Shown: positions 1 through 64,000 of the stretch, piece after piece
Position numbering within the stretch: position 1 is the stretch's first letter
How the letters are laid out: each line of letters begins with the position of its first letter
Assembly (NCBI GenBank): GCA_030695415.1
Contig: JAUYQZ010000032.1
Span: 1-64,000 of the forward strand
Length of the DNA: 64,000 nt
Direction of reading: 5' to 3'
Origin: Hylemonella sp.
GTDB taxonomy: Bacteria > Pseudomonadota > Gammaproteobacteria > Burkholderiales > Burkholderiaceae_C
Notes under the pieces: generated by a model
Told to the model about the DNA's origin: nothing
Databases searched by the model: none
What the model saw: only the letters and a program-made list of their open reading frames with translations
Program-made: the position numbers and the translations under genes

Positions 1-1626
1 GATGTCGATGGCGGTGCCTTCGCTGAGGATGATGCGCTGAATGGACTCGGTGATGGGCATCACCTGGTAAACACCCACCCGGCCTTTGTAGCCGTTGTTG
101 CAGGCCGAACAGCCCACCGCACGGTAAGGCTTCCAGTTGCCGTCCAGCTCTTCGGGCTTGAAGCCGGCCTTGAGCAGCGAGTCGCGAGGGTAGTCCGCGG
201 GCTTCTTGCAGTTTTCGCAGAGCTTGCGCGCCAGGCGCTGGGCCGTGATCAGCAAGACGCTGGCTGCGATGTTGAAGGGCGCCACGCCCATGTTCAGCAA
301 CCGGGTCAGCGTGGTGGGCGCGTCGTTGGTGTGCAGCGTGCTCATCACCATGTGACCGGTCTGCGCCGCCTTGATGGCGATGTCGGCGGTGTCGAGGTCG
401 CGAATTTCGCCGACCATGATGATGTCCGGGTCCTGGCGCAGGAAGGACTTGAGCGCGGCGGCAAAGGTCAGGCCGGCCTTGTCGTTGACGTTGACTTGGT
501 TCACGCCCGGCAGGTTGATTTCCGACGGGTCTTCAGCCGTGGCGATGTTCACGCCCGGCTTGTTGAGCAAATTAAGGCATGTGTACAGCGACACCGTCTT
601 GCCCGAGCCAGTGGGACCGGTCACCAAAATCATCCCGTAGGGGCGGCTGATGGCCTTGAGAAGTCGTTCCTTCTCTTCCGGCTCGTACCCCAGCGCATCA
701 ATGCCCAGTTTGGCGCTGCTCGGATCCAGGATACGGATCACGATCTTTTCGCCGAACAGCGTGGGCAGCGTGCTGACACGGAAATCGATGACGCGCTCAG
801 GGCCCACCTTGAGCTTCATCTTTCCGTCCTGCGGCACCCGCTTCTCGGAAATGTCCATCTTGGAGATCACCTTGATGCGCGACGCCAGTTTGTCCTTGAT
901 GGCCACGGGCGGCGAGGAGATCTCGCGCAGTTCGCCATCGATACGAAAGCGGACCCGGTAGTTGTGCTCGTAGGGCTCGAAATGCAGGTCGGAGGCGCGC
1001 ATGCCAATGGCATCGATCAGCATCTTGTGCAGGAACTTGACGACGGGCGCGTCTTCCACCTCGGAGGTGTTGACCTCGGCACTCTCGTTCACGGCCTCGG
1101 CGGTGAACTCGTCGAACTCGATGTCGCCGCCGACGATGTTGTCTATGGCCTCGGAGGCCGAGGTGGCGTGGACCTCCACCAGCTTGAGCAGTTTGTCGTA
1201 CTCGGCGATGATCCAGTCCACGCCCATCTGGCTGGCGAACTTGATCTTCTCCGCTGCAGCCTGATCGGAGGGGTCGGCCGTCGCGACCACCAGGCGGTTG
1301 TTGCGCCTGCCCAGCACCACCACGCGGTAATCCTGGCAAATCTTGTTGTCCAGCAGGTCCTTGGGCAGACGCTGGGTGTCGACGGCGTCCAGATCAATCA
1401 GCGGGGCCGCGAAAGCCGCGGACATGGTGTGGGCCAGATCCGCTGCCGAGACGACTCCCGAACCGGTGAGTTCGGCGATAAAGCTGGTGCGGTTGCTGGA
1501 CGCCTTGCGGAAAAGCTCCTCGGCCGACTTCTGCTCCAGCTTGCCCGCCAGAATCAGCGCGCGCCCCAGTCCAGGCAGGGCAACGGGAGCATTTTCGCGG
1601 TGGATGGCGGTATCGACGGCGGCCAT
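1..1626 (-). CDS. pilB: Type IV pilus assembly ATPase PilB (3' end beyond window)
   Basis: Cytoplasmic hexameric ATPase that powers type IV pilus extension. Starts at ATG 1626 and stays open for 542 codons to the left edge, so about 30-40 C-terminal residues are missing against the usual 570-580. The N-terminal ~150 residues look like the T4P/T2S N-terminal domain. The GspE-type ATPase core has Walker A VTGPTGSGKT near position 600. Towards the left edge a CENC...CSACNN tetracysteine zinc motif is readable. No other coding frame competes; long open frames on the plus strand here are antisense shadows. The partners pilC and pilD are not adjacent within the window; pilD is 38 kb away. Confidence 0.95.
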   Translation of the reverse strand, partial: MAAVDTAIHRENAPVALPGLGRALILAGKLEQKSAEELFRKASSNRTSFIAELTGSGVVSAADLAHTMSAAFAAPLIDLDAVDTQRLPKDLLDNKICQDYRVVVLGRRNNRLVVATADPSDQAAAEKIKFASQMGVDWIIAEYDKLLKLVEVHATSASEAIDNIVGGDIEFDEFTAEAVNESAEVNTSEVEDAPVVKFLHKMLIDAIGMRASDLHFEPYEHNYRVRFRIDGELREISSPPVAIKDKLASRIKVISKMDISEKRVPQDGKMKLKVGPERVIDFRVSTLPTLFGEKIVIRILDPSSAKLGIDALGYEPEEKERLLKAISRPYGMILVTGPTGSGKTVSLYTCLNLLNKPGVNIATAEDPSEINLPGVNQVNVNDKAGLTFAAALKSFLRQDPDIIMVGEIRDLDTADIAIKAAQTGHMVMSTLHTNDAPTTLTRLLNMGVAPFNIAASVLLITAQRLARKLCENCKKPADYPRDSLLKAGFKPEELDGNWKPYRAVGCSACNNGYKGRVGVYQVMPITESIQRIILSEGTAIDI

Positions 1627-1819
1627 GGACTGTGGAGTTCTTCGAAAATCCGGGGGGATGAAACCCCCGGATCATCGCCGATTGCCACGCTGATGTAAAC
1701 GAAACCCCGGCGCCATTTTGCAAGCAGACGTTGCAGCGCAACACGAAGAAGAAGCGGCGCGTATGCCCCGGTTTTTTCCCGCGGCTAAGTCGGGACCGAG
1801 ACGCGGCGAGTTGATTGAT

Positions 1820-1896
<77 letters not shown>

Positions 1897-1920
1897 ATAT
1901 CTCGAATCGCAGGGTCTGCG

Positions 1921-2898
1921 TCAGGATTGACGCGCCAGCAACTGAGACGCTAATTGTATCAAACTGGCGGCGTGGGGTCCGGCAGGCAGGCGCCGTGCGG
2001 CAGCCACAGCGCGTTCTGCCTCGCGAGCCGCCGCCTGGCGCGACACATCAAGCGCACCGGTGTGCCGCACGATGGCGATCACCTGGTCCAGTGCTTCTAC
2101 CGAACCGTGTTCGATGGCGTCGCGGATCAGCTTACGTTCCTTTTCCGAGCCACGCTGCATGGCGGCGATCAGTGGCAAGGTCGCCTTGCCCTCGCGCAAA
2201 TCGTCGCCCAGGCTCTTGCCCATGACAACGGCATCGCCAGCGTAGTCCAGGACGTCGTCAATGACCTGAAACGCCGTACCCAGGGCCCGCCCATATTCAG
2301 CACAGGATTCCTCCAGCACGCTCTCTGCGCCCGCCAGGATGGCGCCGCAGCGGGCGCTGGCCTCGAACAGCTTGGCCGTCTTGGAGCGGATGACCTGCAG
2401 GTAGCCGGCCTCGTCCAGATCAGCGTTGTGCATGTTCATGAGCTGTTGCACCTCGCCTTCGGCGATGACGTTGGTGGCGTCGGCCAGCACCTGCATGATG
2501 CGCATGCTTTGCGCATCCACCATCATCTGGAAGGCGCGGGAATAGAGAAAGTCGCCCACCAGAACGCTGGCCGGGTTGCCGAAGGCCTCATTCGCGGTGG
2601 CGTTGCCGCGGCGCAGGGCGGAATCGTCGACCACATCGTCGTGCAGCAAGGTGGCGGTGTGAATGAATTCGACCACGGCCGCCAGGTTGTAGCGCTGTTC
2701 GCCACGGAAACCCAAGGCGCCGCTGGCCAGCAGCAGCAGGGCCGGACGCAGGCGCTTGCCGCCGGCGTTGATGATGTAGCGGGCCACCTGGCCGACCAGC
2801 GGGACCCCGGAATCCAGCCTTTGGGCAATGACGCGGTCCACCTCCCGCATGTCGTCGGCAATCAGGGCGAGCGGGTTGTCGAGGCGAGGGGCATTCAC
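1921..2898 (-). CDS. ispB: Octaprenyl (polyprenyl) diphosphate synthase
   Basis: 325-aa trans-prenyltransferase that extends farnesyl diphosphate with IPP units to make the ubiquinone side chain. GGKRLRP at about 46-52 binds IPP. The first aspartate-rich motif DDVVDD is at 87-92 and the second, DDVLD, at 214-218. Length and motifs fit the IspB family. It is divergent from rplU, with the 161-bp gap holding promoters for both. Chain length cannot be read from sequence; octaprenyl is inferred from the beta-proteobacterial context. Confidence 0.93.
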
Positions 2899-2979
2899 GA
2901 GGGGATGGGTAAAAACCGGGGCGGGGTGGGACGATTATAGGAAGGCGCGACGCCCTCCCGGGAGGCCTGGACGGAGGCC

Positions 2980-3008
2980 ATGTCAGTGGTCGCAAACCGT
3001 GCTACAAT
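2980..3008 (+). promoter_or_regulatory. Candidate sigma-70 promoter of rplU-rpmA
   Basis: A good -10 box TACAAT lies at 3003-3008, about 50 bp before the rplU start, with a weak -35-like TGTCAG 17 nt upstream. The placement suits the ribosomal protein operon; the -35 is poor, so the assignment rests mainly on the -10. Confidence 0.5.
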
Positions 3009-3059
3009 CTTCGGCTCTGCGGAAATCCGTCCGCGGGGGCTCATTCAAAGAGGTCATTC

Positions 3060-3371
3060 ATGTACGCGGTCATAAAAACCGGCGGCAAACAGTATCGTGT
3101 TGCTGCTGGCGAAAAAATTAAAGTAGAACAGATTGCTGCGGACGTAGGCCAGGAGATCGTCATTGACCAAGTTCTGGCAGTCGGCAACGGCGCAGAACTC
3201 AAGGTCGGTACGCCCCTGGTGTCCGGCGCAACTGTCAAAGCCACTGTGGTGGCTCACGGCAAGCACGACAAGGTTCGCATCTTCAAGATGCGCCGTCGCA
3301 AGCACTATCAGAAACGTCAAGGGCACCGTCAGCAGTTCACCGAACTGCAAATCGGCGCCATCTCCGCATAA
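3060..3371 (+). CDS. rplU: 50S ribosomal protein L21
   Basis: 103-aa L21, a 23S-rRNA-binding protein of the large subunit. Sequence begins [14 protein letters not shown], the family hallmark, and has the basic stretch [15 protein letters not shown]. An AAAGAGG ribosome binding site precedes the ATG. rpmA follows after 12 bp, the near-universal rplU-rpmA pair. Confidence 0.98.
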
Positions 3372-3383
3372 GGAGCAAGAGAC

Positions 3384-3641
3384 ATGGCACAGAAAAAAGG
3401 CGGCGGCTCTACGCGAAACGGGCGCGATTCGCAGCCCAAGATGCTCGGCGTGAAGGCATTCGGCGGCCAACAGGTCAGCGCCGGCTCCATCATCGTGCGC
3501 CAGCGTGGCACCAAGTTCCATCCCGGCGCCAACGTCGGCATCGGCAAGGACCACACCCTGTTTGCACTGGTCGACGGCCACGTGTCGTTTGCCATCAAGG
3601 GCGAACTCAACAAGCATACGGTGAACGTCACCGCCGTTTGA
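3384..3641 (+). CDS. rpmA: 50S ribosomal protein L27
   Basis: 85-aa L27, whose N-terminal tail reaches the peptidyl-transferase centre. Begins [16 protein letters not shown] and contains [15 protein letters not shown], both diagnostic. There is no cleavable N-terminal extension of the Firmicutes type. AGGAGCAAGAG precedes the start. A strong terminator follows, separating the pair from obgE. Confidence 0.98.
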
Positions 3642-3662
3642 GGCCAGCCCGGCTCCTGCACG

Positions 3663-3689
3663 AAACCCTGCGCCGAGCGCAGGGTTTTT
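3663..3689 (+). terminator. Rho-independent terminator after rpmA
   Basis: Perfect 11-bp stem AAACCCTGCGC / GCGCAGGGTTT with a 3-nt loop, running into a T-rich tail (TTTTTGTTTT). Ends the rplU-rpmA transcript. Confidence 0.9.
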
Positions 3690-3731
3690 GTTTTCGGGCC
3701 ACTGTGTTTAACTTGCCCCTTGTGAAGTTAG

Positions 3732-4856
<1,125 letters not shown>

Positions 4857-4994
4857 TCCCCCACGCTTGCCGCCGCGTGTGCTGCGCTGCCCCTTGAGGG
4901 GCAAGTTCGCCTTGGGGCGGCCCGGCGGGACACTAGAATTCCCGGATTCCCATCCAACGCTGCCCCCACCGGTCCTGCAGCCGCTGCCTCCAAC

Positions 4995-6131
4995 ATGAAT
5001 CAGAAATCCTCGACAGCTGTCATGCGCGCCGCCCGGCGCATTGTCGTCAAGGTCGGCTCCAGCCTCGTCACCAACGACGGGCGTGGGCTGGATGAAGCCG
5101 CCATCGAGGAGTGGTCGCGTCAGATCTCCGCACTCGTGCGCGACGGACGCGAGGTCATCATGGTGTCCAGCGGCGCCATCGCCGAGGGCATGAAGCGCCT
5201 GGGTTGGACGACCCGACCCAAGGAGATCCACGAACTGCAGGCTGCGGCCGCAGTCGGCCAGATGGGCCTGGCGCAGATGTATGAGACGCGTCTTCGTGCG
5301 CATGGCCTGGGCAGTGCCCAGGTATTGCTCACGCATGCCGACCTGGCCGACCGCGAGCGCTACCTCAATGCCCGCTCCACCCTGCTGACCCTGCTCAAGC
5401 TGGGCGTGGTGCCGGTCATCAACGAGAACGACACCGTCGTCAACGATGAAATCAAGTTCGGCGACAACGACACCCTGGGCGCCCTGGTGGCCAATCTGGT
5501 CGAGGCCGATGCCCTCGTCATCCTGACCGACCAGAAGGGCCTGTACACGGCCGATCCGCGCAAGGACCCGGCCGCACAGTTCGTGCACGAAGCCCTGGCC
5601 GGTGATCCAGCCCTCGAAGCCATGGCCGGTGGCGCGGGCTCCAGCCTGGGCAAGGGCGGCATGATCACCAAGATCCTGGCCGCGAAACGCGCGGCCGGCT
5701 CAGGCGCCTCCACGGTGATTGCCTGGGGACGTGAGCACGATGTGCTGGTTCGTTTGACCCAGGGCGAATCCATCGGTACCTTGCTGGTGGCGCAGACGGC
5801 CAAGACCCAGGCGCGCAAGCAGTGGATGGCCGACCACCTGCAGATGCGGGGCGCTGTCGTGGTGGATGCCGGAGCGGCGCGCAAGCTGCTCGAAGAGGGC
5901 AAGAGCCTGCTGCCGATTGGCATGACCGCCGTGGAAGGCGAGTTCTCCCGCGGCGAGGTGATCGCCGTACGCGACGAACAAGGGGCAGAGATTGCACGCG
6001 GCCTGGCCAATTACGCCAGCTCAGAGGCGCGATTGCTGTGCCGCAAGCCTTCGGGCGAGTTCGAAAAGCTGCTCGGCTACGTCGCTGAACCCGAGATGGT
6101 TCATCGCGACAACCTGGTCCTGATGCGCTGA
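4995..6131 (+). CDS. proB: Glutamate 5-kinase
   Basis: 378-aa enzyme phosphorylating glutamate to gamma-glutamyl phosphate, the first step of proline synthesis. The amino-acid-kinase domain shows [11 protein letters not shown] near the N-terminus, VSSGAIAEG, the substrate motif [17 protein letters not shown] and the lysine-rich [10 protein letters not shown]. The C-terminal ~100 residues form a PUA domain ([13 protein letters not shown]...). Lies downstream of obgE after 138 bp; rppH converges from the other side. Confidence 0.96.
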
Positions 6132-6190
6132 AACTTGCGAATGAACCTGCTGCGCGACCCGCTCGCTACGGCTTCTTCGCACATTCCGAA

Positions 6191-6838
6191 TCACTGTCCC
6201 TGAGGCTCCGTGCGGTCCTTGCTGGTTTGATCCGATTGCGGGTCGGGATCGAAGCTGGCCCCCGGGGGCAGTTCCATGCCATGGCCCTCGGCTATCGAAA
6301 CGTGGTGCAGATGATCGCCCTCGCGCGGACGATGGCCCTGGCGCAGGAACCGGTTGCGGTGGTCGGTGCGCGGCAGGAAGCGCGCCAACTCCGTCAGCGC
6401 CATTTCGTAGACGCCGCGCTTGAACTCCACCACCATGTCCAGTGGCACCCAGTATTCGTTCCAGCGCCAGGCATCGAACTCCGGGTGTTCAGTGGCACGC
6501 AGGTTCAGATGCCAGTCCTGGCCCATGAGCTGCAGCAGGAACCAGATCTGCTTCTGGCCCTTGTAGTGGCCGCGTGCTTCGCGTCGGATGTAGCGGTCCG
6601 GCACCTCGTAGCGCAACCAGTCCCGGGTCCGGGCCACGATGCGCACGTGCTCGGGCTGAAGCCCGACTTCCTCATGCAACTCACGGAACATGGCCTGTTC
6701 CGGGGTTTCGCCCCGGTCGATGCCACCCTGCGGAAACTGCCACGAGTGCGTGCGTATGCGTTTGCCCCAGAAAACCTGATTCTTCTGGTTGAGCAGGATG
6801 ATGCCGACATTGGGCCGAAAGCCGTCCCGGTCAAGCAT
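6191..6838 (-). CDS. rppH: RNA pyrophosphohydrolase RppH (NudH)
   Basis: 215-aa Nudix enzyme that removes pyrophosphate from 5'-triphosphorylated RNA and so primes mRNA for decay. The Nudix box follows [20 protein letters not shown] (GX5EX7REXXEE). The start is ATG 6838 ([15 protein letters not shown], the RppH signature); a TTG two codons upstream is less likely. The C-terminal tail beyond about residue 165 is low complexity and poorly conserved. It is divergent from proS. Confidence 0.93.
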
Positions 6839-6930
6839 AATCAAACCCCAAATTTTGAACTGTTTCCATTATGCACGGCGCCTGCTGTGCATCAAGGGGA
6901 GCAGCCTGCATCCGTCAGAAAAAGCACGCC

Positions 6931-8676
<1,746 letters not shown>

Positions 8677-8699
8677 CGATGACCGGCAAGGGACCTGCC

Positions 8700-9329
8700 A
8701 TGCGGCGACGCACAGGTCTGCAAGCCCTGCTGGCGATCGCCGCGGGTCTGACCCTGCCCCTGCCGGCGCACGCTGGCGGCCAGATCGAAGAACCGCTGGC
8801 CGATTCGATACGCACGGCCCTGAGCGCAGCCATCGCCAACACGGCGCCTCCGGTGCCAGAGTTCACGGACACGGAGGCGCGACTGGCCTACCTGCGCTGG
8901 CTGGGAGCCATGAGCGAGCGACTGCGCAAGAACAAGACCGAGTGGCCCCAGCGCCGTGACTTCCTGCAGACGGTCTGGTACGAAAGCAGGCGCGCCGGCC
9001 TGGACGTGGCCCTGGTGCTGGGGTTGATCCAGGTCGAGAGTAACTTCCGCAAGTTTGCCGTATCGAGCGTGGGGGCCCGCGGCTACATGCAGGTCATGCC
9101 CTTCTGGTCGCGCCTCATTGGTGACGGCGATGCGGGCAAACTCTTTCACATGCAGACCAACCTGCGCTTTGGCTGCGTCATCCTGCGCCACTACCTCGAG
9201 CGTGAGCGCGGCGACCTCTTCATGGCCTTGGGTCGCTACAACGGTTCCCGCGGCAAGCCGCAATACCCGAATGCGGTGTTCGCTGCGCAGCGCAAGTGGC
9301 AGTACAGCGATGCGCCTGCGGCGCGCTAG
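8700..9329 (+). CDS. Lytic transglycosylase, SLT domain (exported)
   Basis: 209 aa counted from ATG 8700. The N-terminal signal peptide MRRRTGLQALLAIAAGLTL ends near PAHAG, so the protein acts in the periplasm. The SLT fold is clear: GLIQVESNF carries the catalytic glutamate, followed by SSVGARGYMQVMPFW, LRFGCVILRHYL and LGRYNGS. Cleaves peptidoglycan with 1,6-anhydromuramyl formation. Starts 23 bp after proS, probably co-transcribed. Its end overlaps the convergent CBS-protein gene by a few bases. Which Slt/Mlt subfamily is not certain. Confidence 0.9.
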   Translation: MRRRTGLQALLAIAAGLTLPLPAHAGGQIEEPLADSIRTALSAAIANTAPPVPEFTDTEARLAYLRWLGAMSERLRKNKTEWPQRRDFLQTVWYESRRAGLDVALVLGLIQVESNFRKFAVSSVGARGYMQVMPFWSRLIGDGDAGKLFHMQTNLRFGCVILRHYLERERGDLFMALGRYNGSRGKPQYPNAVFAAQRKWQYSDAPAAR

Positions 9330-10627
9330 CTGATGGCCCTGTCGGGCAGCCGCGTCACCATGACCTGGTCGATGCGGTAGCTGTCCACGTCCATGACCTC
9401 GAAGCTGTAGCCGTCCCACTGCACGCGGTCGGTACGGCGCGGCACTCGGCGCAGCATGACCATCAGGAAGCCGGCCAGCGTTTCGTAGTCCTCGGGTTGG
9501 GGCAGCGTGTCCAGGCCCAGGGCACGTTGCACGTCGGCCATGGGCGTGATGCCGTCGATCAGCCAGGAGCCCTCCTCACGCTGCACGATCATCTCCTCGT
9601 CGGCCGGCGCGACCAGGTCACCCATGACCGTGCTCATCACGTCATTGAGCGTGACCAGGCCCACCACCAGGCTGTACTCGTTGACGATGAGGGCGAAGTC
9701 TTCGTGGGCCTGGCGAAACTGTGCCAGCACCTCGGTCAGCGTGAGCCGGTCAGGCACCACCACCGCCTTGTGCAAGAGGGTGGGGTCGTCCAACCGAATA
9801 GGCTGATCTTTCAGGATCCGCTGGAACAGATCCTTGGCGTCGACATAGCCCATCACGTGGTCGATATCACCGTCGCACACCGGATAGGTGGAAAACGGTT
9901 CCGCGGTAATGCGGGCCCGAACGATGGCGTCGCTATCACGCTGGTCGAACCAGGCGATGCGGTCACGCGCTGTCATGGCGCTGCTCACCGTCCGCGTGTC
10001 CAGTTCGAAGACGTTGGCAATGACCTGCTGTTCGTCGCGCGCCAGCACACCGGCTTGGGCACCGGCTTCCGCCAGGGCCAGGATGTCGTCGGAGGTGACG
10101 CGATCGTCGCGCTGGGTCGACAGGCCCAGCAGGCCGAACAGGGCATCGGTGGTCCGGCTGTAGATCCAGACAACGGGCTTGAGGACGCGCATGCACAGTC
10201 GCATCGGGGCATTCAGCAGCAAGGCCAGACGCTCGGGCTCGGCCATGGCCAGACGCTTGGGGAAAAGGTCCGAGAAAACGATGAACAGAGAGATCACCAA
10301 TGCGAACGACAGGACAAAGGCGGTCGTCGCCGCCGCCGGGGCCGGCAGCCAGCCCTGGAGCAACCGCTCCAACAAGGGGCTGAAGGCGCCCTCGCCCACA
10401 ATCCCGCCCAGAATGGCCACCGCGTTCTGGCCAATCTGAACCACCGTGAAATAGTGCCCCGGCTGCTCCTGGATTCGCAGTACGGCTGCCGCGCGCGTGT
10501 CGCCCTCGTCGGCCAGTTGACGCAAACGCAGTCGGCGTGAGGCGGCCAGCGACATCTCCGCCATCGAGAAGAATGCGCTGGCGGCGATCAGCAGGGCGAT
10601 GACGATCAGACTTTGCGTGAAGCTCAT
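9326..10627 (-). CDS. CorC/HlyC-family membrane protein with DUF21 and CBS domains
   Basis: 433-aa integral membrane protein of the CNNM/CorC (UPF0053) family, implicated in Mg/Co or polyamine export. DUF21 with about four hydrophobic segments spans residues 1-190 (FFSMAEMSLAASRRLRL is typical). A CBS pair covers about 200-330, and a C-terminal CorC_HlyC domain follows (EEGSWLIDGITPMADV). ATG 10627 (MSFTQSLIVIAL) is used; the upstream TTG at 10645 adds six residues with no support. Transported substrate cannot be told from sequence. Confidence 0.88.
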   Translation of the reverse strand: MSFTQSLIVIALLIAASAFFSMAEMSLAASRRLRLRQLADEGDTRAAAVLRIQEQPGHYFTVVQIGQNAVAILGGIVGEGAFSPLLERLLQGWLPAPAAATTAFVLSFALVISLFIVFSDLFPKRLAMAEPERLALLLNAPMRLCMRVLKPVVWIYSRTTDALFGLLGLSTQRDDRVTSDDILALAEAGAQAGVLARDEQQVIANVFELDTRTVSSAMTARDRIAWFDQRDSDAIVRARITAEPFSTYPVCDGDIDHVMGYVDAKDLFQRILKDQPIRLDDPTLLHKAVVVPDRLTLTEVLAQFRQAHEDFALIVNEYSLVVGLVTLNDVMSTVMGDLVAPADEEMIVQREEGSWLIDGITPMADVQRALGLDTLPQPEDYETLAGFLMVMLRRVPRRTDRVQWDGYSFEVMDVDSYRIDQVMVTRLPDRAIS

Positions 10628-10710
10628 GACAGTGGTGCGCAACACCCCTCATTCAGGCGAAAGGCAAGTGTATCGGGCCTCCCGGTTTCCTTGCCATGGC
10701 GGCAGAAACG

Positions 10711-10743
10711 AAAAAACCACCGGCAGCGCAGGGCTGGCGGTGG
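10711..10743 (-). terminator. Rho-independent terminator after grxD
   Basis: On the minus strand CCACCGCCAG / CTGCCGGTGG forms a 10-bp stem with one mismatch and a 7-nt loop, followed directly by six T residues; located 23 bp past the grxD stop. Confidence 0.8.
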
Positions 10744-10765
10744 CCGGGGCAATCCCTGGCGGGGC

Positions 10766-11089
10766 TCAGCCCGGGTTGCCCAGCACCTTCTGCAACTCGC
10801 CGCTTTCATACATCTCCATCATGATGTCCGAGCCGCCGATGAACTCGCCCTTCACGTAGAGCTGGGGAATGGTGGGCCAGTTGCTGTAGTCCTTGATGCC
10901 CTGGCGGATGCCGTCATCCTCCAGCACATTGACGGTCTTCACGGCCTTGGGGTCCACGCCGCAGGCCTTGAGGATCTGGATGGCCCGGCCGGAAAAACCG
11001 CACTGGGGAAAGCTGGCGTTACCTTTCATGAAAAGGAGCACTTCGTTCTGTTTGACGAGGTCGTCGATGCGTTGCTGGGCGTCGCTCAT
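10766..11089 (-). CDS. grxD: Monothiol glutaredoxin, Grx4 type
   Basis: 107-aa class II glutaredoxin with active site CGFS (Cys30) in ASFPQCGFSGRA and the glutathione-binding WPTIPQLYVKGEFIGG. Such proteins carry and deliver [2Fe-2S] clusters and partner with BolA. Monocistronic: own terminator downstream and a divergent moxR-like gene upstream. Confidence 0.96.
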   Translation of the reverse strand: MSDAQQRIDDLVKQNEVLLFMKGNASFPQCGFSGRAIQILKACGVDPKAVKTVNVLEDDGIRQGIKDYSNWPTIPQLYVKGEFIGGSDIMMEMYESGELQKVLGNPG

Positions 11090-11237
11090 GGCATGAATCC
11101 TTGAAATTGGCGAAACGGGATGGAATCGCTCGATTATTTCATCTTCGCCGGTGGTCTGCAGGCAAAGGGGCGGCGCCCGTCCTGGCGGGGGTCCTGGAAG
11201 CGGCGGCTAGAATGCACCGAAAAAAGGGGAGGTATAC

Positions 11238-12206
11238 ATGAATGACGCAGTCATCAGAGCGTCGGCGCTCAAGCCGGCCTCGGAACTGTCGCAGGCTATT
11301 GTCAGGAACATCGAGAAGGTCCTGGTTGGCAAGCACCAGCAGGTGGAACTGGCGCTGGCCGCCGTGGTGGCAGGCGGCCATCTGCTGATTGAAGACGTGC
11401 CCGGTCTGGGCAAGACCATGCTGGCGCGGGCGCTGGCAACTTCGGTCGGACTCAAGTTCCGCCGCATCCAGTTCACCGCCGACCTCATGCCTTCGGACAT
11501 CGTGGGTGGCCCGGTCTACAACCCCAAAGATGGCAGTTTCGTGCTGCGCCCCGGCCCGGTGTTTGCCAACTTCGTGCTGGCCGACGAAATCAACCGTGCC
11601 AATGCGCGCGCCCAGTCGGCCCTTCTGGAATGCATGGAAGAGGGCCAGGTCACGCTCGACGGGCAGACCTTGCCGCTGCCGCAACCCTTCGCCGTGCTGG
11701 CGACCCAGAACCCGATCGATATGGCAGGCACCTATCCCTTGCCCGAGGCTCAGCTCGACCGCTTCATGATTCGTCTCTCGCTTGGCTATCCCGACGCGGC
11801 GACCGAGGCCAGCCTCGTTCAGGTGCAGCAGTTCGCGCACCCCATCAGCACGCTGCAGCCAGTCTGCCAGCCGGAACAGTTTGCGCAGCTGGTCAACACC
11901 GCCCGGGCCGTGCAGATCTCACCCGAGGTCGCGCAGTTCATCACCACCATCGTCAGTGCCACCCGCCGGCATGCCGGCATCCGTTTCGGCGCCAGTCCGC
12001 GTGGCACGCTGGCGCTGGCTCGCGTGGCGCGTGCGCTGAGTTGCATGCGCGGCTACAACTACGTCGATCCTGCCATCGTGCGCGAACTGGCTGTTCCCGT
12101 ACTGGCGCACCGTGTGATCGTGCAGGCGCAGGGCTCGGTGCAGGCGCAGAAGCCGGCCGCGGCGATGATCCAGGACATCCTGCAGGCGCAGAAAACGCCT
12201 CGCTGA
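11238..12206 (+). CDS. MoxR-type AAA+ ATPase
   Basis: 322-aa MoxR-family chaperone ATPase. Walker A is in EDVPGLGKTMLARAL and Walker B/sensor in VLADEINRA; GTYPLPEAQLDRFM is the family signature. A GGGGAGG site lies just upstream. The next genes encode a DUF58 protein (7-bp gap) and a TgpA-like membrane protein, the standard MoxR-VWA-like-membrane trio whose client is usually unknown. Distinct from the CbbQ-type ATPase at 22947. Confidence 0.92.
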   Translation: MNDAVIRASALKPASELSQAIVRNIEKVLVGKHQQVELALAAVVAGGHLLIEDVPGLGKTMLARALATSVGLKFRRIQFTADLMPSDIVGGPVYNPKDGSFVLRPGPVFANFVLADEINRANARAQSALLECMEEGQVTLDGQTLPLPQPFAVLATQNPIDMAGTYPLPEAQLDRFMIRLSLGYPDAATEASLVQVQQFAHPISTLQPVCQPEQFAQLVNTARAVQISPEVAQFITTIVSATRRHAGIRFGASPRGTLALARVARALSCMRGYNYVDPAIVRELAVPVLAHRVIVQAQGSVQAQKPAAAMIQDILQAQKTPR

Positions 12207-12213
12207 AACGCCC

Positions 12214-13383
12214 ATGGAACGCTGGCTCTCCAAGCCACGGGTGCTGCTGGCGCTGTGCGGTGTGCTTCTCATGGCCGCGCTGAACCGGCAGGACCCTATG
12301 GTTTATGCCATGTTCCTTTTCCTGGCCGTGCTCAGCGTGCTCGGTTTCCTGCTGCCCTGGCTCTCGCTGCGTGGCATGGACGTGCGTACTCAGCTGGCGG
12401 CGGGCGGTCCTGAACTTGTCGAGGGCCAGCCCTGCGGCCTGCATCTGCAGATCCACCGCCGCGTCTGGTGGCCGGCCTTCATGATCGAGATCGAGACGCA
12501 CTGGCGCTGGGCGCAACACGACACCGTCCTGCGCCAGACCGTGCCGATCCTGCACGGCCGCCGCGAGCATGACCTTGGCCGCGAACTGAGCTTTCCCTGT
12601 CGCGGGGACTACCAGCTGGTCGCCGTCACGCTGGCCAGCGGCTTCCCCCTGGGCCTGATGCGCGCCAGCCTCACCGTGACACCGGGCGATTTGCGGCTGT
12701 TGGTGCTGCCGCAAGCGCAGAGCCTGCTCGAATCGCTGGACTGGAGCGTCTCGGAGGATCCGCAGGGCGAGCAGACGACGCGCCGCCTGGGCCAATCCTC
12801 GGAGCTCGGCATGTTGCGCAAGTACGAGCTGGGCGAGTTTCTGGGGCGGGTCAGCTGGCGGGCCTCGGCCCGCATCGGCGAGCTCGTCGTGCAGCACTTC
12901 CAGCAAAGCGCTTCGCCGCTCTTGCGCCTGGTAGTGCAGATTCCGCCGGCCGGCGAGGTCGGCGACCCGGCCGCGCCGTCCGAGCAGGGGCTGCGCCTGG
13001 TGGCCGGCCTGTGCCGGCGAGCACTGGCTGAGGGCGTGAGACTGCGCATTTACCTGCCACCCGGGCCCGAGCCCTTGCAGGAGATCGAGCGGATTTTGCC
13101 AACCCTGGCGCGTGCGCGTCCCGGCAGCCTGGACCTGGCGCTGGCCCTGCAGCTTGCGGCGCGGGACATGACGGCCGGCGAGCAGCTGGGGGTGGTCGTG
13201 GGCGCAAACTACCCTGCCGCGCAGCTCCTGCGCGAACTCGCGGCCGCCGGCTTGCAGAGCTGGCCGGTCCGCGTCTACATCGCCCTGCCGCCGCGGCCGA
13301 GTCCGGCGCTGCAGGCCGTGGCGCAGGCCTTGCAGGACCAGCTGCTGCAGTCCGGCATGGCCGTGCACCTGGAGGCCGCATGA
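12214..13383 (+). CDS. DUF58 domain membrane protein
   Basis: 389-aa protein with two N-terminal membrane segments (about residues 8-50) and a cytosolic DUF58 domain containing LGQSSELGMLRKYELGEFLGRVSWRA in its conserved position (RxYxxGDxxRxIxW-like). DUF58 proteins are VWA-like partners of MoxR ATPases. The stop overlaps the next start in ATGA, so the two are translationally coupled. Molecular function unknown. Confidence 0.88.
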   Translation: MERWLSKPRVLLALCGVLLMAALNRQDPMVYAMFLFLAVLSVLGFLLPWLSLRGMDVRTQLAAGGPELVEGQPCGLHLQIHRRVWWPAFMIEIETHWRWAQHDTVLRQTVPILHGRREHDLGRELSFPCRGDYQLVAVTLASGFPLGLMRASLTVTPGDLRLLVLPQAQSLLESLDWSVSEDPQGEQTTRRLGQSSELGMLRKYELGEFLGRVSWRASARIGELVVQHFQQSASPLLRLVVQIPPAGEVGDPAAPSEQGLRLVAGLCRRALAEGVRLRIYLPPGPEPLQEIERILPTLARARPGSLDLALALQLAARDMTAGEQLGVVVGANYPAAQLLRELAAAGLQSWPVRVYIALPPRPSPALQAVAQALQDQLLQSGMAVHLEAA

Positions 13384-14789
13384 GCGCCCACGCCCCGCTC
13401 ACCCTGCCCGTGGAACCGCCGCTGACCAGCCGCATGGTGCTGTTCTTCACGGCTTGCAGCTACCTGTGCGTGGCGCTGTCCTTTTCCTACCTCGACCGGC
13501 GACATGGCTTTTTTGTCGGAGAGGGCGTGTTCTGGCTGGTCTGGTCGCTGCTGGGCTTCGGCACCGCGCTGTTCTATCTAGGCCGCGGCAGCCGAGCCGC
13601 CGAGACGCACTGGAAGATCATGGGTGGCCTGGCCACGGTGATCATGCTTGTGGTCTTTTTCAAGTACAACCTGTTGCGCTGGGCCGGCGTGTCACTCCTG
13701 CTGGTGCTGTCGGCGCGCGCCGTGGTGCTGCACACGCGCCGCGACTTCTACCTGGCGCTCACCGTGATCTTCGTCGTCAGCCTCATGGTGGCGACCTACT
13801 GGACCGCCGACTGGACCGTCTGGTTCTACCTCGCGCCGGCCTGGCTGTTTGCCAGTCTGGCGCTGGCCTGGGAGCACGCTGCGGGCGCAGCCGTCCCGCG
13901 CTGGGCCAAGGGCTCCATGACGCTGGGGTTCATCGCGCTGTCGTTCGTGCTGGCCCTGCTGCTGTTTCTCTTTGCGCCGCGCCCGCCCACGCTCGGCTTC
14001 GGCTTTCTGCCGCCCGGCACGGACACCCCCAACCTGAACCGGCAGGACGCGGGGGGCCAGGGCGCGCAGCGCGGCGAAGGCGGCGGCCCGGGCGCGGGCA
14101 GCGATGGCAGTGCTGCAGGTTCGGGTCAGTCCGCCGGTGCGGGCAGTGCCTGGCAGCGCATGTTCGAGCGCATGCGCCGCGACCTTCAAGACCCGAACAT
14201 GCCCGAGTGGCAGCGCGAGACGCTGCAGCGCCTGACGGGCTGGGGCGAGATTGCCGCGGCGGCGCTGAGCGGAAACCTCGTGCTCGGCACCAAGCGGGTG
14301 CCCGGCGACGAACTGCCCGGCACGAGCCTGGGCGAGCTGCTGCAGCAGGCGGGTGAATACTGCGTGCAACAGATCATCGTGCCGTTCTGGCCCTGGCTGC
14401 TGTTGCTGCTGGTGCTCGCGCTGCTGGTGTACCGCTACTGGCGCCGGCGCTACCGGATCGCCGCCGCCGGTCTGCTGCTCCTTGCGCTCTGGACGGTCCG
14501 CACGCAGCCCGGGTGGTCCATGAGACTGTCGGCGCGGGCGCTGGATTGCTGCCTGCGCCAGCAGGGCCATGGCCCGCGCCGCGGCGTGTCCCTGCGCGAG
14601 CAGCTGGCTGGCGCCGCCTCGGTCCCCGACCTGCCCAGGCGCTGGCTCACCTATGCGCTGGACCTGTATGGCGAGACGCGCTTTGGTGCGGCCGCCGCCG
14701 ATGCCCGCAGGGCGGCTAATATGCGCAAGGCCGTGCACGGCGCCAGCCAGATCCTCTCGGGCCTGATGCCCGAGCTGCGGCGTACCTGA
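13380..14789 (+). CDS. TgpA-like polytopic membrane protein lacking a transglutaminase core
   Basis: 469 aa. The N-terminal ~210 residues hold six or so hydrophobic helices resembling the DUF3488/TgpA membrane domain (RHGFFVGEGVFW, VVSLMVATYW, RPPTLGFGFLPPGTD). A Gly/Ser-rich linker (about 215-270) follows, then an amphipathic segment, one or two further membrane helices (WPWLLLLLVLALLVY) and a helical tail with a DUF4129-like look. I see no Cys-His-Asp transglutaminase core, and the protein is some 200 residues shorter than typical TgpA. Coupled to the DUF58 gene. Assignment is by context and weak similarity. Confidence 0.65.
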   Translation: MSAHAPLTLPVEPPLTSRMVLFFTACSYLCVALSFSYLDRRHGFFVGEGVFWLVWSLLGFGTALFYLGRGSRAAETHWKIMGGLATVIMLVVFFKYNLLRWAGVSLLLVLSARAVVLHTRRDFYLALTVIFVVSLMVATYWTADWTVWFYLAPAWLFASLALAWEHAAGAAVPRWAKGSMTLGFIALSFVLALLLFLFAPRPPTLGFGFLPPGTDTPNLNRQDAGGQGAQRGEGGGPGAGSDGSAAGSGQSAGAGSAWQRMFERMRRDLQDPNMPEWQRETLQRLTGWGEIAAAALSGNLVLGTKRVPGDELPGTSLGELLQQAGEYCVQQIIVPFWPWLLLLLVLALLVYRYWRRRYRIAAAGLLLLALWTVRTQPGWSMRLSARALDCCLRQQGHGPRRGVSLREQLAGAASVPDLPRRWLTYALDLYGETRFGAAAADARRAANMRKAVHGASQILSGLMPELRRT

Positions 14790-14814
14790 GGCACCCACTC
14801 AACACGATCTCATC

Positions 14815-15294
14815 ATGAAAATCAGCAAAGACACCGCAGTCACTATCCGCTACCGCATCACCGAAATCGCGACGGGCAAGCTTCTCGAGGACGGCAAGGA
14901 GCCGACGTCCTACCTGCACGGCGGCTACGGCAACACCTTCCCCAAGGTCGAAGAGGCGCTGGAAGGCCACGAGGCCGGCTACCAGGCCAATCTTGAGCTG
15001 CAAGCGGCCGACGCCTTCGGCGAGCGCAATGAAGCCCTGGTGCAGGTCATCCCCAAGACCCAGTTCCCGCCCGGGGTCAAGGTCGGCGGCCAGCTCGAAG
15101 GCCAGGGCGAAGACGGCCACACCCATGTCTTCACCGTGGTCAAGATCAAGGGCCCCGAGGTACATCTGGACGGCAACCATCCCCTGGCCGGCAAGGCCCT
15201 GCGCCTGAATATCACCGTGGTGGAGGTGCGCGCCGCCAGCGCCGAGGAAATCGCCCACGGCCATGTGCATGGGGCCCACGGCCACCATCATTGA
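14815..15294 (+). CDS. slyD: SlyD-type FKBP peptidyl-prolyl isomerase
   Basis: 159-aa cytosolic foldase. The FKBP core is interrupted by the SlyD IF (insert-in-flap) domain (about 65-130), with LHGGYGNTFPKVEEALEGHEAG and the conserved DGNHPLAGKALRLNITVVEVR. The tail EEIAHGHVHGAHGHHH is histidine-rich and should bind nickel, which suits a gene less than 2 kb from a urease operon. It is nevertheless on the opposite strand and not in that operon. Confidence 0.92.
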   Translation: MKISKDTAVTIRYRITEIATGKLLEDGKEPTSYLHGGYGNTFPKVEEALEGHEAGYQANLELQAADAFGERNEALVQVIPKTQFPPGVKVGGQLEGQGEDGHTHVFTVVKIKGPEVHLDGNHPLAGKALRLNITVVEVRAASAEEIAHGHVHGAHGHHH

Positions 15295-15363
15295 GGCCTT
15301 GCGGGGCGGTTGATCTGCCTTGGTCGACCACCCATAATGGCTTGCCAACATAGGAGGCAGCGC

Positions 15364-16548
15364 ATGGGCAAGGTGTACGTCGCAGACGATCCGCAGCGCG
15401 GCCGCGTGGAATACCGCGACCGCAAGCGCGCATGGTGGCTGCTGTCAGTGGTCTTTCCCCTGCTGCCCTTCACCGGTATCGCCTTGCACGCGTACACGGA
15501 CGCGCAGATCGCCCTGGCACTGCCCCTGCTCATCAGCTACGGCCTGATGCCGCTGCTGGATTACTTTATCGGCGAGGACGAGAACAATCCGCCCGAGGCC
15601 GTGGTGCCGCAACTGGAGCAGGACCGTTACTACCGCTGGCTGACCTGGGCCACCGTGCCCCTGCACTTCGTGGGCCTGATCGGCTGCGCCTGGTGGGTGG
15701 GCACGCAGGACCTGGCCTGGTGGGCTGTACTGATACTGGCCTATGTGGCCGGCACCGACTCCGGCCTGGGCATCAACACCGGCCACGAAATGGGCCACAA
15801 GTACACGCGCACCGAGCAGTGGCTGGCGCGCCTGGTGCTGGCCGTGCCGGCCTACGGCCACTTCACCGTGGAGCATGGCCGCGGCCACCACCGCTGGGTC
15901 TCCACACCCGAAGACCATGCCAGCGCCCGCATGGGCGAGAACATCTACCGCTTCGCGCTGCGCGAACTGCCGGGCGGCATCCACCGCGCCTGGGTGCTGG
16001 AAAAGGAGCGCCTGCAGAAGGAGGGCCGCAGCTCCTGGAGCCTGCACAACACCATGCTGCAGTCATACGCGATCACGGCGGTACTGCAGTTGGGGCTCAT
16101 CGCCGCCTGGGGCTGGATCATGCTGCCCTTCCTGGCCGTGCACAACGTGGTGGCCTGGTGGCAGCTGACCTCGGCCAACTACGTGGAGCACTACGGCCTG
16201 CTGCGCGACCGCCTGCCCAGCGGGGCTTATGAAACCCCGCAACCCCACCATTCCTGGAACGCCAACCACCTGGTCACCAACCTGGCGCTGTTTCACCTGC
16301 AGCGCCATTCCGACCACCATGCCTATCCCTCGCGGCGCTACCAGTCGCTTCGCCATTTTCCGGACCTGCCGCAGCTGCCCAGCGGCTACTTCGGCATGTT
16401 CCCGCTGGCCTACCTCCCGCCACTGTGGTTCAAAGTGATGGACCCGCGCCTGCTGGCCCTGCCGCATGTACGCGGAGATCTGGGCAAGGTGAACATCGAC
16501 CCGGTACGGCGTGAGGCCATCGTGGCGCGGTATGGAAATGCGTACTGA
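15364..16548 (+). CDS. alkB: Alkane 1-monooxygenase AlkB (membrane non-haem diiron)
   Basis: 394 aa from ATG 15364, chosen because AGGAGG lies at 15352-15357; an in-frame ATG at 15340 is upstream of that site. Integral membrane hydroxylase turning n-alkanes into 1-alkanols with electrons from rubredoxin. The histidine boxes are complete: HEMGHK, EHGRGHHRW, NYVEHYG, and LQRHSDHHA near the C-terminus. No rubredoxin is fused and none is adjacent. Six hydrophobic segments are visible. It converges with ureG and seems to be a single-gene unit. Confidence 0.94.
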   Translation: MGKVYVADDPQRGRVEYRDRKRAWWLLSVVFPLLPFTGIALHAYTDAQIALALPLLISYGLMPLLDYFIGEDENNPPEAVVPQLEQDRYYRWLTWATVPLHFVGLIGCAWWVGTQDLAWWAVLILAYVAGTDSGLGINTGHEMGHKYTRTEQWLARLVLAVPAYGHFTVEHGRGHHRWVSTPEDHASARMGENIYRFALRELPGGIHRAWVLEKERLQKEGRSSWSLHNTMLQSYAITAVLQLGLIAAWGWIMLPFLAVHNVVAWWQLTSANYVEHYGLLRDRLPSGAYETPQPHHSWNANHLVTNLALFHLQRHSDHHAYPSRRYQSLRHFPDLPQLPSGYFGMFPLAYLPPLWFKVMDPRLLALPHVRGDLGKVNIDPVRREAIVARYGNAY

Positions 16549-16571
16549 TCGGTAGCGGTACGCGCCTGTTC

Positions 16572-17234
<663 letters not shown>

Positions 17235-17266
17235 GAGCGGTTCTTTCCGTGTGCTTTGCTATGAAT

Positions 17267-17971
17267 TCAGGAGCGGAAGAGGCGTGAGTATTGGGTTTCG
17301 TGCCGGCTGGAGAGGATGGCCAGCATGGGGCTGAAGGCTTGGCGGTCTTCGTCGTGCAGGGCCAGGGCGTGCTCCACCGCGATGGGGATCTCGGTGGCGA
17401 GGCGCGCCAGGATGCGCTGGCCCGAGGTCTGGCCCAGAGGCACGGCCTTGAGCGCGGCTTGCATCAGGTTCTCGGCCCAACCGAAGGCGTAGCTCAGCAG
17501 CACGTCGCGCTCACCCGCGCCGCTGCCAGCGGCGGTGAGCGCAAACAGCACGGGGTAACTCGGCTCCAGCGCGGCGGCAAAGTCCAGCGTGGCGGGGCTG
17601 GCCAGTGGCAGGTTGCGCAACCACTCGCGCAGGGAGCGGCCCATCTGCTCGGTTTGCAGGCGCAGCTCGGCGGTCTCGCGGGTCTGCAGCAGCCAGGCGT
17701 TGAGCGCGCGCACACGGGCGTGGTCGTTGTTGCGCCAGGCGATCAGGGCCTGGGCGACCACGGGCAGGTCGGCGCGCGCCAGCGTCAGGTGCAGTTGCTG
17801 CACCAGCCAGTCGCTGGCCGTGGCTTCGCTGCTGACGTGGCCGGCGTCAACCGCGGCCTCCAGCCCCTCGGAATAAGAGAAGCCACCCACCGGCAGGGCC
17901 GGTGAGGCCAACCAGATCAGCTGCAGCAGACTGGCCGGCGCGAGCGGCTCAGTGAGGGTGCTTGTGCGCAT
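17267..17971 (-). CDS. ureF: Urease accessory protein UreF
   Basis: 234 aa from ATG 17971 ([20 protein letters not shown]); an ATG two codons upstream is equally possible. The frame is open much further upstream, but that part is the shadow of the ureE histidine-rich tail. Contains [18 protein letters not shown], the family signature, and a C-terminal [13 protein letters not shown]. UreF bridges UreG and the UreD-urease complex. Overlaps the end of ureE by about 20 bp, indicating translational coupling. Confidence 0.95.
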
Positions 17972-18557
17972 GTCCATGGGCGTCTCCATGGTCGTGGCCG
18001 CAATCGGGACCATGTTCATGGTCGTGCGGGTGTTCGTGGCCCGGTGCATGAGCGTGGGCATGGCCGTGCTCGTGGTCATGCTCGTGCCCGTGTCCATGTC
18101 CGCCCGCGCTGTAGGCACCACCCTCGGGCTCGAAGGCCTCCTGCGCCTCGACCACCGTGAGGTGCATCGCGCGCAGCATGTCGGCCAGCACATGATCGGG
18201 TTCGATCTTCAGGTGGTCGGGCTTGAGCTCGATGGGCACGTGGCGGTTGCCCAGGTGGTAGGCGGCGCGCGTGAGGTCGAAGGGTGATCCGTGCTGGCTG
18301 CAGGCCGTGATGCGCAGCACCGCCTGGGGCGCGGCGATCACGCGGATCAGCGAGCCGTCTTCAGCCACCAGCACATCGCCCCCGCGCACCAGGGTGCCGC
18401 GCGGCAGGAAGATGCCGATCTCACGCCCCAGCGAGTCGGTGGCGGCGAAACGGCTTTTCTGACGCACGTCCCAGTCGAGTTCAACGGACGAGGCGCGCTT
18501 GAGCAACACGGAAGCCAGACCCTGGCCCTGGGGGAGCAGTTTGGAAGCGGTAATCAT
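17949..18557 (-). CDS. ureE: Urease accessory nickel chaperone UreE
   Basis: 202-aa dimeric nickel metallochaperone. N-terminal peptide-binding and central metal-binding domains include [21 protein letters not shown]. From about residue 150 the tail is extremely histidine-rich ([18 protein letters not shown] and onward, with one CGHDHG), a nickel store typical of the Klebsiella-type UreE. Lies 20 bp after ureC. Confidence 0.96.
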
Positions 18558-18577
18558 GGCCTGAGCTTACGCCGGAT

Positions 18578-20323
<1,746 letters not shown>

Positions 20324-20333
20324 CAGATTTTCC

Positions 20334-20651
20334 TCAGAGCTTGCCGTGCACCAGGCCGCGAAAGCCGTAGACCTTGCGCTCGCCGGCGTAGTCCACCAGC
20401 TCCACCGTGCGCTGCTGGCCGGGCTCGAAGCGCACGGCCGTGCCGCTGGCGATATTCAGGCGCATGCCGCGCGCGGCGGTGCGGTCGAAGTCCAGCGCGC
20501 CATTCGTTTCCGCGAAGTGGTAGTGCGAGCCGACCTGGATAGGGCGGTCGCCAGTGTTCTTCACCACCACGGTCAGAGTCCGGCGGTCCGGGTTGAGGTT
20601 GTGTGCGCCGTCGTCGATCAGCAGTTCGCCGGGAATCAGGGCGGTGGCCAT
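20334..20651 (-). CDS. ureB: Urease beta subunit
   Basis: 105-aa structural beta subunit. Contains [19 protein letters not shown] and the C-terminal [16 protein letters not shown], both diagnostic. Separate from ureA, as in most proteobacteria, but here a small membrane-protein gene is wedged between the two. Confidence 0.97.
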
Positions 20652-20661
20652 GGCAGCCCCC

Positions 20662-20826
20662 TTATTTGCGCAGGTGCCAGATCACCATGATCGCCAGCGC
20701 ACCGAAGACGAGGAATCCCCACAGGTCGGTGGCGTGCCAGTGCATCTCGGTGGCGCCGTGGCCTTCGTGGGCCAGCGCGGTGCTGCTGATGACAAAAGAA
20801 GTAAGGGCGGTGCAGAGCTGGCGCAT
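20662..20826 (-). CDS. 54-aa histidine-containing membrane protein within the urease operon
   Basis: An open frame of 54 codons from ATG 20826 to TAA 20662, neatly filling the gap between ureA (10 bp away) and ureB (11 bp away). Begins [19 protein letters not shown], a signal-peptide-like stretch with an ALA cleavage site. Then [15 protein letters not shown], with five histidines, follows, and one membrane helix [15 protein letters not shown] ends in HLRK. I do not recognise a named family. Position and the periplasmic His cluster suggest a role in nickel handling or urease assembly at the membrane, which is inference. GGAAGC precedes the start. Confidence 0.75.
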
Positions 20827-20835
20827 GGTGCTTCC

Positions 20836-21138
20836 TTAAACAATGGGTTGGTGCACGGTGACGAGCTTGGTGCCGTCGGGGAAGGTGGCTTCGACCTGGA
20901 TATCCGGGATCATCTCGGCAATCCCCTCCATCACGTCGGCGCGCGTCAACAGGGTACGGCCTTCGCTCATGAGCTGGGCCACGCTCTTGCCGTCGCGCGC
21001 GCCCTCCATCACCGCGGCGCTGATGTAGGCCACGGACTCAGGGTAGTTGAGCTTCAGCCCACGCGCCATGCGCCGTTCGGCCAACAGGGCGGCGGTGAAG
21101 ATCAGCAGCTTGTCTTTTTCACGGGGAGTAAGTTCCAT
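20836..21138 (-). CDS. ureA: Urease gamma subunit
   Basis: 100-aa gamma subunit beginning [23 protein letters not shown]; the longer frame from 21174 adds 12 unconserved residues. Contains [25 protein letters not shown]. First gene of the structural cluster. Its 223-bp upstream region carries a candidate sigma-54 promoter. Confidence 0.97.
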
Positions 21139-21235
21139 ATCGCTTCGCTTCAAAATCAGACCGTGCGGCCGCAAAGGCCGGCCGAACTCTTGGGGTCAGT
21201 TCCATGATCGTGTGACTGGGAGATGCTCTCTGTTA

Positions 21236-21251
21236 TGCAATAGCCGTGCCG
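21236..21251 (-). promoter_or_regulatory. Candidate sigma-54 (-24/-12) promoter of ureA
   Basis: The minus strand reads CGGCACGGCTATTGCA, close to the RpoN consensus TGGCACG-N4-TTGCA, with GG and GC exactly 10 nt apart. It ends 98 bp before the ureA start. About 70-90 bp further upstream, an inverted repeat CTGGTGC (21310-21316) / GCACCAG (21333-21339) resembles NtrC half-sites, though the spacing is wider than the classical site. Confidence 0.55.
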
Positions 21252-21361
21252 TCCTCCGATCCCGCGAAACGTGCATTGTTTGTGCATGGCGCGGCCAATC
21301 CGCCTGTTCCTGGTGCGTTATCTCCCATGGATGCACCAGTGACGGTCAAATGCACTATCTC

Positions 21362-22963
21362 TCAGCCTGAAAACCGTGCATACAGGGCGGTCAGTTGGCG
21401 CGGCAGATGCTCCGGCGTTTCCGCGATGCGGTAGTTGTGCACCCCGAAGATCTGACGCGCATAGCCAGCCGCGCCAGCGTCAACGGCCAGGCCGACGATG
21501 GGCAGCCCCAGGCGCGCGGCCTCCTGCACCGCCGCGCGGGCGTCGGCGATCAGGTAGCGCGGGTCGTGCACATCCACGTCCGCCGGCTCCCCATCCGTCA
21601 GCACCAGCAGCGCACGCCGCTGCGCCGGCTCCGCGAGCAGCAAGGCGCAGGCGTGGCGCAGCGCCGTACCCAGCCGGGTTGAGTAGGCCGCTTGCGCCGC
21701 GCGCAGCCGGGCTTCGGCCTGCGCGTCCAGGGCTTCTCCGAAATCCAGCAGCCGGTGGTAGTGCACCTTGGCACGTGTGTCCGAACAGAAACCGTGGATG
21801 GCAATGCGCTCTCCCTTGGCCTGGGCCGTGTGCGCCAGCAACAGGGCGGCTTCCTGTTCCAGCTCCAGCAGGCTGGGAGCGTGCGTGCTGGCACGTGCGC
21901 CAGTGGACCGTGAGAGATCCAGCAGCACCAGCAGGCTCAGCGGCTGCGCCTGCGGGCCTGGGCGCTGGAAGATGCGGCCCGTGGGAGCGCGCTGCAGTCG
22001 CCGCTCCACCGCCGCCTCGATGGCGGCGTCCAGGTCCAGAGTCTCGCCTTCCCATTGGCGGCGCAGGCGCCGGCCGTGCGGGGCTTGGCGACGGTTCAGC
22101 ACAAGGAGCGGCCGCTGTGGCGGGGCCAGCACCGCAAGCGGGCCGGGCGGTGGACGCATGTCGTGCAGCGTGCACCAGTGGGCGCGCAGCACGCCAGTGC
22201 GTTCGTCCCACTCGGGGTAGTGGTGCACGGCGATCACGACCTGCGGAGCTTGTGCCGGGCCATCGCTCCCGGTCTGCGGTGTCTGCCGCGGCGCCTCCAG
22301 CGGCTCGCCCTGCTCGTCGCCGGCCACGCCGTGGTCCCAGAGGTAGCTGTTGTCGTCGCGGTAGGCGGTGGGCACGGCGAACTGCTGGGGCTCGAAACGC
22401 ACGCGCATCTGCCCCAGGTCATTGGCCAGCACGGCGGCCAATCGGCGAAAGGCCATGTAGTCCTCCAGCCCGTGGTCCTGGCGGGTCTGGGCAAAGAGCA
22501 CGCGCGCCTTGCTGACCCAGGCGTTGCCGTCGGCGTAGCCATCGTCGTGCAAGGCCAGGCCCAGGCGAGAGATCAGGGCTGTGAAGCTCAGGCCGTGCGC
22601 CTGCAGACTTTCGCGCAAACCGGCCAGAAACCAGGCGCGCACGCCCGGAAACGGCCGCATCAGCAGCTGTTCGACGCGAGCATCCTCCACGGCAGCCACC
22701 ACGGCCTGGGCCAGCGGCTTGAGCGCGGCCGACGCTTGGGCAACTGGCGAGTACAGCAGATGCGCCGCGGCATGGGCCAGGGCGACGCGCTGCTGTGTCC
22801 AGTCTCCAGCGGGCAGCAGCAGATGGGTGGGTGTCAGGATGGGCCGCACCGGCAGCGCGTCAGACGGGGCGGCGGGCAGGGTCTGCAGTTGCAGCCCGCG
22901 CCCGCTCAAGGCCTGCAGCAGGAAGGCAAGCGCCGGTTGGGGCGCTTCAGGGGAAGCTGGCAT
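21362..22963 (-). CDS. CbbO/NorD-like VWA-domain protein
   Basis: 533 aa. The C-terminal ~190 residues form a von Willebrand A domain with a complete MIDAS: DLSRS (DxSxS) in VLLDLSRSTGA, and LVLTDGEPADVD. The N-terminal ~300 residues are helical and include TPTHLLLPAGDW and VEDARVEQLL, as in NorD/CbbO proteins. It overlaps the upstream AAA+ gene by 17 bp, so they form a pair. Such AAA+/VWA pairs remodel or activate a metalloenzyme or oligomeric client. Here the neighbours are amiE and urease, not nitric oxide reductase or Rubisco. Confidence 0.82.
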   Translation of the reverse strand: MPASPEAPQPALAFLLQALSGRGLQLQTLPAAPSDALPVRPILTPTHLLLPAGDWTQQRVALAHAAAHLLYSPVAQASAALKPLAQAVVAAVEDARVEQLLMRPFPGVRAWFLAGLRESLQAHGLSFTALISRLGLALHDDGYADGNAWVSKARVLFAQTRQDHGLEDYMAFRRLAAVLANDLGQMRVRFEPQQFAVPTAYRDDNSYLWDHGVAGDEQGEPLEAPRQTPQTGSDGPAQAPQVVIAVHHYPEWDERTGVLRAHWCTLHDMRPPPGPLAVLAPPQRPLLVLNRRQAPHGRRLRRQWEGETLDLDAAIEAAVERRLQRAPTGRIFQRPGPQAQPLSLLVLLDLSRSTGARASTHAPSLLELEQEAALLLAHTAQAKGERIAIHGFCSDTRAKVHYHRLLDFGEALDAQAEARLRAAQAAYSTRLGTALRHACALLLAEPAQRRALLVLTDGEPADVDVHDPRYLIADARAAVQEAARLGLPIVGLAVDAGAAGYARQIFGVHNYRIAETPEHLPRQLTALYARFSG

Positions 22964-23771
22964 CGACCAGGGCGCGCAGGGCGGCGCTCATGTCGGGGTC
23001 GTCGGTCAGGGCGCGGGTGATCGTCATGTCGCAGCTGTCGCGCGGGTCCACGCCGTCGCGGATCAGGGTACCGGCGTAGATCAACATGCGGGTGGACGCG
23101 CCCTCGTCCAGGCCGCGCTCGCGCAGCGCGCGCGAACGTCGCGCCACACCCACCAGGCGCGCAGCGAGCTCCGGGGCGATGCCGGCTTCGTGCGCCACGA
23201 TCTCGGTTTCCACCGCCTCGGGCGGGTAGTCGAACTCCAGCGCCGCGAAGCGCTGGCGGGTGGAGGGCTTCATGTCCTTGGCGCGGCTCTGGTAACCCGG
23301 GTTGTAGGAGACCACGAGCTGGAAGTCCGGATGCGCCTGCACCAGCTCGCCCTTGCGGTCCAGCGGCAGCATGCGCCGCGCATCGGTCAAGGGGTGGATC
23401 ACCACGGTGGTGTCCTGGCGCGCCTCCACCACCTCGTCCAGATAGCAGATGCCCCCATGGCGCACGGCCAGGGTCAGCGGGCCGTCGTGCCAGGTGGTGC
23501 CACGCTCGTCCAGCAGCCAGCGCCCCACCAGGTCGGAGGCACTCATGTCCTCGTTGCAGGCCAGCGTGACGAGCGGACGATCCAGCTTCCAGGCCATGTA
23601 CTCGACGAAACGCGTCTTGCCACAGCCGGTCGGCCCCTTGAGCATGAGGGGCAGGCGGTGCGCGTAGGCGTGCTCGTAGAGCGCCACCTCGCGCGCCGCG
23701 GGGCGGTACCAGGGCTGCGTGCGGATGCGGTAGGCGACCAGCGGATCGCCCGGGCGGTCGGACAGGTTCAC
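22947..23771 (-). CDS. CbbQ/NirQ/NorQ-family AAA+ ATPase
   Basis: 274-aa MoxR-clade AAA+ protein. Walker A GPTGCGKTRF near residue 47, the family's LVTLACNEDMSASDLVGRWLL, Walker B GGICYLDEVVEA, and the sensor region VSYNPGYQ. Nearest known types are CbbQ (Rubisco activase), NorQ and NirQ. Sits 36 bp downstream of amiE; P. aeruginosa amiE is also followed by an ATPase gene (amiB), so a link to amidase is plausible but unproven. Confidence 0.88.
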   Translation of the reverse strand: MNLSDRPGDPLVAYRIRTQPWYRPAAREVALYEHAYAHRLPLMLKGPTGCGKTRFVEYMAWKLDRPLVTLACNEDMSASDLVGRWLLDERGTTWHDGPLTLAVRHGGICYLDEVVEARQDTTVVIHPLTDARRMLPLDRKGELVQAHPDFQLVVSYNPGYQSRAKDMKPSTRQRFAALEFDYPPEAVETEIVAHEAGIAPELAARLVGVARRSRALRERGLDEGASTRMLIYAGTLIRDGVDPRDSCDMTITRALTDDPDMSAALRALVDASFP

Positions 23772-23807
23772 GGTGTGTAGCGCGCCGGGGGCACCGGCAC
23801 GGTGGCT

Positions 23808-24845
23808 TTAACGATGCTCGGATGGCGTGTTCGGGATGCCCTCGATCGGGCACTCCGGCGTGCCGACCGTGGAGCGTGTGAAGGCCTCGACCTTCTTGCG
23901 CGTGCCCTCGGGGTCGCGGATCCACTCCCCATAGAACTCATAGGGACAGGCGGCCACGCCGGTGTCGCCTTCTCCCGAGTTGATCTTGCCCGTGTAGCCG
24001 CGATGCACCAGCTTGAAGAGGTGGTTCTCGCTCTGCCCGTTCTTGCGGAAGTCGCGGATCAGGCTCTTGGACAGGGCCGCGTACTGCACGCCGTACTCCT
24101 CCTCGCCGCATTCACCCAGGGTGCGGCCATCGAAGCCGATGAGGGCCGAATGCCCGAAGTAGCTGTACACGCCATCCCAGCCGGCCGCGTTGGCCACCGC
24201 CACATAGGTGTTGTTGGCCCAGGCCATGGCCTTGGCCATCAGCACCTGCTGGTCCTTGGCCGGGTACATATAACCCTGGCAGCGCACGATGAGTTCGGCG
24301 CCCTTCATGGCGCAGTCACGCCAGATCTCGGGGTAGTTGCCGTCGTCGCAGATGATGAGACTGACCTTGAGGCCCTTGGGCCCGTCGGAGACGTAGGTGC
24401 AGTTGCCCGGGTACCAGCCCTCGATCGGCACCCAGGGCATGATCTTGCGGTACTTCTGCACGATCTCGCCCTGGTCGTTCATCAGGATCAGCGTGTTGTA
24501 GGGCGCCTTGTTCGGGTGCTCTTCATGCCGCTCGCCGGTCAGCGAGAACACGCCCCAGACCTTGGCCTTGCGGCAGGCCTCGGCGAAGATGGCCGTCTCG
24601 TCGCCGGGCACGGTGGCCGCGGTCTCGTACATCTCCTTGGCGTCGTACATGATGCCGTGCGTGCTGTACTCCGGAAAGATCACCAGGTCCATGCCGGGCA
24701 GGCCCCGCTTCATGCCGATCAGCATGTCGGCGATTTTGCGGGCGTTGGCCAGCACTTCGGCTTTGGTGTGGAGGCGGGGCATCTTGTAGTTCACTACCGC
24801 TACGCCTACGGTGTCGTTGCTGCTGGAAATATCGCCGTGGATCAT
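23808..24845 (-). CDS. amiE: Aliphatic amidase
   Basis: 345-aa nitrilase-superfamily hexameric amidase that hydrolyses short aliphatic amides (acetamide, propionamide) to acid and ammonia. Starts [21 protein letters not shown], nearly the Pseudomonas AmiE N-terminus. The catalytic Glu59, Lys134 and Cys166 ([11 protein letters not shown]) are all in register. The longer frame up to 24989 runs into the repeat region and is not coding. The close relative formamidase AmiF is less likely given the sequence match to AmiE recalled from memory. Confidence 0.93.
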
Positions 24846-24906
24846 TTCTGTTTTCCTTCGGATGTGTTTGTTTCGTTTGGTCGGTTGGTTTAAGAGGGTT
24901 CTTCTT

Positions 24907-25260
24907 CCACCCCCTATCCCCCCCCGCCCCCTTCCCACCCTCGCCAGGGCGGGAAGGGGGAGCCGATTTGATTTCGTCGCGCCGGCCATGCTTCTACGGC
25001 GCTAGCGTCGCGGCAAGCTTCTGCGGGCCAAGATTTTGGGGCTACGGTCGTAGTAAAGGGCTCGATGGCTGGCGCGCAGCTGCCAGCTGGGTGCGCGTAT
25101 ATCCCTACGCGGTCTCTACGACCGCTGGCGTGGAATGCTGGCGTCCAATATGCGGTGGTGACGCTGGCGCCGTAGAAGCCTGTCCATCGACCAACCACCA
25201 AATCGGACTCCCCTTCCCGCCCTGGCGAGGGTGGGAAGGGGCGGGGGGGATAGGAGGTGG
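24907..25260. repeat. Long imperfect inverted repeat (REP/MITE-like) filling the amiE-fmdB gap
   Basis: The 455-bp gap between amiE and fmdB holds no credible gene. Its core is bounded by ~64-bp inverted arms, 24907-24970 and 25195-25260, identical apart from a few substitutions and length changes in C/G runs. Each arm is itself a hairpin (CCTTCCCACCCT / AGGGCGGGAAGG). An inner pair, 24990-25009 and 25160-25179, is also inverted and matches at 19 of 20 bases. No transposase frame is present. The transcript could form a very large stem, which may separate amiE from fmdA expression. Confidence 0.85.
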
Positions 25261-25300
25261 TTACAAAAGCATCCATACAAAAACGCCAGCACTAAGAAAA

Positions 25301-25651
25301 TCAGTGACTGATCATCCAAGGCCTCTTCCCCGCAAACGACTTGCTCCCATCCGCCGCCGTCACGGTAGAACCACGTTTGCCGCTGGTAGAGCAACACCCA
25401 CACCCCGACGGATGCTTGAGTCGTCCATACGACCCGTCCCGCGAAGAACGTGGTGCATGCGAAGCCCGCTCATTGGTCTCGTGCGCCGCGCGTGTGCCGC
25501 TGTCCAGGCAGGCCAGGCGCGGCCCGGCCACGAAGACGCGGGTGCTGACGGTGCCGCAGTCCGGACAGTTGCAGGGCTCGTTGCGCTGCGCCAGGCTGCG
25601 CAGGGCCTCGAAACCCCCGCAGTCCGGGCAGTCGTAGTCATAGGTCGGCAT
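25301..25651 (-). CDS. fmdB: FmdB-family zinc-ribbon protein
   Basis: 116 aa from ATG 25651 (MPTYDYDCPDCGGFEALRSL). Two CxxC-type pairs (CPDCGG and CNCPDC) form the FmdB zinc ribbon in the first 35 residues. A second Cys cluster, GCGCCSTSGKRG, lies towards the end. In Methylophilus fmdB is a positive regulator of formamidase expression; the molecular role is not settled. 17 bp after fmdA. Confidence 0.88.
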   Translation of the reverse strand: MPTYDYDCPDCGGFEALRSLAQRNEPCNCPDCGTVSTRVFVAGPRLACLDSGTRAAHETNERASHAPRSSRDGSYGRLKHPSGCGCCSTSGKRGSTVTAADGSKSFAGKRPWMISH

Positions 25652-25668
25652 GCGGGGCTCCTGATCGC

Positions 25669-26901
25669 TTACTTCACGTCTTGCGAGATCGGCATCTGGA
25701 TGCTGCCGTCGATCATCTTCACCGGACCGGCGGCCGTGGGATTGATGTCGAAGTCGAAGATCTCGGTCGGCAGCCACAGGGTGGCGCAGGCGTTGGGCAC
25801 GTCCACCACGCCGCTGATGTGGCCCTGCACCGGGGCGGTGCCCAGGATGGAATAGGCCTGCGCGCCGCTGTAGCCGAACTTTTTGAGGTACTCGATGGCG
25901 TTCAGGCAGGCCTGGCGGTAAGCCACGTTGACGTCCAGGTAGTGCTGCTTGCCGGCCTCGTCCACCGAGATGCCTTCGAAGATCAGGTAGTCCTTGTAGT
26001 TGGGCGTGATGGGGCTGGGCTTGAAGATCGGGTTCTTGATGCCGTACTTGGCCATACCGCCCTTGATCAGGCTCACGCGCATGTGCACCCAGCCGGCCAT
26101 CTCGATGGCGCCGCAGAAGGTGATCTCGCCGTCGCCCTGGCTGAAGTGCAGGTCGCCCACGCTCAGGCCCGCGCCGTCCACGTAGACCGGGAAGAACACC
26201 TTGGAGCCGCGCGAGAGGTCCTTGATGTCGCAGTTGCCACCGTGTTCACGCGGGGGCACGGTGCGCGCGCCTTCGGCGGCCACCTTTTTGGCGGCTTCGC
26301 CCGTGAGCTTGCCGAGGTGGGCGGTGGCAGCGAAGGGCGGGTTGGCCAGGCCGGGTACGCGGGTGGGGTCGGTGTCGATCAGTTCCTGCTCGCGCGTGTT
26401 CCAGGCATCGAGCATCTTCTGGTCGGGCAGGCAGCCGATCAGGCCGGGGTGGATCAGGCCGGCGTACTCGACGCCGGGCACGTGGCGGCTCTTGGTGAAC
26501 ATGCCCTTGAAGTCCCAGATGGACTTCTGCGCCAGCGGGAAGTGGTCGGTCAGGAAACCGCCGCCGTTCTTCTTGCTGAAGAAGCCGTTGAAGCCCCAGG
26601 GGCTCTCGTCCTTGGCGCCAATGTCCAGCAGGTCCACCACCAGCAGGTCGCCGGGCTGCGCGCCCTTGACGCCCACCGGGCCGGTCAGGAAGTGCACGAT
26701 GGACAGGTCGATGTCACGCACGTCGTCGGCGCTGTCGTTGTTCTTGATGAAGCCGCCGGTCCAGTCGTAGGTTTCGAGGATGAAGTCCTCGCCGGGGTTG
26801 ACCCAGGCCGCCATGGGGATGTCCGGGTGCCAGCGGTTATGCACCTGCGGGTTGCTGTAGGCGGACTGCTTGAGGTCGACTTTGATGAGGGCTTCGGCCA
26901 T
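25669..26901 (-). CDS. fmdA: Formamidase / acetamidase FmdA
   Basis: 410-aa enzyme of the FmdA_AmdA family, hydrolysing formamide to formate and ammonia. Begins MAEALIKVDLKQSAYSNPQVHNRWH; contains REHGGNCDIKDLSRGSKVFFPV, VGDLHFSQGDGE and GAIEMAGWVHMR, the conserved core. Unrelated to AmiE in fold, so the cluster has two different amidases. 46 bp downstream of urtE, as in fmd clusters where amide transporter and formamidase are linked. Confidence 0.95.
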   Translation of the reverse strand: MAEALIKVDLKQSAYSNPQVHNRWHPDIPMAAWVNPGEDFILETYDWTGGFIKNNDSADDVRDIDLSIVHFLTGPVGVKGAQPGDLLVVDLLDIGAKDESPWGFNGFFSKKNGGGFLTDHFPLAQKSIWDFKGMFTKSRHVPGVEYAGLIHPGLIGCLPDQKMLDAWNTREQELIDTDPTRVPGLANPPFAATAHLGKLTGEAAKKVAAEGARTVPPREHGGNCDIKDLSRGSKVFFPVYVDGAGLSVGDLHFSQGDGEITFCGAIEMAGWVHMRVSLIKGGMAKYGIKNPIFKPSPITPNYKDYLIFEGISVDEAGKQHYLDVNVAYRQACLNAIEYLKKFGYSGAQAYSILGTAPVQGHISGVVDVPNACATLWLPTEIFDFDINPTAAGPVKMIDGSIQMPISQDVK

Positions 26902-26947
26902 GGTGATGCTCCTTTGTGGACGTGGGGGAATGAAAGGGAGGATGGGG

Positions 26948-27637
26948 TCAGACGGAAAGGTAGGACTTGATGCGCTTCACATCGGTCTGGTCGCGCGCGG
27001 TTTCGTGCACCAGGCGACCGCCCTCGATCACGAAGAGGCGATCGGCCACGTCCATGGCGAAGGACAGCACCTGCTCCGAGACGATGATGGTGATCTCGCG
27101 CAGCTTGCGGATCTCGTTGAGCGCCTTGGCAATGTCCTTGATGATCGAAGGCTGGATGCCCTCGGTGGGCTCGTCCAGCAGCAGCACCTTGGGGTTGGTC
27201 ACCAGGGCCCGCGCAATGGCCAACTGCTGCTGCTGCCCGCCTGAGAGGTTGCCGCCCTTGCGCCGGCGCATATCCCAGAGCACGGGGAACAGCGCGTAGA
27301 TCTCTTCCGGGATCTGCTTGTGTTTGGCGTTCTCCAGCCCGGTCTGGATGTTCTCCTCGACGGTGAGCGTCGGGAAGATCATGCGACCCTGGGGCACGTA
27401 GGCGATGCCCTTGGCCACGCGCCGGTAGCTTTCGTCCTTCGAGACGTCCTGACCGTCGACCAGGATCTGCCCGGACTTGAGCGGCAGCACACCCATCAGG
27501 CTCTTGAACAGCGTGGTCTTGCCCATGCCGTTACGGCCCATGATGGCGACCGTCTCGTTCTTGTTGCTTTCGAAGGAGATGCCGTGCAGGGCTTCGCTCT
27601 GGCCGTAGGCCGTGTACATGTCGGTGACTTTCAGCAT
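26948..27637 (-). CDS. urtE: Urea/amide ABC transporter ATP-binding protein UrtE
   Basis: 229-aa LivF-like ATPase. Walker A GRNGMGKTT, signature LSGGQQQQLAIARAL, Walker B VLLLDEPTEGIQP. I chose ATG 27637 (MLKVTDMYTAYGQSEALHG); the frame is open upstream through urtD in another reading frame. EGIQP with a tryptic IVSEQVLSFAMD tail is the UrtE pattern. Last transporter gene. Confidence 0.93.
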   Translation of the reverse strand: MLKVTDMYTAYGQSEALHGISFESNKNETVAIMGRNGMGKTTLFKSLMGVLPLKSGQILVDGQDVSKDESYRRVAKGIAYVPQGRMIFPTLTVEENIQTGLENAKHKQIPEEIYALFPVLWDMRRRKGGNLSGGQQQQLAIARALVTNPKVLLLDEPTEGIQPSIIKDIAKALNEIRKLREITIIVSEQVLSFAMDVADRLFVIEGGRLVHETARDQTDVKRIKSYLSV

Positions 27638-27654
27638 GTCTTGCTCCTGTGGAA

Positions 27655-28398
27655 TCAGTGGCCGAGATAAACGTCGATCACCTTGGGGTCGGCCTGCACC
27701 GTGGCCATGGAGCCCTCGGCCAGGATCTTTCCCTGGTGCATCACGGTGACCTTGTGCGCGATCTGCTTGACGAACTCCATGTCGTGTTCGATCACGATCA
27801 CCGAACGGTTCTTGCAGATGCGCTTGAGCAGGTCGGCGGTGAGCTCGCGCTCGCGTGCGCTCATGCCGGCGATGGGTTCGTCCAGCATCAGCAGCTCGGG
27901 GTCCTGCATCAGCAGCATGCCGATCTCCAGCCACTGCTTCTGGCCGTGCGAGAGCAGGCCGGCCTCCTTCTCCAGGGTGTCGGCCAGGCCGATCTCTTCG
28001 GCCACCACCTGCACCCGGGCCTTGACCTCGTCGGTGCACTTGAAACCCAGCGCACCGAAAACCGAACGTCCCTTGGGGTAGGACACCTCCAGGTTCTGGA
28101 ATACGCTGAGGTTCTCGTAGATGGACGGCGTCTGGAACTTGCGGCCGATGCCGCGGCGCACGCGGATATGCTCATCCAGCTGGGTCAGTTCCTCGTTCTT
28201 GAACTTGATGCTGCCGCTGCTGGCCTTGGTCTTGCCGCAGATCAGGTCCAGCAGCGTGGTCTTGCCCGCGCCGTTGGGGCCGATGATCACGCGCAGCTCG
28301 TTCTTGTCGATGTACAGCGTCAGGTTGTCGATGGCCTTGAATCCGTCGAAGGAGACCGTGAGGTCTTCCACGGCCAGGGCGAAGTCGGTGTTGCTCAT
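27655..28398 (-). CDS. urtD: Urea/amide ABC transporter ATP-binding protein UrtD
   Basis: 247-aa LivG-like ATPase. Walker A GPNGAGKTTLLDLICG, GIGRKFQTPSIYENLSVFQN, signature LSHGQKQWLEIGMLL (SHGQ in place of SGGQ, normal for UrtD), Walker B LLMLDEPIAGMS. Between urtC and urtE with 17-22 bp gaps. Confidence 0.94.
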   Translation of the reverse strand: MSNTDFALAVEDLTVSFDGFKAIDNLTLYIDKNELRVIIGPNGAGKTTLLDLICGKTKASSGSIKFKNEELTQLDEHIRVRRGIGRKFQTPSIYENLSVFQNLEVSYPKGRSVFGALGFKCTDEVKARVQVVAEEIGLADTLEKEAGLLSHGQKQWLEIGMLLMQDPELLMLDEPIAGMSARERELTADLLKRICKNRSVIVIEHDMEFVKQIAHKVTVMHQGKILAEGSMATVQADPKVIDVYLGH

Positions 28399-28420
28399 GG
28401 GGGGGTCCTGTGTCGATGGG

Positions 28421-29593
28421 TCAGGCGCTCTGGCTGCTCACGCCGCCAGCCTGGGTGGCTGGCGCATCGGAAGCGGCGTCGGCTGCCACGGCTTTGCGGA
28501 TCGCCAGGCGTTCGGCCTGTTTGCGCTGCCACCAGGGCTTGACCTTCTTCTCCCACACGCCGGCCAGGCCGTCGGGGAAGGCCATGGTCACGCCGATGAA
28601 GAGCGCGGCCATCAGGAAGAGCCACAGGTCGGGCAGGCTTTCAGAGAAGTAGGTCTTGCCGAAGTTCACCAGCAGGGTGCCGTAGACCGCGCCAACCAGG
28701 CTCATGCGTCCGCCCACGGCGGCGTAGATCACCATTTCGATCGAGGGCACGATGCCCACGAAGGAGGGCGACATGAAACCCACCTGCAGCGTGAACAGCG
28801 CGCCGCCGATGCCGGAGAGCGCCGCCGCCAGGCAGAACACGAAGACCTTGAACATGGCCACGTCGTAGCCCGAGAAGCGCACGCGGTCTTCCTTGTCGCG
28901 CATGGCCAGCAGCAGGGTGCCCAGCTTGCTCTTCTGCACCCACAGGCACAGGGTGATGCTGCCCAGCAGGAGGAAGGTGCACAGGTAGTAGAGGAGGTAC
29001 TTGGCGCTGTCGGTGCGCGTGTCCCAGCCCAGCACGGTCTTCAGGTCGGTCATGCCGTTGACCCCGCCGGTGTAGCCCTGCTGGCCGATGATGAGCACCG
29101 TGAGGATCAGCGCCACAGCCTGCGTGATGATGGCAAAGTACACACCGCCCACGCGCCGCTTGAACATGGCGTAACCGATGATGAAGGCCAGCAGGGTGGG
29201 CACCGCCACCACCGCGAACAGCGCGAAGGGCAGGTACTCGAAGGGCTGCCACCAGATGGGCAGCGCCGTGAGCTGGTTCCAGTCCATGAAGTCCGGGATG
29301 CCCGGGGTCGACTGGATCTTGGTGGTGATGGGGTCGCTGGCCTCCAGCTTGAGGAACATGGCCATGGCGTAACCGCCCAGGCCGAAGAACACGCCCTGGC
29401 CCAGGCTCAGCACGCCGCCGTAGCCCCAGAGCATGACCAGCCCCAGCGCGACGAAGCCATAGGTCAGGTACTTGCCCACGAGGTTGAGGCGGAAGATGTC
29501 GAACACCAGCGGAAAGACGACGATCAGCAGCACGGCCAGGATGAGCACGCTGCCCAGCCCCCGTTTGGCGATCCACGCGTTGAATTTGTTCAT
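28421..29593 (-). CDS. urtC: Urea/amide ABC transporter permease UrtC
   Basis: 390-aa LivM-like inner-membrane permease with about ten hydrophobic helices (KYLTYGFVALGLVMLWGYGG, VLSLGQGVFFGLGGYAM). The cytosolic EAA-like loop is near SGIGGALFTLQVGF. The final ~40 residues form a charged, alanine-rich tail. Long antisense frames over this gene reflect codon bias only. Confidence 0.94.
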   Translation of the reverse strand: MNKFNAWIAKRGLGSVLILAVLLIVVFPLVFDIFRLNLVGKYLTYGFVALGLVMLWGYGGVLSLGQGVFFGLGGYAMAMFLKLEASDPITTKIQSTPGIPDFMDWNQLTALPIWWQPFEYLPFALFAVVAVPTLLAFIIGYAMFKRRVGGVYFAIITQAVALILTVLIIGQQGYTGGVNGMTDLKTVLGWDTRTDSAKYLLYYLCTFLLLGSITLCLWVQKSKLGTLLLAMRDKEDRVRFSGYDVAMFKVFVFCLAAALSGIGGALFTLQVGFMSPSFVGIVPSIEMVIYAAVGGRMSLVGAVYGTLLVNFGKTYFSESLPDLWLFLMAALFIGVTMAFPDGLAGVWEKKVKPWWQRKQAERLAIRKAVAADAASDAPATQAGGVSSQSA

Positions 29594-29621
29594 GGGGTGA
29601 CTCCGAAATGAGTAAGCAGGA

Positions 29622-30536
29622 TCAGCGACGCACCTTGCTGGCGAACAGGCCTTGCGGGCGGATCATCAGGATCACGACGATGATGGAGAGCGTCAGCACC
29701 TTGGCGTTCGATCCGCTCATGAAGAACTCGCTGATCGATTGCGTCTGGGCGATGCCGAAGGCCGAGGCCACGGTACCCAGCAGGCTGGCGGCGCCGCCGA
29801 AGGTCACAACGAGGAAGGAGTCGACGATGTAGAGCGAGCCGCTGGTCGGACCCGTGGAACCGATGGTGGTGAAGGCCGCGCCCGCCACGCCGGCAATGCC
29901 GCAGCCGATGGCGAAGGTCAGGCGGTCGGTCTTGCTGGTGTTGATGCCGATGGCATTGGCCATGGTGCGGTTGCTGACCGTGGCGCGCACCCGCAGGCCC
30001 CAGCGGCTCTTGTACAGCGCCAGCAGCACACCGCAGGTGACGAAGGTGGTCAGGCCCAGCACGAAGAGGCCGTTGATCGGGATGTCCAGCCCTTCACGCG
30101 GCGACCAGGAACCCATCAGCCATTCGGGCAGCGTGGGGCTGACTTCCTTGGGACCGATGGCGGTGCGAAAGATCTGCTGGATGGCCAGGCTCAGGCCCCA
30201 GGTGGCCAGCAGCGTGTCCAGCGGACGCTTGTAGAGGAAACGGATTAGACCCCACTCCACCAGCCAGCCCGCGATGAAGGCCAGGCAGAAGGCCACCGCG
30301 ATGGCCACCAGGAAGTAATAGGGCATGAGGTTGGGGGCAAACTTCTCCACCAGCGTGGAGAAGAGGAAGACCGTGTAGGCGCCGATGGTCATGAACTCGC
30401 CATGCGCCATGTTGATCACGCCCATCTGGCCGAAGATGATGGCCAGGCCCAGGCCCATGAGCAAAAGGACGGAGAAGAGGCTCAGTCCGGCGAAACCCTG
30501 CATGAGGGTGATGTCAACGATTTCCTTGAATTCCAT
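29622..30536 (-). CDS. urtB: Urea/amide ABC transporter permease UrtB
   Basis: 304-aa LivH-like permease, about eight membrane helices, with GLAIIFGQMGVINMAHGEF near the N-terminus and SFLVVTFGGAASLLGT near the C-terminus, both UrtB hallmarks. This is the short form without the extra N-terminal domain of some UrtB proteins. Confidence 0.94.
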   Translation of the reverse strand: MEFKEIVDITLMQGFAGLSLFSVLLLMGLGLAIIFGQMGVINMAHGEFMTIGAYTVFLFSTLVEKFAPNLMPYYFLVAIAVAFCLAFIAGWLVEWGLIRFLYKRPLDTLLATWGLSLAIQQIFRTAIGPKEVSPTLPEWLMGSWSPREGLDIPINGLFVLGLTTFVTCGVLLALYKSRWGLRVRATVSNRTMANAIGINTSKTDRLTFAIGCGIAGVAGAAFTTIGSTGPTSGSLYIVDSFLVVTFGGAASLLGTVASAFGIAQTQSISEFFMSGSNAKVLTLSIIVVILMIRPQGLFASKVRR

Positions 30537-30623
30537 GGCGTCACCTACCGGTCTGTTTACGAATCACGGGTGGCGGCCCCGACCCAGCCGGCGGCCGCCA
30601 CTTTCTGTCCCTCAGCGGGACGG

Positions 30624-31892
30624 TTACTGGTAGCCCTTCGGGAACGGATCAGGTTCGATCAGATTGGGCGACTCGGCCACCACCTTGAAGGTGCCGTCCT
30701 TGTTACCGATGGCGATGCGCGACTTGCTCCACAGGTGGTGGTTCTGGTGCACCTTGACGTAGCCCTCGGGCGCGGTCTTGAGCTCGATGCCGGGCGAGGC
30801 GGCCACGACCTTGTCCACGTCGAAGCTGCCGGCCTTCTCCACGGCAGCCTTCCACAGCCAGGGACCCAGGTAGCCGGCTTGCGTGACGTCGCCGATCACG
30901 GCGTCCTTGCCGTACTTGGCCTTGAAGGCTGCGACGAACTTCTTGTTGTTCTCGTTGTCCAGCGACTGGAAGTACTTCATCGAGCTGTAGAAGCCGGCGA
31001 AGTTCTCGCCGCCCACGCCCGTCATCTCGTCTTCCGTCACCGACAGCGTCAGCAGGAACTGCTTGTCACCGGTGATGCCCGCGGCCTTGAGCTGCTTGTA
31101 GAAGGCCACGTTGGAGCCGCCCACCACCGCTGCGAAGATGCAGTCTGGCTTGGCCACCTTGATCTTGTTGATCAGGGAGTTGAAGTTGGTGTTGCCCAGC
31201 GGGTAGTACTCTTCGCCCACCACCTTGCCCAGCTTGCCCACGCTCTCGATGTGCTTGCGCGCGATCTTCATCGAGGTGCGCGGCCAGATGTAGTCCGAGC
31301 CGACCAGGAAGTAGGTCTTGGCTTTTTTCTCCTTCGAACCCCAGTCCAGGCCGTAGATGATCTGCTGCGTCGCTTCCTGGCCCGTGTAGATCACGTTCTT
31401 GGACTGCTCCAGGCCTTCGTAGAAGGTCGGGTAGTAGAGCAGGCCGTTCTCTTTCTCGAACACCGGCAACACGGCCTTGCGCGAGGCACTGGTCCAGCAG
31501 CCGAAGACAGCGGCCACGTGGTCGTTGACCAGCAGCTTCTTGGACTTCTCGGCAAAGGTTGGCCAGTCGGAAGCGCCGTCTTCCTTGATCACCTTGATCT
31601 TGCGCCCCAGGATGCCGCCCATGGCATTGATCTGGTCAATCGCCAGCTGCTCGGCCTGGATGGAGCCGGTCTCGGAGATGGCCATGGTGCCGGAGGAGGA
31701 GTGCAGCTGTCCCACGATCACCTCGGTGTCGGTCACGGCCAGCTTGGTCGTGTTGACCTTGGCGGTCGGGAACTGCTGGGCCGCGGCCAGGGCGGGCACA
31801 CCGGCCACGGACAGGGCGCCCATGGCCTGCAGGACCTGGCGGCGCTGCAGACCGCTGGCTAGCGGGTGGGAAGGGGCAGACGGTTTCTTCAT
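30624..31892 (-). CDS. urtA: Urea/amide ABC transporter substrate-binding protein UrtA
   Basis: 422-aa periplasmic Leu/Ile/Val-type binding protein. ATG 31892 gives an export signal with SGLQRRQVLQAMGALSVAG, a Tat-like RR motif, ending near ALAAAQ. Mature part: VGQLHSSSGTMAISE, LYYPTFYEGLEQSKNVIYTGQ, and GSDYIWPRTS, typical of UrtA/FmdD. Substrate may be urea, formamide or both; the neighbouring fmdA and amiE argue for amides as well. An 87-bp gap separates it from urtB. Promoter region shared with the divergent permease-kinase. Confidence 0.93.
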   Translation of the reverse strand: MKKPSAPSHPLASGLQRRQVLQAMGALSVAGVPALAAAQQFPTAKVNTTKLAVTDTEVIVGQLHSSSGTMAISETGSIQAEQLAIDQINAMGGILGRKIKVIKEDGASDWPTFAEKSKKLLVNDHVAAVFGCWTSASRKAVLPVFEKENGLLYYPTFYEGLEQSKNVIYTGQEATQQIIYGLDWGSKEKKAKTYFLVGSDYIWPRTSMKIARKHIESVGKLGKVVGEEYYPLGNTNFNSLINKIKVAKPDCIFAAVVGGSNVAFYKQLKAAGITGDKQFLLTLSVTEDEMTGVGGENFAGFYSSMKYFQSLDNENNKKFVAAFKAKYGKDAVIGDVTQAGYLGPWLWKAAVEKAGSFDVDKVVAASPGIELKTAPEGYVKVHQNHHLWSKSRIAIGNKDGTFKVVAESPNLIEPDPFPKGYQ

Positions 31893-31996
31893 GAGGCACT
31901 CCAGTAAGAAAGAGGGAACCAAGAACACCTGCGGGAGGTGCGGGCAACACCTTGTCACCACGGCCTTGAGATTAGGGAGAGGGGCGCGTACAGCCC

Positions 31997-32014
31997 ATAC
32001 GTCAATCAACGTAT
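31997..32014. promoter_or_regulatory. Dyad operator candidate between urtA and the permease-kinase gene
   Basis: Perfect 6-bp inverted repeat ATACGT-N6-ACGTAT, about midway in the 218-bp divergent intergenic region. The size and spacing suit a LuxR/NarL-type response regulator dimer, and the gene for such a regulator lies at 35472. The TF assignment is inference. Confidence 0.5.
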
Positions 32015-32110
32015 CGCTCGTGTCGACCCGACCGAGAACAGTTCTTGCATGCGCACCTGCATGGGTCCCGGTCTACCCAGAACGGGGCGCCGGGGTTCGA
32101 ACGCACCTTT

Positions 32111-35100
32111 ATGAAACACGCACCACAGAAAATCTTCCGCATCCGCCGCGACTACAACTCCTGGGTGGCCAACGAGACCCTGGAGGACTACGCGCTGCGT
32201 TACACGCCGCACAGCGCGCGCAAGTGGAGCGAGTGGCGGGTGGCCAACACGGCCTTTGGCGGCATGTCTTTCCTGGCGCTGGAGGCCATCGGCGGCGCCA
32301 TCGCGCTGAACTACGGTTTCGAGAACGCGCTGTGGGCCATCCTGGTCATGGGCCTCATCACCTTCCTCACCGGCCTGCCCATTGCCGTCTACGCCGCCCG
32401 TTACGGCCTGGACATGGACCTGCTCACACGCGGCGCGGGTTTCGGCTACCTGGGCTCCACGGTCACCTCGCTGATCTATGCGAGCTTCACCTTCATCTTC
32501 TTTGCGCTGGAGGCGGCCATCATGGCGCTGGGCCTGAAGCTGGTGCTGGACTGGCCGCTGGTCTGGTGTTACGTGCTGTCCTCGCTGGTCATCATTCCTC
32601 TGGTGCTCTACGGCATCACCTTCATCTCGCGCCTGCAGACCTGGACGCAGCCGCTGTGGGTGGTGCTGCTGCTCTGGCCTTTCCTGTGGTTTGCCGTGGC
32701 CCAGCCCGAGCTCTACGCAGAGTTCACCGGCCTGTCCGGCCTGAGCTCGGGCAGCAGCGAGTTCGAACCCCTGATGTTTGGCGCCGCGGCCGCCGTAGCC
32801 TTCGCGCTGGTGGTGCAGATCGGCGAACAAGTGGACTACCTGCGCTTCATGCCCGAGCGCACCGCCGCCAACCGCTGGCGTTGGTGGGCCTGCGTGCTGG
32901 CCGCCGGGCCGGGCTGGATCGTCCCGGGCATGCTCAAGATGCTGGGCGGCGCCTTCCTGGCCTTCGTCGCGCTGCAGTTCGGCGCAATGCCGGGGCAGGC
33001 GGCCGATCCCACGCAGATGTACCTGGTCGGCTACATGCAGTCGCTCGACAGCCCGGTGCTGGCCCTGTGGCTCACCGTGATCTTCGTGGTGATCTCGCAG
33101 GTCAAGATCAACGTGACCAACGCCTACGCCGGCTCCCTGGCCTGGAGCAACTTCTTCGCGCGGCTCACGCGCAGCCACCCGGGGCGGGTGGTCTGGCTGG
33201 TCTTCAACGTCATCATCGCCATGCTGCTCATGACCCTGGGCGTCTTCGGTGCGCTGGAAAAGGTGCTCGGCCTCTACGCCAACGTGGCCATCGCCTGGGT
33301 CGGCGCCCTGGTGGCGGACCTGGTCATCAGCAAGCCCCTGGGCCTGAGCCCCAAAGGGGTGGAGTTCCGCCGCGCCTACCTGTACGACCTCAACCCCGTG
33401 GGCCTGGGCGCCATGGGCCTGGCCGTGGTGCTTTCGGTCACGGCCCATACCGGTTTGCTGGGAGAGTACGCAGCCGCCTTCTCCCCCTTCATCGCACTGT
33501 TCACCGCCATGCTCGCCGCGCCGCTGCTGGCCTGGGCCACGCGCGGGCGCTACTACCTGGCGCGGCACGACGCCTCGCCCTGGAAGCCCGGCGAGGTGGT
33601 GCGCTGCAGCGTCTGCGAAAACCAGTTTGAAAGCGCCGACATGGCCAGCTGCCCGGCCTATGGCGCGCCGATCTGCTCGCTGTGCTGCTCGCTCGAATCC
33701 CGCTGCCACGACCGCTGCAAGAGCCAGTCGCGCGCAGCCGACCAGCTGCGCGGGGCCCTGGCGGCCTTTCTGCCCGCCAGCCTGAACAAGAGCTACAACT
33801 TCCGGGTCGCGCAGTACTTCACGGTCTTCCTGGGCCTGTGCGCGCTGCTGGCCTTCGTGCTGGGCGTGGTCTACGTGCAGGAGAGTCTGCAGACCCCGGC
33901 CGAGCAGTTGCGCGACCCCTTCATCAAGGCCTTCTCCCTGCTGGCCCTGCTGGCGGCCGTGTGCGCCTGGTGGGTGGTGCTGGCCAACGAAAGCCGGCGC
34001 ATGGGGCACGACGAGTCCGAGCGCCAGACCCAGCTGCTGCAGAGGGAGATCGACGCCCACCAGCGCACCGACGAGGCCCTGCAGGGCGCCAAGGAGGTGG
34101 CCGAATCCGCCAGCCAGGCCAAGACGCGTTACGTGGCCGGCATGACGCACGAATTGCGCACGCCGCTCAACAGTATCCTGGGCTATGCACAGATCCTGCT
34201 GCGCGGCAAGGACCTGCCGGGCAGCGCGCGCGAGGCCGTCACCACCATCCAGCAAAGCGGCCAGCACATGCACGCGCTGATCGACGGCCTGCTTGATCTG
34301 GCCCGCATCGAGGCCGGCCGCCTGCGCCTGGACCCCGCGCCCCTGCCCTTCCCCGATTTCCTCTCCGAGCTCGCGCGCATGGTGCAGCCGCAGGCCGAGG
34401 GCAAGGGCCTGAGCTTCCGGCTGGAAACACAGGGCCGCGTTCCGGCCTGGGTGCAGGCCGACGCCAAGCGCCTGCGCCAGATCCTTATCAACCTGTTGGC
34501 CAACGCCGTGCGCTTCACCGACCGTGGCGGCATCGTCTTTCGCGTGGACTGCCGGCACGAGGTGGTGCGCTTTGAAGTGCAGGACACGGGCATCGGCATC
34601 GCACCGCAGGACCAGGAGCGCATCTTCCAGCCCTTCGAGCGCGGCAGCGCGGGCCGGCGCACCAGCGAGTCAGGCACGGGCCTGGGCCTGACCATCACGC
34701 ACCTGCTGACCGAACTCATGGGGGGAGACCTCAGCCTGCGCAGCGCGGTGGGCCAGGGCAGTACTTTCAGCGTGCGCCTCTACCTGCGCGAGATCGAGCC
34801 CCCCGCCGTGCCCGCGGTGCGACACCTGCGCCCCATCGTTGGCTATCTCGCACCGCGGCGCACCTTGCTGGTGGTGGATGACCAGCCCATCCAGCGCCAG
34901 CTGCTGGCCAGCCTGCTGCTGCCCCTGGGTTTCATCGTGCGCGAAGCGGCCAGCGGCCGCGAAGCGCTGGAGATCCTGCAGCAGCAGCAGCCCGACGCCG
35001 TGCTGCTCGACATCAACATGGACGACCTCAATGGCTGGCAGACCGCGCAGCTCATCCGCAGCAACGGCAAGGCTACCCTGCCCATCATCTTCGTGTCGGC

Positions 35101-35485
35101 CGACCCTTTCGAGAATCGCCCCGAGCTGCTGGCCGCCGTGGGCGCACAGGGCTTCGTGAGCAAACCCGTGATCGAGTCCGAGCTGCTGGACCTGCTGGCC
35201 CGCGTGCTGCAACTGGAATGGGTGCACGAGACGCAGCGCCTGGCCGCCTCCCCGACCACCCCCGACGGTGCCACCGCCCTGCCCCTGCCGGGCGAACTGC
35301 GCCAGCGTCTGATTGCCCTGGCGCGCCTGGGCAATGCCAGCGGCCTGCGCAGCCTGCTGCGCAACAGCGCCCAGGAGGCGCCCGCCATTGCCGACGTGCT
35401 GCAGGCCCTGGTGGTGCACGTGGACCGTTTCGACTTCAACACCCTGATTGCCCGCCTGAAAGAAACCGACGATGAATCCGCCTGA
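32111..35485 (+). CDS. NCS1 permease fused to hybrid histidine kinase
   Basis: 1124 aa from ATG 32111. Residues 1-490: a 12-helix permease domain of the nucleobase:cation symporter-1 (cytosine/purine/hydantoin) type. About 499-540: a Cys-rich module with CSVC, CSLCC and further Cys. Two more helices lie at about 565-635, then a coiled coil. HisKA has MTHELRTPLN with His680. The HATPase domain shows NLLANAVRF, DTGIGIAP and GTGLGLTITH. A receiver domain follows with Asp967 (VLLDINMDD) and a ~100-residue helical tail. Probably senses a nitrogen compound by binding or transporting it. The downstream regulator overlaps its end by 14 bp. Comparable in plan to CbrA, which uses an SSS-type transporter instead. 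Confidence 0.9.
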   Translation: MKHAPQKIFRIRRDYNSWVANETLEDYALRYTPHSARKWSEWRVANTAFGGMSFLALEAIGGAIALNYGFENALWAILVMGLITFLTGLPIAVYAARYGLDMDLLTRGAGFGYLGSTVTSLIYASFTFIFFALEAAIMALGLKLVLDWPLVWCYVLSSLVIIPLVLYGITFISRLQTWTQPLWVVLLLWPFLWFAVAQPELYAEFTGLSGLSSGSSEFEPLMFGAAAAVAFALVVQIGEQVDYLRFMPERTAANRWRWWACVLAAGPGWIVPGMLKMLGGAFLAFVALQFGAMPGQAADPTQMYLVGYMQSLDSPVLALWLTVIFVVISQVKINVTNAYAGSLAWSNFFARLTRSHPGRVVWLVFNVIIAMLLMTLGVFGALEKVLGLYANVAIAWVGALVADLVISKPLGLSPKGVEFRRAYLYDLNPVGLGAMGLAVVLSVTAHTGLLGEYAAAFSPFIALFTAMLAAPLLAWATRGRYYLARHDASPWKPGEVVRCSVCENQFESADMASCPAYGAPICSLCCSLESRCHDRCKSQSRAADQLRGALAAFLPASLNKSYNFRVAQYFTVFLGLCALLAFVLGVVYVQESLQTPAEQLRDPFIKAFSLLALLAAVCAWWVVLANESRRMGHDESERQTQLLQREIDAHQRTDEALQGAKEVAESASQAKTRYVAGMTHELRTPLNSILGYAQILLRGKDLPGSAREAVTTIQQSGQHMHALIDGLLDLARIEAGRLRLDPAPLPFPDFLSELARMVQPQAEGKGLSFRLETQGRVPAWVQADAKRLRQILINLLANAVRFTDRGGIVFRVDCRHEVVRFEVQDTGIGIAPQDQERIFQPFERGSAGRRTSESGTGLGLTITHLLTELMGGDLSLRSAVGQGSTFSVRLYLREIEPPAVPAVRHLRPIVGYLAPRRTLLVVDDQPIQRQLLASLLLPLGFIVREAASGREALEILQQQQPDAVLLDINMDDLNGWQTAQLIRSNGKATLPIIFVSADPFENRPELLAAVGAQGFVSKPVIESELLDLLARVLQLEWVHETQRLAASPTTPDGATALPLPGELRQRLIALARLGNASGLRSLLRNSAQEAPAIADVLQALVVHVDRFDFNTLIARLKETDDESA

Positions 35486-36386
35486 GCCCCTGCCCCCGTC
35501 CACCGTCTCCAGCGTGGTGCTGGTGGTGGACGACGCGCCCGAAACCCTGCGCATGCTGTGCGACGCGCTGGCCATCGAGGGCTACACCGTGCTGGTGGCA
35601 CGTGATGCCATCGAGGCCATCGAGCGCTTCGAGATGGCCGTGCCCGACGCCGTGCTGCTCGACGCCATCATGCCCGGCGACAACGGCTTCACCCTCTGCC
35701 GCCGCCTCAAGGGCATGCCCTCCTGGGCCCACGTGCCCGTGATCTTCATGACCGGCCTGGCCGAGACCGAGCAGATCGTCGAGGGCTTCGCCAGTGGCGG
35801 CGTGGACTACGTGGTCAAGCCGCTGAAGATTCCCGAGGTGCTGGCGCGCCTGGCCACCCACCTGCGCAACGCCCACGTGAGCCGCCTGGCGCGCGAGGCC
35901 GTGGACGTGGCGGGCCTGGGTGTGCTGCTGCTGGACACGCAGGGCCGCATCGCCTGGCGTTCGCCGCAGGCCATGCGCTGGCTGGGCCAGGCCCTGGGCC
36001 CGGAGCAGGACGATGCCGCCCAGCGCCTGTGGCTGCAGCAGGTGGTGCAGCAGGGCGAGACCCTGGTCCCGCTGCCCGACGGCAGCCAGCTGCAGGCGCG
36101 CCACCTGGGCCAGGGCGGCCCGGGCGAGATCATGGTGCTGCTGCGACGTGTGGTCCCGGCCACCGACCCGGCGCAGCGCCGCCTCACCGTGGCCGCGCTC
36201 ACCCCGCGCGAGACCGAGGTGCTCTCCTGGCTCGCCAAGGGCAAGACCAACCGCGACATCGGCGACATCCTGGGCATGAGCCCGCGCACCGTGAACAAGC
36301 ACCTGGAACACATCTTCGAGAAGCTGGGGGTGGAGACACGCACGGCGGCGGCAGCGATTGCGAGCAGCTTGTTGCAGGAAGGTTAG
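35472..36386 (+). CDS. Response regulator with LuxR-type DNA-binding domain
   Basis: 304 aa. Receiver: acidic pair Asp20/Asp21, phospho-acceptor Asp64 (VLLDAIMPG), Lys116 (VVKPLK). The middle ~110 residues (VDVAGLGVLLLDTQGRIAWRS) look like a PAS-like module. The C-terminal LuxR helix-turn-helix spans about 241-295 (LTPRETEVLSWLAKGKTNRDI). Overlaps the permease-kinase gene, so it is its cognate partner. The likely target is the divergent urt-fmd operon. Confidence 0.92.
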   Translation: MNPPEPLPPSTVSSVVLVVDDAPETLRMLCDALAIEGYTVLVARDAIEAIERFEMAVPDAVLLDAIMPGDNGFTLCRRLKGMPSWAHVPVIFMTGLAETEQIVEGFASGGVDYVVKPLKIPEVLARLATHLRNAHVSRLAREAVDVAGLGVLLLDTQGRIAWRSPQAMRWLGQALGPEQDDAAQRLWLQQVVQQGETLVPLPDGSQLQARHLGQGGPGEIMVLLRRVVPATDPAQRRLTVAALTPRETEVLSWLAKGKTNRDIGDILGMSPRTVNKHLEHIFEKLGVETRTAAAAIASSLLQEG

Positions 36387-36581
36387 GGGCCAGACCGGGA
36401 TGGTCCTGCGCTTGGACTGATCTGGTCGCAGCCATGTGCAAGAACTTCCTGCTTGCGTCTCGGCCAAGCGCAGCGTACGCAATCGCACGGACGGAACCTC
36501 CCGGGGCCACCATAGTTCGTTCTGGTCGTCCTGGAGCGACAGCTCATACCGGCACCCCTTCCAGGTTTTGAAAGTTTCCCC

Positions 36582-36911
36582 ATGCGCACACAAAGCCAGA
36601 TCCTGGCCGCTGTTTTCTCTTTGCTGACCCTGAGCGCTTGCGACAAGGGGCCGGTACCGCTGGATGCTGCGTCTGACAAGCCGGCAAGCGCTGCGCCAGG
36701 GTTCCGTCTGCCTTCGACGGTAGACACCTCGGTGCCGCCGGCGGATTCGGTCGCCATGCCCTCGGCTGCACCCGCGGGGCCGGCGGCCGCCGTCGGGCGA
36801 TCCAACAGCGCCATGACAGCACGCGAACAATCGGGCGCCATGCCCTTGCCCGGGCAGAACAATGACCACTCTGCGCCAGCCACCAGCACCAAAGCGCCCG
36901 CCAAGCCGTAG
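36582..36911 (+). CDS. Small putative lipoprotein
   Basis: 109 aa. MRTQSQILAAVFSLLTLSAC is a lipoprotein signal with the lipobox LSAC and Asp after the cysteine, which often signals inner-membrane retention. The rest is Pro/Ala/Ser-rich and low complexity, with no recognised domain. Preceded by 195 bp without a gene. Function unknown; coding status rests on the clean signal peptide. Confidence 0.6.
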   Translation: MRTQSQILAAVFSLLTLSACDKGPVPLDAASDKPASAAPGFRLPSTVDTSVPPADSVAMPSAAPAGPAAAVGRSNSAMTAREQSGAMPLPGQNNDHSAPATSTKAPAKP

Positions 36912-37122
36912 CCCAAGCCCAAGCCCGCCCACAGTTCAGCGGCTCAGTCGTTCTCGTGTGCTGCGCCACGTGGCAGACCCTCTTTGAGACGGCGTCCTCG
37001 ACGGTTGCAGCCCCGGACAGTCAAGCTTCTCCAAGGTGGGACGAAAAGCGACCGTACGCTGGCGCACGGTGGAGAGGAGGGTTTTGCCGCAAGCTTGCGT
37101 TTTCACTTCTGCCGGGGATCCC

Positions 37123-37665
37123 ATGTCCAAGAAATCCAGCCTCACCGAAACCAAGCTCATGCGCCGCGAAGCACGAAAGCACCTGGAGCAGGGTGCAGTG
37201 ACGTCCAGCTATGAGGCCGATCGCACCGAGGTCATCCGCATGTTGAACCAGGCGCTGGCGACCGAACTGGTTTGTGTGCTGCGGTACCGCAGCCACCATT
37301 TCATGGCACGCGGGATCCATTCGCGCACGGTGGGCGCCGAATTCCTGGCGCACGCCAACGAGGAGCTGGGTCACGCGGACAGCCTGGCCACGCGCATCGT
37401 GCAGTTGGGCGGCGTGCCAGATTTCTCACCCCAGAGTCTGGAGGGTCGCAGCCATGCCGAGTACACCACCGGAACCACGCTGACCGGGATGATCCGCGAA
37501 AACCTGGTCGCAGAGCGTATCGCCATACAGGCTTACCGCGAGGGCATCCGGTTTCTGGGCACCCAGGACTCCACCACCAGCGACCTGCTCAAGCAGATTC
37601 TTTCTATGGAGGAAGAGCACGCTGATGACCTGGCCAGTCTGCTGAGCGGAATGCCCGAGGATTGA
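37123..37665 (+). CDS. Ferritin-like (bacterioferritin/Dps-type) diiron protein
   Basis: 180 aa from ATG 37123; the frame is open upstream to 37036 but those residues look non-coding. A four-helix bundle with ferroxidase ligands is evident: LATELVCVLRYRSHHF, ANEELGHADSLATRIVQLGG, ENLVAERIAIQAYREG and SMEEEHADDL. The ExxH pattern in helices 2 and 4 is complete. Fits bacterioferritin-like iron storage or peroxide protection; no haem-ligand Met could be assigned with confidence. Confidence 0.82.
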   Translation: MSKKSSLTETKLMRREARKHLEQGAVTSSYEADRTEVIRMLNQALATELVCVLRYRSHHFMARGIHSRTVGAEFLAHANEELGHADSLATRIVQLGGVPDFSPQSLEGRSHAEYTTGTTLTGMIRENLVAERIAIQAYREGIRFLGTQDSTTSDLLKQILSMEEEHADDLASLLSGMPED

Positions 37666-37951
37666 ACACTTCATCCGCACGCTCCCGTCCACGGAGCATC
37701 TGCCCGGGTGCCTCATGGCCAGGCGGGTGGGCGGCCTGCGCCAGGATTCCATCGGTGCCATCAAGGCATTTGTGCTGTGTGGAGGGGGTTGATCTGGCGG
37801 GGCAGTTCCATGACACGCGCTGGTTAGACGAAATCATTCGTCCAGATCGGCTCGGTGACGCTGGGCCAGAGCAAGTCCCCCTTTTTGCGGCGGCTTGCCA
37901 GCCCGCCCGTGCAACATGGAGTGTCATCCGGCCAAGGCACAATGTTGCCGT

Positions 37952-39445
37952 ATGCACCATCTACCGCCCCTGATCGCCCCGCAGGAGTTCACCGACGCGG
38001 CCGCCGCGCTGGCGCATGTGCGCCACATCTATGACAGCAGCATCGCCCATCTTCGCGCGGGCATGCAGCGTTTCGTGGCCGGCGACGACAGCGCTGGCCC
38101 GGTGCGCGCCTTCTACCCCCTGGTGCGCATCCGGACCGAGACCGTGCTGCGCCAGCCGGCCGGTGCGCAGGAGCGTCTGAGCTACGGCTTCGTGGCGGGG
38201 CCGGGCGTGTTCGAGACCACGCTCACGCGGCCCGACCTGTTCCACCACTATTACCTGGAGCAGTTCCGCCTGCTGCTGCTCAACCACGGCGCGGTGCTGG
38301 AGGTGACCACCAGCAAGCAGCCCATCCCCGTGCATTTCTCCTTTGCCGAGAACGAGCACATCGAAGGCAACCTCAGCGCCGAGCGCCGGCAGATGATGCG
38401 CGACTGGTTCGACCTGCCCGACCTGGGCGCCATGGACGACGGCATCGCCAACGGCACCTACGAGCCGCAGCCCGGCCGGCCCTTCCCCCTGTCGCTGTTC
38501 ACCGCGCAGCGCATGGACTATTCCCTGCACCGCCTGCGCCACTACACCGGTACGGTGCCCGAGCACTTCCAGAACTTCGTGCTCTTCACCAACTACCAGT
38601 TCTACATCGACGAGTTCATCCGCCTGGGCCATGAAGTCATGCAGGACGCCAGGAGCGATTACGCCGCTTTCATCGAGCCCGGTAACGTGGTGACCCGTCG
38701 TGCGGGAGAGGCCGCGCAGCCCGGCGATGCGCTGGGCAAGGCGCCGCCCAGATTGCCGCAGATGCCGGCCTACCATCTGGTGCGCCCCGACGGCAACGGC
38801 ATCACCATGGTCAACATCGGCGTGGGCCCGGCCAACGCCAAGAACATCACCGACCACATCGCCGTGCTGCGCCCGCACGCCTGGATCATGCTGGGCCACT
38901 GCGCCGGCCTGCGCAACGGCCAGCAGCTGGGCGACTACGTGCTGGCCCACGCCTATGTGCGCGAGGACCATGTGCTGGACGAAGAGCTGCCGCTGTGGGT
39001 GCCCATCCCCGCGCTGGCCGAAGTGCAGGTGGCGCTGGAACAGGCCGTGGCCGACGTGACGCAGATGCGCGGAGCCGAACTCAAGCAGATCATGCGCACC
39101 GGCACCGTGGCCACCACCGACAATCGCAACTGGGAACTGCTGCCCGACAACCAGCCCCAGCGGCGTTTCAGCCAGAGCCGCGCCGTGGCGCTGGACATGG
39201 AGTCCGCCACCATCGCCGCCAACGGCTTCCGCTTCCGCGTGCCCTACGGCACCCTGCTGTGCGTGAGCGACAAGCCCCTGCACGGCGAGATCAAACTGCC
39301 CGGCATGGCGAACCACTTCTACCGCGAGCGGGTGGACCAGCATCTGCGCATCGGCATGCGCGCGCTGGAGCTGCTGCGCGAAGGCGGCATCAACCAGCTG
39401 CACAGCCGCAAGCTACGCAGTTTTGCGGAAGTGGCGTTCCAGTAA
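37952..39445 (+). CDS. amn: AMP nucleosidase
   Basis: 497-aa enzyme splitting AMP into adenine and ribose 5-phosphate. ATG 37952 (MHHLPPLIAPQEFTD) is chosen; the upstream in-frame start at 37895 adds 19 unlikely residues. An N-terminal AMN-specific domain covers about 1-190 (PVHFSFAENEHIEGNL). The C-terminal phosphorylase-like domain includes ITMVNIGVGPANAKNITDH, WIMLGHCAGLR and ALDMESATIAANGFRF. Preceded by 286 bp in which I see no gene. Confidence 0.95.
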   Translation: MHHLPPLIAPQEFTDAAAALAHVRHIYDSSIAHLRAGMQRFVAGDDSAGPVRAFYPLVRIRTETVLRQPAGAQERLSYGFVAGPGVFETTLTRPDLFHHYYLEQFRLLLLNHGAVLEVTTSKQPIPVHFSFAENEHIEGNLSAERRQMMRDWFDLPDLGAMDDGIANGTYEPQPGRPFPLSLFTAQRMDYSLHRLRHYTGTVPEHFQNFVLFTNYQFYIDEFIRLGHEVMQDARSDYAAFIEPGNVVTRRAGEAAQPGDALGKAPPRLPQMPAYHLVRPDGNGITMVNIGVGPANAKNITDHIAVLRPHAWIMLGHCAGLRNGQQLGDYVLAHAYVREDHVLDEELPLWVPIPALAEVQVALEQAVADVTQMRGAELKQIMRTGTVATTDNRNWELLPDNQPQRRFSQSRAVALDMESATIAANGFRFRVPYGTLLCVSDKPLHGEIKLPGMANHFYRERVDQHLRIGMRALELLREGGINQLHSRKLRSFAEVAFQ

Positions 39446-39447
39446 GC

Positions 39448-39481
39448 GGCGCGAGGGAGGGCATGGGCCCGCGCCTTCTTT
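39448..39481 (+). terminator. Weak candidate terminator after amn
   Basis: GGCGCG / CGCGCC pair 3 bp after the amn stop, followed by TTCTTTC. The stem is short and the T run interrupted. Confidence 0.35.
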
Positions 39482-39658
39482 CAGGCATGGATCGGCCTGA
39501 GTTCCACCGGCCCGCGTTCAGCGCATCCCTTGGCCACGGTATAGTGCCCGGGGAGACCGGGGCCAAAATGCGGGTGGCTGCGATGCGGGACAAATTGTTC
39601 GCTGCAAGATGCCTGCACCATGCCTCCCAAGTGATTGACTCTTGACAGGCTTGACTGA

Positions 39659-40513
39659 ATGGAATTCTGGCACCTTACATCGCAGGGGATCGAGGCCGGC
39701 CTGGCCGGCGTGCTGGGACTGCTGATCGGCAGTTTCCTCAATGTCGTGATCTACCGCCTGCCCAAGATCATGGAACGGCAGTGGGCTGCCGAGTGCGCCG
39801 AGCTGGCCGGCAAGGAGCCGCCCCCTGCGGAAACCTTCAACCTGCTGCTGCCGCGCTCGCGTTGCCAGAAGTGCGGCCACCAGATTCGCTGGTACGAGAA
39901 CATCCCGGTGCTGAGCTACCTCTTCCTGCGGGGCAAGTGCTCGGCCTGCGGCACGCCGATCAGCCTGCGCTATCCCCTGGTCGAACTGACGACCGCCGCC
40001 CTGTTCGCCTACGCCGTCTGGCGCTGGGGCGCGACACCGGCCGGTCTGGCCTGGTGTGGCTTTGCCGCGGCGATCGTGGCCCTGGCCCTGATCGACTGGG
40101 ACACCACGCTGCTGCCCGACAGCATCACCCAGCCGCTGCTGTGGGCCGGCCTGATCGTCGCGGCCCTGAAATGGAACAACGTGCCCCTGGCGGACGCTCT
40201 CTGGGGCGCCGTGGGCGGCTACATGTCCTTGTGGCTGGTGTACTGGAGCTTCAAGCTGGTCACCGGCAAGGAAGGCATGGGCTTTGGCGATTTCAAGCTC
40301 TATGCCGCCCTGGGCGCCTGGTTCGGCTGGACCGCGCTGGTGCCCATCATCCTGATGGCCTCGGTGATCGGCGCCATCATCGGCATCGCCATGAAGTTCA
40401 GCAGCGGTTTGCGCGAAGGCGGCTATGTGCCTTTCGGCCCCTTCCTGGCCGCCGCCGGGCTGACCGCCATGATCTTCGGGCCGCAAAGCATCCTGCGTTT
40501 CGTCGGGTTGTAA
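39659..40513 (+). CDS. pilD: Prepilin leader peptidase / N-methyltransferase PilD
   Basis: 284-aa inner-membrane bifunctional enzyme that cleaves and N-methylates type IV prepilins. The cytosolic domain between helices 1 and 2 has the tetracysteine zinc motif CQKCG...CSACG. Catalytic aspartates lie in ALIDWDTTLLPD and GMGFGDFKLYAALG (GxGD). About eight helices. First gene of pilD-coaE-zapD-yacG. Preceded by 213 bp with no visible gene, so pilC is not immediately upstream as is common. Confidence 0.95.
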   Translation: MEFWHLTSQGIEAGLAGVLGLLIGSFLNVVIYRLPKIMERQWAAECAELAGKEPPPAETFNLLLPRSRCQKCGHQIRWYENIPVLSYLFLRGKCSACGTPISLRYPLVELTTAALFAYAVWRWGATPAGLAWCGFAAAIVALALIDWDTTLLPDSITQPLLWAGLIVAALKWNNVPLADALWGAVGGYMSLWLVYWSFKLVTGKEGMGFGDFKLYAALGAWFGWTALVPIILMASVIGAIIGIAMKFSSGLREGGYVPFGPFLAAAGLTAMIFGPQSILRFVGL

Positions 40514-40515
40514 CG

Positions 40516-41124
40516 ATGCGCGGCGTGACGCGTCTGGGCCTCACCGGCGGCATCGGCAGCGGCAAGAGCACCGTCGCCAGCCTGCTGGCCGAGCGCGGGG
40601 CCGCCATCATCGATGCCGACGCGATATCACGCCAGAGCACGGCCGCCGGCGGCCAGGCCATCGAGGCCATCCGGCAGACCTTCGGCCCGGAGTTCATCGG
40701 CCCTGACGGCGCGCTGGACCGCGAGCGCATGCGCGCGCTGGCCTTCCGCGATCCCATGGCACGCCAGCGACTGGAGCAAATCGTGCACCCGCTGGTCGGT
40801 CTGGAAACGCAGCAGCAGGCCCAGACGGCCATCACGGCAGGGTACCGCTGCATCGTCTTCGACATCCCCCTGCTGGTCGAGTCCGCCCACTGGCGCGCCC
40901 GCCTTGACCAGGTCCTGGTGCTGGACTGCCGGCCCGAGACCCAGATCGAGCGGGTCATGGCGCGCAGCGGGCTCGGGCGCGACGAGGTGCAGCGCATCCT
41001 GGCCCAGCAGGCGAGCCGTCGCTTGCGCCTGCAGGCAGCCGACCACGTGATCTGCAACGACGGCATCAGCCTGCCCGAGTTGACTCGTCTGGTCGGCCTG
41101 CTGGCGGGCCGCTTCGGGCTATGA
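40516..41124 (+). CDS. coaE: Dephospho-CoA kinase
   Basis: 202-aa P-loop kinase, the last step of coenzyme A synthesis. TRLGLTGGIGSGKST (Walker A), IIDADAISRQ, and VFDIPLLVES. ATG 40516 lies two bases after the pilD stop. In this position in most proteobacteria. Confidence 0.96.
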   Translation: MRGVTRLGLTGGIGSGKSTVASLLAERGAAIIDADAISRQSTAAGGQAIEAIRQTFGPEFIGPDGALDRERMRALAFRDPMARQRLEQIVHPLVGLETQQQAQTAITAGYRCIVFDIPLLVESAHWRARLDQVLVLDCRPETQIERVMARSGLGRDEVQRILAQQASRRLRLQAADHVICNDGISLPELTRLVGLLAGRFGL

Positions 41125-41146
41125 TTCGCCGTCCGGAAATACCAGC

Positions 41147-41902
41147 GTGATCACCTACGAATACCCATTCAACGAGCGCATCAGAACCTATCTGCGCCTG
41201 GAGAGCCTGTTCCGCCGCCTGCTCGAACTGGTCGCGCGCGACGAGGCACTGGATCACCACTATGCCCTGGCCAGCCTCTTTGAAGTCATGGACGTGGGCG
41301 CCCGTGCCGACCTCAAGGCCGACGTGTTGCGCGACCTGGACCGCCAGAAGCAGATCCTCAACGGCTACCGGGGCAATCCGAGCATTTCCCAGGCCGTGCT
41401 CGACGAAGTCCTGCAGCAGGTCGAGCATTGCTACAGCCAGCTCAACAGCCTCTCCGGCAAGGCCGGCCACCACCTGACCGAGAACGACTGGCTCATGAGC
41501 ATCCGCAGCCGCATCGGCATTCCGGGTGGTACCTGCGCTTTCGATCTGCCGGCCTACTTCGCCTGGCAGCATCAGACGGGTGAGCAGCGGCGCGCCGATC
41601 TGCAACGCTGGATCGCCACCCTGACCCCCATCGCCGATGCCATCGGGGTGCTGCTGACCTTGCTGCGGGACTCGGGCGTGGCACAGAAAGTCATGGCGCC
41701 TGGTGGCCAGTACCAGCAGCCGCTGCCCCAGGGCCGCACCTTCCAACTGCTGCGCCTGAGCATCGATCCGGCCCTGGGCCTGATTCCGGAAATCAGTGGC
41801 AATCGCCTGATCGTCTCGATCCGGCTGATGCGCCTTGAAGCCGATGACCGCCTGCATGCCAGCAACCAGGACGCTTCGTTCGACCTGACCCTCTGCTCCT
41901 GA
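41147..41902 (+). CDS. zapD: Cell division protein ZapD
   Basis: 251-aa FtsZ-bundling factor acting at the Z ring. Starts with GTG 41147 ([19 protein letters not shown], diagnostic). Contains [20 protein letters not shown] and a C-terminal beta domain. 22 bp after coaE. Confidence 0.95.
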
Positions 41903-41934
41903 GCCATCAGCGCCCGCAAGGCTTGCACCGCGCC

Positions 41935-42153
41935 ATGAATCGCCCCGCCAACCCGTCTGCAGACCAGCCCCGACGCGTTACCTGCCCGACCTGTGGCGGC
42001 GACAGCATCTATGCCCCCAGCAATCCCTACCGCCCCTTTTGCAGTGAACGCTGCAAGAAAAGGGACTTTGGCGCCTGGGCCAGTGAAGACTTCCGCATGC
42101 CGGCCGAAGCCCCGCCGGACGATCAGGAATTCGGCGACCCCAAGCTGCAATAG
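41935..42153 (+). CDS. yacG: DNA gyrase inhibitor YacG
   Basis: 72-aa zinc-binding protein with CPTCGG and [17 protein letters not shown], the four-cysteine YacG signature. ATG 41935 is preferred to an in-frame TTG four codons upstream. Last gene of the pilD operon; mutT converges 15 bp away. Confidence 0.93.
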
Positions 42154-42168
42154 CGTTGGCGTCGACGC

Positions 42169-42645
42169 TCAGGTCAAGGTGCAGGTCGCACCCGTGTAAG
42201 CGCGTTCCTCGGCCAGCCACTGCAGGACGGGAACGGTGCCCGCAAGGACAGGGGCCAGCTGGACCGGCAACTGCTGCCACGCAAAGGACTGGCCTTCACG
42301 CATCTGCAATTCGCCACGCCAGGACGTCACCTTGCAGAAATTCAGGCGCACCAGCGCGTGCGGGTAGTCGACCAGTTCGGTCTTCCAGGGCTGGATCTCC
42401 ACCGCGTCAATGCCCAGTTCCTCACGTAATTCGCGTGTCAGGGCTTGCGCCACGCTTTCCCCGGCTTCCAGTTTCCCGCCCGGGAATTCCCAGTAACCGG
42501 CGTAGACCTTACCCGCCGGGCGCGAGGTCAGCAGAAAGCGGCCGTCCGGCTGGAGCAGGACGCCCACCGCCACCTCGGTCACCGCCCGGTCCGGCCCGCC
42601 CTCACGCGGACGGTCCCCGTCAGCGACCAGAGGATTGCCGCTCAT
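42169..42645 (-). CDS. mutT: 8-oxo-dGTP diphosphatase MutT (Nudix)
   Basis: 158 aa from ATG 42645 (MSGNPLVADGDRPREGG). The Nudix box is GKLEAGESVAQALTRELREELG. WEFPGGK and VYAGYWEF are typical of MutT, which clears 8-oxo-dGTP. A longer open frame upstream is the shadow of the ATPase gene. The start overlaps the upstream ATPase stop by four bases. Confidence 0.9.
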   Translation of the reverse strand: MSGNPLVADGDRPREGGPDRAVTEVAVGVLLQPDGRFLLTSRPAGKVYAGYWEFPGGKLEAGESVAQALTRELREELGIDAVEIQPWKTELVDYPHALVRLNFCKVTSWRGELQMREGQSFAWQQLPVQLAPVLAGTVPVLQWLAEERAYTGATCTLT

Positions 42646-43520
42646 GCCGGGGCTGCATGTTTGCCGGCATAGTCCTTGGCGAACTGGTAGGCCACGCGGC
42701 CGCTGCGCGAACCGCGCTCCAGCGCCCAGACCAGCGCCTCGGGCTGCGCGGCCGTGATGGCCGATGCCGATACCCCGAAGGACGACAGCCACTGCGCCAC
42801 GATGCCCAGGTACTCGTCCTGGCTGAAAGGGTAGAAGCTGACCCACAAGCCGAAGCGCTCGGACAGGGAAATCTTCTCCTCCACCACCTCACCGGGATGG
42901 ATCTCGCCGTCCTCGGTATGGCTGTAGCTGAGGTTGTCCTTCATGTACTCGGGCAGCAGGTGGCGGCGGTTGCTCGTCACGTAGATCAGCACATTGGCCG
43001 TGGTGGCCGATACCGAGCCGTCAAGGATCGACTTCAGGGCCTTGTAGCCCGGTTCGCCGTCTTCGAAGCTCAGGTCATCGCAGAAGACGATGAATTTTTC
43101 AGGGCGCTGCGACACCACGTCCACGATGTCCGGCAGGTCCACCATGTCGGACTTGTCGACCTCGATCAGGCGCAAACCCTGACCGGCATAGGTATGCAGG
43201 CAGGCCCGGATCAGCGAGGACTTGCCGGTCCCGCGCGCTCCGGTCAGCAGTACATTGTTGGCCGGCAGACCGCGCACGAACTGCTCGGTGTTGCGCTGGA
43301 TCTTCTCTTTCTGCTGGTCGATTTCCCTGAGCTGCTCCAGCGCCATCGCCCCTACGTGGCGCACCGGCTCGATGACGCCGTGGCCGGAACTGCGCTTGCG
43401 GTAACGGAAGGCGATGGAGGCGTTCCAGTCAGGCTGGCTCAGGGGCTGGGGCAGGATGGATTCGATCCTCGCCATCAGATGCTCGGCGCGGAGCAAGAGG
43501 CGTTCGAGTTGGGACTGCAT
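42642..43520 (-). CDS. DUF815-family AAA ATPase
   Basis: 292-aa P-loop ATPase. Walker A LLTGARGTGKSSLIRA, VDKSDMVDLPDIVDVV, Walker B FIVFCDDLSFEDGE, and FYPFSQDEYLGIV near the end, all typical of DUF815. Function is unknown in the family. Located between argJ (5-bp gap) and mutT, a common beta-proteobacterial order. Confidence 0.9.
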   Translation of the reverse strand: MQSQLERLLLRAEHLMARIESILPQPLSQPDWNASIAFRYRKRSSGHGVIEPVRHVGAMALEQLREIDQQKEKIQRNTEQFVRGLPANNVLLTGARGTGKSSLIRACLHTYAGQGLRLIEVDKSDMVDLPDIVDVVSQRPEKFIVFCDDLSFEDGEPGYKALKSILDGSVSATTANVLIYVTSNRRHLLPEYMKDNLSYSHTEDGEIHPGEVVEEKISLSERFGLWVSFYPFSQDEYLGIVAQWLSSFGVSASAITAAQPEALVWALERGSRSGRVAYQFAKDYAGKHAAPA

Positions 43521-43525
43521 GGAGC

Positions 43526-44755
43526 TCAGGAACGGTAATCGGCGTTGATGGTGACGTAGTCGTGGCTGAAATCACAGGTCCAGACGGTGTCCTCGGCCTG
43601 CCCGCGCCCCAGCACCACGCGCACCGTGATCTCGCTCTGTTTCATCACACGCTGGCCATCCTCCTCGCGGTAGGATGGGTTGCGCCCGCCCTGCACGGCC
43701 ACATGCACATCGTCCAGGAAAAGGTCGATATGACTCGGGTCGAGGTCGCCGATGCCGGCGTAGCCGACGGCCGCCAGGATGCGGCCCAGGTTCGGGTCAC
43801 TGGCGAAGAAGGCCGTCTTGACCAGCGGCGAGTGCGCGATGGCATAGGCCACCAGACGGCACTCTTCGGCAGTCTTGCCGCCCTGCACACGGATGGTCAT
43901 GAATTTGGTGGCACCCTCGCCATCGCGCACGATGGCCTGGGCCAGCTTGCGCGCCACATCCAGCATGGCCGCCTTCAACTGCCGGCCTTCGGGGCTGTCC
44001 AGCGATTCGATGACCGGGTGGGCTGCCTTGTTGCTGGCAATGACCACGAAGGAATCGTTGGTCGAGGTATCGCCGTCGACGGTCACGCGGTTGAACGAAC
44101 CCTCTGCCAACTCGCGCGCGAGCTGCTGCATCACGGCCGGGCTGACGCGGGCATCGGTCGCCATATAGCCCAGCATGGTGGCCATATTGGGGCGGATCAT
44201 GCCGGCCCCCTTGCTGATCCCGGTGATGCTGACCCTGGCACCGGCGATGACGATCTGCACCCCGCAGGCCTTGGCCACGGTGTCGGTGGTCATGATGCCC
44301 TCGGCCGCACGCAACCAGTTGTCTTCGCGGGCATCGGCCAGCGCGGCCGGCAGACCGGCCTCGATGCGCTCGTAGGGCAAGGGCTCCATGATCACGCCGG
44401 TGGAAAACGGCAGCACCTGCTCCGGCGCAATCTTCAGCTGCTTGGCCAGCGCGGCACACGTGCTGCGCGCGCGCATCAGCCCCTCCTGTCCGGTCCCTGC
44501 ATTGGCATTGCCGGTGTTGATCACCATGGCCCGGATGCCGCGTCCTGCAGCAAGGTGCTCACGACAAACCTGCACCGGCGCGGCACAGAAGCGGTTCTGC
44601 GTGAACACCCCCGCCACGGAAGCACCTTCGTCGAGCAGCACGACGGTCAGGTCCTTGCGATTGGCTTTGCGGATACCCGCTTCGGCGACGCCGATGCGCA
44701 CGCCTGCGACGGCAAAGAGTTCGGCTGGGTTGGGGGCAGACAGATTGACGGGCAT
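43526..44755 (-). CDS. argJ: Arginine biosynthesis bifunctional protein ArgJ
   Basis: 409-aa ornithine acetyltransferase / N-acetylglutamate synthase. Starts [19 protein letters not shown] at 44755. The self-cleavage site is [16 protein letters not shown], where the NMATML threonine becomes the nucleophile of the beta chain. [11 protein letters not shown] is also conserved. Recycles the acetyl group in arginine synthesis. 32 bp after secA. Confidence 0.96.
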
Positions 44756-44787
44756 AGTGCGACTCGTGAGCAGTGAGTGAGGCTGCC

Positions 44788-47532
44788 TCAGCTCAGCTTG
44801 CCGTGGCAGTGCTTGTACTTCTTGCCGCTGCCACAAGGGCAGGGCTCGTTGCGGCCGACCCGCGGCACGGCGGCCACCTGGGTCGCCGCGTCGACCGTGG
44901 TTTCCACTTCGCCGGTCTCGGTCGGTGCGGTATAGGTGACGTTGGCGATGTGCTCGGCCTTGCTCTCCATGGCCTCGGCGGCCTGCTCGATCTGCTCGCT
45001 GGACTGCACGCGAACCGTCAGGAGCACACGTGTCACTTCATTCTTGACGGAGTCCAGCAACTGGCCAAACAGCTCGAAAGCTTCGCGCTTGTATTCCTGC
45101 TTGGGCTGCTTCTGCGCATAGCCACGCAGATGGATGCCCTGGCGCAGGTAGTCCAGCGCACTCAGATGCTCGCGCCAGTGACTGTCGATGCTCTGCAGCA
45201 GCACCATGCGCTCGAACTGGGTGAAATTGCCGGCGTCAACCTGGGCCACCTTGGCCTCGTAGGCTGCATGCGCATGAGCCGTCACTTTCTCAAGGATATC
45301 GTCGTCGCTGATCGCGCTGGCATCCTGAACCAGATCACGCAGGGGCATATCCAACTGCCACTCGTCGTGGAGCACTTTCTCGAGGGCCGGGAGATCCCAT
45401 TGTTCCTCCACCGACTCTGCCGGCACGAACTGGCGCACCAGATCGCTAAAGCAGCCCTCGCGCAGCGAGGCGATCTGGGTCGACAGAGTCTGCGCATCAA
45501 GGATGGCATTGCGCTGCTGGTAGATGACCTTACGCTGGTCATTGGCCACGTCATCGTATTCGAGCAGCTGCTTGCGGACATCGAAATTGCGCGCCTCGAC
45601 CTTACGCTGGGCGCTCTCGATGCTGCGCGTGACGATACCGGCCTCGATCGCCTCACCATCCGGCATCTTCAGCCTGTCCATGATGGCGCGCACGCGGTCG
45701 CCCGCAAAGATACGCATCAGCGCGTCGTCCAGGCTCAGATAGAAGCGCGAAGACCCGGGATCGCCCTGGCGGCCCGAACGGCCGCGCAGCTGGTTGTCGA
45801 TGCGGCGCGATTCATGGCGCTCGGTGGCGATGATGCGCAGGCCACCCAATCCCACGACCTTTTCGTGATCATGGTTCCATTGCACGCGCAAGGCGTCGAT
45901 CTTCTGGCGCTTGGCGTTCGCGTCCAGAGCCTCATCAGCCTCCACGGCCTCGATCGTCTTCTCGACGTTGCCGCCCAGCACGATGTCCGTCCCACGGCCC
46001 GCCATATTGGTGGCAATCGTGATCATCTTGGGCCGGCCGGCCTGGGCGATGATGTCCGCCTCGCGTGCGTGCTGCTTGGCATTGAGCACCTGGTGCGGTA
46101 ACTTGGCCTTCTCCAGCAATTGCGCAATGATCTCGGAATTCTCGATCGAGGTCGTTCCCACCAGCACCGGCTGGCCCCGTTCGTAGCACTCGCGGATATC
46201 GGTGATCGCCGCCTCGTACTTCTCCCGCGTGGTCTTGTAGACGCGGTCCAGCTGATCGTCCCGGCTGCTCGGTCGGTTGGGGGGAATCACCACCGTCTCC
46301 AGGCCATAGATCTCCTGGAACTCGTACGCCTCGGTGTCGGCGGTGCCGGTCATGCCGGCCAACTTGCCGTAGAGACGGAAGTAGTTCTGGAAGGTGATGG
46401 ACGCCAGGGTCTGGTTCTCGGCCTGGATGGTCACGCCCTCCTTCGCCTCGACGGCCTGGTGCAGGCCGTCGCTCCAGCGCCGGCCGGTCATGAGACGACC
46501 GGTGAACTCGTCGACGATGACCACCTCACCGTTCTGGACCACATAGTGCTGGTCGCGATGGTAGAGGTGTCGTGCCCGCAAACCGGCGTAGAGATGGTGC
46601 ACCAGCGTGATATTGGCCGGGTCGTATAGGCTTGCGCCCTCGGGGAAAAGCCCCGCCTGGGCCAGCAGGGCCTCGGCCTTCTCATGGCCCATCTCGGTCA
46701 GGAAGACCTGATGGCTCTTCTCGTCGACGGTGAAGTCGCCCGGCTTGATGACGCCCTCTCCCGTGCGGGGGTCGGCCTCGCCCTCCTGCCGCGTCAGCCC
46801 CGGCACCATCTTGTTGATGGCCAGGTACAGGGCCGTATGGTCTTCGGCCTGACCGCTGATGATGAGGGGCGTGCGCGCCTCATCGATCAGGATCGAGTCG
46901 ACCTCATCCACGATGGCGTAGTTCAGGCCACGCTGCACACGATCCACCACCTCGTAGACCATGTTGTCGCGCAGGTAGTCGAAACCGTATTCGTTGTTCG
47001 TGCCGTAGGTGATGTCGGAAGCGTAGGCGGCCTGCTTTTCCGAACGCGACATCTGCGGCAGGTTCACACCTACCGTGAGGCCCAGAAAGTTGTACAGCCG
47101 CCCCATCCATTGAGCGTCCCGGTTGGCCAGGTAGTCATTGACGGTCACCACGTGCACGCCCTTGCCGGTCAGGGCGTTCAGATAGACCGGCAGCGTGGCC
47201 GTCAGGGTCTTGCCCTCGCCCGTGCGCATCTCCGAGATCTTGCCCTGGTGCAGGGACATGCCGCCCATGAGCTGCACGTCAAAGTGCCGCATCTTCATCA
47301 CCCGCTTCGAAGCCTCCCGGACGGTGGCGAAGGCTTCCGGCAACAGCGCCTCCAGGCTTTCGCCCCGGGCAACGCGCTCACGGAACTCGGCTGTCTTGGC
47401 CTGCAAGGCGCTGTCGTCCAGCTTTTCGAATTGCGGTTCCAGCGCATTGATGCGGGTTACCACGCCGCGGAATTGCTTGAGAAGCCGGTCGTTGCGGCTG
47501 CCAAATATTTTGGTGAGAATGTTGATGCCCAT
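44788..47532 (-). CDS. secA: Protein translocase ATPase SecA
   Basis: 914-aa motor of Sec export. ATG 47532 ([20 protein letters not shown]). NBD1 Walker [21 protein letters not shown] (DEAD-like), the preprotein cross-linking domain, NBD2 with [17 protein letters not shown] and [13 protein letters not shown]. The C-terminal zinc motif is [14 protein letters not shown] for SecB binding. Downstream of an M23 peptidase gene after 137 bp. Confidence 0.98.
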
Positions 47533-47669
47533 GAACGCCGTACCGCCCTGCAGGTCATGACAACCGGCAGCGCCGTGCAATCCTTGTCTGTCTAGATGAT
47601 GAGTGTCGCCAGCTAAGGCAACAGCAGTCCCCGGCACCTTGCGGCTCCGGGAGCGCGAAGCGCTTGATT

Positions 47670-48824
47670 CTACCTTTGTGCTGCTGGCAGGGCAGGCGCT
47701 GCCGGCACGGGCGCCGCCGAGGCTGCCGTCCTCTCCGCGCCAACTGCCGGTGCAGGGCTGACAGCAAGGGGGATTGGCACTGGCACCACCACCTTGGCAG
47801 GCTGCTGAGTGGCCGGGGGCGTCAGGGGCCTCGGTACGGACGGAGCCGCTGCGACGGGAGCCGGAGCCATGACCGCCACCGGAGCCGGCGCCAGTGCCAG
47901 TTGCTGCACGGGCTGGCCGCCGCGGCTGGCATTCATGAACTTGTGGGGGTCCTGGGGCACACCGCGTACCAATACCTCGAAGTGCAGGTGAGGGCCCGTC
48001 GAACGCCCCGTGCTACCCACCTCGCCGATTTTCTGGCCCCGTTTGATCAAATCACCCTTTTTCACCGTGAGCTTGGACGCATGGGCGTACCGGGTAACCA
48101 GGTCTTTGCCATGGTCAATCTCGACCATATTCCCGTAATCGGGACGGAATTCCTCGGTGACGACCACCCCGCCCGCTGCCGCCAGGATGGCTGTCCCAGG
48201 CGGCGACTGGTAGTCGACGCCGGTATGCAAGGCCGAGCGCCCGGTAAAAGGGTCGATCCGCCAGCCAAAACCGGAACCGGCGCCTCCGAACGCCACCGGG
48301 TGCTGGGTCGGAATCATCATGTTGCGGACTTTCTGCTCAAACAAGCGGGACTCGACCACCGCCATCAGGTCGGTGCGCTGCTCTGTGATCCGGTCCAGAT
48401 CCGCCAGTGTCTTTTCCAGTTCTTCCATGGTGAGGGGACGCCCCGAAACCAGGGCACCGCCCTGACCCGGTTTGGACCGGATTTCGGCGGGGTTGATGCC
48501 CGCGAGGCCGGAAACACGTTCGCCCAGTGACTCCAACTGGAGCAGCTTGGCCTGCATTTCGCCGAGCCGGCGGGCCATGACGTCGAGGTTCTCTCGCATG
48601 AAGCGGTCTCGCAGGGCGAATTCGTCCTTGACCACGAGCTTGACCAGCGCACCGATAACGGGCCAGCCTTCGCGTGCGCCCTTGAGGAAAACCCAGTGGT
48701 AAAGCCCAGCGGCGACCAGCATCAGCGCAAAAGACAGGCTCAGGCCAGCCAGCAGCAGCTTGGTACCACTCAGATGTATTGCACGGCTTCTGGCCAGCCA
48801 TGCATCCGTGATAATCAAATGCAT
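47670..48824 (-). CDS. M23-family murein peptidase (LytM domain), membrane anchored
   Basis: 384 aa. One N-terminal membrane helix ([20 protein letters not shown], residues ~23-42), a helical coiled-coil region (about 60-160), then an M23 LytM domain with [24 protein letters not shown] and [10 protein letters not shown]; the zinc ligands (HxxxD and HxH) are intact, so it is probably an active endopeptidase. The last ~85 residues are Ala/Pro-rich. Upstream of secA, as often in this group. Confidence 0.92.
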
Positions 48825-48851
48825 CTCTATTCCTTCTCAAGCCACTTGCGA

Positions 48852-49166
48852 ATGACAACCCGTCGCCATCAGTCAGTCACGCTGCTTCAGGCTACACAGG
48901 AATCGCCGATGCTGGCTCGCCTGAGCGAACTCAGCAAAGACTCCACCGCCCGGCTCGACGCTGTTGAGTCGATGATACCGGCGGTGCTGCGCACTGCAGT
49001 GACAGCCGGGCCGATCGACGGAACGAATTGGTGTCTGATTGTTAACAGCAGTGCTGCTGCTGCCAAAATCCGCCAACTCCTGCCGGCGATGGAAGCCCTT
49101 CTTCGCACCAAGGGATGGCAGGTTAGCGCCATCCGGCTCAAAGTACAAATCCCATCCCGACGCTAA
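48852..49166 (+). CDS. dciA: DciA-like protein (DUF721)
   Basis: 104 aa from ATG 48852 (MTTRRHQSVTLLQATQESPM). The pattern LARLSELSKDSTARLDAVESMIPAVLR...GTNWCLIVNSSAAAAKIRQLLPAMEALLR matches the DciA/DUF721 KH-like fold, the helicase loader found where DnaC is absent. Divergent from the M23 gene with 27 bp between starts. Last host gene before the integrated element. Confidence 0.75.
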   Translation: MTTRRHQSVTLLQATQESPMLARLSELSKDSTARLDAVESMIPAVLRTAVTAGPIDGTNWCLIVNSSAAAAKIRQLLPAMEALLRTKGWQVSAIRLKVQIPSRR

Positions 49167-49216
49167 AGAGCCCGAAAGAGCGCAAAAGCGAGATTTTTCG
49201 CCGGGGATGGTGCCGA

Positions 49217-49252
49217 TTGTCGGAATCGAACTGACGACCTACCGCTTACAAG
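49217..49252. repeat. attL: displaced tRNA-Thr 3' segment
   Basis: 36 bp identical to 62803-62838; with two mismatches the match extends to 49208-49256. The part left of the core reads as the native tRNA 3' end with acceptor AATCGGC and ACCA, so this flank is the original host sequence left behind by integration. Confidence 0.9.
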
Positions 49253-49373
49253 ACGGCAAAATTTGGCATTTATCGGCATTACTCTACGAAGACAAGAAAC
49301 CACAAGCTATTGGTTTTTTGAGTCATTTACCCGGATCGGGGTTTCTTGACATTACTCGGCGTTTCCTTAGTAT

Positions 49374-49392
49374 GGCTACACAGAGGCTACAC
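49374..49392 (+). repeat. Paired GGCTACAC repeats, left end (integrase arm sites)
   Basis: Two copies of GGCTACAC at 49374-49381 and 49385-49392, 11 bp apart, one helical turn. The same pair with the same period and orientation occurs at the right end (62719, 62730). Position 30 bp before the integrase start suggests autoregulation too. Arm-type binding is inferred. Confidence 0.6.
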
Positions 49393-49421
49393 ACGAGCCT
49401 CATGTCGCCACCGGAGACGCC

Positions 49422-50816
49422 GTGCAACGCGAACGCCTTACCCCTGAACGGATCCGCCGCTTCGCCTGTCCCGTGGGTGTGAAGCAGTCGTTCCTTTGGG
49501 ATACAGACGCTCCCCGCCTTGCCGTACGCGCCACCGCCGGGGCCAAGTCTTTCGTCTTCGAGGCGAAGCTTCACCGCCAGACAATCCGGCTGACCATAGG
49601 TGACGTGCGGGCATGGAACCTCGATGACGCACGCGCTGCAGCCCGCCGGCTGCAGACCTTGGTCGACCAGGGCATCGACCCGCGCGAAGAACGCGCAGCG
49701 CGCATGGCAGAGATCACCACCAGACGTGAAAAGGCAGAGACGGCAGAATTGACCGTCGGCGAGGTGTGGAACGCGTATGTCGAGGCGCGCACGCCGAAGT
49801 GGGGAGCGCGGCATCTGCGCAACCACATGGCCATGGTCAAGGCCGGAGGCGCACCGCGCAGTCGCGGCAGAAGGAAGGGCGAATCCGATGTGGTTCAGCC
49901 TGGCCCGCTTCACGACCTGCTCTCGCTGAAGCTGAGCGACCTGGATACGAAGGCCGTGCGCGAGTGGCTTGAACCGCTGGCAGAGCGCGCGCCGACGACA
50001 GCGGCACAGACCTACCGCGCCCTGCGCGCTTTCATCGGATGGTGTGCTGCATCGGAGAAGTTCGCCGCGCTCACGCATGCGGACGCCTGCTCGCGACGCA
50101 TGGCCAGCGATGTCCTACCGAAGGCGAAGCCCAAGACGGACTGCATGCAGCGCGAGCAGCTGAAGCTGTGGTTCGAGAAGGTGCGCGCCCTTTCGAATCC
50201 GGTGCACTCCGCCTATCTGCAGGCGCTGCTGCTGACCGGCGCGCGGCGCGAGGAACTGGCCGGCCTGCGCTGGACCGACGTCGACTTCAAGTGGAAGAGC
50301 CTGACCATCCGCGACAAGGTGGAAGGCCTGCGAACCATCCCGCTCACGCCCTATGTGGCCAGCCTGCTGCGCGACCTGAAGCGAAGGCACGATGCCGAGG
50401 CGAAGAGGGTGCGAACCCTGCACGGCTCGGACCAGGAGAAGGAAAAGGAACGCGCGGTGCGCGCGCTCCCTTGGGTCTTCAGCAGCCCGATGGCGGCGTC
50501 CGGCCGCCTGCAAGAGCCGCGCATCGCCCACAACAAGGCATTGACCGCGGCAGGTCTTCCGCAGCTGTCTCTCCATGGTCTGCGCCGTTCATTCGGCACG
50601 CTCTCGGAATGGGTGGAGGTCCCGGCTGGCATCGTCGCGCAACTCATGGGTCACAAGCCGTCCGCCATTGCAGAGAAGCATTACCGGCAGAGGCCGCTGG
50701 ACCTGCTGCGCATGTGGCACACGAAAATTGAAGGCTGGATGCTCGAGCAGGCCGGCATCGAACAGCCGAAACCTGACGAAGGGGCGCCTGTGCTGCGCGT
50801 CGTGGCCACCAGCTGA
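49422..50816 (+). CDS. int: Tyrosine-recombinase integrase
   Basis: 464 aa, GTG start at 49422. N-terminal DUF4102-like arm-binding domain (about 1-90: RLAVRATAGAKSFVFEAKL), core-binding SAM-like domain (about 105-235), catalytic domain after it. Catalytic Arg275 (LTGARREELAG), the second box LSLHGLRRSFGTL, LMGHKPS, and nucleophile Tyr421 (KHYRQRPLD). Should catalyse integration into tRNA-Thr. It lies at the end distal to the intact tRNA. Confidence 0.95.
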   Translation: MQRERLTPERIRRFACPVGVKQSFLWDTDAPRLAVRATAGAKSFVFEAKLHRQTIRLTIGDVRAWNLDDARAAARRLQTLVDQGIDPREERAARMAEITTRREKAETAELTVGEVWNAYVEARTPKWGARHLRNHMAMVKAGGAPRSRGRRKGESDVVQPGPLHDLLSLKLSDLDTKAVREWLEPLAERAPTTAAQTYRALRAFIGWCAASEKFAALTHADACSRRMASDVLPKAKPKTDCMQREQLKLWFEKVRALSNPVHSAYLQALLLTGARREELAGLRWTDVDFKWKSLTIRDKVEGLRTIPLTPYVASLLRDLKRRHDAEAKRVRTLHGSDQEKEKERAVRALPWVFSSPMAASGRLQEPRIAHNKALTAAGLPQLSLHGLRRSFGTLSEWVEVPAGIVAQLMGHKPSAIAEKHYRQRPLDLLRMWHTKIEGWMLEQAGIEQPKPDEGAPVLRVVATS

Positions 50817-50920
50817 CCGATCAACACCGAGCCGGCCGGTAGCCGGCAAAAGCGGGGCCGCACGATGCGTCAACATCGCGCAGCCCCTGACCATGAAGCA
50901 CCTGAAACGGAGGTAACACC

Positions 50921-51289
50921 ATGGCTGCAGCGAACATTACCAGTACCACCAGCAGGACGCCGCCCCCTGCCCTCTTTGAGCACTTCAGCGACCGTCCGAC
51001 GCAGATCACCGGCCGCATGCCTGACGGCTCCATGTCCCCGAAGATCGAAGAGGGCGATCTGCTGCAGATCGAGCCCTGCGAGCAGATAAGCACCGGCGGT
51101 TTCGTCTACGCCTTCGAGTTCAACGGCCGGCAGTACGTCCGATCGCTCATGCTTGGCATGGGCGGCGAGGTCGTCGCCCACTACGCCGATCCGGTTCGCG
51201 GATCCGACACCATCCCCGCCAGCGAGGCACACAAGATCCAGCTGATCGGCCGTGTCGTCGGCGTCCTGCAGTACCGCACCGTTGCCTGA
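50921..51289 (+). CDS. Stand-alone S24-like (LexA/CI C-terminal) domain protein
   Basis: 122 aa. RMPDGSMSPKIEEGDLLQIEP resembles the S24 serine motif (Ser37-Met38), and GRQYVRSL aligns with the TVKRL lysine motif but carries Arg74 where lysine is expected. There is no helix-turn-helix: about 30 N-terminal residues of low complexity precede the fold. So it is not a standard repressor and may not self-cleave. Lies between integrase and a 60-aa gene with a good ribosome binding site. Confidence 0.65.
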   Translation: MAAANITSTTSRTPPPALFEHFSDRPTQITGRMPDGSMSPKIEEGDLLQIEPCEQISTGGFVYAFEFNGRQYVRSLMLGMGGEVVAHYADPVRGSDTIPASEAHKIQLIGRVVGVLQYRTVA

Positions 51290-51299
51290 GGGAGTGACC

Positions 51300-51482
51300 A
51301 TGATGAGAAAAGCCAAGGTTGTTTTCTTCGTTGCACGCGATGAGCAGATCCAGGACACCAGCTGCGCGATCAACCTCAGATTGTTGAAGCCCTTCGCGTC
51401 GCGCTTTCAAGCTCGGAAAGCGAAAAAGCGCATGATCCATCGCTGGCCAGACGCCTACTGCTTGAAGTCGCGGCTCATCTGA
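51300..51482 (+). CDS. 60-aa basic hypothetical protein
   Basis: MMRKAKVVFFVARDEQIQDT at the start; strongly basic after residue 30. GGGAG sits 6 bp before ATG 51300, and it begins 10 bp after the S24-like gene, so it is probably co-expressed. No family recognised. Confidence 0.5.
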   Translation: MMRKAKVVFFVARDEQIQDTSCAINLRLLKPFASRFQARKAKKRMIHRWPDAYCLKSRLI

Positions 51483-51500
51483 CACCGGGCCGCTGACACC

Positions 51501-51893
51501 GTGCCTACAGTCGATGAGGTGGCCAGCCGCTGGAGTGCCGGCGCGCTGGTCATCGTGAAGATGGACGTGGAGACGATTTACCGCGCCGCTGCATTCGTCT
51601 TCGGGGACGGCGATGGCCTCGTCTGGGTGGAGCCTCACTATCTCGACCCCTACGGCGCGGCGACACCAGCGATGCACTGCGCCCGAGCAGCCCAGGTGCA
51701 TCAGTTCGGCACGGCCTTCAACATCCTGGCCAACGGCGGCACCTGGACGGTCACGCTCGCCGACTACATCCCTGAGGAAGACGGGGACCAGATCGGCGAG
51801 CAGATCGCGTTCCTGTTCGATCGGCTCGCCGCTGAAGGCACCACCTGGCACGCCGAGCGCGAGCGGGTGCGCGGTCTGGTACTGGACAACTGA
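51501..51893 (+). CDS. 130-aa hypothetical protein of the element
   Basis: GTG start at 51501, 18 bp after the 60-aa gene. Acidic, with a likely alpha/beta fold: VIVKMDVETIYRAAAFVFGD and QIAFLFDRLAAEGTTWHAER. Not recognised. Coding is supported by continuous frame, tight spacing and protein-like composition. Confidence 0.6.
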   Translation: MPTVDEVASRWSAGALVIVKMDVETIYRAAAFVFGDGDGLVWVEPHYLDPYGAATPAMHCARAAQVHQFGTAFNILANGGTWTVTLADYIPEEDGDQIGEQIAFLFDRLAAEGTTWHAERERVRGLVLDN

Positions 51894-51986
51894 GCAGCAC
51901 GCCGCGCCTACTCCGACGGGAGGAAAACCGGGATCCCTTGCCCGGCCGGCGCGGCACCTCCACAAGGGGCGCGAAAGGAAGCGCGA

Positions 51987-52751
51987 ATGTCTATCAGTAG
52001 GTTCATGACGTTGCAGAAGGCCGCACAGGCTCTGGAAACCGACGAAAGGGAAGTTCTTGCGTTGGTCGCGGAGGATCGGCTTCGGTGCGGTGTGTTTTCG
52101 AAGTGGTACGGCCAAGCCATGCCGGCAGCTGGCGGAAGGTGGGAGGGAGGTGTGTCCAAGTACCACGGCCCAAAAATCTCACGCGATGCCACGTTCCACT
52201 ACGAAAATAAGGAAACCAAAGAACAGTTCTATGTCAGGCGAAGTCTGTCCTCTCAGTTCTGGTTTCTTGAGCACCACGACGCGTACTTGATCGCCACGTC
52301 GCCCGATGGGGCCGTGGAAGTTGGATTCCTTGTCCCCGAGGACGGAGCGAAGCTCCACGAACAAGATCCCGAACGCTTCCCGATGCCTGACTTCGTCCTG
52401 TGGCTTGAGACAGGAGAGGGGGCGCAAGACGAGCCACGGCGCATCACCTGCGGCGACCTTTTGTTTCGGCGGATCGACATCCAAGCGTTGAAGCTACAGG
52501 AGGCAGAGAACGACCGCGACGCCACCAGTGCCACCGGAGACCGCCTGTTCATGTCGAACGACCTTATCCGCATGAACCGCGCATCCCGGAAATGGTGGGC
52601 GAACGCCGACAGGGATGATCGAACCACACACCCCCGAAACAGCGAGGTGGAGGAGTGGTTGAAAAGCGACGGGATGTCGGAAACCAAGGCCGCGTCTGCA
52701 GCATCGCTCATTCGTCCGGAATGGGCGGTGAAAGGACGTCGAGCTGACTAA
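51987..52751 (+). CDS. 254-aa hypothetical protein with N-terminal HTH-like segment
   Basis: The first 45 residues (MTLQKAAQALETDEREVLAL) look like a winged-helix/excisionase-type recognition module. The middle has beta-rich FWFLEHHDAYLIATSPDGAVEVGFLVP. The C-terminal ~60 residues (EEWLKSDGMSETKAASAASL) look like a small helical DNA-binding or oligomerisation unit seen in phage proteins. Not assigned. It precedes a 138-bp gap that carries a palindrome. Confidence 0.65.
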   Translation: MSISRFMTLQKAAQALETDEREVLALVAEDRLRCGVFSKWYGQAMPAAGGRWEGGVSKYHGPKISRDATFHYENKETKEQFYVRRSLSSQFWFLEHHDAYLIATSPDGAVEVGFLVPEDGAKLHEQDPERFPMPDFVLWLETGEGAQDEPRRITCGDLLFRRIDIQALKLQEAENDRDATSATGDRLFMSNDLIRMNRASRKWWANADRDDRTTHPRNSEVEEWLKSDGMSETKAASAASLIRPEWAVKGRRAD

Positions 52752-52796
52752 TATCCGCCCCCTATTTCCCTTGTCCAGAAAGGGTTTCAGAAATAC

Positions 52797-52814
52797 CTGA
52801 CCTTTAAAGGTCAG
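52797..52814. promoter_or_regulatory. 18-bp perfect palindrome, operator candidate
   Basis: CTGACCTTT / AAAGGTCAG, a perfect dyad 76 bp before the 71-aa HTH-like gene at 52890 in an otherwise gene-free 138-bp gap. No T run follows, so an operator is more likely than a terminator. Confidence 0.45.
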
Positions 52815-52889
52815 TCCAATTGGCTATTACAGCAAGTCGTTTCTGTTGAATCTCCCCCCCACGCATAGTCACACAGGGGAATTTCAACC

Positions 52890-53105
52890 ATGTCCGCACG
52901 CTTCTACAGCACTATCGAGGCCGCCAACGCCACGCGGTCGAGCACTTCGACTTGGCGCAAGAACTATTGCCAGAATGGCCACCATCACGGAATCAAGCCA
53001 GTAAAGCAGCCGAGTGGCCGTCTGCTCTGGCCGGCCGACCAAGTCGACCGCCTCCTCTCCGGCGAACCGATCGAAGCCATTCAAACCGCCGCGCAGCGCG
53101 TCTGA
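52890..53105 (+). CDS. Small HTH/excisionase-like protein
   Basis: 71 aa, MSARFYSTIEAANATRSSTS onward, with GIKPVKQPSGRLLWPADQVDRLLSGE. The pattern (HTH, then a small wing with R-x-LWP and VDRLL) resembles AlpA/MerR-type phage regulators or excisionases. First gene of the rightward block starting after the palindrome. Exact family uncertain. Confidence 0.6.
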   Translation: MSARFYSTIEAANATRSSTSTWRKNYCQNGHHHGIKPVKQPSGRLLWPADQVDRLLSGEPIEAIQTAAQRV

Positions 53106-53114
53106 GGCCTCGCC

Positions 53115-53708
53115 ATGAGCATGCGCATCGAGGCATCCGGCGACGGCGCGGAGAAGAAGCTGAAGGACGTGCTGGCGGCCAGCCGGTCCGCGCGGATGTA
53201 CGACAGCGTCGGCGCGGGTCTGAAGACCCTGATCGACCTGGGCTTCAACTTCTCGCGAGACCCCTACGGCCAGCAGTGGGCGCCGCTGAAGTTTCGAGGC
53301 CTACGGCGCACGGACAACGGCGCCAAGATCAGCCGGACCGGCCGGCAACAGGCCGCAGCGAATCGCGCAGGCCGTGCCGGTCAGCCGCTGCGTGACACTG
53401 GCCGGCTGCAGCGCAGCATTACCTACAAGGCGGATGCGGACGGCGTCACCGTCGGAACGAATCTGCGTACCAAGAGCGGCGTCAGCATTCCAGCGGTGCA
53501 CCAGTACGGCGCCGTGATCCTTCCGAAGAAGGGCAAGTACCTGACCTTCCCTGGACCGAACGGCACGCTGGTGTTCGCCAAGAAGTCAGTCATACCGCGC
53601 AGGGCATTCATGCCCCTGACCGAGACAGGCACGGTCGTCCTGCCGCAGTCGTGGGACTCAGCGGTCATCGCGCGAGTCCGGGACTTCATGCTGCGGAGCA
53701 TGCGGTGA
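53115..53708 (+). CDS. Phage virion morphogenesis protein (Mu gpG/tail-completion type)
   Basis: 197 aa. DPYGQQWAPLKFRG, PLRDTGRLQRSI, VGTNLRTKSGVSIPAVHQYG and IPRRAFMPLTE are the conserved segments of the phage virion morphogenesis family (tail completion). Starts 9 bp after the HTH gene and overlaps the next gene in GTGA. Odd company: the next genes are replication, not structural. Confidence 0.88.
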   Translation: MSMRIEASGDGAEKKLKDVLAASRSARMYDSVGAGLKTLIDLGFNFSRDPYGQQWAPLKFRGLRRTDNGAKISRTGRQQAAANRAGRAGQPLRDTGRLQRSITYKADADGVTVGTNLRTKSGVSIPAVHQYGAVILPKKGKYLTFPGPNGTLVFAKKSVIPRRAFMPLTETGTVVLPQSWDSAVIARVRDFMLRSMR

Positions 53709-53875
53709 GGCTCAGCGGATCCACGCGGCAGAGAAAGCCGAAAGCCTGGGCGAAGAAGAAGCCTACGCAGACCTATGAACGTCTGAAAGAAGAGTGGGTC
53801 GAGCGTAACCCGAACGCGTCACCACAGCAGTACGCCGAAGCAATGCGCGCGATCGCCCGAAAGGCACGCACGTGA
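53705..53875 (+). CDS. 56-aa basic protein
   Basis: GTG start at 53705 overlaps the previous stop (GTGA), and its own stop overlaps the next start in the same way. Sequence RLSGSTRQRKPKAWAKKKPT then YERLKEEWVERNPNASPQQY. Likely a small DNA/RNA-binding or replication-accessory protein; no family recognised. Confidence 0.6.
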   Translation: MRLSGSTRQRKPKAWAKKKPTQTYERLKEEWVERNPNASPQQYAEAMRAIARKART

Positions 53876-54774
53876 ATCGCCCTTCTTTTCAGTTCTACCC
53901 GGGTGACTGGGCGTCGAATCCGAACCTCAAGCGCTGCACGTTCGAGGAGCGAGGCATCTGGCTGGAGGTCATGTGCCTGATGCACGATCAGCCCGAATAC
54001 GGCGTGCTGCGCTGGCCCCTGAAGGAAATCGCACAGGCGGTCGGATGCCGAGCTGCAAACCTTCAGAGCCTTGCGCGCAAGACCGTGCTGAAGGGATCCG
54101 ACGACTATCTGCACGAACCGTTCGTCTACACGCCCCGCAGCGGTCGAAAGGACGGTGAGCCTGTCACGCTGATCGGAGCGCAACCCGGCCCGATTTGGTA
54201 CTCAAGCCGCATGGTGAAGGACGAACACAACCGCCTCACGCGCGGTCTGTCCGGCGGCGATCCAGATGCATCAAAGGGCACACCGAAGTCATCACCAAAG
54301 GCATCACCCAAGGGGGGCATTGGTGAATCCTTGGGTGCCCCCTTTGGTCCCCGTGGTTCTTCATCTTCACCTTCAGGTAGTGAACCGATGTCTGTCGACA
54401 TCGGTGGTGCTCAGGCTGCGCCCGAACACCGCAGTCCTGACTGCCCGCATCAGGAGATCATCGGCCTGTACGCCCGGCATTTGCCGATGCTCCCACAGCC
54501 GCGGATCTGGAACGGCCAGCGAGCCGCAAGCCTGAAGGCGCGCTGGCGGTGGGTACTCACCGCCAAACGCCCCAACGGCGAAAGGTACGCGACTGACTCC
54601 ACGAGCGCGCTGGCCTTCTTCGATCGATTGTTCTGCTACGTCGCCAAGTCGGATTTCCTGACAGGCCGTAACGGTGAGTGGCTGGGCTGCGACCTGCCGT
54701 GGCTTGTGAAGGATGAGAACTTCGCCAAGGTCTTGGAAGGCAAGTACGTGAACCGGCAAGAGGTCGCGGCATGA
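53872..54774 (+). CDS. Phage replication initiator (O-like/DUF1376-like)
   Basis: 300 aa, GTG start. The N-terminal ~115 residues (FQFYPGDWASNPNLKRCTFEE) resemble the DUF1376/winged-helix domain of phage replication proteins. A Ser/Gly/Pro-rich linker (about 125-165) leads to a C-terminal helical domain (WNGQRAASLKARWRWVLTAK), as in helicase-loading O-like proteins. It overlaps dnaB in ATGA, supporting a replication role. Confidence 0.75.
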   Translation: MNRPSFQFYPGDWASNPNLKRCTFEERGIWLEVMCLMHDQPEYGVLRWPLKEIAQAVGCRAANLQSLARKTVLKGSDDYLHEPFVYTPRSGRKDGEPVTLIGAQPGPIWYSSRMVKDEHNRLTRGLSGGDPDASKGTPKSSPKASPKGGIGESLGAPFGPRGSSSSPSGSEPMSVDIGGAQAAPEHRSPDCPHQEIIGLYARHLPMLPQPRIWNGQRAASLKARWRWVLTAKRPNGERYATDSTSALAFFDRLFCYVAKSDFLTGRNGEWLGCDLPWLVKDENFAKVLEGKYVNRQEVAA

Positions 54775-56159
54775 ACGCCCCCGAGCTCCGATTTCCCCCG
54801 CACAGCATCGAGGCCGAACAGTCGCTGATCGGCGCGCTGCTTCTGGACAACAACGCATGGGACCGCGTCGACGGCTTGGTCACCGGCGCGGACTTTTTCC
54901 GAGACGACCACCGGCGGATCTTCACGCACATCGCCGCGCAGATCCTCAGCGGCAAGCCGGCCGATCTGGTGACGGTGCATGCCGCGATGGAACAGTCCGG
55001 AGAGGCGGAGCGCTGCGGCGGACTCGCCTACCTTGGCGAGATCGCGAACAACACGCCCAGCGCAGCGAATATCCGGGCCTACGCGGCGACGATTCGCGAT
55101 CGTGCATGCCGTCGCACCGGTCAGGGCGAAGCGGAGACGCTGGCGGTCCGATACGCAGCCGGCGATGTGTCGCACGAGGCGTTCGCCGCCGGTCTGGAGC
55201 AGATCGCGGCACGAGCGATCGACACCGAGCGCGATGAGCCCCTGCTGCTGGCCGACTCAATGCGCGAAGCCTTGTTGCTGATCGACGAGCGCGCGAACCG
55301 TGGCGGCGGCATCACTGGCCTGCCATCCGGCATTCCGGACCTGGACGCGCTGACCGGCGGCTTCGAGCCTGGCCAGCTGATCATCCTTGCCGCACGTCCA
55401 GGGGTCGGGAAAACCGCGCTCGCGCTGGGCATTGCCGACCAAGCGGCCCGAGCCGACCGCCCCGTTCTCTTCTGCTCGCTCGAGATGCCCAAACGCGAGC
55501 TGGCGATGCGCGTGCTGGCGCAGCGGACTGGCGTGTCGGTGCATGCCATGCGGGCCGGCACCCGCGACGAAGGGCATTGGTCCGCGCTGACGCGAGCGGC
55601 CGGCGAAGCAGCCCGGCAGCGGCTGTTCATCGACGACAAGCCCGCCATCACCCTCGCCTACCTGCGAGCACGCGCGAAGCGCCTGGCGCGCAAGCATGGC
55701 CTGCAGCTGATCGTCGTCGACTACATCGGGCTGATGCGCGGAGAAGGCCAGAACCGCACGCAGGAACTGGGCTCGATCAGCCGCGGATTGAAGGCGCTGG
55801 CCAAGGAACTGCAGGTGCCTGTCCTCGCCTGCGCGCAGCTCAACCGCGCTGTCGAGAGTCGCAACGACAGGCGCCCGCATCTGCACGATCTTCGGGACTC
55901 CGGCGAGATCGAGCAAGACGCCGACATCGTGCTGATGCTCCACCGCGAAGAGATGACAAACAGCGCGCCCGAATGGAAGGGCGTCGGCGAACTGTTCATG
56001 CGCAAGCACCGCAACGGGCCGACCGGTGACGTCTGGCTTCGGTACATCCATCACAGAACCCTTTTCGTGCCCGGCGATGGATGCGGACCGGCACGCGACC
56101 AGGCAATACCGCGCGACGCGTTTCACCGCGCCCATCGAGACCGAGGCTTCGACGGATAG
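54771..56159 (+). CDS. dnaB: DnaB-type replicative helicase
   Basis: 462 aa. The N-terminal collar domain begins PPHSIEAEQSLIGALLLDN. The RecA-like domain has Walker A ARPGVGKT (208-215), LIVVDYIGLMRG (Walker B), LKALAKELQVPVLACAQLNR and DLRDSGEIEQDADIV. Complete hexameric helicase. Probably replicates the element after excision. A second, cellular dnaB must exist elsewhere. Confidence 0.92.
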   Translation: MNAPELRFPPHSIEAEQSLIGALLLDNNAWDRVDGLVTGADFFRDDHRRIFTHIAAQILSGKPADLVTVHAAMEQSGEAERCGGLAYLGEIANNTPSAANIRAYAATIRDRACRRTGQGEAETLAVRYAAGDVSHEAFAAGLEQIAARAIDTERDEPLLLADSMREALLLIDERANRGGGITGLPSGIPDLDALTGGFEPGQLIILAARPGVGKTALALGIADQAARADRPVLFCSLEMPKRELAMRVLAQRTGVSVHAMRAGTRDEGHWSALTRAAGEAARQRLFIDDKPAITLAYLRARAKRLARKHGLQLIVVDYIGLMRGEGQNRTQELGSISRGLKALAKELQVPVLACAQLNRAVESRNDRRPHLHDLRDSGEIEQDADIVLMLHREEMTNSAPEWKGVGELFMRKHRNGPTGDVWLRYIHHRTLFVPGDGCGPARDQAIPRDAFHRAHRDRGFDG

Positions 56160-56200
56160 CCAACAACAACCACAGACAACCCCCACACGAAGGAACCACG

Positions 56201-56893
56201 ATGACGACCACGAAGGAAACGAAGAAAGCCGTTCAGGAAGCTGCACAGCTGCTGGAGCTGAAGCGGATGGACGCGCAGCGCATCAGCGATCTGATCAACG
56301 CGCAGCCGGCCGCATTCGACGCCCGGCGCCTCGCCAAGGCACGCGAGAAGGCGGAAGACCTGAGCGCCGCCGTCATGCTTGGCGAGGCATCACGCGAAGC
56401 GCTCGATGACGCGCGCGCGGACGTCGCCAGCCTTGAATTCGAAGAATCCACCGCAGCGTTCGAGGCGCGCCAGTTTGCCGAAGGTCGCGCAGGCCTCGAG
56501 CGTCGTTTGTCAGAGGCGCATGGCGCGATCGAGGACGCCGAACAGGAGCTGATCGAGGCGACAGGCACATGGCTGAATGCCGAGTTGGAGGATGCGGACC
56601 GGGAATACACAAAGGCCGCGCAGAAGGCCGCCGAAGCGCTCGTTCGCGTCAAGACCATCGGCGCCATGCTGGATTACCGCAGCGCATGCCCAACGGCGAC
56701 GAGTTGCAGCATCGATATTCGGCTTCCCGTGATTGGCCCCGTCAGTCTCGCCGAAAGCGCAGGAACGGTCGGCGGCGGTCTTCGCGGCGTCGTGGTCGCC
56801 TTCACGAGGAAGGATTCCGAACTGTCACGCACCCAGCTGCTGATCGATTTCAAAAACCTTGGCGCGTTGTGGCCGTTGCGGCTCGACCGGTAA
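56201..56893 (+). CDS. Coiled-coil hypothetical phage protein
   Basis: 230 aa from ATG 56201. Residues 5-155 are highly helical, Ala/Glu/Arg-rich (predicted coiled coil). The last ~75 residues are beta-rich and lack a recognised family. GAAGGAAC precedes the start; 41 bp after dnaB. A 183-bp gap with no gene follows. Confidence 0.65.
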   Translation: MTTTKETKKAVQEAAQLLELKRMDAQRISDLINAQPAAFDARRLAKAREKAEDLSAAVMLGEASREALDDARADVASLEFEESTAAFEARQFAEGRAGLERRLSEAHGAIEDAEQELIEATGTWLNAELEDADREYTKAAQKAAEALVRVKTIGAMLDYRSACPTATSCSIDIRLPVIGPVSLAESAGTVGGGLRGVVVAFTRKDSELSRTQLLIDFKNLGALWPLRLDR

Positions 56894-57076
56894 CCGAACC
56901 GATCGCCTGCTGCGCAAGCAGCGGGTCAGGTGCCTGAGGCCGTGGGTCTCAGGCCTGGGCATCAGTCGGCGAGTCGCCCAGTTCATGAAAGCAACCCCGA
57001 CAGCCGGCGGCCTTCACCTCTTCGTCTGTACCGAAGGCGCGGCCGGCAACTTTTCCATTTCACAGCAGGAGGTTTC

Positions 57077-57481
57077 ATGAGCGCAACAAAGCAGGTCGAC
57101 CTTGATGGTCGCGTAGTGACAGTGCGAGAACTGACGGTCCGCGACGTGCGCGACTGGCTGGCAACGATCGAGAGCGGACAGCAGGAAATCGACGTGGTCG
57201 GAGAGTTTCTTTTCGAGGACTGCACTGTGGATGATCTGGTGCGCATGTCCGACATGCCGCGGGAGGCATTCGACGCCCTCACGCCCAGCCAGATCAGCCC
57301 TATTCGTGAGGCGGCGCGCGACCTGAACCCGAGTTTTTTTCGGGCCCGGGCGGCAGTCGCTGCAGCGCAAGCGTCAATCGTGCGCCAGCTGCTGTTGCCC
57401 GTGGCATCGAACGCAACGCGCTCGCCCTCGTCACCCATGGACATTCAGGGGTCTGGAACTACCCCTGGCGCGTCTATCTGA
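57077..57481 (+). CDS. Phage tail assembly chaperone, zero-frame product (G-like)
   Basis: 134 aa, with CAGGAGG just upstream. VDLDGRVVTVRELTVRDVRDWL and the acidic VVGEFLFEDCTVDDLVRM match Mu-like tail assembly chaperones. A TTTTTTT slippery heptamer at 57334-57340 allows a -1 shift giving a 144-aa G-T product. The gene sits directly before the tape measure, the position where such frameshifting chaperones are found. Confidence 0.8.
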   Translation: MSATKQVDLDGRVVTVRELTVRDVRDWLATIESGQQEIDVVGEFLFEDCTVDDLVRMSDMPREAFDALTPSQISPIREAARDLNPSFFRARAAVAAAQASIVRQLLLPVASNATRSPSSPMDIQGSGTTPGASI

Positions 57482-57510
57482 CCGCACTGGAGATGCACAA
57501 GGATGGCTAA
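57340..57510 (+). CDS. -1 frameshift extension of the tail chaperone (T-like part)
   Basis: After slippage on T-TTT-TTT the -1 frame runs 56 codons to TAA 57508-57510, overlapping the tape-measure start at 57503. The tail NALALVTHGHSGVWNYPW then RVYLTALEMHK is far more protein-like than the zero-frame end (Ser/Pro/Gly-rich). It has no start codon of its own, so it can be made only by frameshifting. Frame arithmetic was done by hand. Confidence 0.7.
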   Translation, partial: SGPGGSRCSASVNRAPAAVARGIERNALALVTHGHSGVWNYPWRVYLTALEMHKDG

Positions 57511-59812
57511 AAAAGGCGATATCGGATTCCGGGTAACCCTGGACGAGAGTGACTTCGAACAGGGATCGGCTCGCATACGGCGCACCATCAGGGGCTTCGA
57601 AGAGGACGCGAAGAGCCTGGAGCGTGCGAAGGGAAGCATCAGCGCGATCGGTACCGAGCTGTCGGGACTGCAGGCTCTGGCAGCGCGCGCGCTACCGGTG
57701 GCTGCGCTGGGCATCGCGGCCCGCGAGTACGTGCAGATCGCGGACGCGTATTCGCAGATCACAGCGCGTCTGAGGTTGGCCACGAAGGCGACCGGCGACT
57801 TCGAAGCCGTTCAGCAGGGGCTGCGCCGGGCAGCGGATGAGACGCGCGCTCCGCTTCAGGACACGGTCAATCTGTATTCGCAGATCGCACCGAGCCTTCA
57901 GGGCATCCTGAGTTCGCAGGAGATCATCGGCGTCATCACGACGGTGAATCAGGCAATCGCGCTGTCGGGATCGAGCGCCACGGCGAGCAGCGCAGCCCTC
58001 GTGCAATTCACCCAAGGCCTGGCGTCCGGCACCCTGCGCGGCGAGGAGCTGAACTCCATCCTGGAGCAGACGCCGGCACTGGCAGATGCGATTGCCGAGG
58101 GCCTGGGAGTCACGCGCGGGGAGCTTCGCCAGCTGGGATCAGACGGTGAGCTGACGACCGAACGGCTTGTGCGGGCGCTGCAGACGGTGTCCGGCCGCGT
58201 CGCCAGCGACTTCAAAGATCTGCCGGTCACGGTCGGGCAGGCCTTCGTCCTCTTGAACAACTCCGTCACCGAATTCGTCGGTGCGATCGACAGCGGAACA
58301 GGTGCGACGGCTGCACTTTCGAACGCGATCATCACGGTCGGCAGTGGCATCGACGCACTGTCCCGGTCGACGGAAACGCTGAAGTCCGTGTTCGACATCG
58401 CGATCAACACCGTCGACGTCCTGGGTCGCTTCGTTCGCGCACTGGGCGCATCGGCCGCTGGCACCGCGGCCGTAATCAGCCGCCTGCTGTCTTTCGACTT
58501 CAAGGGCGCGGCCGAGGAATACAAGAATCTGGTGCGGGAGGTCGCCGCCATCGCCAAGGAGCCTTTCGCCTCGAAGAAGGCGGACGACCAGAAGCCACAG
58601 CGCGATGCGAACACGCGCCTGGAGATCGAACGAAAGATCGCGACCGAGACGGCGAAACTCGAAAAGCTGAGGGCGGTAGCCGCCGGCAAGGCGTCGGCCG
58701 ACATTCTGAAAGACGAGCAGCAAGTCGCAGAGCAGCGCAACAAGATCGCGCGCGACGCGTTGAACGAGCGACTGAAGGGTGAAGAGGCCGGCGCCAACAA
58801 GATGCGCGAGCTGTTTTCCAAGACCCTCACCGACGCGCAGACGGCGCGCGAAGACGCAACGAAGGCCCGCACGGCCGGGGCAGACGCCGGTGCGAACCTG
58901 CGCGACAAGGCAGCTTCACGGCGTGGTGCCGGCGCCAGCGAAGGCGAGCGCGAGGAACTGAATCAGCGCGCAGCCAGCAGCCTCACCGCGCGCGCAACAC
59001 TTGTCGCAGGGGACGCTCAGGTTGCCGTGCGCGAGGGCGACCTGAAGAAGGCCGCAAAGCTTTCAGCGGACGCCGCGAAGCTGGCCGAACGCGCTGAGCG
59101 CGCTGCGGATGCCATCCAGGACGACGACGCAGCGGCTCGCGCTCTGGAAGAACTGGCCCGCGTGCAGGAGAAGATCGGCGAGACCAACGGTCAGGCGAAG
59201 GAAAAGGAAGCGCAGCAGCTGGAGGCCGAGGCGGTGGCACTCGAAGAGCAGATCAAGCTCGCCGAGCAGCGCATCAATACCGTGAAAACGGAGTTGGCCA
59301 AGCCAGTGACGCTGCAACTCGACATCAGCGAAGCGGAGAAGCAGATCAAGTCCCTGCAGGCGCAGCTTGCCGGGCTGAGCACGCCGAAGGTAGGTGGCCC
59401 GGCCGCATCGGGATCGACCACGCCAACGAGCGGCAGCGGATCCGGCGCTTCGGGCAGCTTCGCCGTTGGCGGCTACACCGGCCCGGGCGGGAAATTCGAG
59501 CCCGCCGGTGTCGTCCATGCTGGCGAGTATGTGCTGCGCCAAGAGGTTGTCCGGCAGCGCGGAATGCGCGGCTTCCTCGACAGCCTGAATCGTGACGGCG
59601 CGCGTGCGCTGCGCGGCTACGCGACGGGCGGCATCGTCAGCAGCATCCGACCCAATGGGCGCGTCTCCCCGGTTCGCAACGATCTCAGCGACATGAAGCG
59701 GGCGCAGTTTGTCTTTCCGGGCTTCGGGAACGTGCCGGCGATGGTGGACCGACAAGTTGCGGACACCCTGACGCGCCAGCTTCGGCGCGAAGCCAGAAAG
59801 ACCGGTCGGTGA
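57503..59812 (+). CDS. Phage tail tape measure protein
   Basis: 769 aa. The N-terminal tape-measure domain (VTLDESDFEQGSARIRRTIR, SQITARLRLATKATGDF, GLASGTLRGEELNSILEQTP) is typical of lambda/Mu-like tails. A long coiled coil spans about 365-640. The C-terminal Gly-rich region contains FAVGGYTGPGGKFEPAGVVH, found near the end of many tape measures. Implies a tail roughly 100 nm long or less if each residue spans 0.15 nm. Confidence 0.9.
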   Translation: MAKKGDIGFRVTLDESDFEQGSARIRRTIRGFEEDAKSLERAKGSISAIGTELSGLQALAARALPVAALGIAAREYVQIADAYSQITARLRLATKATGDFEAVQQGLRRAADETRAPLQDTVNLYSQIAPSLQGILSSQEIIGVITTVNQAIALSGSSATASSAALVQFTQGLASGTLRGEELNSILEQTPALADAIAEGLGVTRGELRQLGSDGELTTERLVRALQTVSGRVASDFKDLPVTVGQAFVLLNNSVTEFVGAIDSGTGATAALSNAIITVGSGIDALSRSTETLKSVFDIAINTVDVLGRFVRALGASAAGTAAVISRLLSFDFKGAAEEYKNLVREVAAIAKEPFASKKADDQKPQRDANTRLEIERKIATETAKLEKLRAVAAGKASADILKDEQQVAEQRNKIARDALNERLKGEEAGANKMRELFSKTLTDAQTAREDATKARTAGADAGANLRDKAASRRGAGASEGEREELNQRAASSLTARATLVAGDAQVAVREGDLKKAAKLSADAAKLAERAERAADAIQDDDAAARALEELARVQEKIGETNGQAKEKEAQQLEAEAVALEEQIKLAEQRINTVKTELAKPVTLQLDISEAEKQIKSLQAQLAGLSTPKVGGPAASGSTTPTSGSGSGASGSFAVGGYTGPGGKFEPAGVVHAGEYVLRQEVVRQRGMRGFLDSLNRDGARALRGYATGGIVSSIRPNGRVSPVRNDLSDMKRAQFVFPGFGNVPAMVDRQVADTLTRQLRREARKTGR

Positions 59813-59846
59813 GTGCGGGCACCGGCACCAACGGGAAAAGGAGGCC

Positions 59847-60251
59847 GTGGCCATGCAGAGAGTCGTGAAGGAAATCGCCGCCGTAATCGGCCTGCCATCC
59901 TGCCTTGAACTCGTGAGCCGTTGGGGAGGCCGCGACCTGTACGTACCCGAGAACATCGGCCGCGAGCATCCGATCGCATTCGCCATCGGGCTCGAGGCGG
60001 CACAGAAGCTCAGCGCAGAGTTTGCTTCCTGCACCCTTTCACTGCCGATCGAGCGCAACGCCACCATCGACCTTCGCAACGAACTGATCTTCAAGGAATG
60101 GAAGGACGGCGCCAGCGTGCTGAGGCTTTCGCACCGGTGGGGACTCACCCGCCCCGGCATCGACGCCGTGCTGGCCAAGATGAAGGCAAGGGAAGCGGAC
60201 GCGCGATTGCGCAGCTCCAACCCGCCAATCGATGAACGCTACCCAGGATGA
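59847..60251 (+). CDS. Mor/C-type transcription activator
   Basis: 134 aa. The Mor-family pattern is visible: GLPSCLELVSRWGGRDLYVP in the dimerisation domain, LRNELIFKEWKDGASVLRLSHRWG as the C-terminal HTH. Mu Mor activates middle transcription. Here it sits between tape measure and terminase-small-like gene, and its stop overlaps the next start (ATGA). Could be the activator for the right half of the element. Confidence 0.82.
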   Translation: MAMQRVVKEIAAVIGLPSCLELVSRWGGRDLYVPENIGREHPIAFAIGLEAAQKLSAEFASCTLSLPIERNATIDLRNELIFKEWKDGASVLRLSHRWGLTRPGIDAVLAKMKAREADARLRSSNPPIDERYPG

Positions 60252-60742
60252 ACACGCCCATGAAAAGCAAGACAGGCGCGGTGGCCGTGACGACGGCTCA
60301 ATCCGAAGAACAGGCACTCGACCTTCGGCGCACCGGCGCGTCATACCGGGACATCGCCAAGGTGCTGAACATGAGCCTGGGCAACGCGCACCGGCTGGTG
60401 AAACGCGCCCTGAACCGCAACTTGGCCAAGTGTGAAGAAATCGCGGTGGAGATCCGGACGCTCGAACTGGACCGGCTGGACGCGTTGCAGACCTACCTCT
60501 GGGGAAAGGCCAAGAGAGGCAATGCGACGGCCATTGATCGCATCCTGAAGATCATGGAGCGGCGCGCGAGGCTTCTGGGCCTGGACAAGCCGGAGCGGGT
60601 TGCGCTCGGGGGCGATCCTGAAGCGCCACCGGTGCGCCACGAAACCCGCGTCGCTGCGGAGTACACAGACGACGAGCTCGCCGCAATCCTCGAGCGCGGC
60701 AATCAGCTGCCCGCCAGCAAGCGGCCTCACATTGGAGACTGA
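60248..60742 (+). CDS. Terminase-small-like HTH protein
   Basis: 164 aa. An HTH of sigma-70-region-4 type (ALDLRRTGASYRDIAKVLNM) is followed by a helical core (LDRLDALQTYLWGKAKRGNA and MERRARLLGLDKPERVALGG). This architecture fits phage terminase small subunits. No large-subunit gene follows; the next gene is a portal. Confidence 0.7.
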   Translation: MNTPMKSKTGAVAVTTAQSEEQALDLRRTGASYRDIAKVLNMSLGNAHRLVKRALNRNLAKCEEIAVEIRTLELDRLDALQTYLWGKAKRGNATAIDRILKIMERRARLLGLDKPERVALGGDPEAPPVRHETRVAAEYTDDELAAILERGNQLPASKRPHIGD

Positions 60743-60745
60743 GAC

Positions 60746-62011
60746 ATGACCGACACCAATACTGCCGACGCACCGGTGAAGCTCCACACGCTGGAGATCG
60801 CGAAGCCTGACCATATCGGCGCCGGCGCGAACGTCGGCAGCCGGATCAATGGCTTCATGGACGTGCTCGCGCCGACCGACACCATCATCCAGACGAAGGG
60901 CGGCGGCATCGGCCAGCTGCAGATCTACAAGGAGCTGCTGCGCGATGACCAAGTCCGCAGCACGCTGCAGCAGCGGCGCAGCGCGATCGTGTCGAAGGAA
61001 TGGGTTGTGGAACCCGGCGCGCAGGACGCGCAGTCCGAAGACGCCGCCGAAGCGCTGCGCCAAGACCTGCGCGCCATCCGCTGGGACGACATCACCGACA
61101 AAGCACTGTTCGCCGTGTTCTACGGCTGGGGCGTGGCCGAAATCATGTGGGCACCGGGAAATGGGCGCGTGCAGATCGCCGACGTGAAGGTGCGCGACCG
61201 GGCGCGATTCCGCTTCGGCCATAGCGGCGCGCTCTACCTTCTGCGTGACGGCGCCACGCTCGAGCAGATGCCCGAGCGCAAGTTCTGGACGATGAACGCG
61301 GGCGGCGACAGCCACGACGACCCCTACGGCCTCGGCCTGGCGCACTCGATCTACTGGCCGGTGTTCTTCAAGCGCAACGGCGTGAAGTTCTGGCTGGTCT
61401 TCCTGGAGCGGTTCGGGCAGCCGACGGCGCGGGCAACGGTACCGGCCGGCATGATGGACGACCCGAAGACGATCGAAGCGGCGCGCGAAGTCCTCGACTC
61501 GATTGCCACCGACAGCGGCGTGATCATCCCGGACAACTTGACGATCGATCTGCTCGAGGCCGCGCGGAGCGGCACAGCGGACTACTCGAGCATGTGTGAG
61601 TACATGGACAAGGCGATCGCGAAGGTCGTGCTGTCGCAGACGGCCAGCACCGAGGGCACGCCCGGCAAGCTCGGCAGCGACGACACCCAGAAGTCAGTGC
61701 GCGACGACGTCGTGAAAGCCGATGCAGATCTGATCTGCGAAAGCTTCAATCGTCAGGTGGTCCGCTGGTGGATGGACTGGAACTTCCCTGACGCAGCGGC
61801 GCCGCGGGTCTATCGCAAGGTCGAATCTGCACCGGACATGAACACCCGAGCCGACCGCGATACCAAGCTGCACGCCATGGGGTTCCGCCCGGACGAGGCG
61901 TACATCAAGGCGACGTATGGCGAGGGCTGGAAGCCGCGGGCGGTCAGTGATTACGCCGAACAGCGGCGCGACATGCCAGCGGCGGAAAACATGGGTTACC
62001 TGGATTTTTGA
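60746..62011 (+). CDS. Phage portal protein, Mu gp29/DUF935 type
   Basis: 421 aa. LLRDDQVRSTLQQRRSAIVS, VFYGWGVAEIMWAP, FGHSGALYLLR, DPYGLGLAHSIYWPVFFK and LSQTASTEGTPGKL follow the DUF935 pattern. About 90-100 residues shorter than Mu gp29, lacking the C-terminal part. Last rightward gene; starts three bases after the terminase-small-like gene ends. Confidence 0.88.
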   Translation: MTDTNTADAPVKLHTLEIAKPDHIGAGANVGSRINGFMDVLAPTDTIIQTKGGGIGQLQIYKELLRDDQVRSTLQQRRSAIVSKEWVVEPGAQDAQSEDAAEALRQDLRAIRWDDITDKALFAVFYGWGVAEIMWAPGNGRVQIADVKVRDRARFRFGHSGALYLLRDGATLEQMPERKFWTMNAGGDSHDDPYGLGLAHSIYWPVFFKRNGVKFWLVFLERFGQPTARATVPAGMMDDPKTIEAAREVLDSIATDSGVIIPDNLTIDLLEAARSGTADYSSMCEYMDKAIAKVVLSQTASTEGTPGKLGSDDTQKSVRDDVVKADADLICESFNRQVVRWWMDWNFPDAAAPRVYRKVESAPDMNTRADRDTKLHAMGFRPDEAYIKATYGEGWKPRAVSDYAEQRRDMPAAENMGYLDF

Positions 62012-62027
62012 ATCGACGCCACGCCGA

Positions 62028-62654
62028 TCAGTCTTGATCTTCGCCCTGATCTTTTTGCAGGACGTGGGCCTCCTCAATGAGGACTGTGTACGACCGTCCT
62101 CCACGCAGCTTCAAGTGGGGGTTCGCCTGACGGTGCTCTCTGGCTTCTTGAATGAATCTCTCGAAGCCAGGAAGACCCTGACGACGATGCCAATAGATCA
62201 TCAAATCAGCGCCCAGCTCGCCGAAGTTTTCGCCGAATCGCACGATGTCGTGAATCTCTAAAACGTTTGACCGTTCGTGAAGACCCGCTGTTTGGCGTCG
62301 CAGAAGAACGAACCGAGATCCCTTCCCAACGCTTTGCACAAGTCCTTTCGAACCGTGCGCGAGTGAGTTTCGTTGCGCCGACGTTCTCCTCATTCGCTTT
62401 TCCAGCGACGCCCATTCTTCGATAGCGGCCGAATCCTGCTCGGCGTACGAAACAACCGCTTCTGTCATTCGCAATCGAGCGCCGAAGCCTTCCAGCGACC
62501 AAAACGCTTCAGCTGCGACCGTGGGGCCATCGGCAGCTGATCTTCTTGTCACGTAGAACTCGAAGATGCAGCACAAGGCGGACTCGACCGAGTACCAGTT
62601 GGTCAAAGCCTCACCAACTACGCCATCGAATTTTCCTTCCGAATCATCGGACAT
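62028..62654 (-). CDS. Cargo protein with HEPN-like RNSLAH motif
   Basis: 208 aa on the opposite strand at the attR end, the classical cargo position. All-helical N-terminal part: ALTNWYSVESALCCIFEFYV and then FWSLEGFGARLRMTEAVVSY. At 94-101 QRNSLAHG fits the HEPN signature Rx4H (Arg95, His100), shared by many toxin and defence RNases. The gene has its own transcription and converges with the portal gene, 16 bp between the stops. HEPN assignment is a motif-level inference. Confidence 0.6.
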   Translation of the reverse strand: MSDDSEGKFDGVVGEALTNWYSVESALCCIFEFYVTRRSAADGPTVAAEAFWSLEGFGARLRMTEAVVSYAEQDSAAIEEWASLEKRMRRTSAQRNSLAHGSKGLVQSVGKGSRFVLLRRQTAGLHERSNVLEIHDIVRFGENFGELGADLMIYWHRRQGLPGFERFIQEAREHRQANPHLKLRGGRSYTVLIEEAHVLQKDQGEDQD

Positions 62655-62718
62655 AACGCCTCCACGTTGAGAGAAGGCCGGCCGGGGTTGAGCGTCGCAC
62701 CCTCAACGTTCGAGAACC

Positions 62719-62737
62719 GGCTACACCATGGCTACAC
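62719..62737 (+). repeat. Paired GGCTACAC repeats, right end (integrase arm sites)
   Basis: GGCTACAC at 62719-62726 and 62730-62737, 11-bp period, same sequence and orientation as the pair at 49374/49385. Located 66 bp from the attR core; likely integrase arm-binding sites. Confidence 0.6.
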
Positions 62738-62793
62738 GATTCCAAAAACGAAAAAGCCAGCTCTCTCGAACTGGCTTAACTCGTTGAATTCAT

Positions 62794-62869
62794 TGGTGCC
62801 GCTTGTCGGAATCGAACTGACGACCTACCGCTTACAAGGCGGTTGCTCTACCAACTGAGCTAAATCGGC
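62794..62869 (-). tRNA. tRNA-Thr (anticodon TGT), 3' half supplied by the element
   Basis: 76 nt with encoded CCA. Anticodon stem ACCGC / GCGGT, loop CTTGTAA (anticodon TGT). The acceptor 5' strand GCCGATT faces AAGCGGC, leaving an A5-G68 mismatch. The displaced copy at attL has AATCGGC, which would pair perfectly. The tRNA is thus a host/element hybrid. Confidence 0.93.
62803..62838. repeat. attR: att core within tRNA-Thr
   Basis: 36-bp perfect match to 49217-49252, covering the anticodon 3' side, variable loop and T arm. The flank to the left of the core (lower coordinates) belongs to the element and forms the tRNA 3' terminus. Confidence 0.9.
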
Positions 62870-62913
62870 GCACTCCGAATTTTACCGTACGGCCCTGCGG
62901 CCCCGGGCCAACT

Positions 62914-63432
62914 TCATTTGACGCGTTTGAGCGCAGGACGAGCGCCCCCCGGCCGAGGCGGCTCAGGCGGCTCGTCACCCGACTCGCCGCGGACCGGCTC
63001 GACACTGCTCAGGACCGCAGCCGGAGCGGCGATCGGCTCAACGCCCTGCGGCAGCCCGAGCGCACCCGCATCGTCGGCCCTCGACGCTGGCACTTGCTCA
63101 TCCTCATCCGGCGCGAAAGCCATACCCTGACCGCTTTCCCGCGCATAGATGGCCATGACACGGTTCAGCGGGACCATGATGTCCCGGGCCACGCCGGCGA
63201 AGCGGGCCTTGAACTCGATGTAGTCATTCCCAAGCTTCAGGGCACTGGTCGCGTCCATGCTGATGTTCAGGACGATCTCGCCGTCCTTGACGTATTCGCG
63301 CGGGACACGCACCGTGTCATCGACCCGCACGGCGACATAGGGCGTCAGACCGTTGTCGGTACACCACTCGTAAAGGGCCCGGATCAGATAGGGGCGGGTC
63401 GAAGTCGTCCCGCCGGGACTCGTCGTTGACAC
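62914..63432 (-). CDS. sspB: ClpXP specificity-enhancing factor SspB
   Basis: 172 aa using GTG 63432 (VSTTSPGGTTSTRPYLIRAL), 11 bp after the sspA stop. The frame upstream is open but overlaps sspA. Conserved: RPYLIRALYEWCTDNGLTPY, FKARFAGVARDIMVPLNRVMAIYARESGQGM. The Pro/Ala-rich tail ends in RPALKRVK, a ClpX-binding-type motif. Delivers ssrA-tagged proteins to ClpXP. Confidence 0.92.
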   Translation of the reverse strand: MSTTSPGGTTSTRPYLIRALYEWCTDNGLTPYVAVRVDDTVRVPREYVKDGEIVLNISMDATSALKLGNDYIEFKARFAGVARDIMVPLNRVMAIYARESGQGMAFAPDEDEQVPASRADDAGALGLPQGVEPIAAPAAVLSSVEPVRGESGDEPPEPPRPGGARPALKRVK

Positions 63433-63443
63433 GGGAGTTGACC

Positions 63444-64000
63444 TTACTTGCGCATCACCTTCTCGGACGGCGTCAGGGCCTCGATATAGGCCGGACGCGA
63501 GAAAATGCGTTCGGCATACTTCAGCAGCGGCGCGGCATTCTTGCTCAGTTCGATGTCGTAGTAGTCCAGTCGCCACAGCAGCGGGGCGATGGCCACGTCC
63601 AGCATGGAGAAGTTCTCGCCCAGCATGTACTTGTTCTTCAGGAACACCGGAGCCAGCTGGGTCAGGCGGTCACGGATGTGCGAACGCGCCTTTTCCACGG
63701 CCTTTTCATTGCTCTTGGCGGCACGCGATTCAAGGGTGGACACGTGCACGAACAACTCCTTCTCGAAGTTGAGCAGGAACAGACGCACGCGGGCCCGGTC
63801 CACCGGATCGCCGGGCATGAGTTGCGGATGCGGAAAGCGCTCATCAATGTACTCATTGATGATGTTCGACTCGTAAAGGATCAGGTCGCGCTCCACCAGA
63901 ATCGGCACCTGGCCGTAAGGGTTCATGACACTGATGTCTTCAGGCTTGTTGTAGAGATCGACGTCACGGATCTCGAAATCCATGCCCTTCTCGAACAGGA
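63444..64000 (-). CDS. sspA: Stringent starvation protein A (GST fold; 5' end beyond window)
   Basis: The frame is open to the right edge; about 20 N-terminal residues are outside. Reads LFEKGMDFEIRDVDLYNKPE, NPYGQVPILVERDLILYESN and YIDERFPHPQLMPGDP, the SspA signature. RNA-polymerase-associated, GST-fold protein needed in stress. Operon with sspB. Confidence 0.96.
   Translation of the reverse strand, partial: LFEKGMDFEIRDVDLYNKPEDISVMNPYGQVPILVERDLILYESNIINEYIDERFPHPQLMPGDPVDRARVRLFLLNFEKELFVHVSTLESRAAKSNEKAVEKARSHIRDRLTQLAPVFLKNKYMLGENFSMLDVAIAPLLWRLDYYDIELSKNAAPLLKYAERIFSRPAYIEALTPSEKVMRK

Follow-up and report, generated by a model that had tools for sequence, protein, structure and literature searches.

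The linker of CrbS has a PAS domain besides STAC, the partner of CbrA is an NtrC-type regulator, and we know of no receiver in CbrA itself. These proteins are the closest described relatives in design of the fusion considered here. In the accessible parts of its report, CrbS/CrbR (MxtR/ErdR) is described as a transporter domain joined to a hybrid kinase, with a LuxR-family partner and an inverted repeat that is required for induction (PMC5715377). The available text on CbrA, another transporter-kinase fusion, places the ligand pocket in the permease (PMC13022988), and that on RpuS/R has a transporter-type sensor control a separate symporter gene (PMC9100948). Excerpts on the ammonium sensor kinase KsAmt5 show a nitrogen transporter fold as kinase input (PMC5764959, PMC8534201). 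For the fmdCABDEF cluster of Methylophilus methylotrophus, which we compare by description only, the accessible account mentions a putative positive regulator and names no sensor kinase; the available sections of the literature on formamide and urt-fmd clusters likewise mention inducers, and a putative regulator at best, and name no receptor.

The hybrid kinase described here lies in a 64,000-nucleotide stretch of Hylemonella sp. DNA (GCA_030695415.1, contig JAUYQZ010000032.1; the whole stretch is called the window). As far as the accessible sources go, CrbS combines an SSS/SLC5 sensor and a STAC linker for acetate utilisation, CbrA has an SLC5 sensor for histidine and a STAC-PAS linker, RpuS/R is an SLC5/STAC system for a pyruvate symporter, and KsAmt5 has the Amt fold rather than a LeuT-type one, whereas this fusion carries an NCS1-like permease, an eight-cysteine module and two further helices. 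It may work by analogy with CrbS/CrbR, its sensor coming from an unrelated family. Our literature search gave no description of an NCS1-kinase receptor for amide or urea operons, and the initial annotation of this DNA had been aware of no experimentally described one for this cluster. The fusion and its partner gene comprise:

32111-35485, plus strand: hybrid kinase fusion, 1124 aa, open without a stop (translation)
32228..33556, plus strand: NCS1-like 12-helix permease domain, residues about 40-482 (hydropathy, AF2 helices, hhalign, Foldseek)
33605..33718, plus strand: eight-cysteine module, residues 499-536, C-x2-C-x11-C-x7-C-x2-CC-x5-C-x3-C (alignment)
33797..33997, plus strand: two further transmembrane helices, about residues 563-629 (hydropathy, AF2 helices)
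34118..34318, plus strand: HisKA dimerisation/phosphoacceptor domain, His680 (Pfam, E=7e-20)
34460..34786, plus strand: HATPase_c domain (Pfam, E=2.2e-28)
34868..35194, plus strand: receiver domain, Asp967 (Pfam, E=8.1e-24)
35198..35482, plus strand: C-terminal helical-looking tail of the fusion (sequence)
35472..36386, plus strand: cognate response regulator, REC and LuxR/GerE HTH (Pfam)

The architecture established by these computations, a single 1124-aa frame joining permease, cysteine module, two helices, HisKA, HATPase and receiver, is the one initially annotated, and the overlap with a LuxR-type regulator gene was found as well: the kinase stop and the gene for the REC-GerE/LuxR protein share 14 bp (35472-35485), and in relatives, too, the response regulator lies downstream of the kinase. 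Pfam sets HisKA at residues 670-736, HATPase at 784-892 and REC at 920-1028. H680 stands inside HELRTPL and is H in 83/83 aligned fusions, while D967, inside LLDINM, is D in 81 with a gap in the other two; having a HisKA with its His, a HATPase and a receiver with its Asp, the protein is a hybrid histidine kinase. Hydropathy segments and AF2 model helices give 12 permease helices up to about residue 479. The extra helices fall at about 563-597 and 600-629 by hydropathy read with AF2, and at 564-590 and 597-626 in the AF2 model, with low pLDDT there. The tail gave no Pfam match and is similar among the tails of nine relatives compared.

The NCS1 type that had been assigned to the permease stands on profile and fold comparison, but not on a match to the family model. 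In the Pfam scan the domain did not match PF02133 even at E<=10, and the gathering score was passed by one of 23 members, the standalone permease L120; judged by its sequence, the permease is too divergent for that model. PF00474 (SSS) was unmatched in the fusion as well, and direct PDB sequence searches with the fusion gave no useful match. With hhalign, the permease family aligned to a profile of 25 NCS1 proteins (L137, a short piece, was left out) at Prob 99.5 and E 1.9e-22, against Prob 1.5 for a profile of 20 SSS proteins, the sole rival profile in the comparison; the NCS1 and SSS profiles aligned to each other at Prob 93.9. Foldseek put CodB and Mhp1 entries at ranks 1-5 for both predicted folds, with other LeuT-fold families below, the two models being of moderate confidence (pLDDT 64 and 72.6) and at TM 0.43-0.69 to NCS1 entries. 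We use the NCS1 label because profile-profile comparison, fold comparison and the bridging L120 all point to it. As initially proposed, the domain is nearer to NCS1 proteins than to the SSS family, to which the sensor of CbrA belongs, and an SSS/CbrA-type sensor is ruled out by the hhalign values.

The permease shares the 12-helix fold of CodB and Mhp1, and Arg216-Tyr285 of CodB is retained as R245-Y339 (CodB site residues as given in the accessible part of PMC9379551). It differs from both in its attached kinase, an altered aromatic sandwich and Lys332-Ile333 at the Na2 site. Lys332 (83/83 fusions) and Ile333 (82/83) stand at CodB Thr278 and Thr279, side-chain ligands of that site on TM8; position 278 is never Lys in the 25 NCS1 proteins and is T, G, A or S in 23. 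The NCS1 side-chain ligands on TM8 are thus not kept in the aligned fusions, and Lys332 in place of a Na+-site ligand suggests loss of Na+ coupling. Around the pocket, CodB Trp108 is Phe130 in 77 of the 83 fusions and Leu in six, and Phe204, Gln105 and Ala207 are Leu233, Thr127 and Gln236 in every one, from which the aromatic sandwich reads as altered. Since standalone permeases share both the pocket changes and Lys332, neither is by itself a receptor mark.

All eight cysteines of the module (C499, 502, 514, 522, 525, 526, 532 and 536) are present in 83/83 fusions. The module is predicted to be cytosolic and possibly binds two zinc ions. No STAC model was listed in a Pfam scan of residues 494-637, with a Pfam copy that may hold none. 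In Methylovirgula, a standalone permease annotated as hypothetical ends just past a complete eight-cysteine module; the module is therefore part of the permease unit and not a feature of signalling proteins only, which lessens the weight of both the module and Lys332 as receptor marks.

Across the divergent promoter region, the fusion is faced by:

31998..32013, no strand: operator candidate TACGTCAATCAACGTA, TACG-N8-CGTA dyad, in the divergent promoter region (pattern search)
30624..31892, minus strand: urtA, solute-binding protein, ATG at 31892 (TIGR03407; start read off the sequence)
29622..30536, minus strand: urtB (Pfam PF02653; place between urtA and urtC)
28421..29593, minus strand: urtC (TIGR03408)
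27655..28398, minus strand: urtD (TIGR03411)
26948..27643, minus strand: urtE, scanned part; the open frame reaches 28039 (TIGR03410)
25669..26901, minus strand: fmdA formamidase (NF045496, 761 bits, cut-off 500)
25301..25651, minus strand: fmdB-like zinc-ribbon protein, starting MPTYDYDCPDC (tblastn)
23808..24989, minus strand: amiE aliphatic amidase (NF009802, 717 bits, cut-off 427)
18578..20323, minus strand: ureC, urease alpha subunit, farther on (TIGR01792)

Profiles bear out the divergent urt-fmd-amiE-ure cluster that had been annotated, with UrtA-E, FmdA and AmiE facing the fusion and UreC beyond them. The facing genes encode an FmdA formamidase equivalog with an amide/urea ABC transporter, NF045496, TIGR03407, TIGR03408, TIGR03410 and TIGR03411 all scoring over cut-off. 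The amiE match begins at open-frame residue 49. By tblastn, the fmdB-like protein scores 47.5% to a pBN4 zinc-ribbon protein, which in turn has 63% identity with a protein annotated as FmdB family in pBVIE02.

Relatives of the fusion were found in 53/398 Pseudomonadota genomes, the window's own included and G236 counted by a 54-residue piece only; the cysteine module with the two helices also occurs in 53 of the 398, 52 of these being genomes with the sensor. From 57 loci fetched, 54 were usable (L120, the distant standalone permease, was left out, as were L085 and L119, which run into contig ends), and all 54, which come from related genomes and are not independent events, lie near urt, fmdA or ureC: fmdA in 37, at least three urt genes in 46 and ureC in 12. 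A LuxR-type response regulator is present in 49. Conversely, 39 of the 40 genomes with the same FmdA (E<=1e-120) have the fusion. The conserved neighbourhood that the initial annotation had asked after is thus there, and these two counts rule out chance adjacency of the fusion and urt/fmd genes.

The family extends beyond the type of cluster seen in the window: some branches are linked to urease, and some members have a standalone paralogue of their permease as a neighbour. Standalone permeases replace the ABC importer beside fmdA in Methylovirgula and beside urease in Acinetobacter ursingii; the Acinetobacter kinase faces such a paralogue and the Methylovirgula kinase precedes one. Many plasmids bear the receptor fusion, and in Klebsiella and Raoultella plasmid records an AmiF-type formamidase takes the place of FmdA. 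The two enzymes had no family match in common in a profile search and have unrelated folds, so the substitution makes formamide hydrolysis the constant of the loci. A deep branch (L102/L118) is without a receiver, by Pfam, and without a LuxR partner. Tistrella has the fusion and the dyad, yet urt, fmdA and ureC genes are all missing within 7 kb. In Shinella, hydantoinase-like genes lie beyond the regulator.

The sharpest difference between fmd-type and urease/urea-type sensors is at residue 398 in TM10, which is Gly/Ala in 62/62 of the former and Met/Thr/Cys/Ser in all but one of the latter (n=17); in standalone permeases it is Gly beside fmdA and Val beside urease. A split by linked enzyme is the pattern expected of a ligand-specificity site.

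The exact TACG-N8-CGTA dyad occurs once in the window (0.14 expected). It lies between the fusion and urtA in 53/60 divergent regions (mono-shuffle mean 0.46, max 3), the same 60 in which it was discovered; outside tests were made on relocated fmdA, urtA/fmdA upstream sets, Acinetobacter, detached amidase genes and urease-linked genomes. Of the 63 loci that have fmdA or the fmd-type urtA, 56 carry it upstream of urtA or fmdA (two of the remaining seven, L086 and L089, have a one-mismatch form); of 17 other loci, 11 lack it there. It was found in 0/20 urtA upstream regions of genomes lacking the fusion, all ordinary urtA genes, there being no fmd-type urtA found in such a genome to serve as control. 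The dyad also precedes relocated fmdA in L091, L094 and L097, detached amidase genes in Azospirillum oryzae and Methylovirgula, the kinase-facing standalone paralogue in Acinetobacter and, in L085, the kinase. It moves with its target genes. In a prediction test on urease-linked fusions, six genomes gave six perfect TACGCC-N4-GGCGTA sites, five of them just upstream of urtA.

Ordinary urtA regions in fusion-bearing genomes have the dyad in 3/18 cases, two of them (G225 and G019) in genomes with urease-linked fusions and one (G174) taken for chance. It is missing from the Mitsuaria fusion facing urease, the second fmd-type urtA of G028 (L290), the G111 urtA, which lies on another contig (L233), and the fmdA of G114 (L291), a genome without the fusion. 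With two mismatches, the window holds 5 matches vs 5.36 expected, so the claim is confined to exact sites. Both strands of the genome itself, at up to two mismatches, have 41 sites vs 100 for a reversed control pattern, and thus no wider regulon is claimed. A loose sigma-54-like pattern gave scattered matches in the divergent regions and none in the window, and a sigma-70 scan of 31850-32160 gave no promoter match.

We think it probable that the fusion is a transceptor of the hybrid-kinase kind, which senses small amides or urea and drives its operon by way of the dyad. In this model, a hybrid histidine kinase in the membrane would take its input from the NCS1-like permease, and an extracellular small amide or urea would bind at the central site of that permease, the ligand of the formamidase-linked subtype being most likely formamide or another short-chain amide. 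When the permease changes conformation, the cytosolic eight-cysteine module and the two extra helices would relay the change to the HisKA/HATPase core. The core would autophosphorylate at His680, and the phosphate would go first to Asp967 and then to the REC-LuxR regulator encoded alongside. That regulator would bind the dyad in the divergent promoter and activate, rather than repress, urtABCDE-fmdA-fmdB-amiE, and the cell would thereby take up the amide and hydrolyse it; in urease-linked branches the same scheme would serve urea. That the fusion switches the facing operon, as initially proposed, gains support from the conserved operator-like dyad before that operon.

The initial annotation had also proposed a ligand from among urea- or amide-like nitrogen compounds, ring compounds included. 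The residues of the pocket, the partner enzymes and the existence of urea-type relatives speak for formamide, short-chain amides or urea rather than for cytosine, allantoin or hydantoin; we retain the amide and urea part of that proposal as an inferred ligand. A classical NCS1 ring compound or a nitrogen-status cue, with urt/fmd merely as downstream targets, seems to us quite improbable: the fold is that of CodB and Mhp1, and the Shinella genes would fit, but the aromatic sandwich is altered (Phe130, Leu233, Thr127, Gln236) and the linked enzymes, by family names, act on formamide, short amides or urea. It is unlikely, too, that the permease acts as a co-sensor which does not bind the ligand and instead reports transport flux or the state of its partner, be it UrtABCDE or a standalone permease. 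Partner transporters are usually encoded next to the fusion, in Acinetobacter and Methylovirgula as a paralogue of the sensor's own permease, but they are of unrelated types (mostly ABC, NCS1-like in these two) and the sensor is constant across them, which makes a fixed contact with one partner unlikely. Very improbable, finally, is a permease that is mainly an anchor or working transporter, with the signal (zinc, redox) read by the eight-cysteine module or the extra helices; the invariance of all eight cysteines would fit, but the Methylovirgula standalone permease carries the complete module, and residue 398 splits the sensors by linked enzyme, with standalone permeases following suit.

Returning to an amide or urea transceptor, we put forward, tentatively, a broader possibility: a new, widespread Pseudomonadota family of NCS1-type transceptors may have been built on a branch of permeases for the smallest amides. 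In such a family, a lysine at the former sodium site would let the permease domain move without sodium, the invariant eight-cysteine (probably two-zinc) module would tie the domain to the kinase, residue 398 would set amide or urea, and one operator code, TACG-N8-CGTA, would allow the same device to be turned to formamide, to aliphatic amides or to urea, with importers of either ABC or NCS1-like type. A candidate receptor, regulator and DNA site can now be named for formamide/urt-fmd clusters, and our data suggest a rule by which annotation could tell amide-type 'urt' operons from urea-type ones. With the fusion, transporter-kinase receptors come to include a second LeuT-fold family, and permease-fold signalling can thereby be compared between independent inventions.

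By translation, the frame that joins permease and kinase encodes 1124 residues. Twelve helices fit the N-terminal 480 residues by hydropathy and in an AlphaFold2 model, and the C-terminal half contains Pfam HisKA, HATPase_c and receiver domains. The initial annotation had placed the phospho-sites at His680 and Asp967, and the alignment of fusions confirms both. The cysteine module that it described, eight cysteines at residues 499-536 followed by two more helices, was found as well; because the helix count is even, starting from an N terminus with nine Lys or Arg residues, the module is predicted to be cytosolic. The overlap with a LuxR-type gene was also confirmed. The minus-strand genes that face the fusion are urtA, urtB, urtC, urtD, urtE, fmdA, a gene resembling fmdB and amiE; ureC lies at a greater distance. 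The main features are listed here.

31925-31941, reverse strand: terminator-like hairpin between the dyad and the urtA start
31998-32013: TACG-N8-CGTA dyad, the sole exact match in the 64-kb window, against 0.14 expected
32111-35485, forward strand: permease-kinase fusion
35198-35482: post-receiver tail of the fusion, without a Pfam match and similar among relatives (pattern near LARIGYVRGI...FDL..L)
35472-36386: REC-LuxR regulator (Pfam), starting 14 bp inside the kinase end
37036-37665: ferritin-like protein gene
37895-39445: AMP nucleosidase gene
39659-40513: type IV prepilin peptidase gene

The last three genes lie downstream of the system and have no evident tie to it. In a sequence search, the nearest relatives of the fusion belong to Curvibacter and other Comamonadaceae, and the sensor part at one related locus (L011) is 94% identical to that of the window. 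In four urease-linked fusions of the window's family (L109, L111, L112 and L114, the last 1282 aa long), additional residues separate the permease from the cysteine module.

The assignment of the permease to NCS1 failed by Pfam but stood in profile-profile and fold comparisons. PF02133 does not match the window permease domain even at E≤10, and among 23 family members it matches only a standalone protein, L120. L120 also aligns at 33% identity (E 2.6e-39) with the window sensor over its residues 21-494 and is therefore, at the sequence level, a bridge between this sensor and NCS1. A profile of the fusions (83 sequences, 61 after filtering, Neff 2.3) matched a profile of 25 NCS1 proteins over 406 columns with a probability of 99.5 (E 1.9e-22). 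An SSS identity was rejected, the probability against a profile of 20 SSS proteins being only 1.5; the NCS1 and SSS profiles score 93.9 to each other. AlphaFold2 models of residues 1-646 (pLDDT 64, pTM 0.61) and 1-490 (pLDDT 72.6, pTM 0.77) both had CodB and Mhp1 entries as their five best Foldseek matches, with SSS and Nramp entries ranking lower. On the profile comparison and the Foldseek ranking of these predicted models, the permease is a divergent NCS1-like domain.

Alignment to the CodB site residues (PMC9379551) shows what has been kept and what replaced. The family pair Arg216-Tyr285 is retained as R245-Y339 in 83/83 fusions. In contrast, the Na2-site residues Thr278 and Thr279 are replaced by Lys332 (83/83) and Ile333 (82/83, Val in one), and no Lys occupies the first of these positions among the 25 NCS1 proteins. 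Phe130 (77/83, Leu in six) and Leu233 (83/83) take the place of the stacking residues Trp108 and Phe204, and Ala207 is Gln236 in all fusions. Given the changes at the Na2 and stacking positions, the fusion permease would have lost sodium coupling, and its pocket would suit a ligand below nucleobase size. Neighbouring genes divide the loci into an fmd type and a urease/urea type. Residue 398 in TM10 tells the two apart better than any other sensor position: all 62 fmd-type sensors have Gly or Ala there, whereas Met, Thr, Cys or Ser is present in 16 of the 17 urease/urea-type sensors and Gly in one. The two types are not the result of one split, since a quick tree of the sensors, with long branches and unsure details, needs at least three changes between the contexts.

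The linkage seen in the window, to urt, fmdA or ureC genes, recurs in the relatives. The sensor occurs in 53 of 398 Pseudomonadota genomes, including the window's own (G236 has only a 54-residue piece). The genome draw yielded 57 loci; leaving aside L120 and two loci cut by contig ends, all 54 have urt, fmdA or ureC inside 12 kb: at least three urt genes in 46, fmdA in 37 and ureC in 12. A LuxR-type regulator passes the cut-off in 49, three more (L069, L072, L073) have a shorter match, and L102 and L118 are the remainder. Conversely, this FmdA is present at E≤1e-120 in 40 genomes, and 39 of them also have the fusion, the exception being G114 (Fisher 5e-41, ignoring relatedness of genomes). Among the matches listed, the UrtA proteins of fmd clusters form their own group, with 26 proteins 70-100% identical to the window's. 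The other UrtA proteins listed are 34-45% identical, and some of these come from genomes that also encode one of the fmd group. The layout is also present in Paraburkholderia pBN4, Burkholderia vietnamiensis pBVIE02, Chelatococcus, Azospirillum oryzae and Methylobacterium currus; in Tistrella, no urt, fmdA or ureC lies within 7 kb of the fusion. Three close relatives of the window carry a second fusion paralogue of the urease branch about 7-8 kb downstream (L011 17754-21197, L013 17021-20464, L016 16840-20283), but a search of the window gave no such paralogue. In L011 the stretch between the two paralogues contains an HTH gene and one for an AbiEii-like toxin.

Among plasmid records, 532 contain the sensor, and 342 of these come from Klebsiella; coverage of the query is 80% or more in 512, and a few of the 532 are partial or standalone relatives. 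Conjugative typing applies to 307 of these records. In Klebsiella and Raoultella plasmid records, the operon formamidase is of the AmiF type, which has no family match in common with FmdA. Because another enzyme for the same reaction thus occupies the same operon place, AmiF points to formamide. One such plasmid fusion, with urtABCDE and AmiF, is at NZ_CP103698.1 (L033) 8897-18369. These plasmids also carry, on the opposite side of the kinase and about 12 kb away, a gene 29% identical to FmdA.

Sixty regions between urtA and the kinase were compared, from the window, 35 genome-draw loci, 21 search relatives and three plasmids, and 53 of them share an exact TACG-N8-CGTA dyad. In five sets of shuffled regions the best four-base dyad reached 9, and in 200 shuffles this dyad averaged 0.46 regions, with a maximum of 3. 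It tracks the target genes, not the kinase alone, since it sits before fmdA where this gene stands apart (L091, L094, L097) and before urtA 2-7 kb away from the kinase (L106, L108, L110, L113). Of the 63 loci that have fmdA or an fmd-type urtA, 56 carry the dyad upstream of urtA or fmdA, as do 6 of the 17 remaining loci; in L085, cut by a contig end, it precedes the kinase. None of 20 urtA upstream regions from fusion-less genomes has it. Counting against the dyad are its absences at a second fmd-type urtA in G028, at the G111 urtA behind fmdA and fmdB-like genes on another contig, and at fmdA of G114. Beyond the original set, it is present in the kinase divergent region of 8 of 9 further loci (Raoultella repeating Klebsiella), Mitsuaria being the one without it. 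In both Azospirillum oryzae and Methylovirgula, a detached gene for an aliphatic amidase is preceded by a second copy at 130-142 bp. On an Acinetobacter contig, the dyad separates the kinase from a facing standalone permease paralogue; a second exact site there, at 16749 inside a hydrolase gene, is probably due to chance. Urease-linked fusions in genomes of the window's family pointed to a variant, TACGCC-N4-GGCGTA. Searching six such genomes in full gave six perfect sites in five genomes, five of them 184-237 bp before a urtA match (two known earlier, three not). LuxR-type regulators bind inverted repeats, and CrbR requires one (PMC5715377). The hairpin beside the window dyad, in a region (31850-32160) with two terminator-like matches against 0.4 expected, may have arisen by chance or belong to a leader.

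Standalone permeases of this branch bear on what the sensor domain can do. In Acinetobacter ursingii one adjoins urease genes, and the paralogue opposite the fusion on the other Acinetobacter contig (L292 10159-16391, from a record filed as a 328 kb phage whose genes look bacterial) is closely related to it; both retain four of the eight cysteines. In Methylovirgula, where the fusion faces fmdA-fmdB and tblastn found no urt genes at the locus, a standalone permease lies behind the regulator (L296 11673-13322, 549 aa, annotated as hypothetical, 53% identical to the window domain), ending just past a complete eight-cysteine module. Lys332 is shared by all three, and at residue 398 the protein beside fmdA has Gly and the two from Acinetobacter have Val. 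These proteins suggest that the permease domain is able to move these substrates, that the cysteine module belongs to the permease unit, and that sensing and transport may coexist. The kinase may have been joined to such a permease, or may have been lost from a fusion.

We propose that a ligand would bind the permease from outside, that the cysteine module and extra helices would pass the change to the kinase, and that phosphate would move from His680 to Asp967 and on to the regulator, which would bind the candidate dyad and switch on import and hydrolysis. More than one route to the regulator is possible, as Pfam recognized no HPt domain in the fusion: His680 may instead phosphorylate the regulator directly, with the receiver as a brake. 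In the deep branch formed by L102 (5615-9425) and L118 (5521-9425), permease, cysteine module, HisKA and HATPase are present without a receiver. The gene that follows is for a REC-HATPase protein, in which HisKA was also recognized at L118. Downstream at these two loci is fmdA, with no obvious regulator. Published physiology is in keeping with the proposal: formamide and urea induce the fmd genes of M. methylotrophus (PMC10781810), and the formamide-using strain Pseudomonas veronii Yu15 carries an amiE-fmdA-fmdB-urtABCDE cluster for which formamide uptake was suggested (PMC13209695).

The initial annotation knew of no experimentally described NCS1-kinase receptor for this cluster, and among the entries listed by searches of open-licence literature there was no description of an NCS1-kinase receptor. 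A hybrid kinase and LuxR-type regulator beside a second urtABCDE operon have been noted in Ectopseudomonas, with no comment on the sensor in the part of the report describing them (PMC13296017). The fusion has the same way of working as CrbS/CrbR and CbrA but, unlike CrbS and CbrA, does not belong to SLC5 by profile comparison. We class it as a transporter-kinase receptor of a known sort, with a new sensor family.
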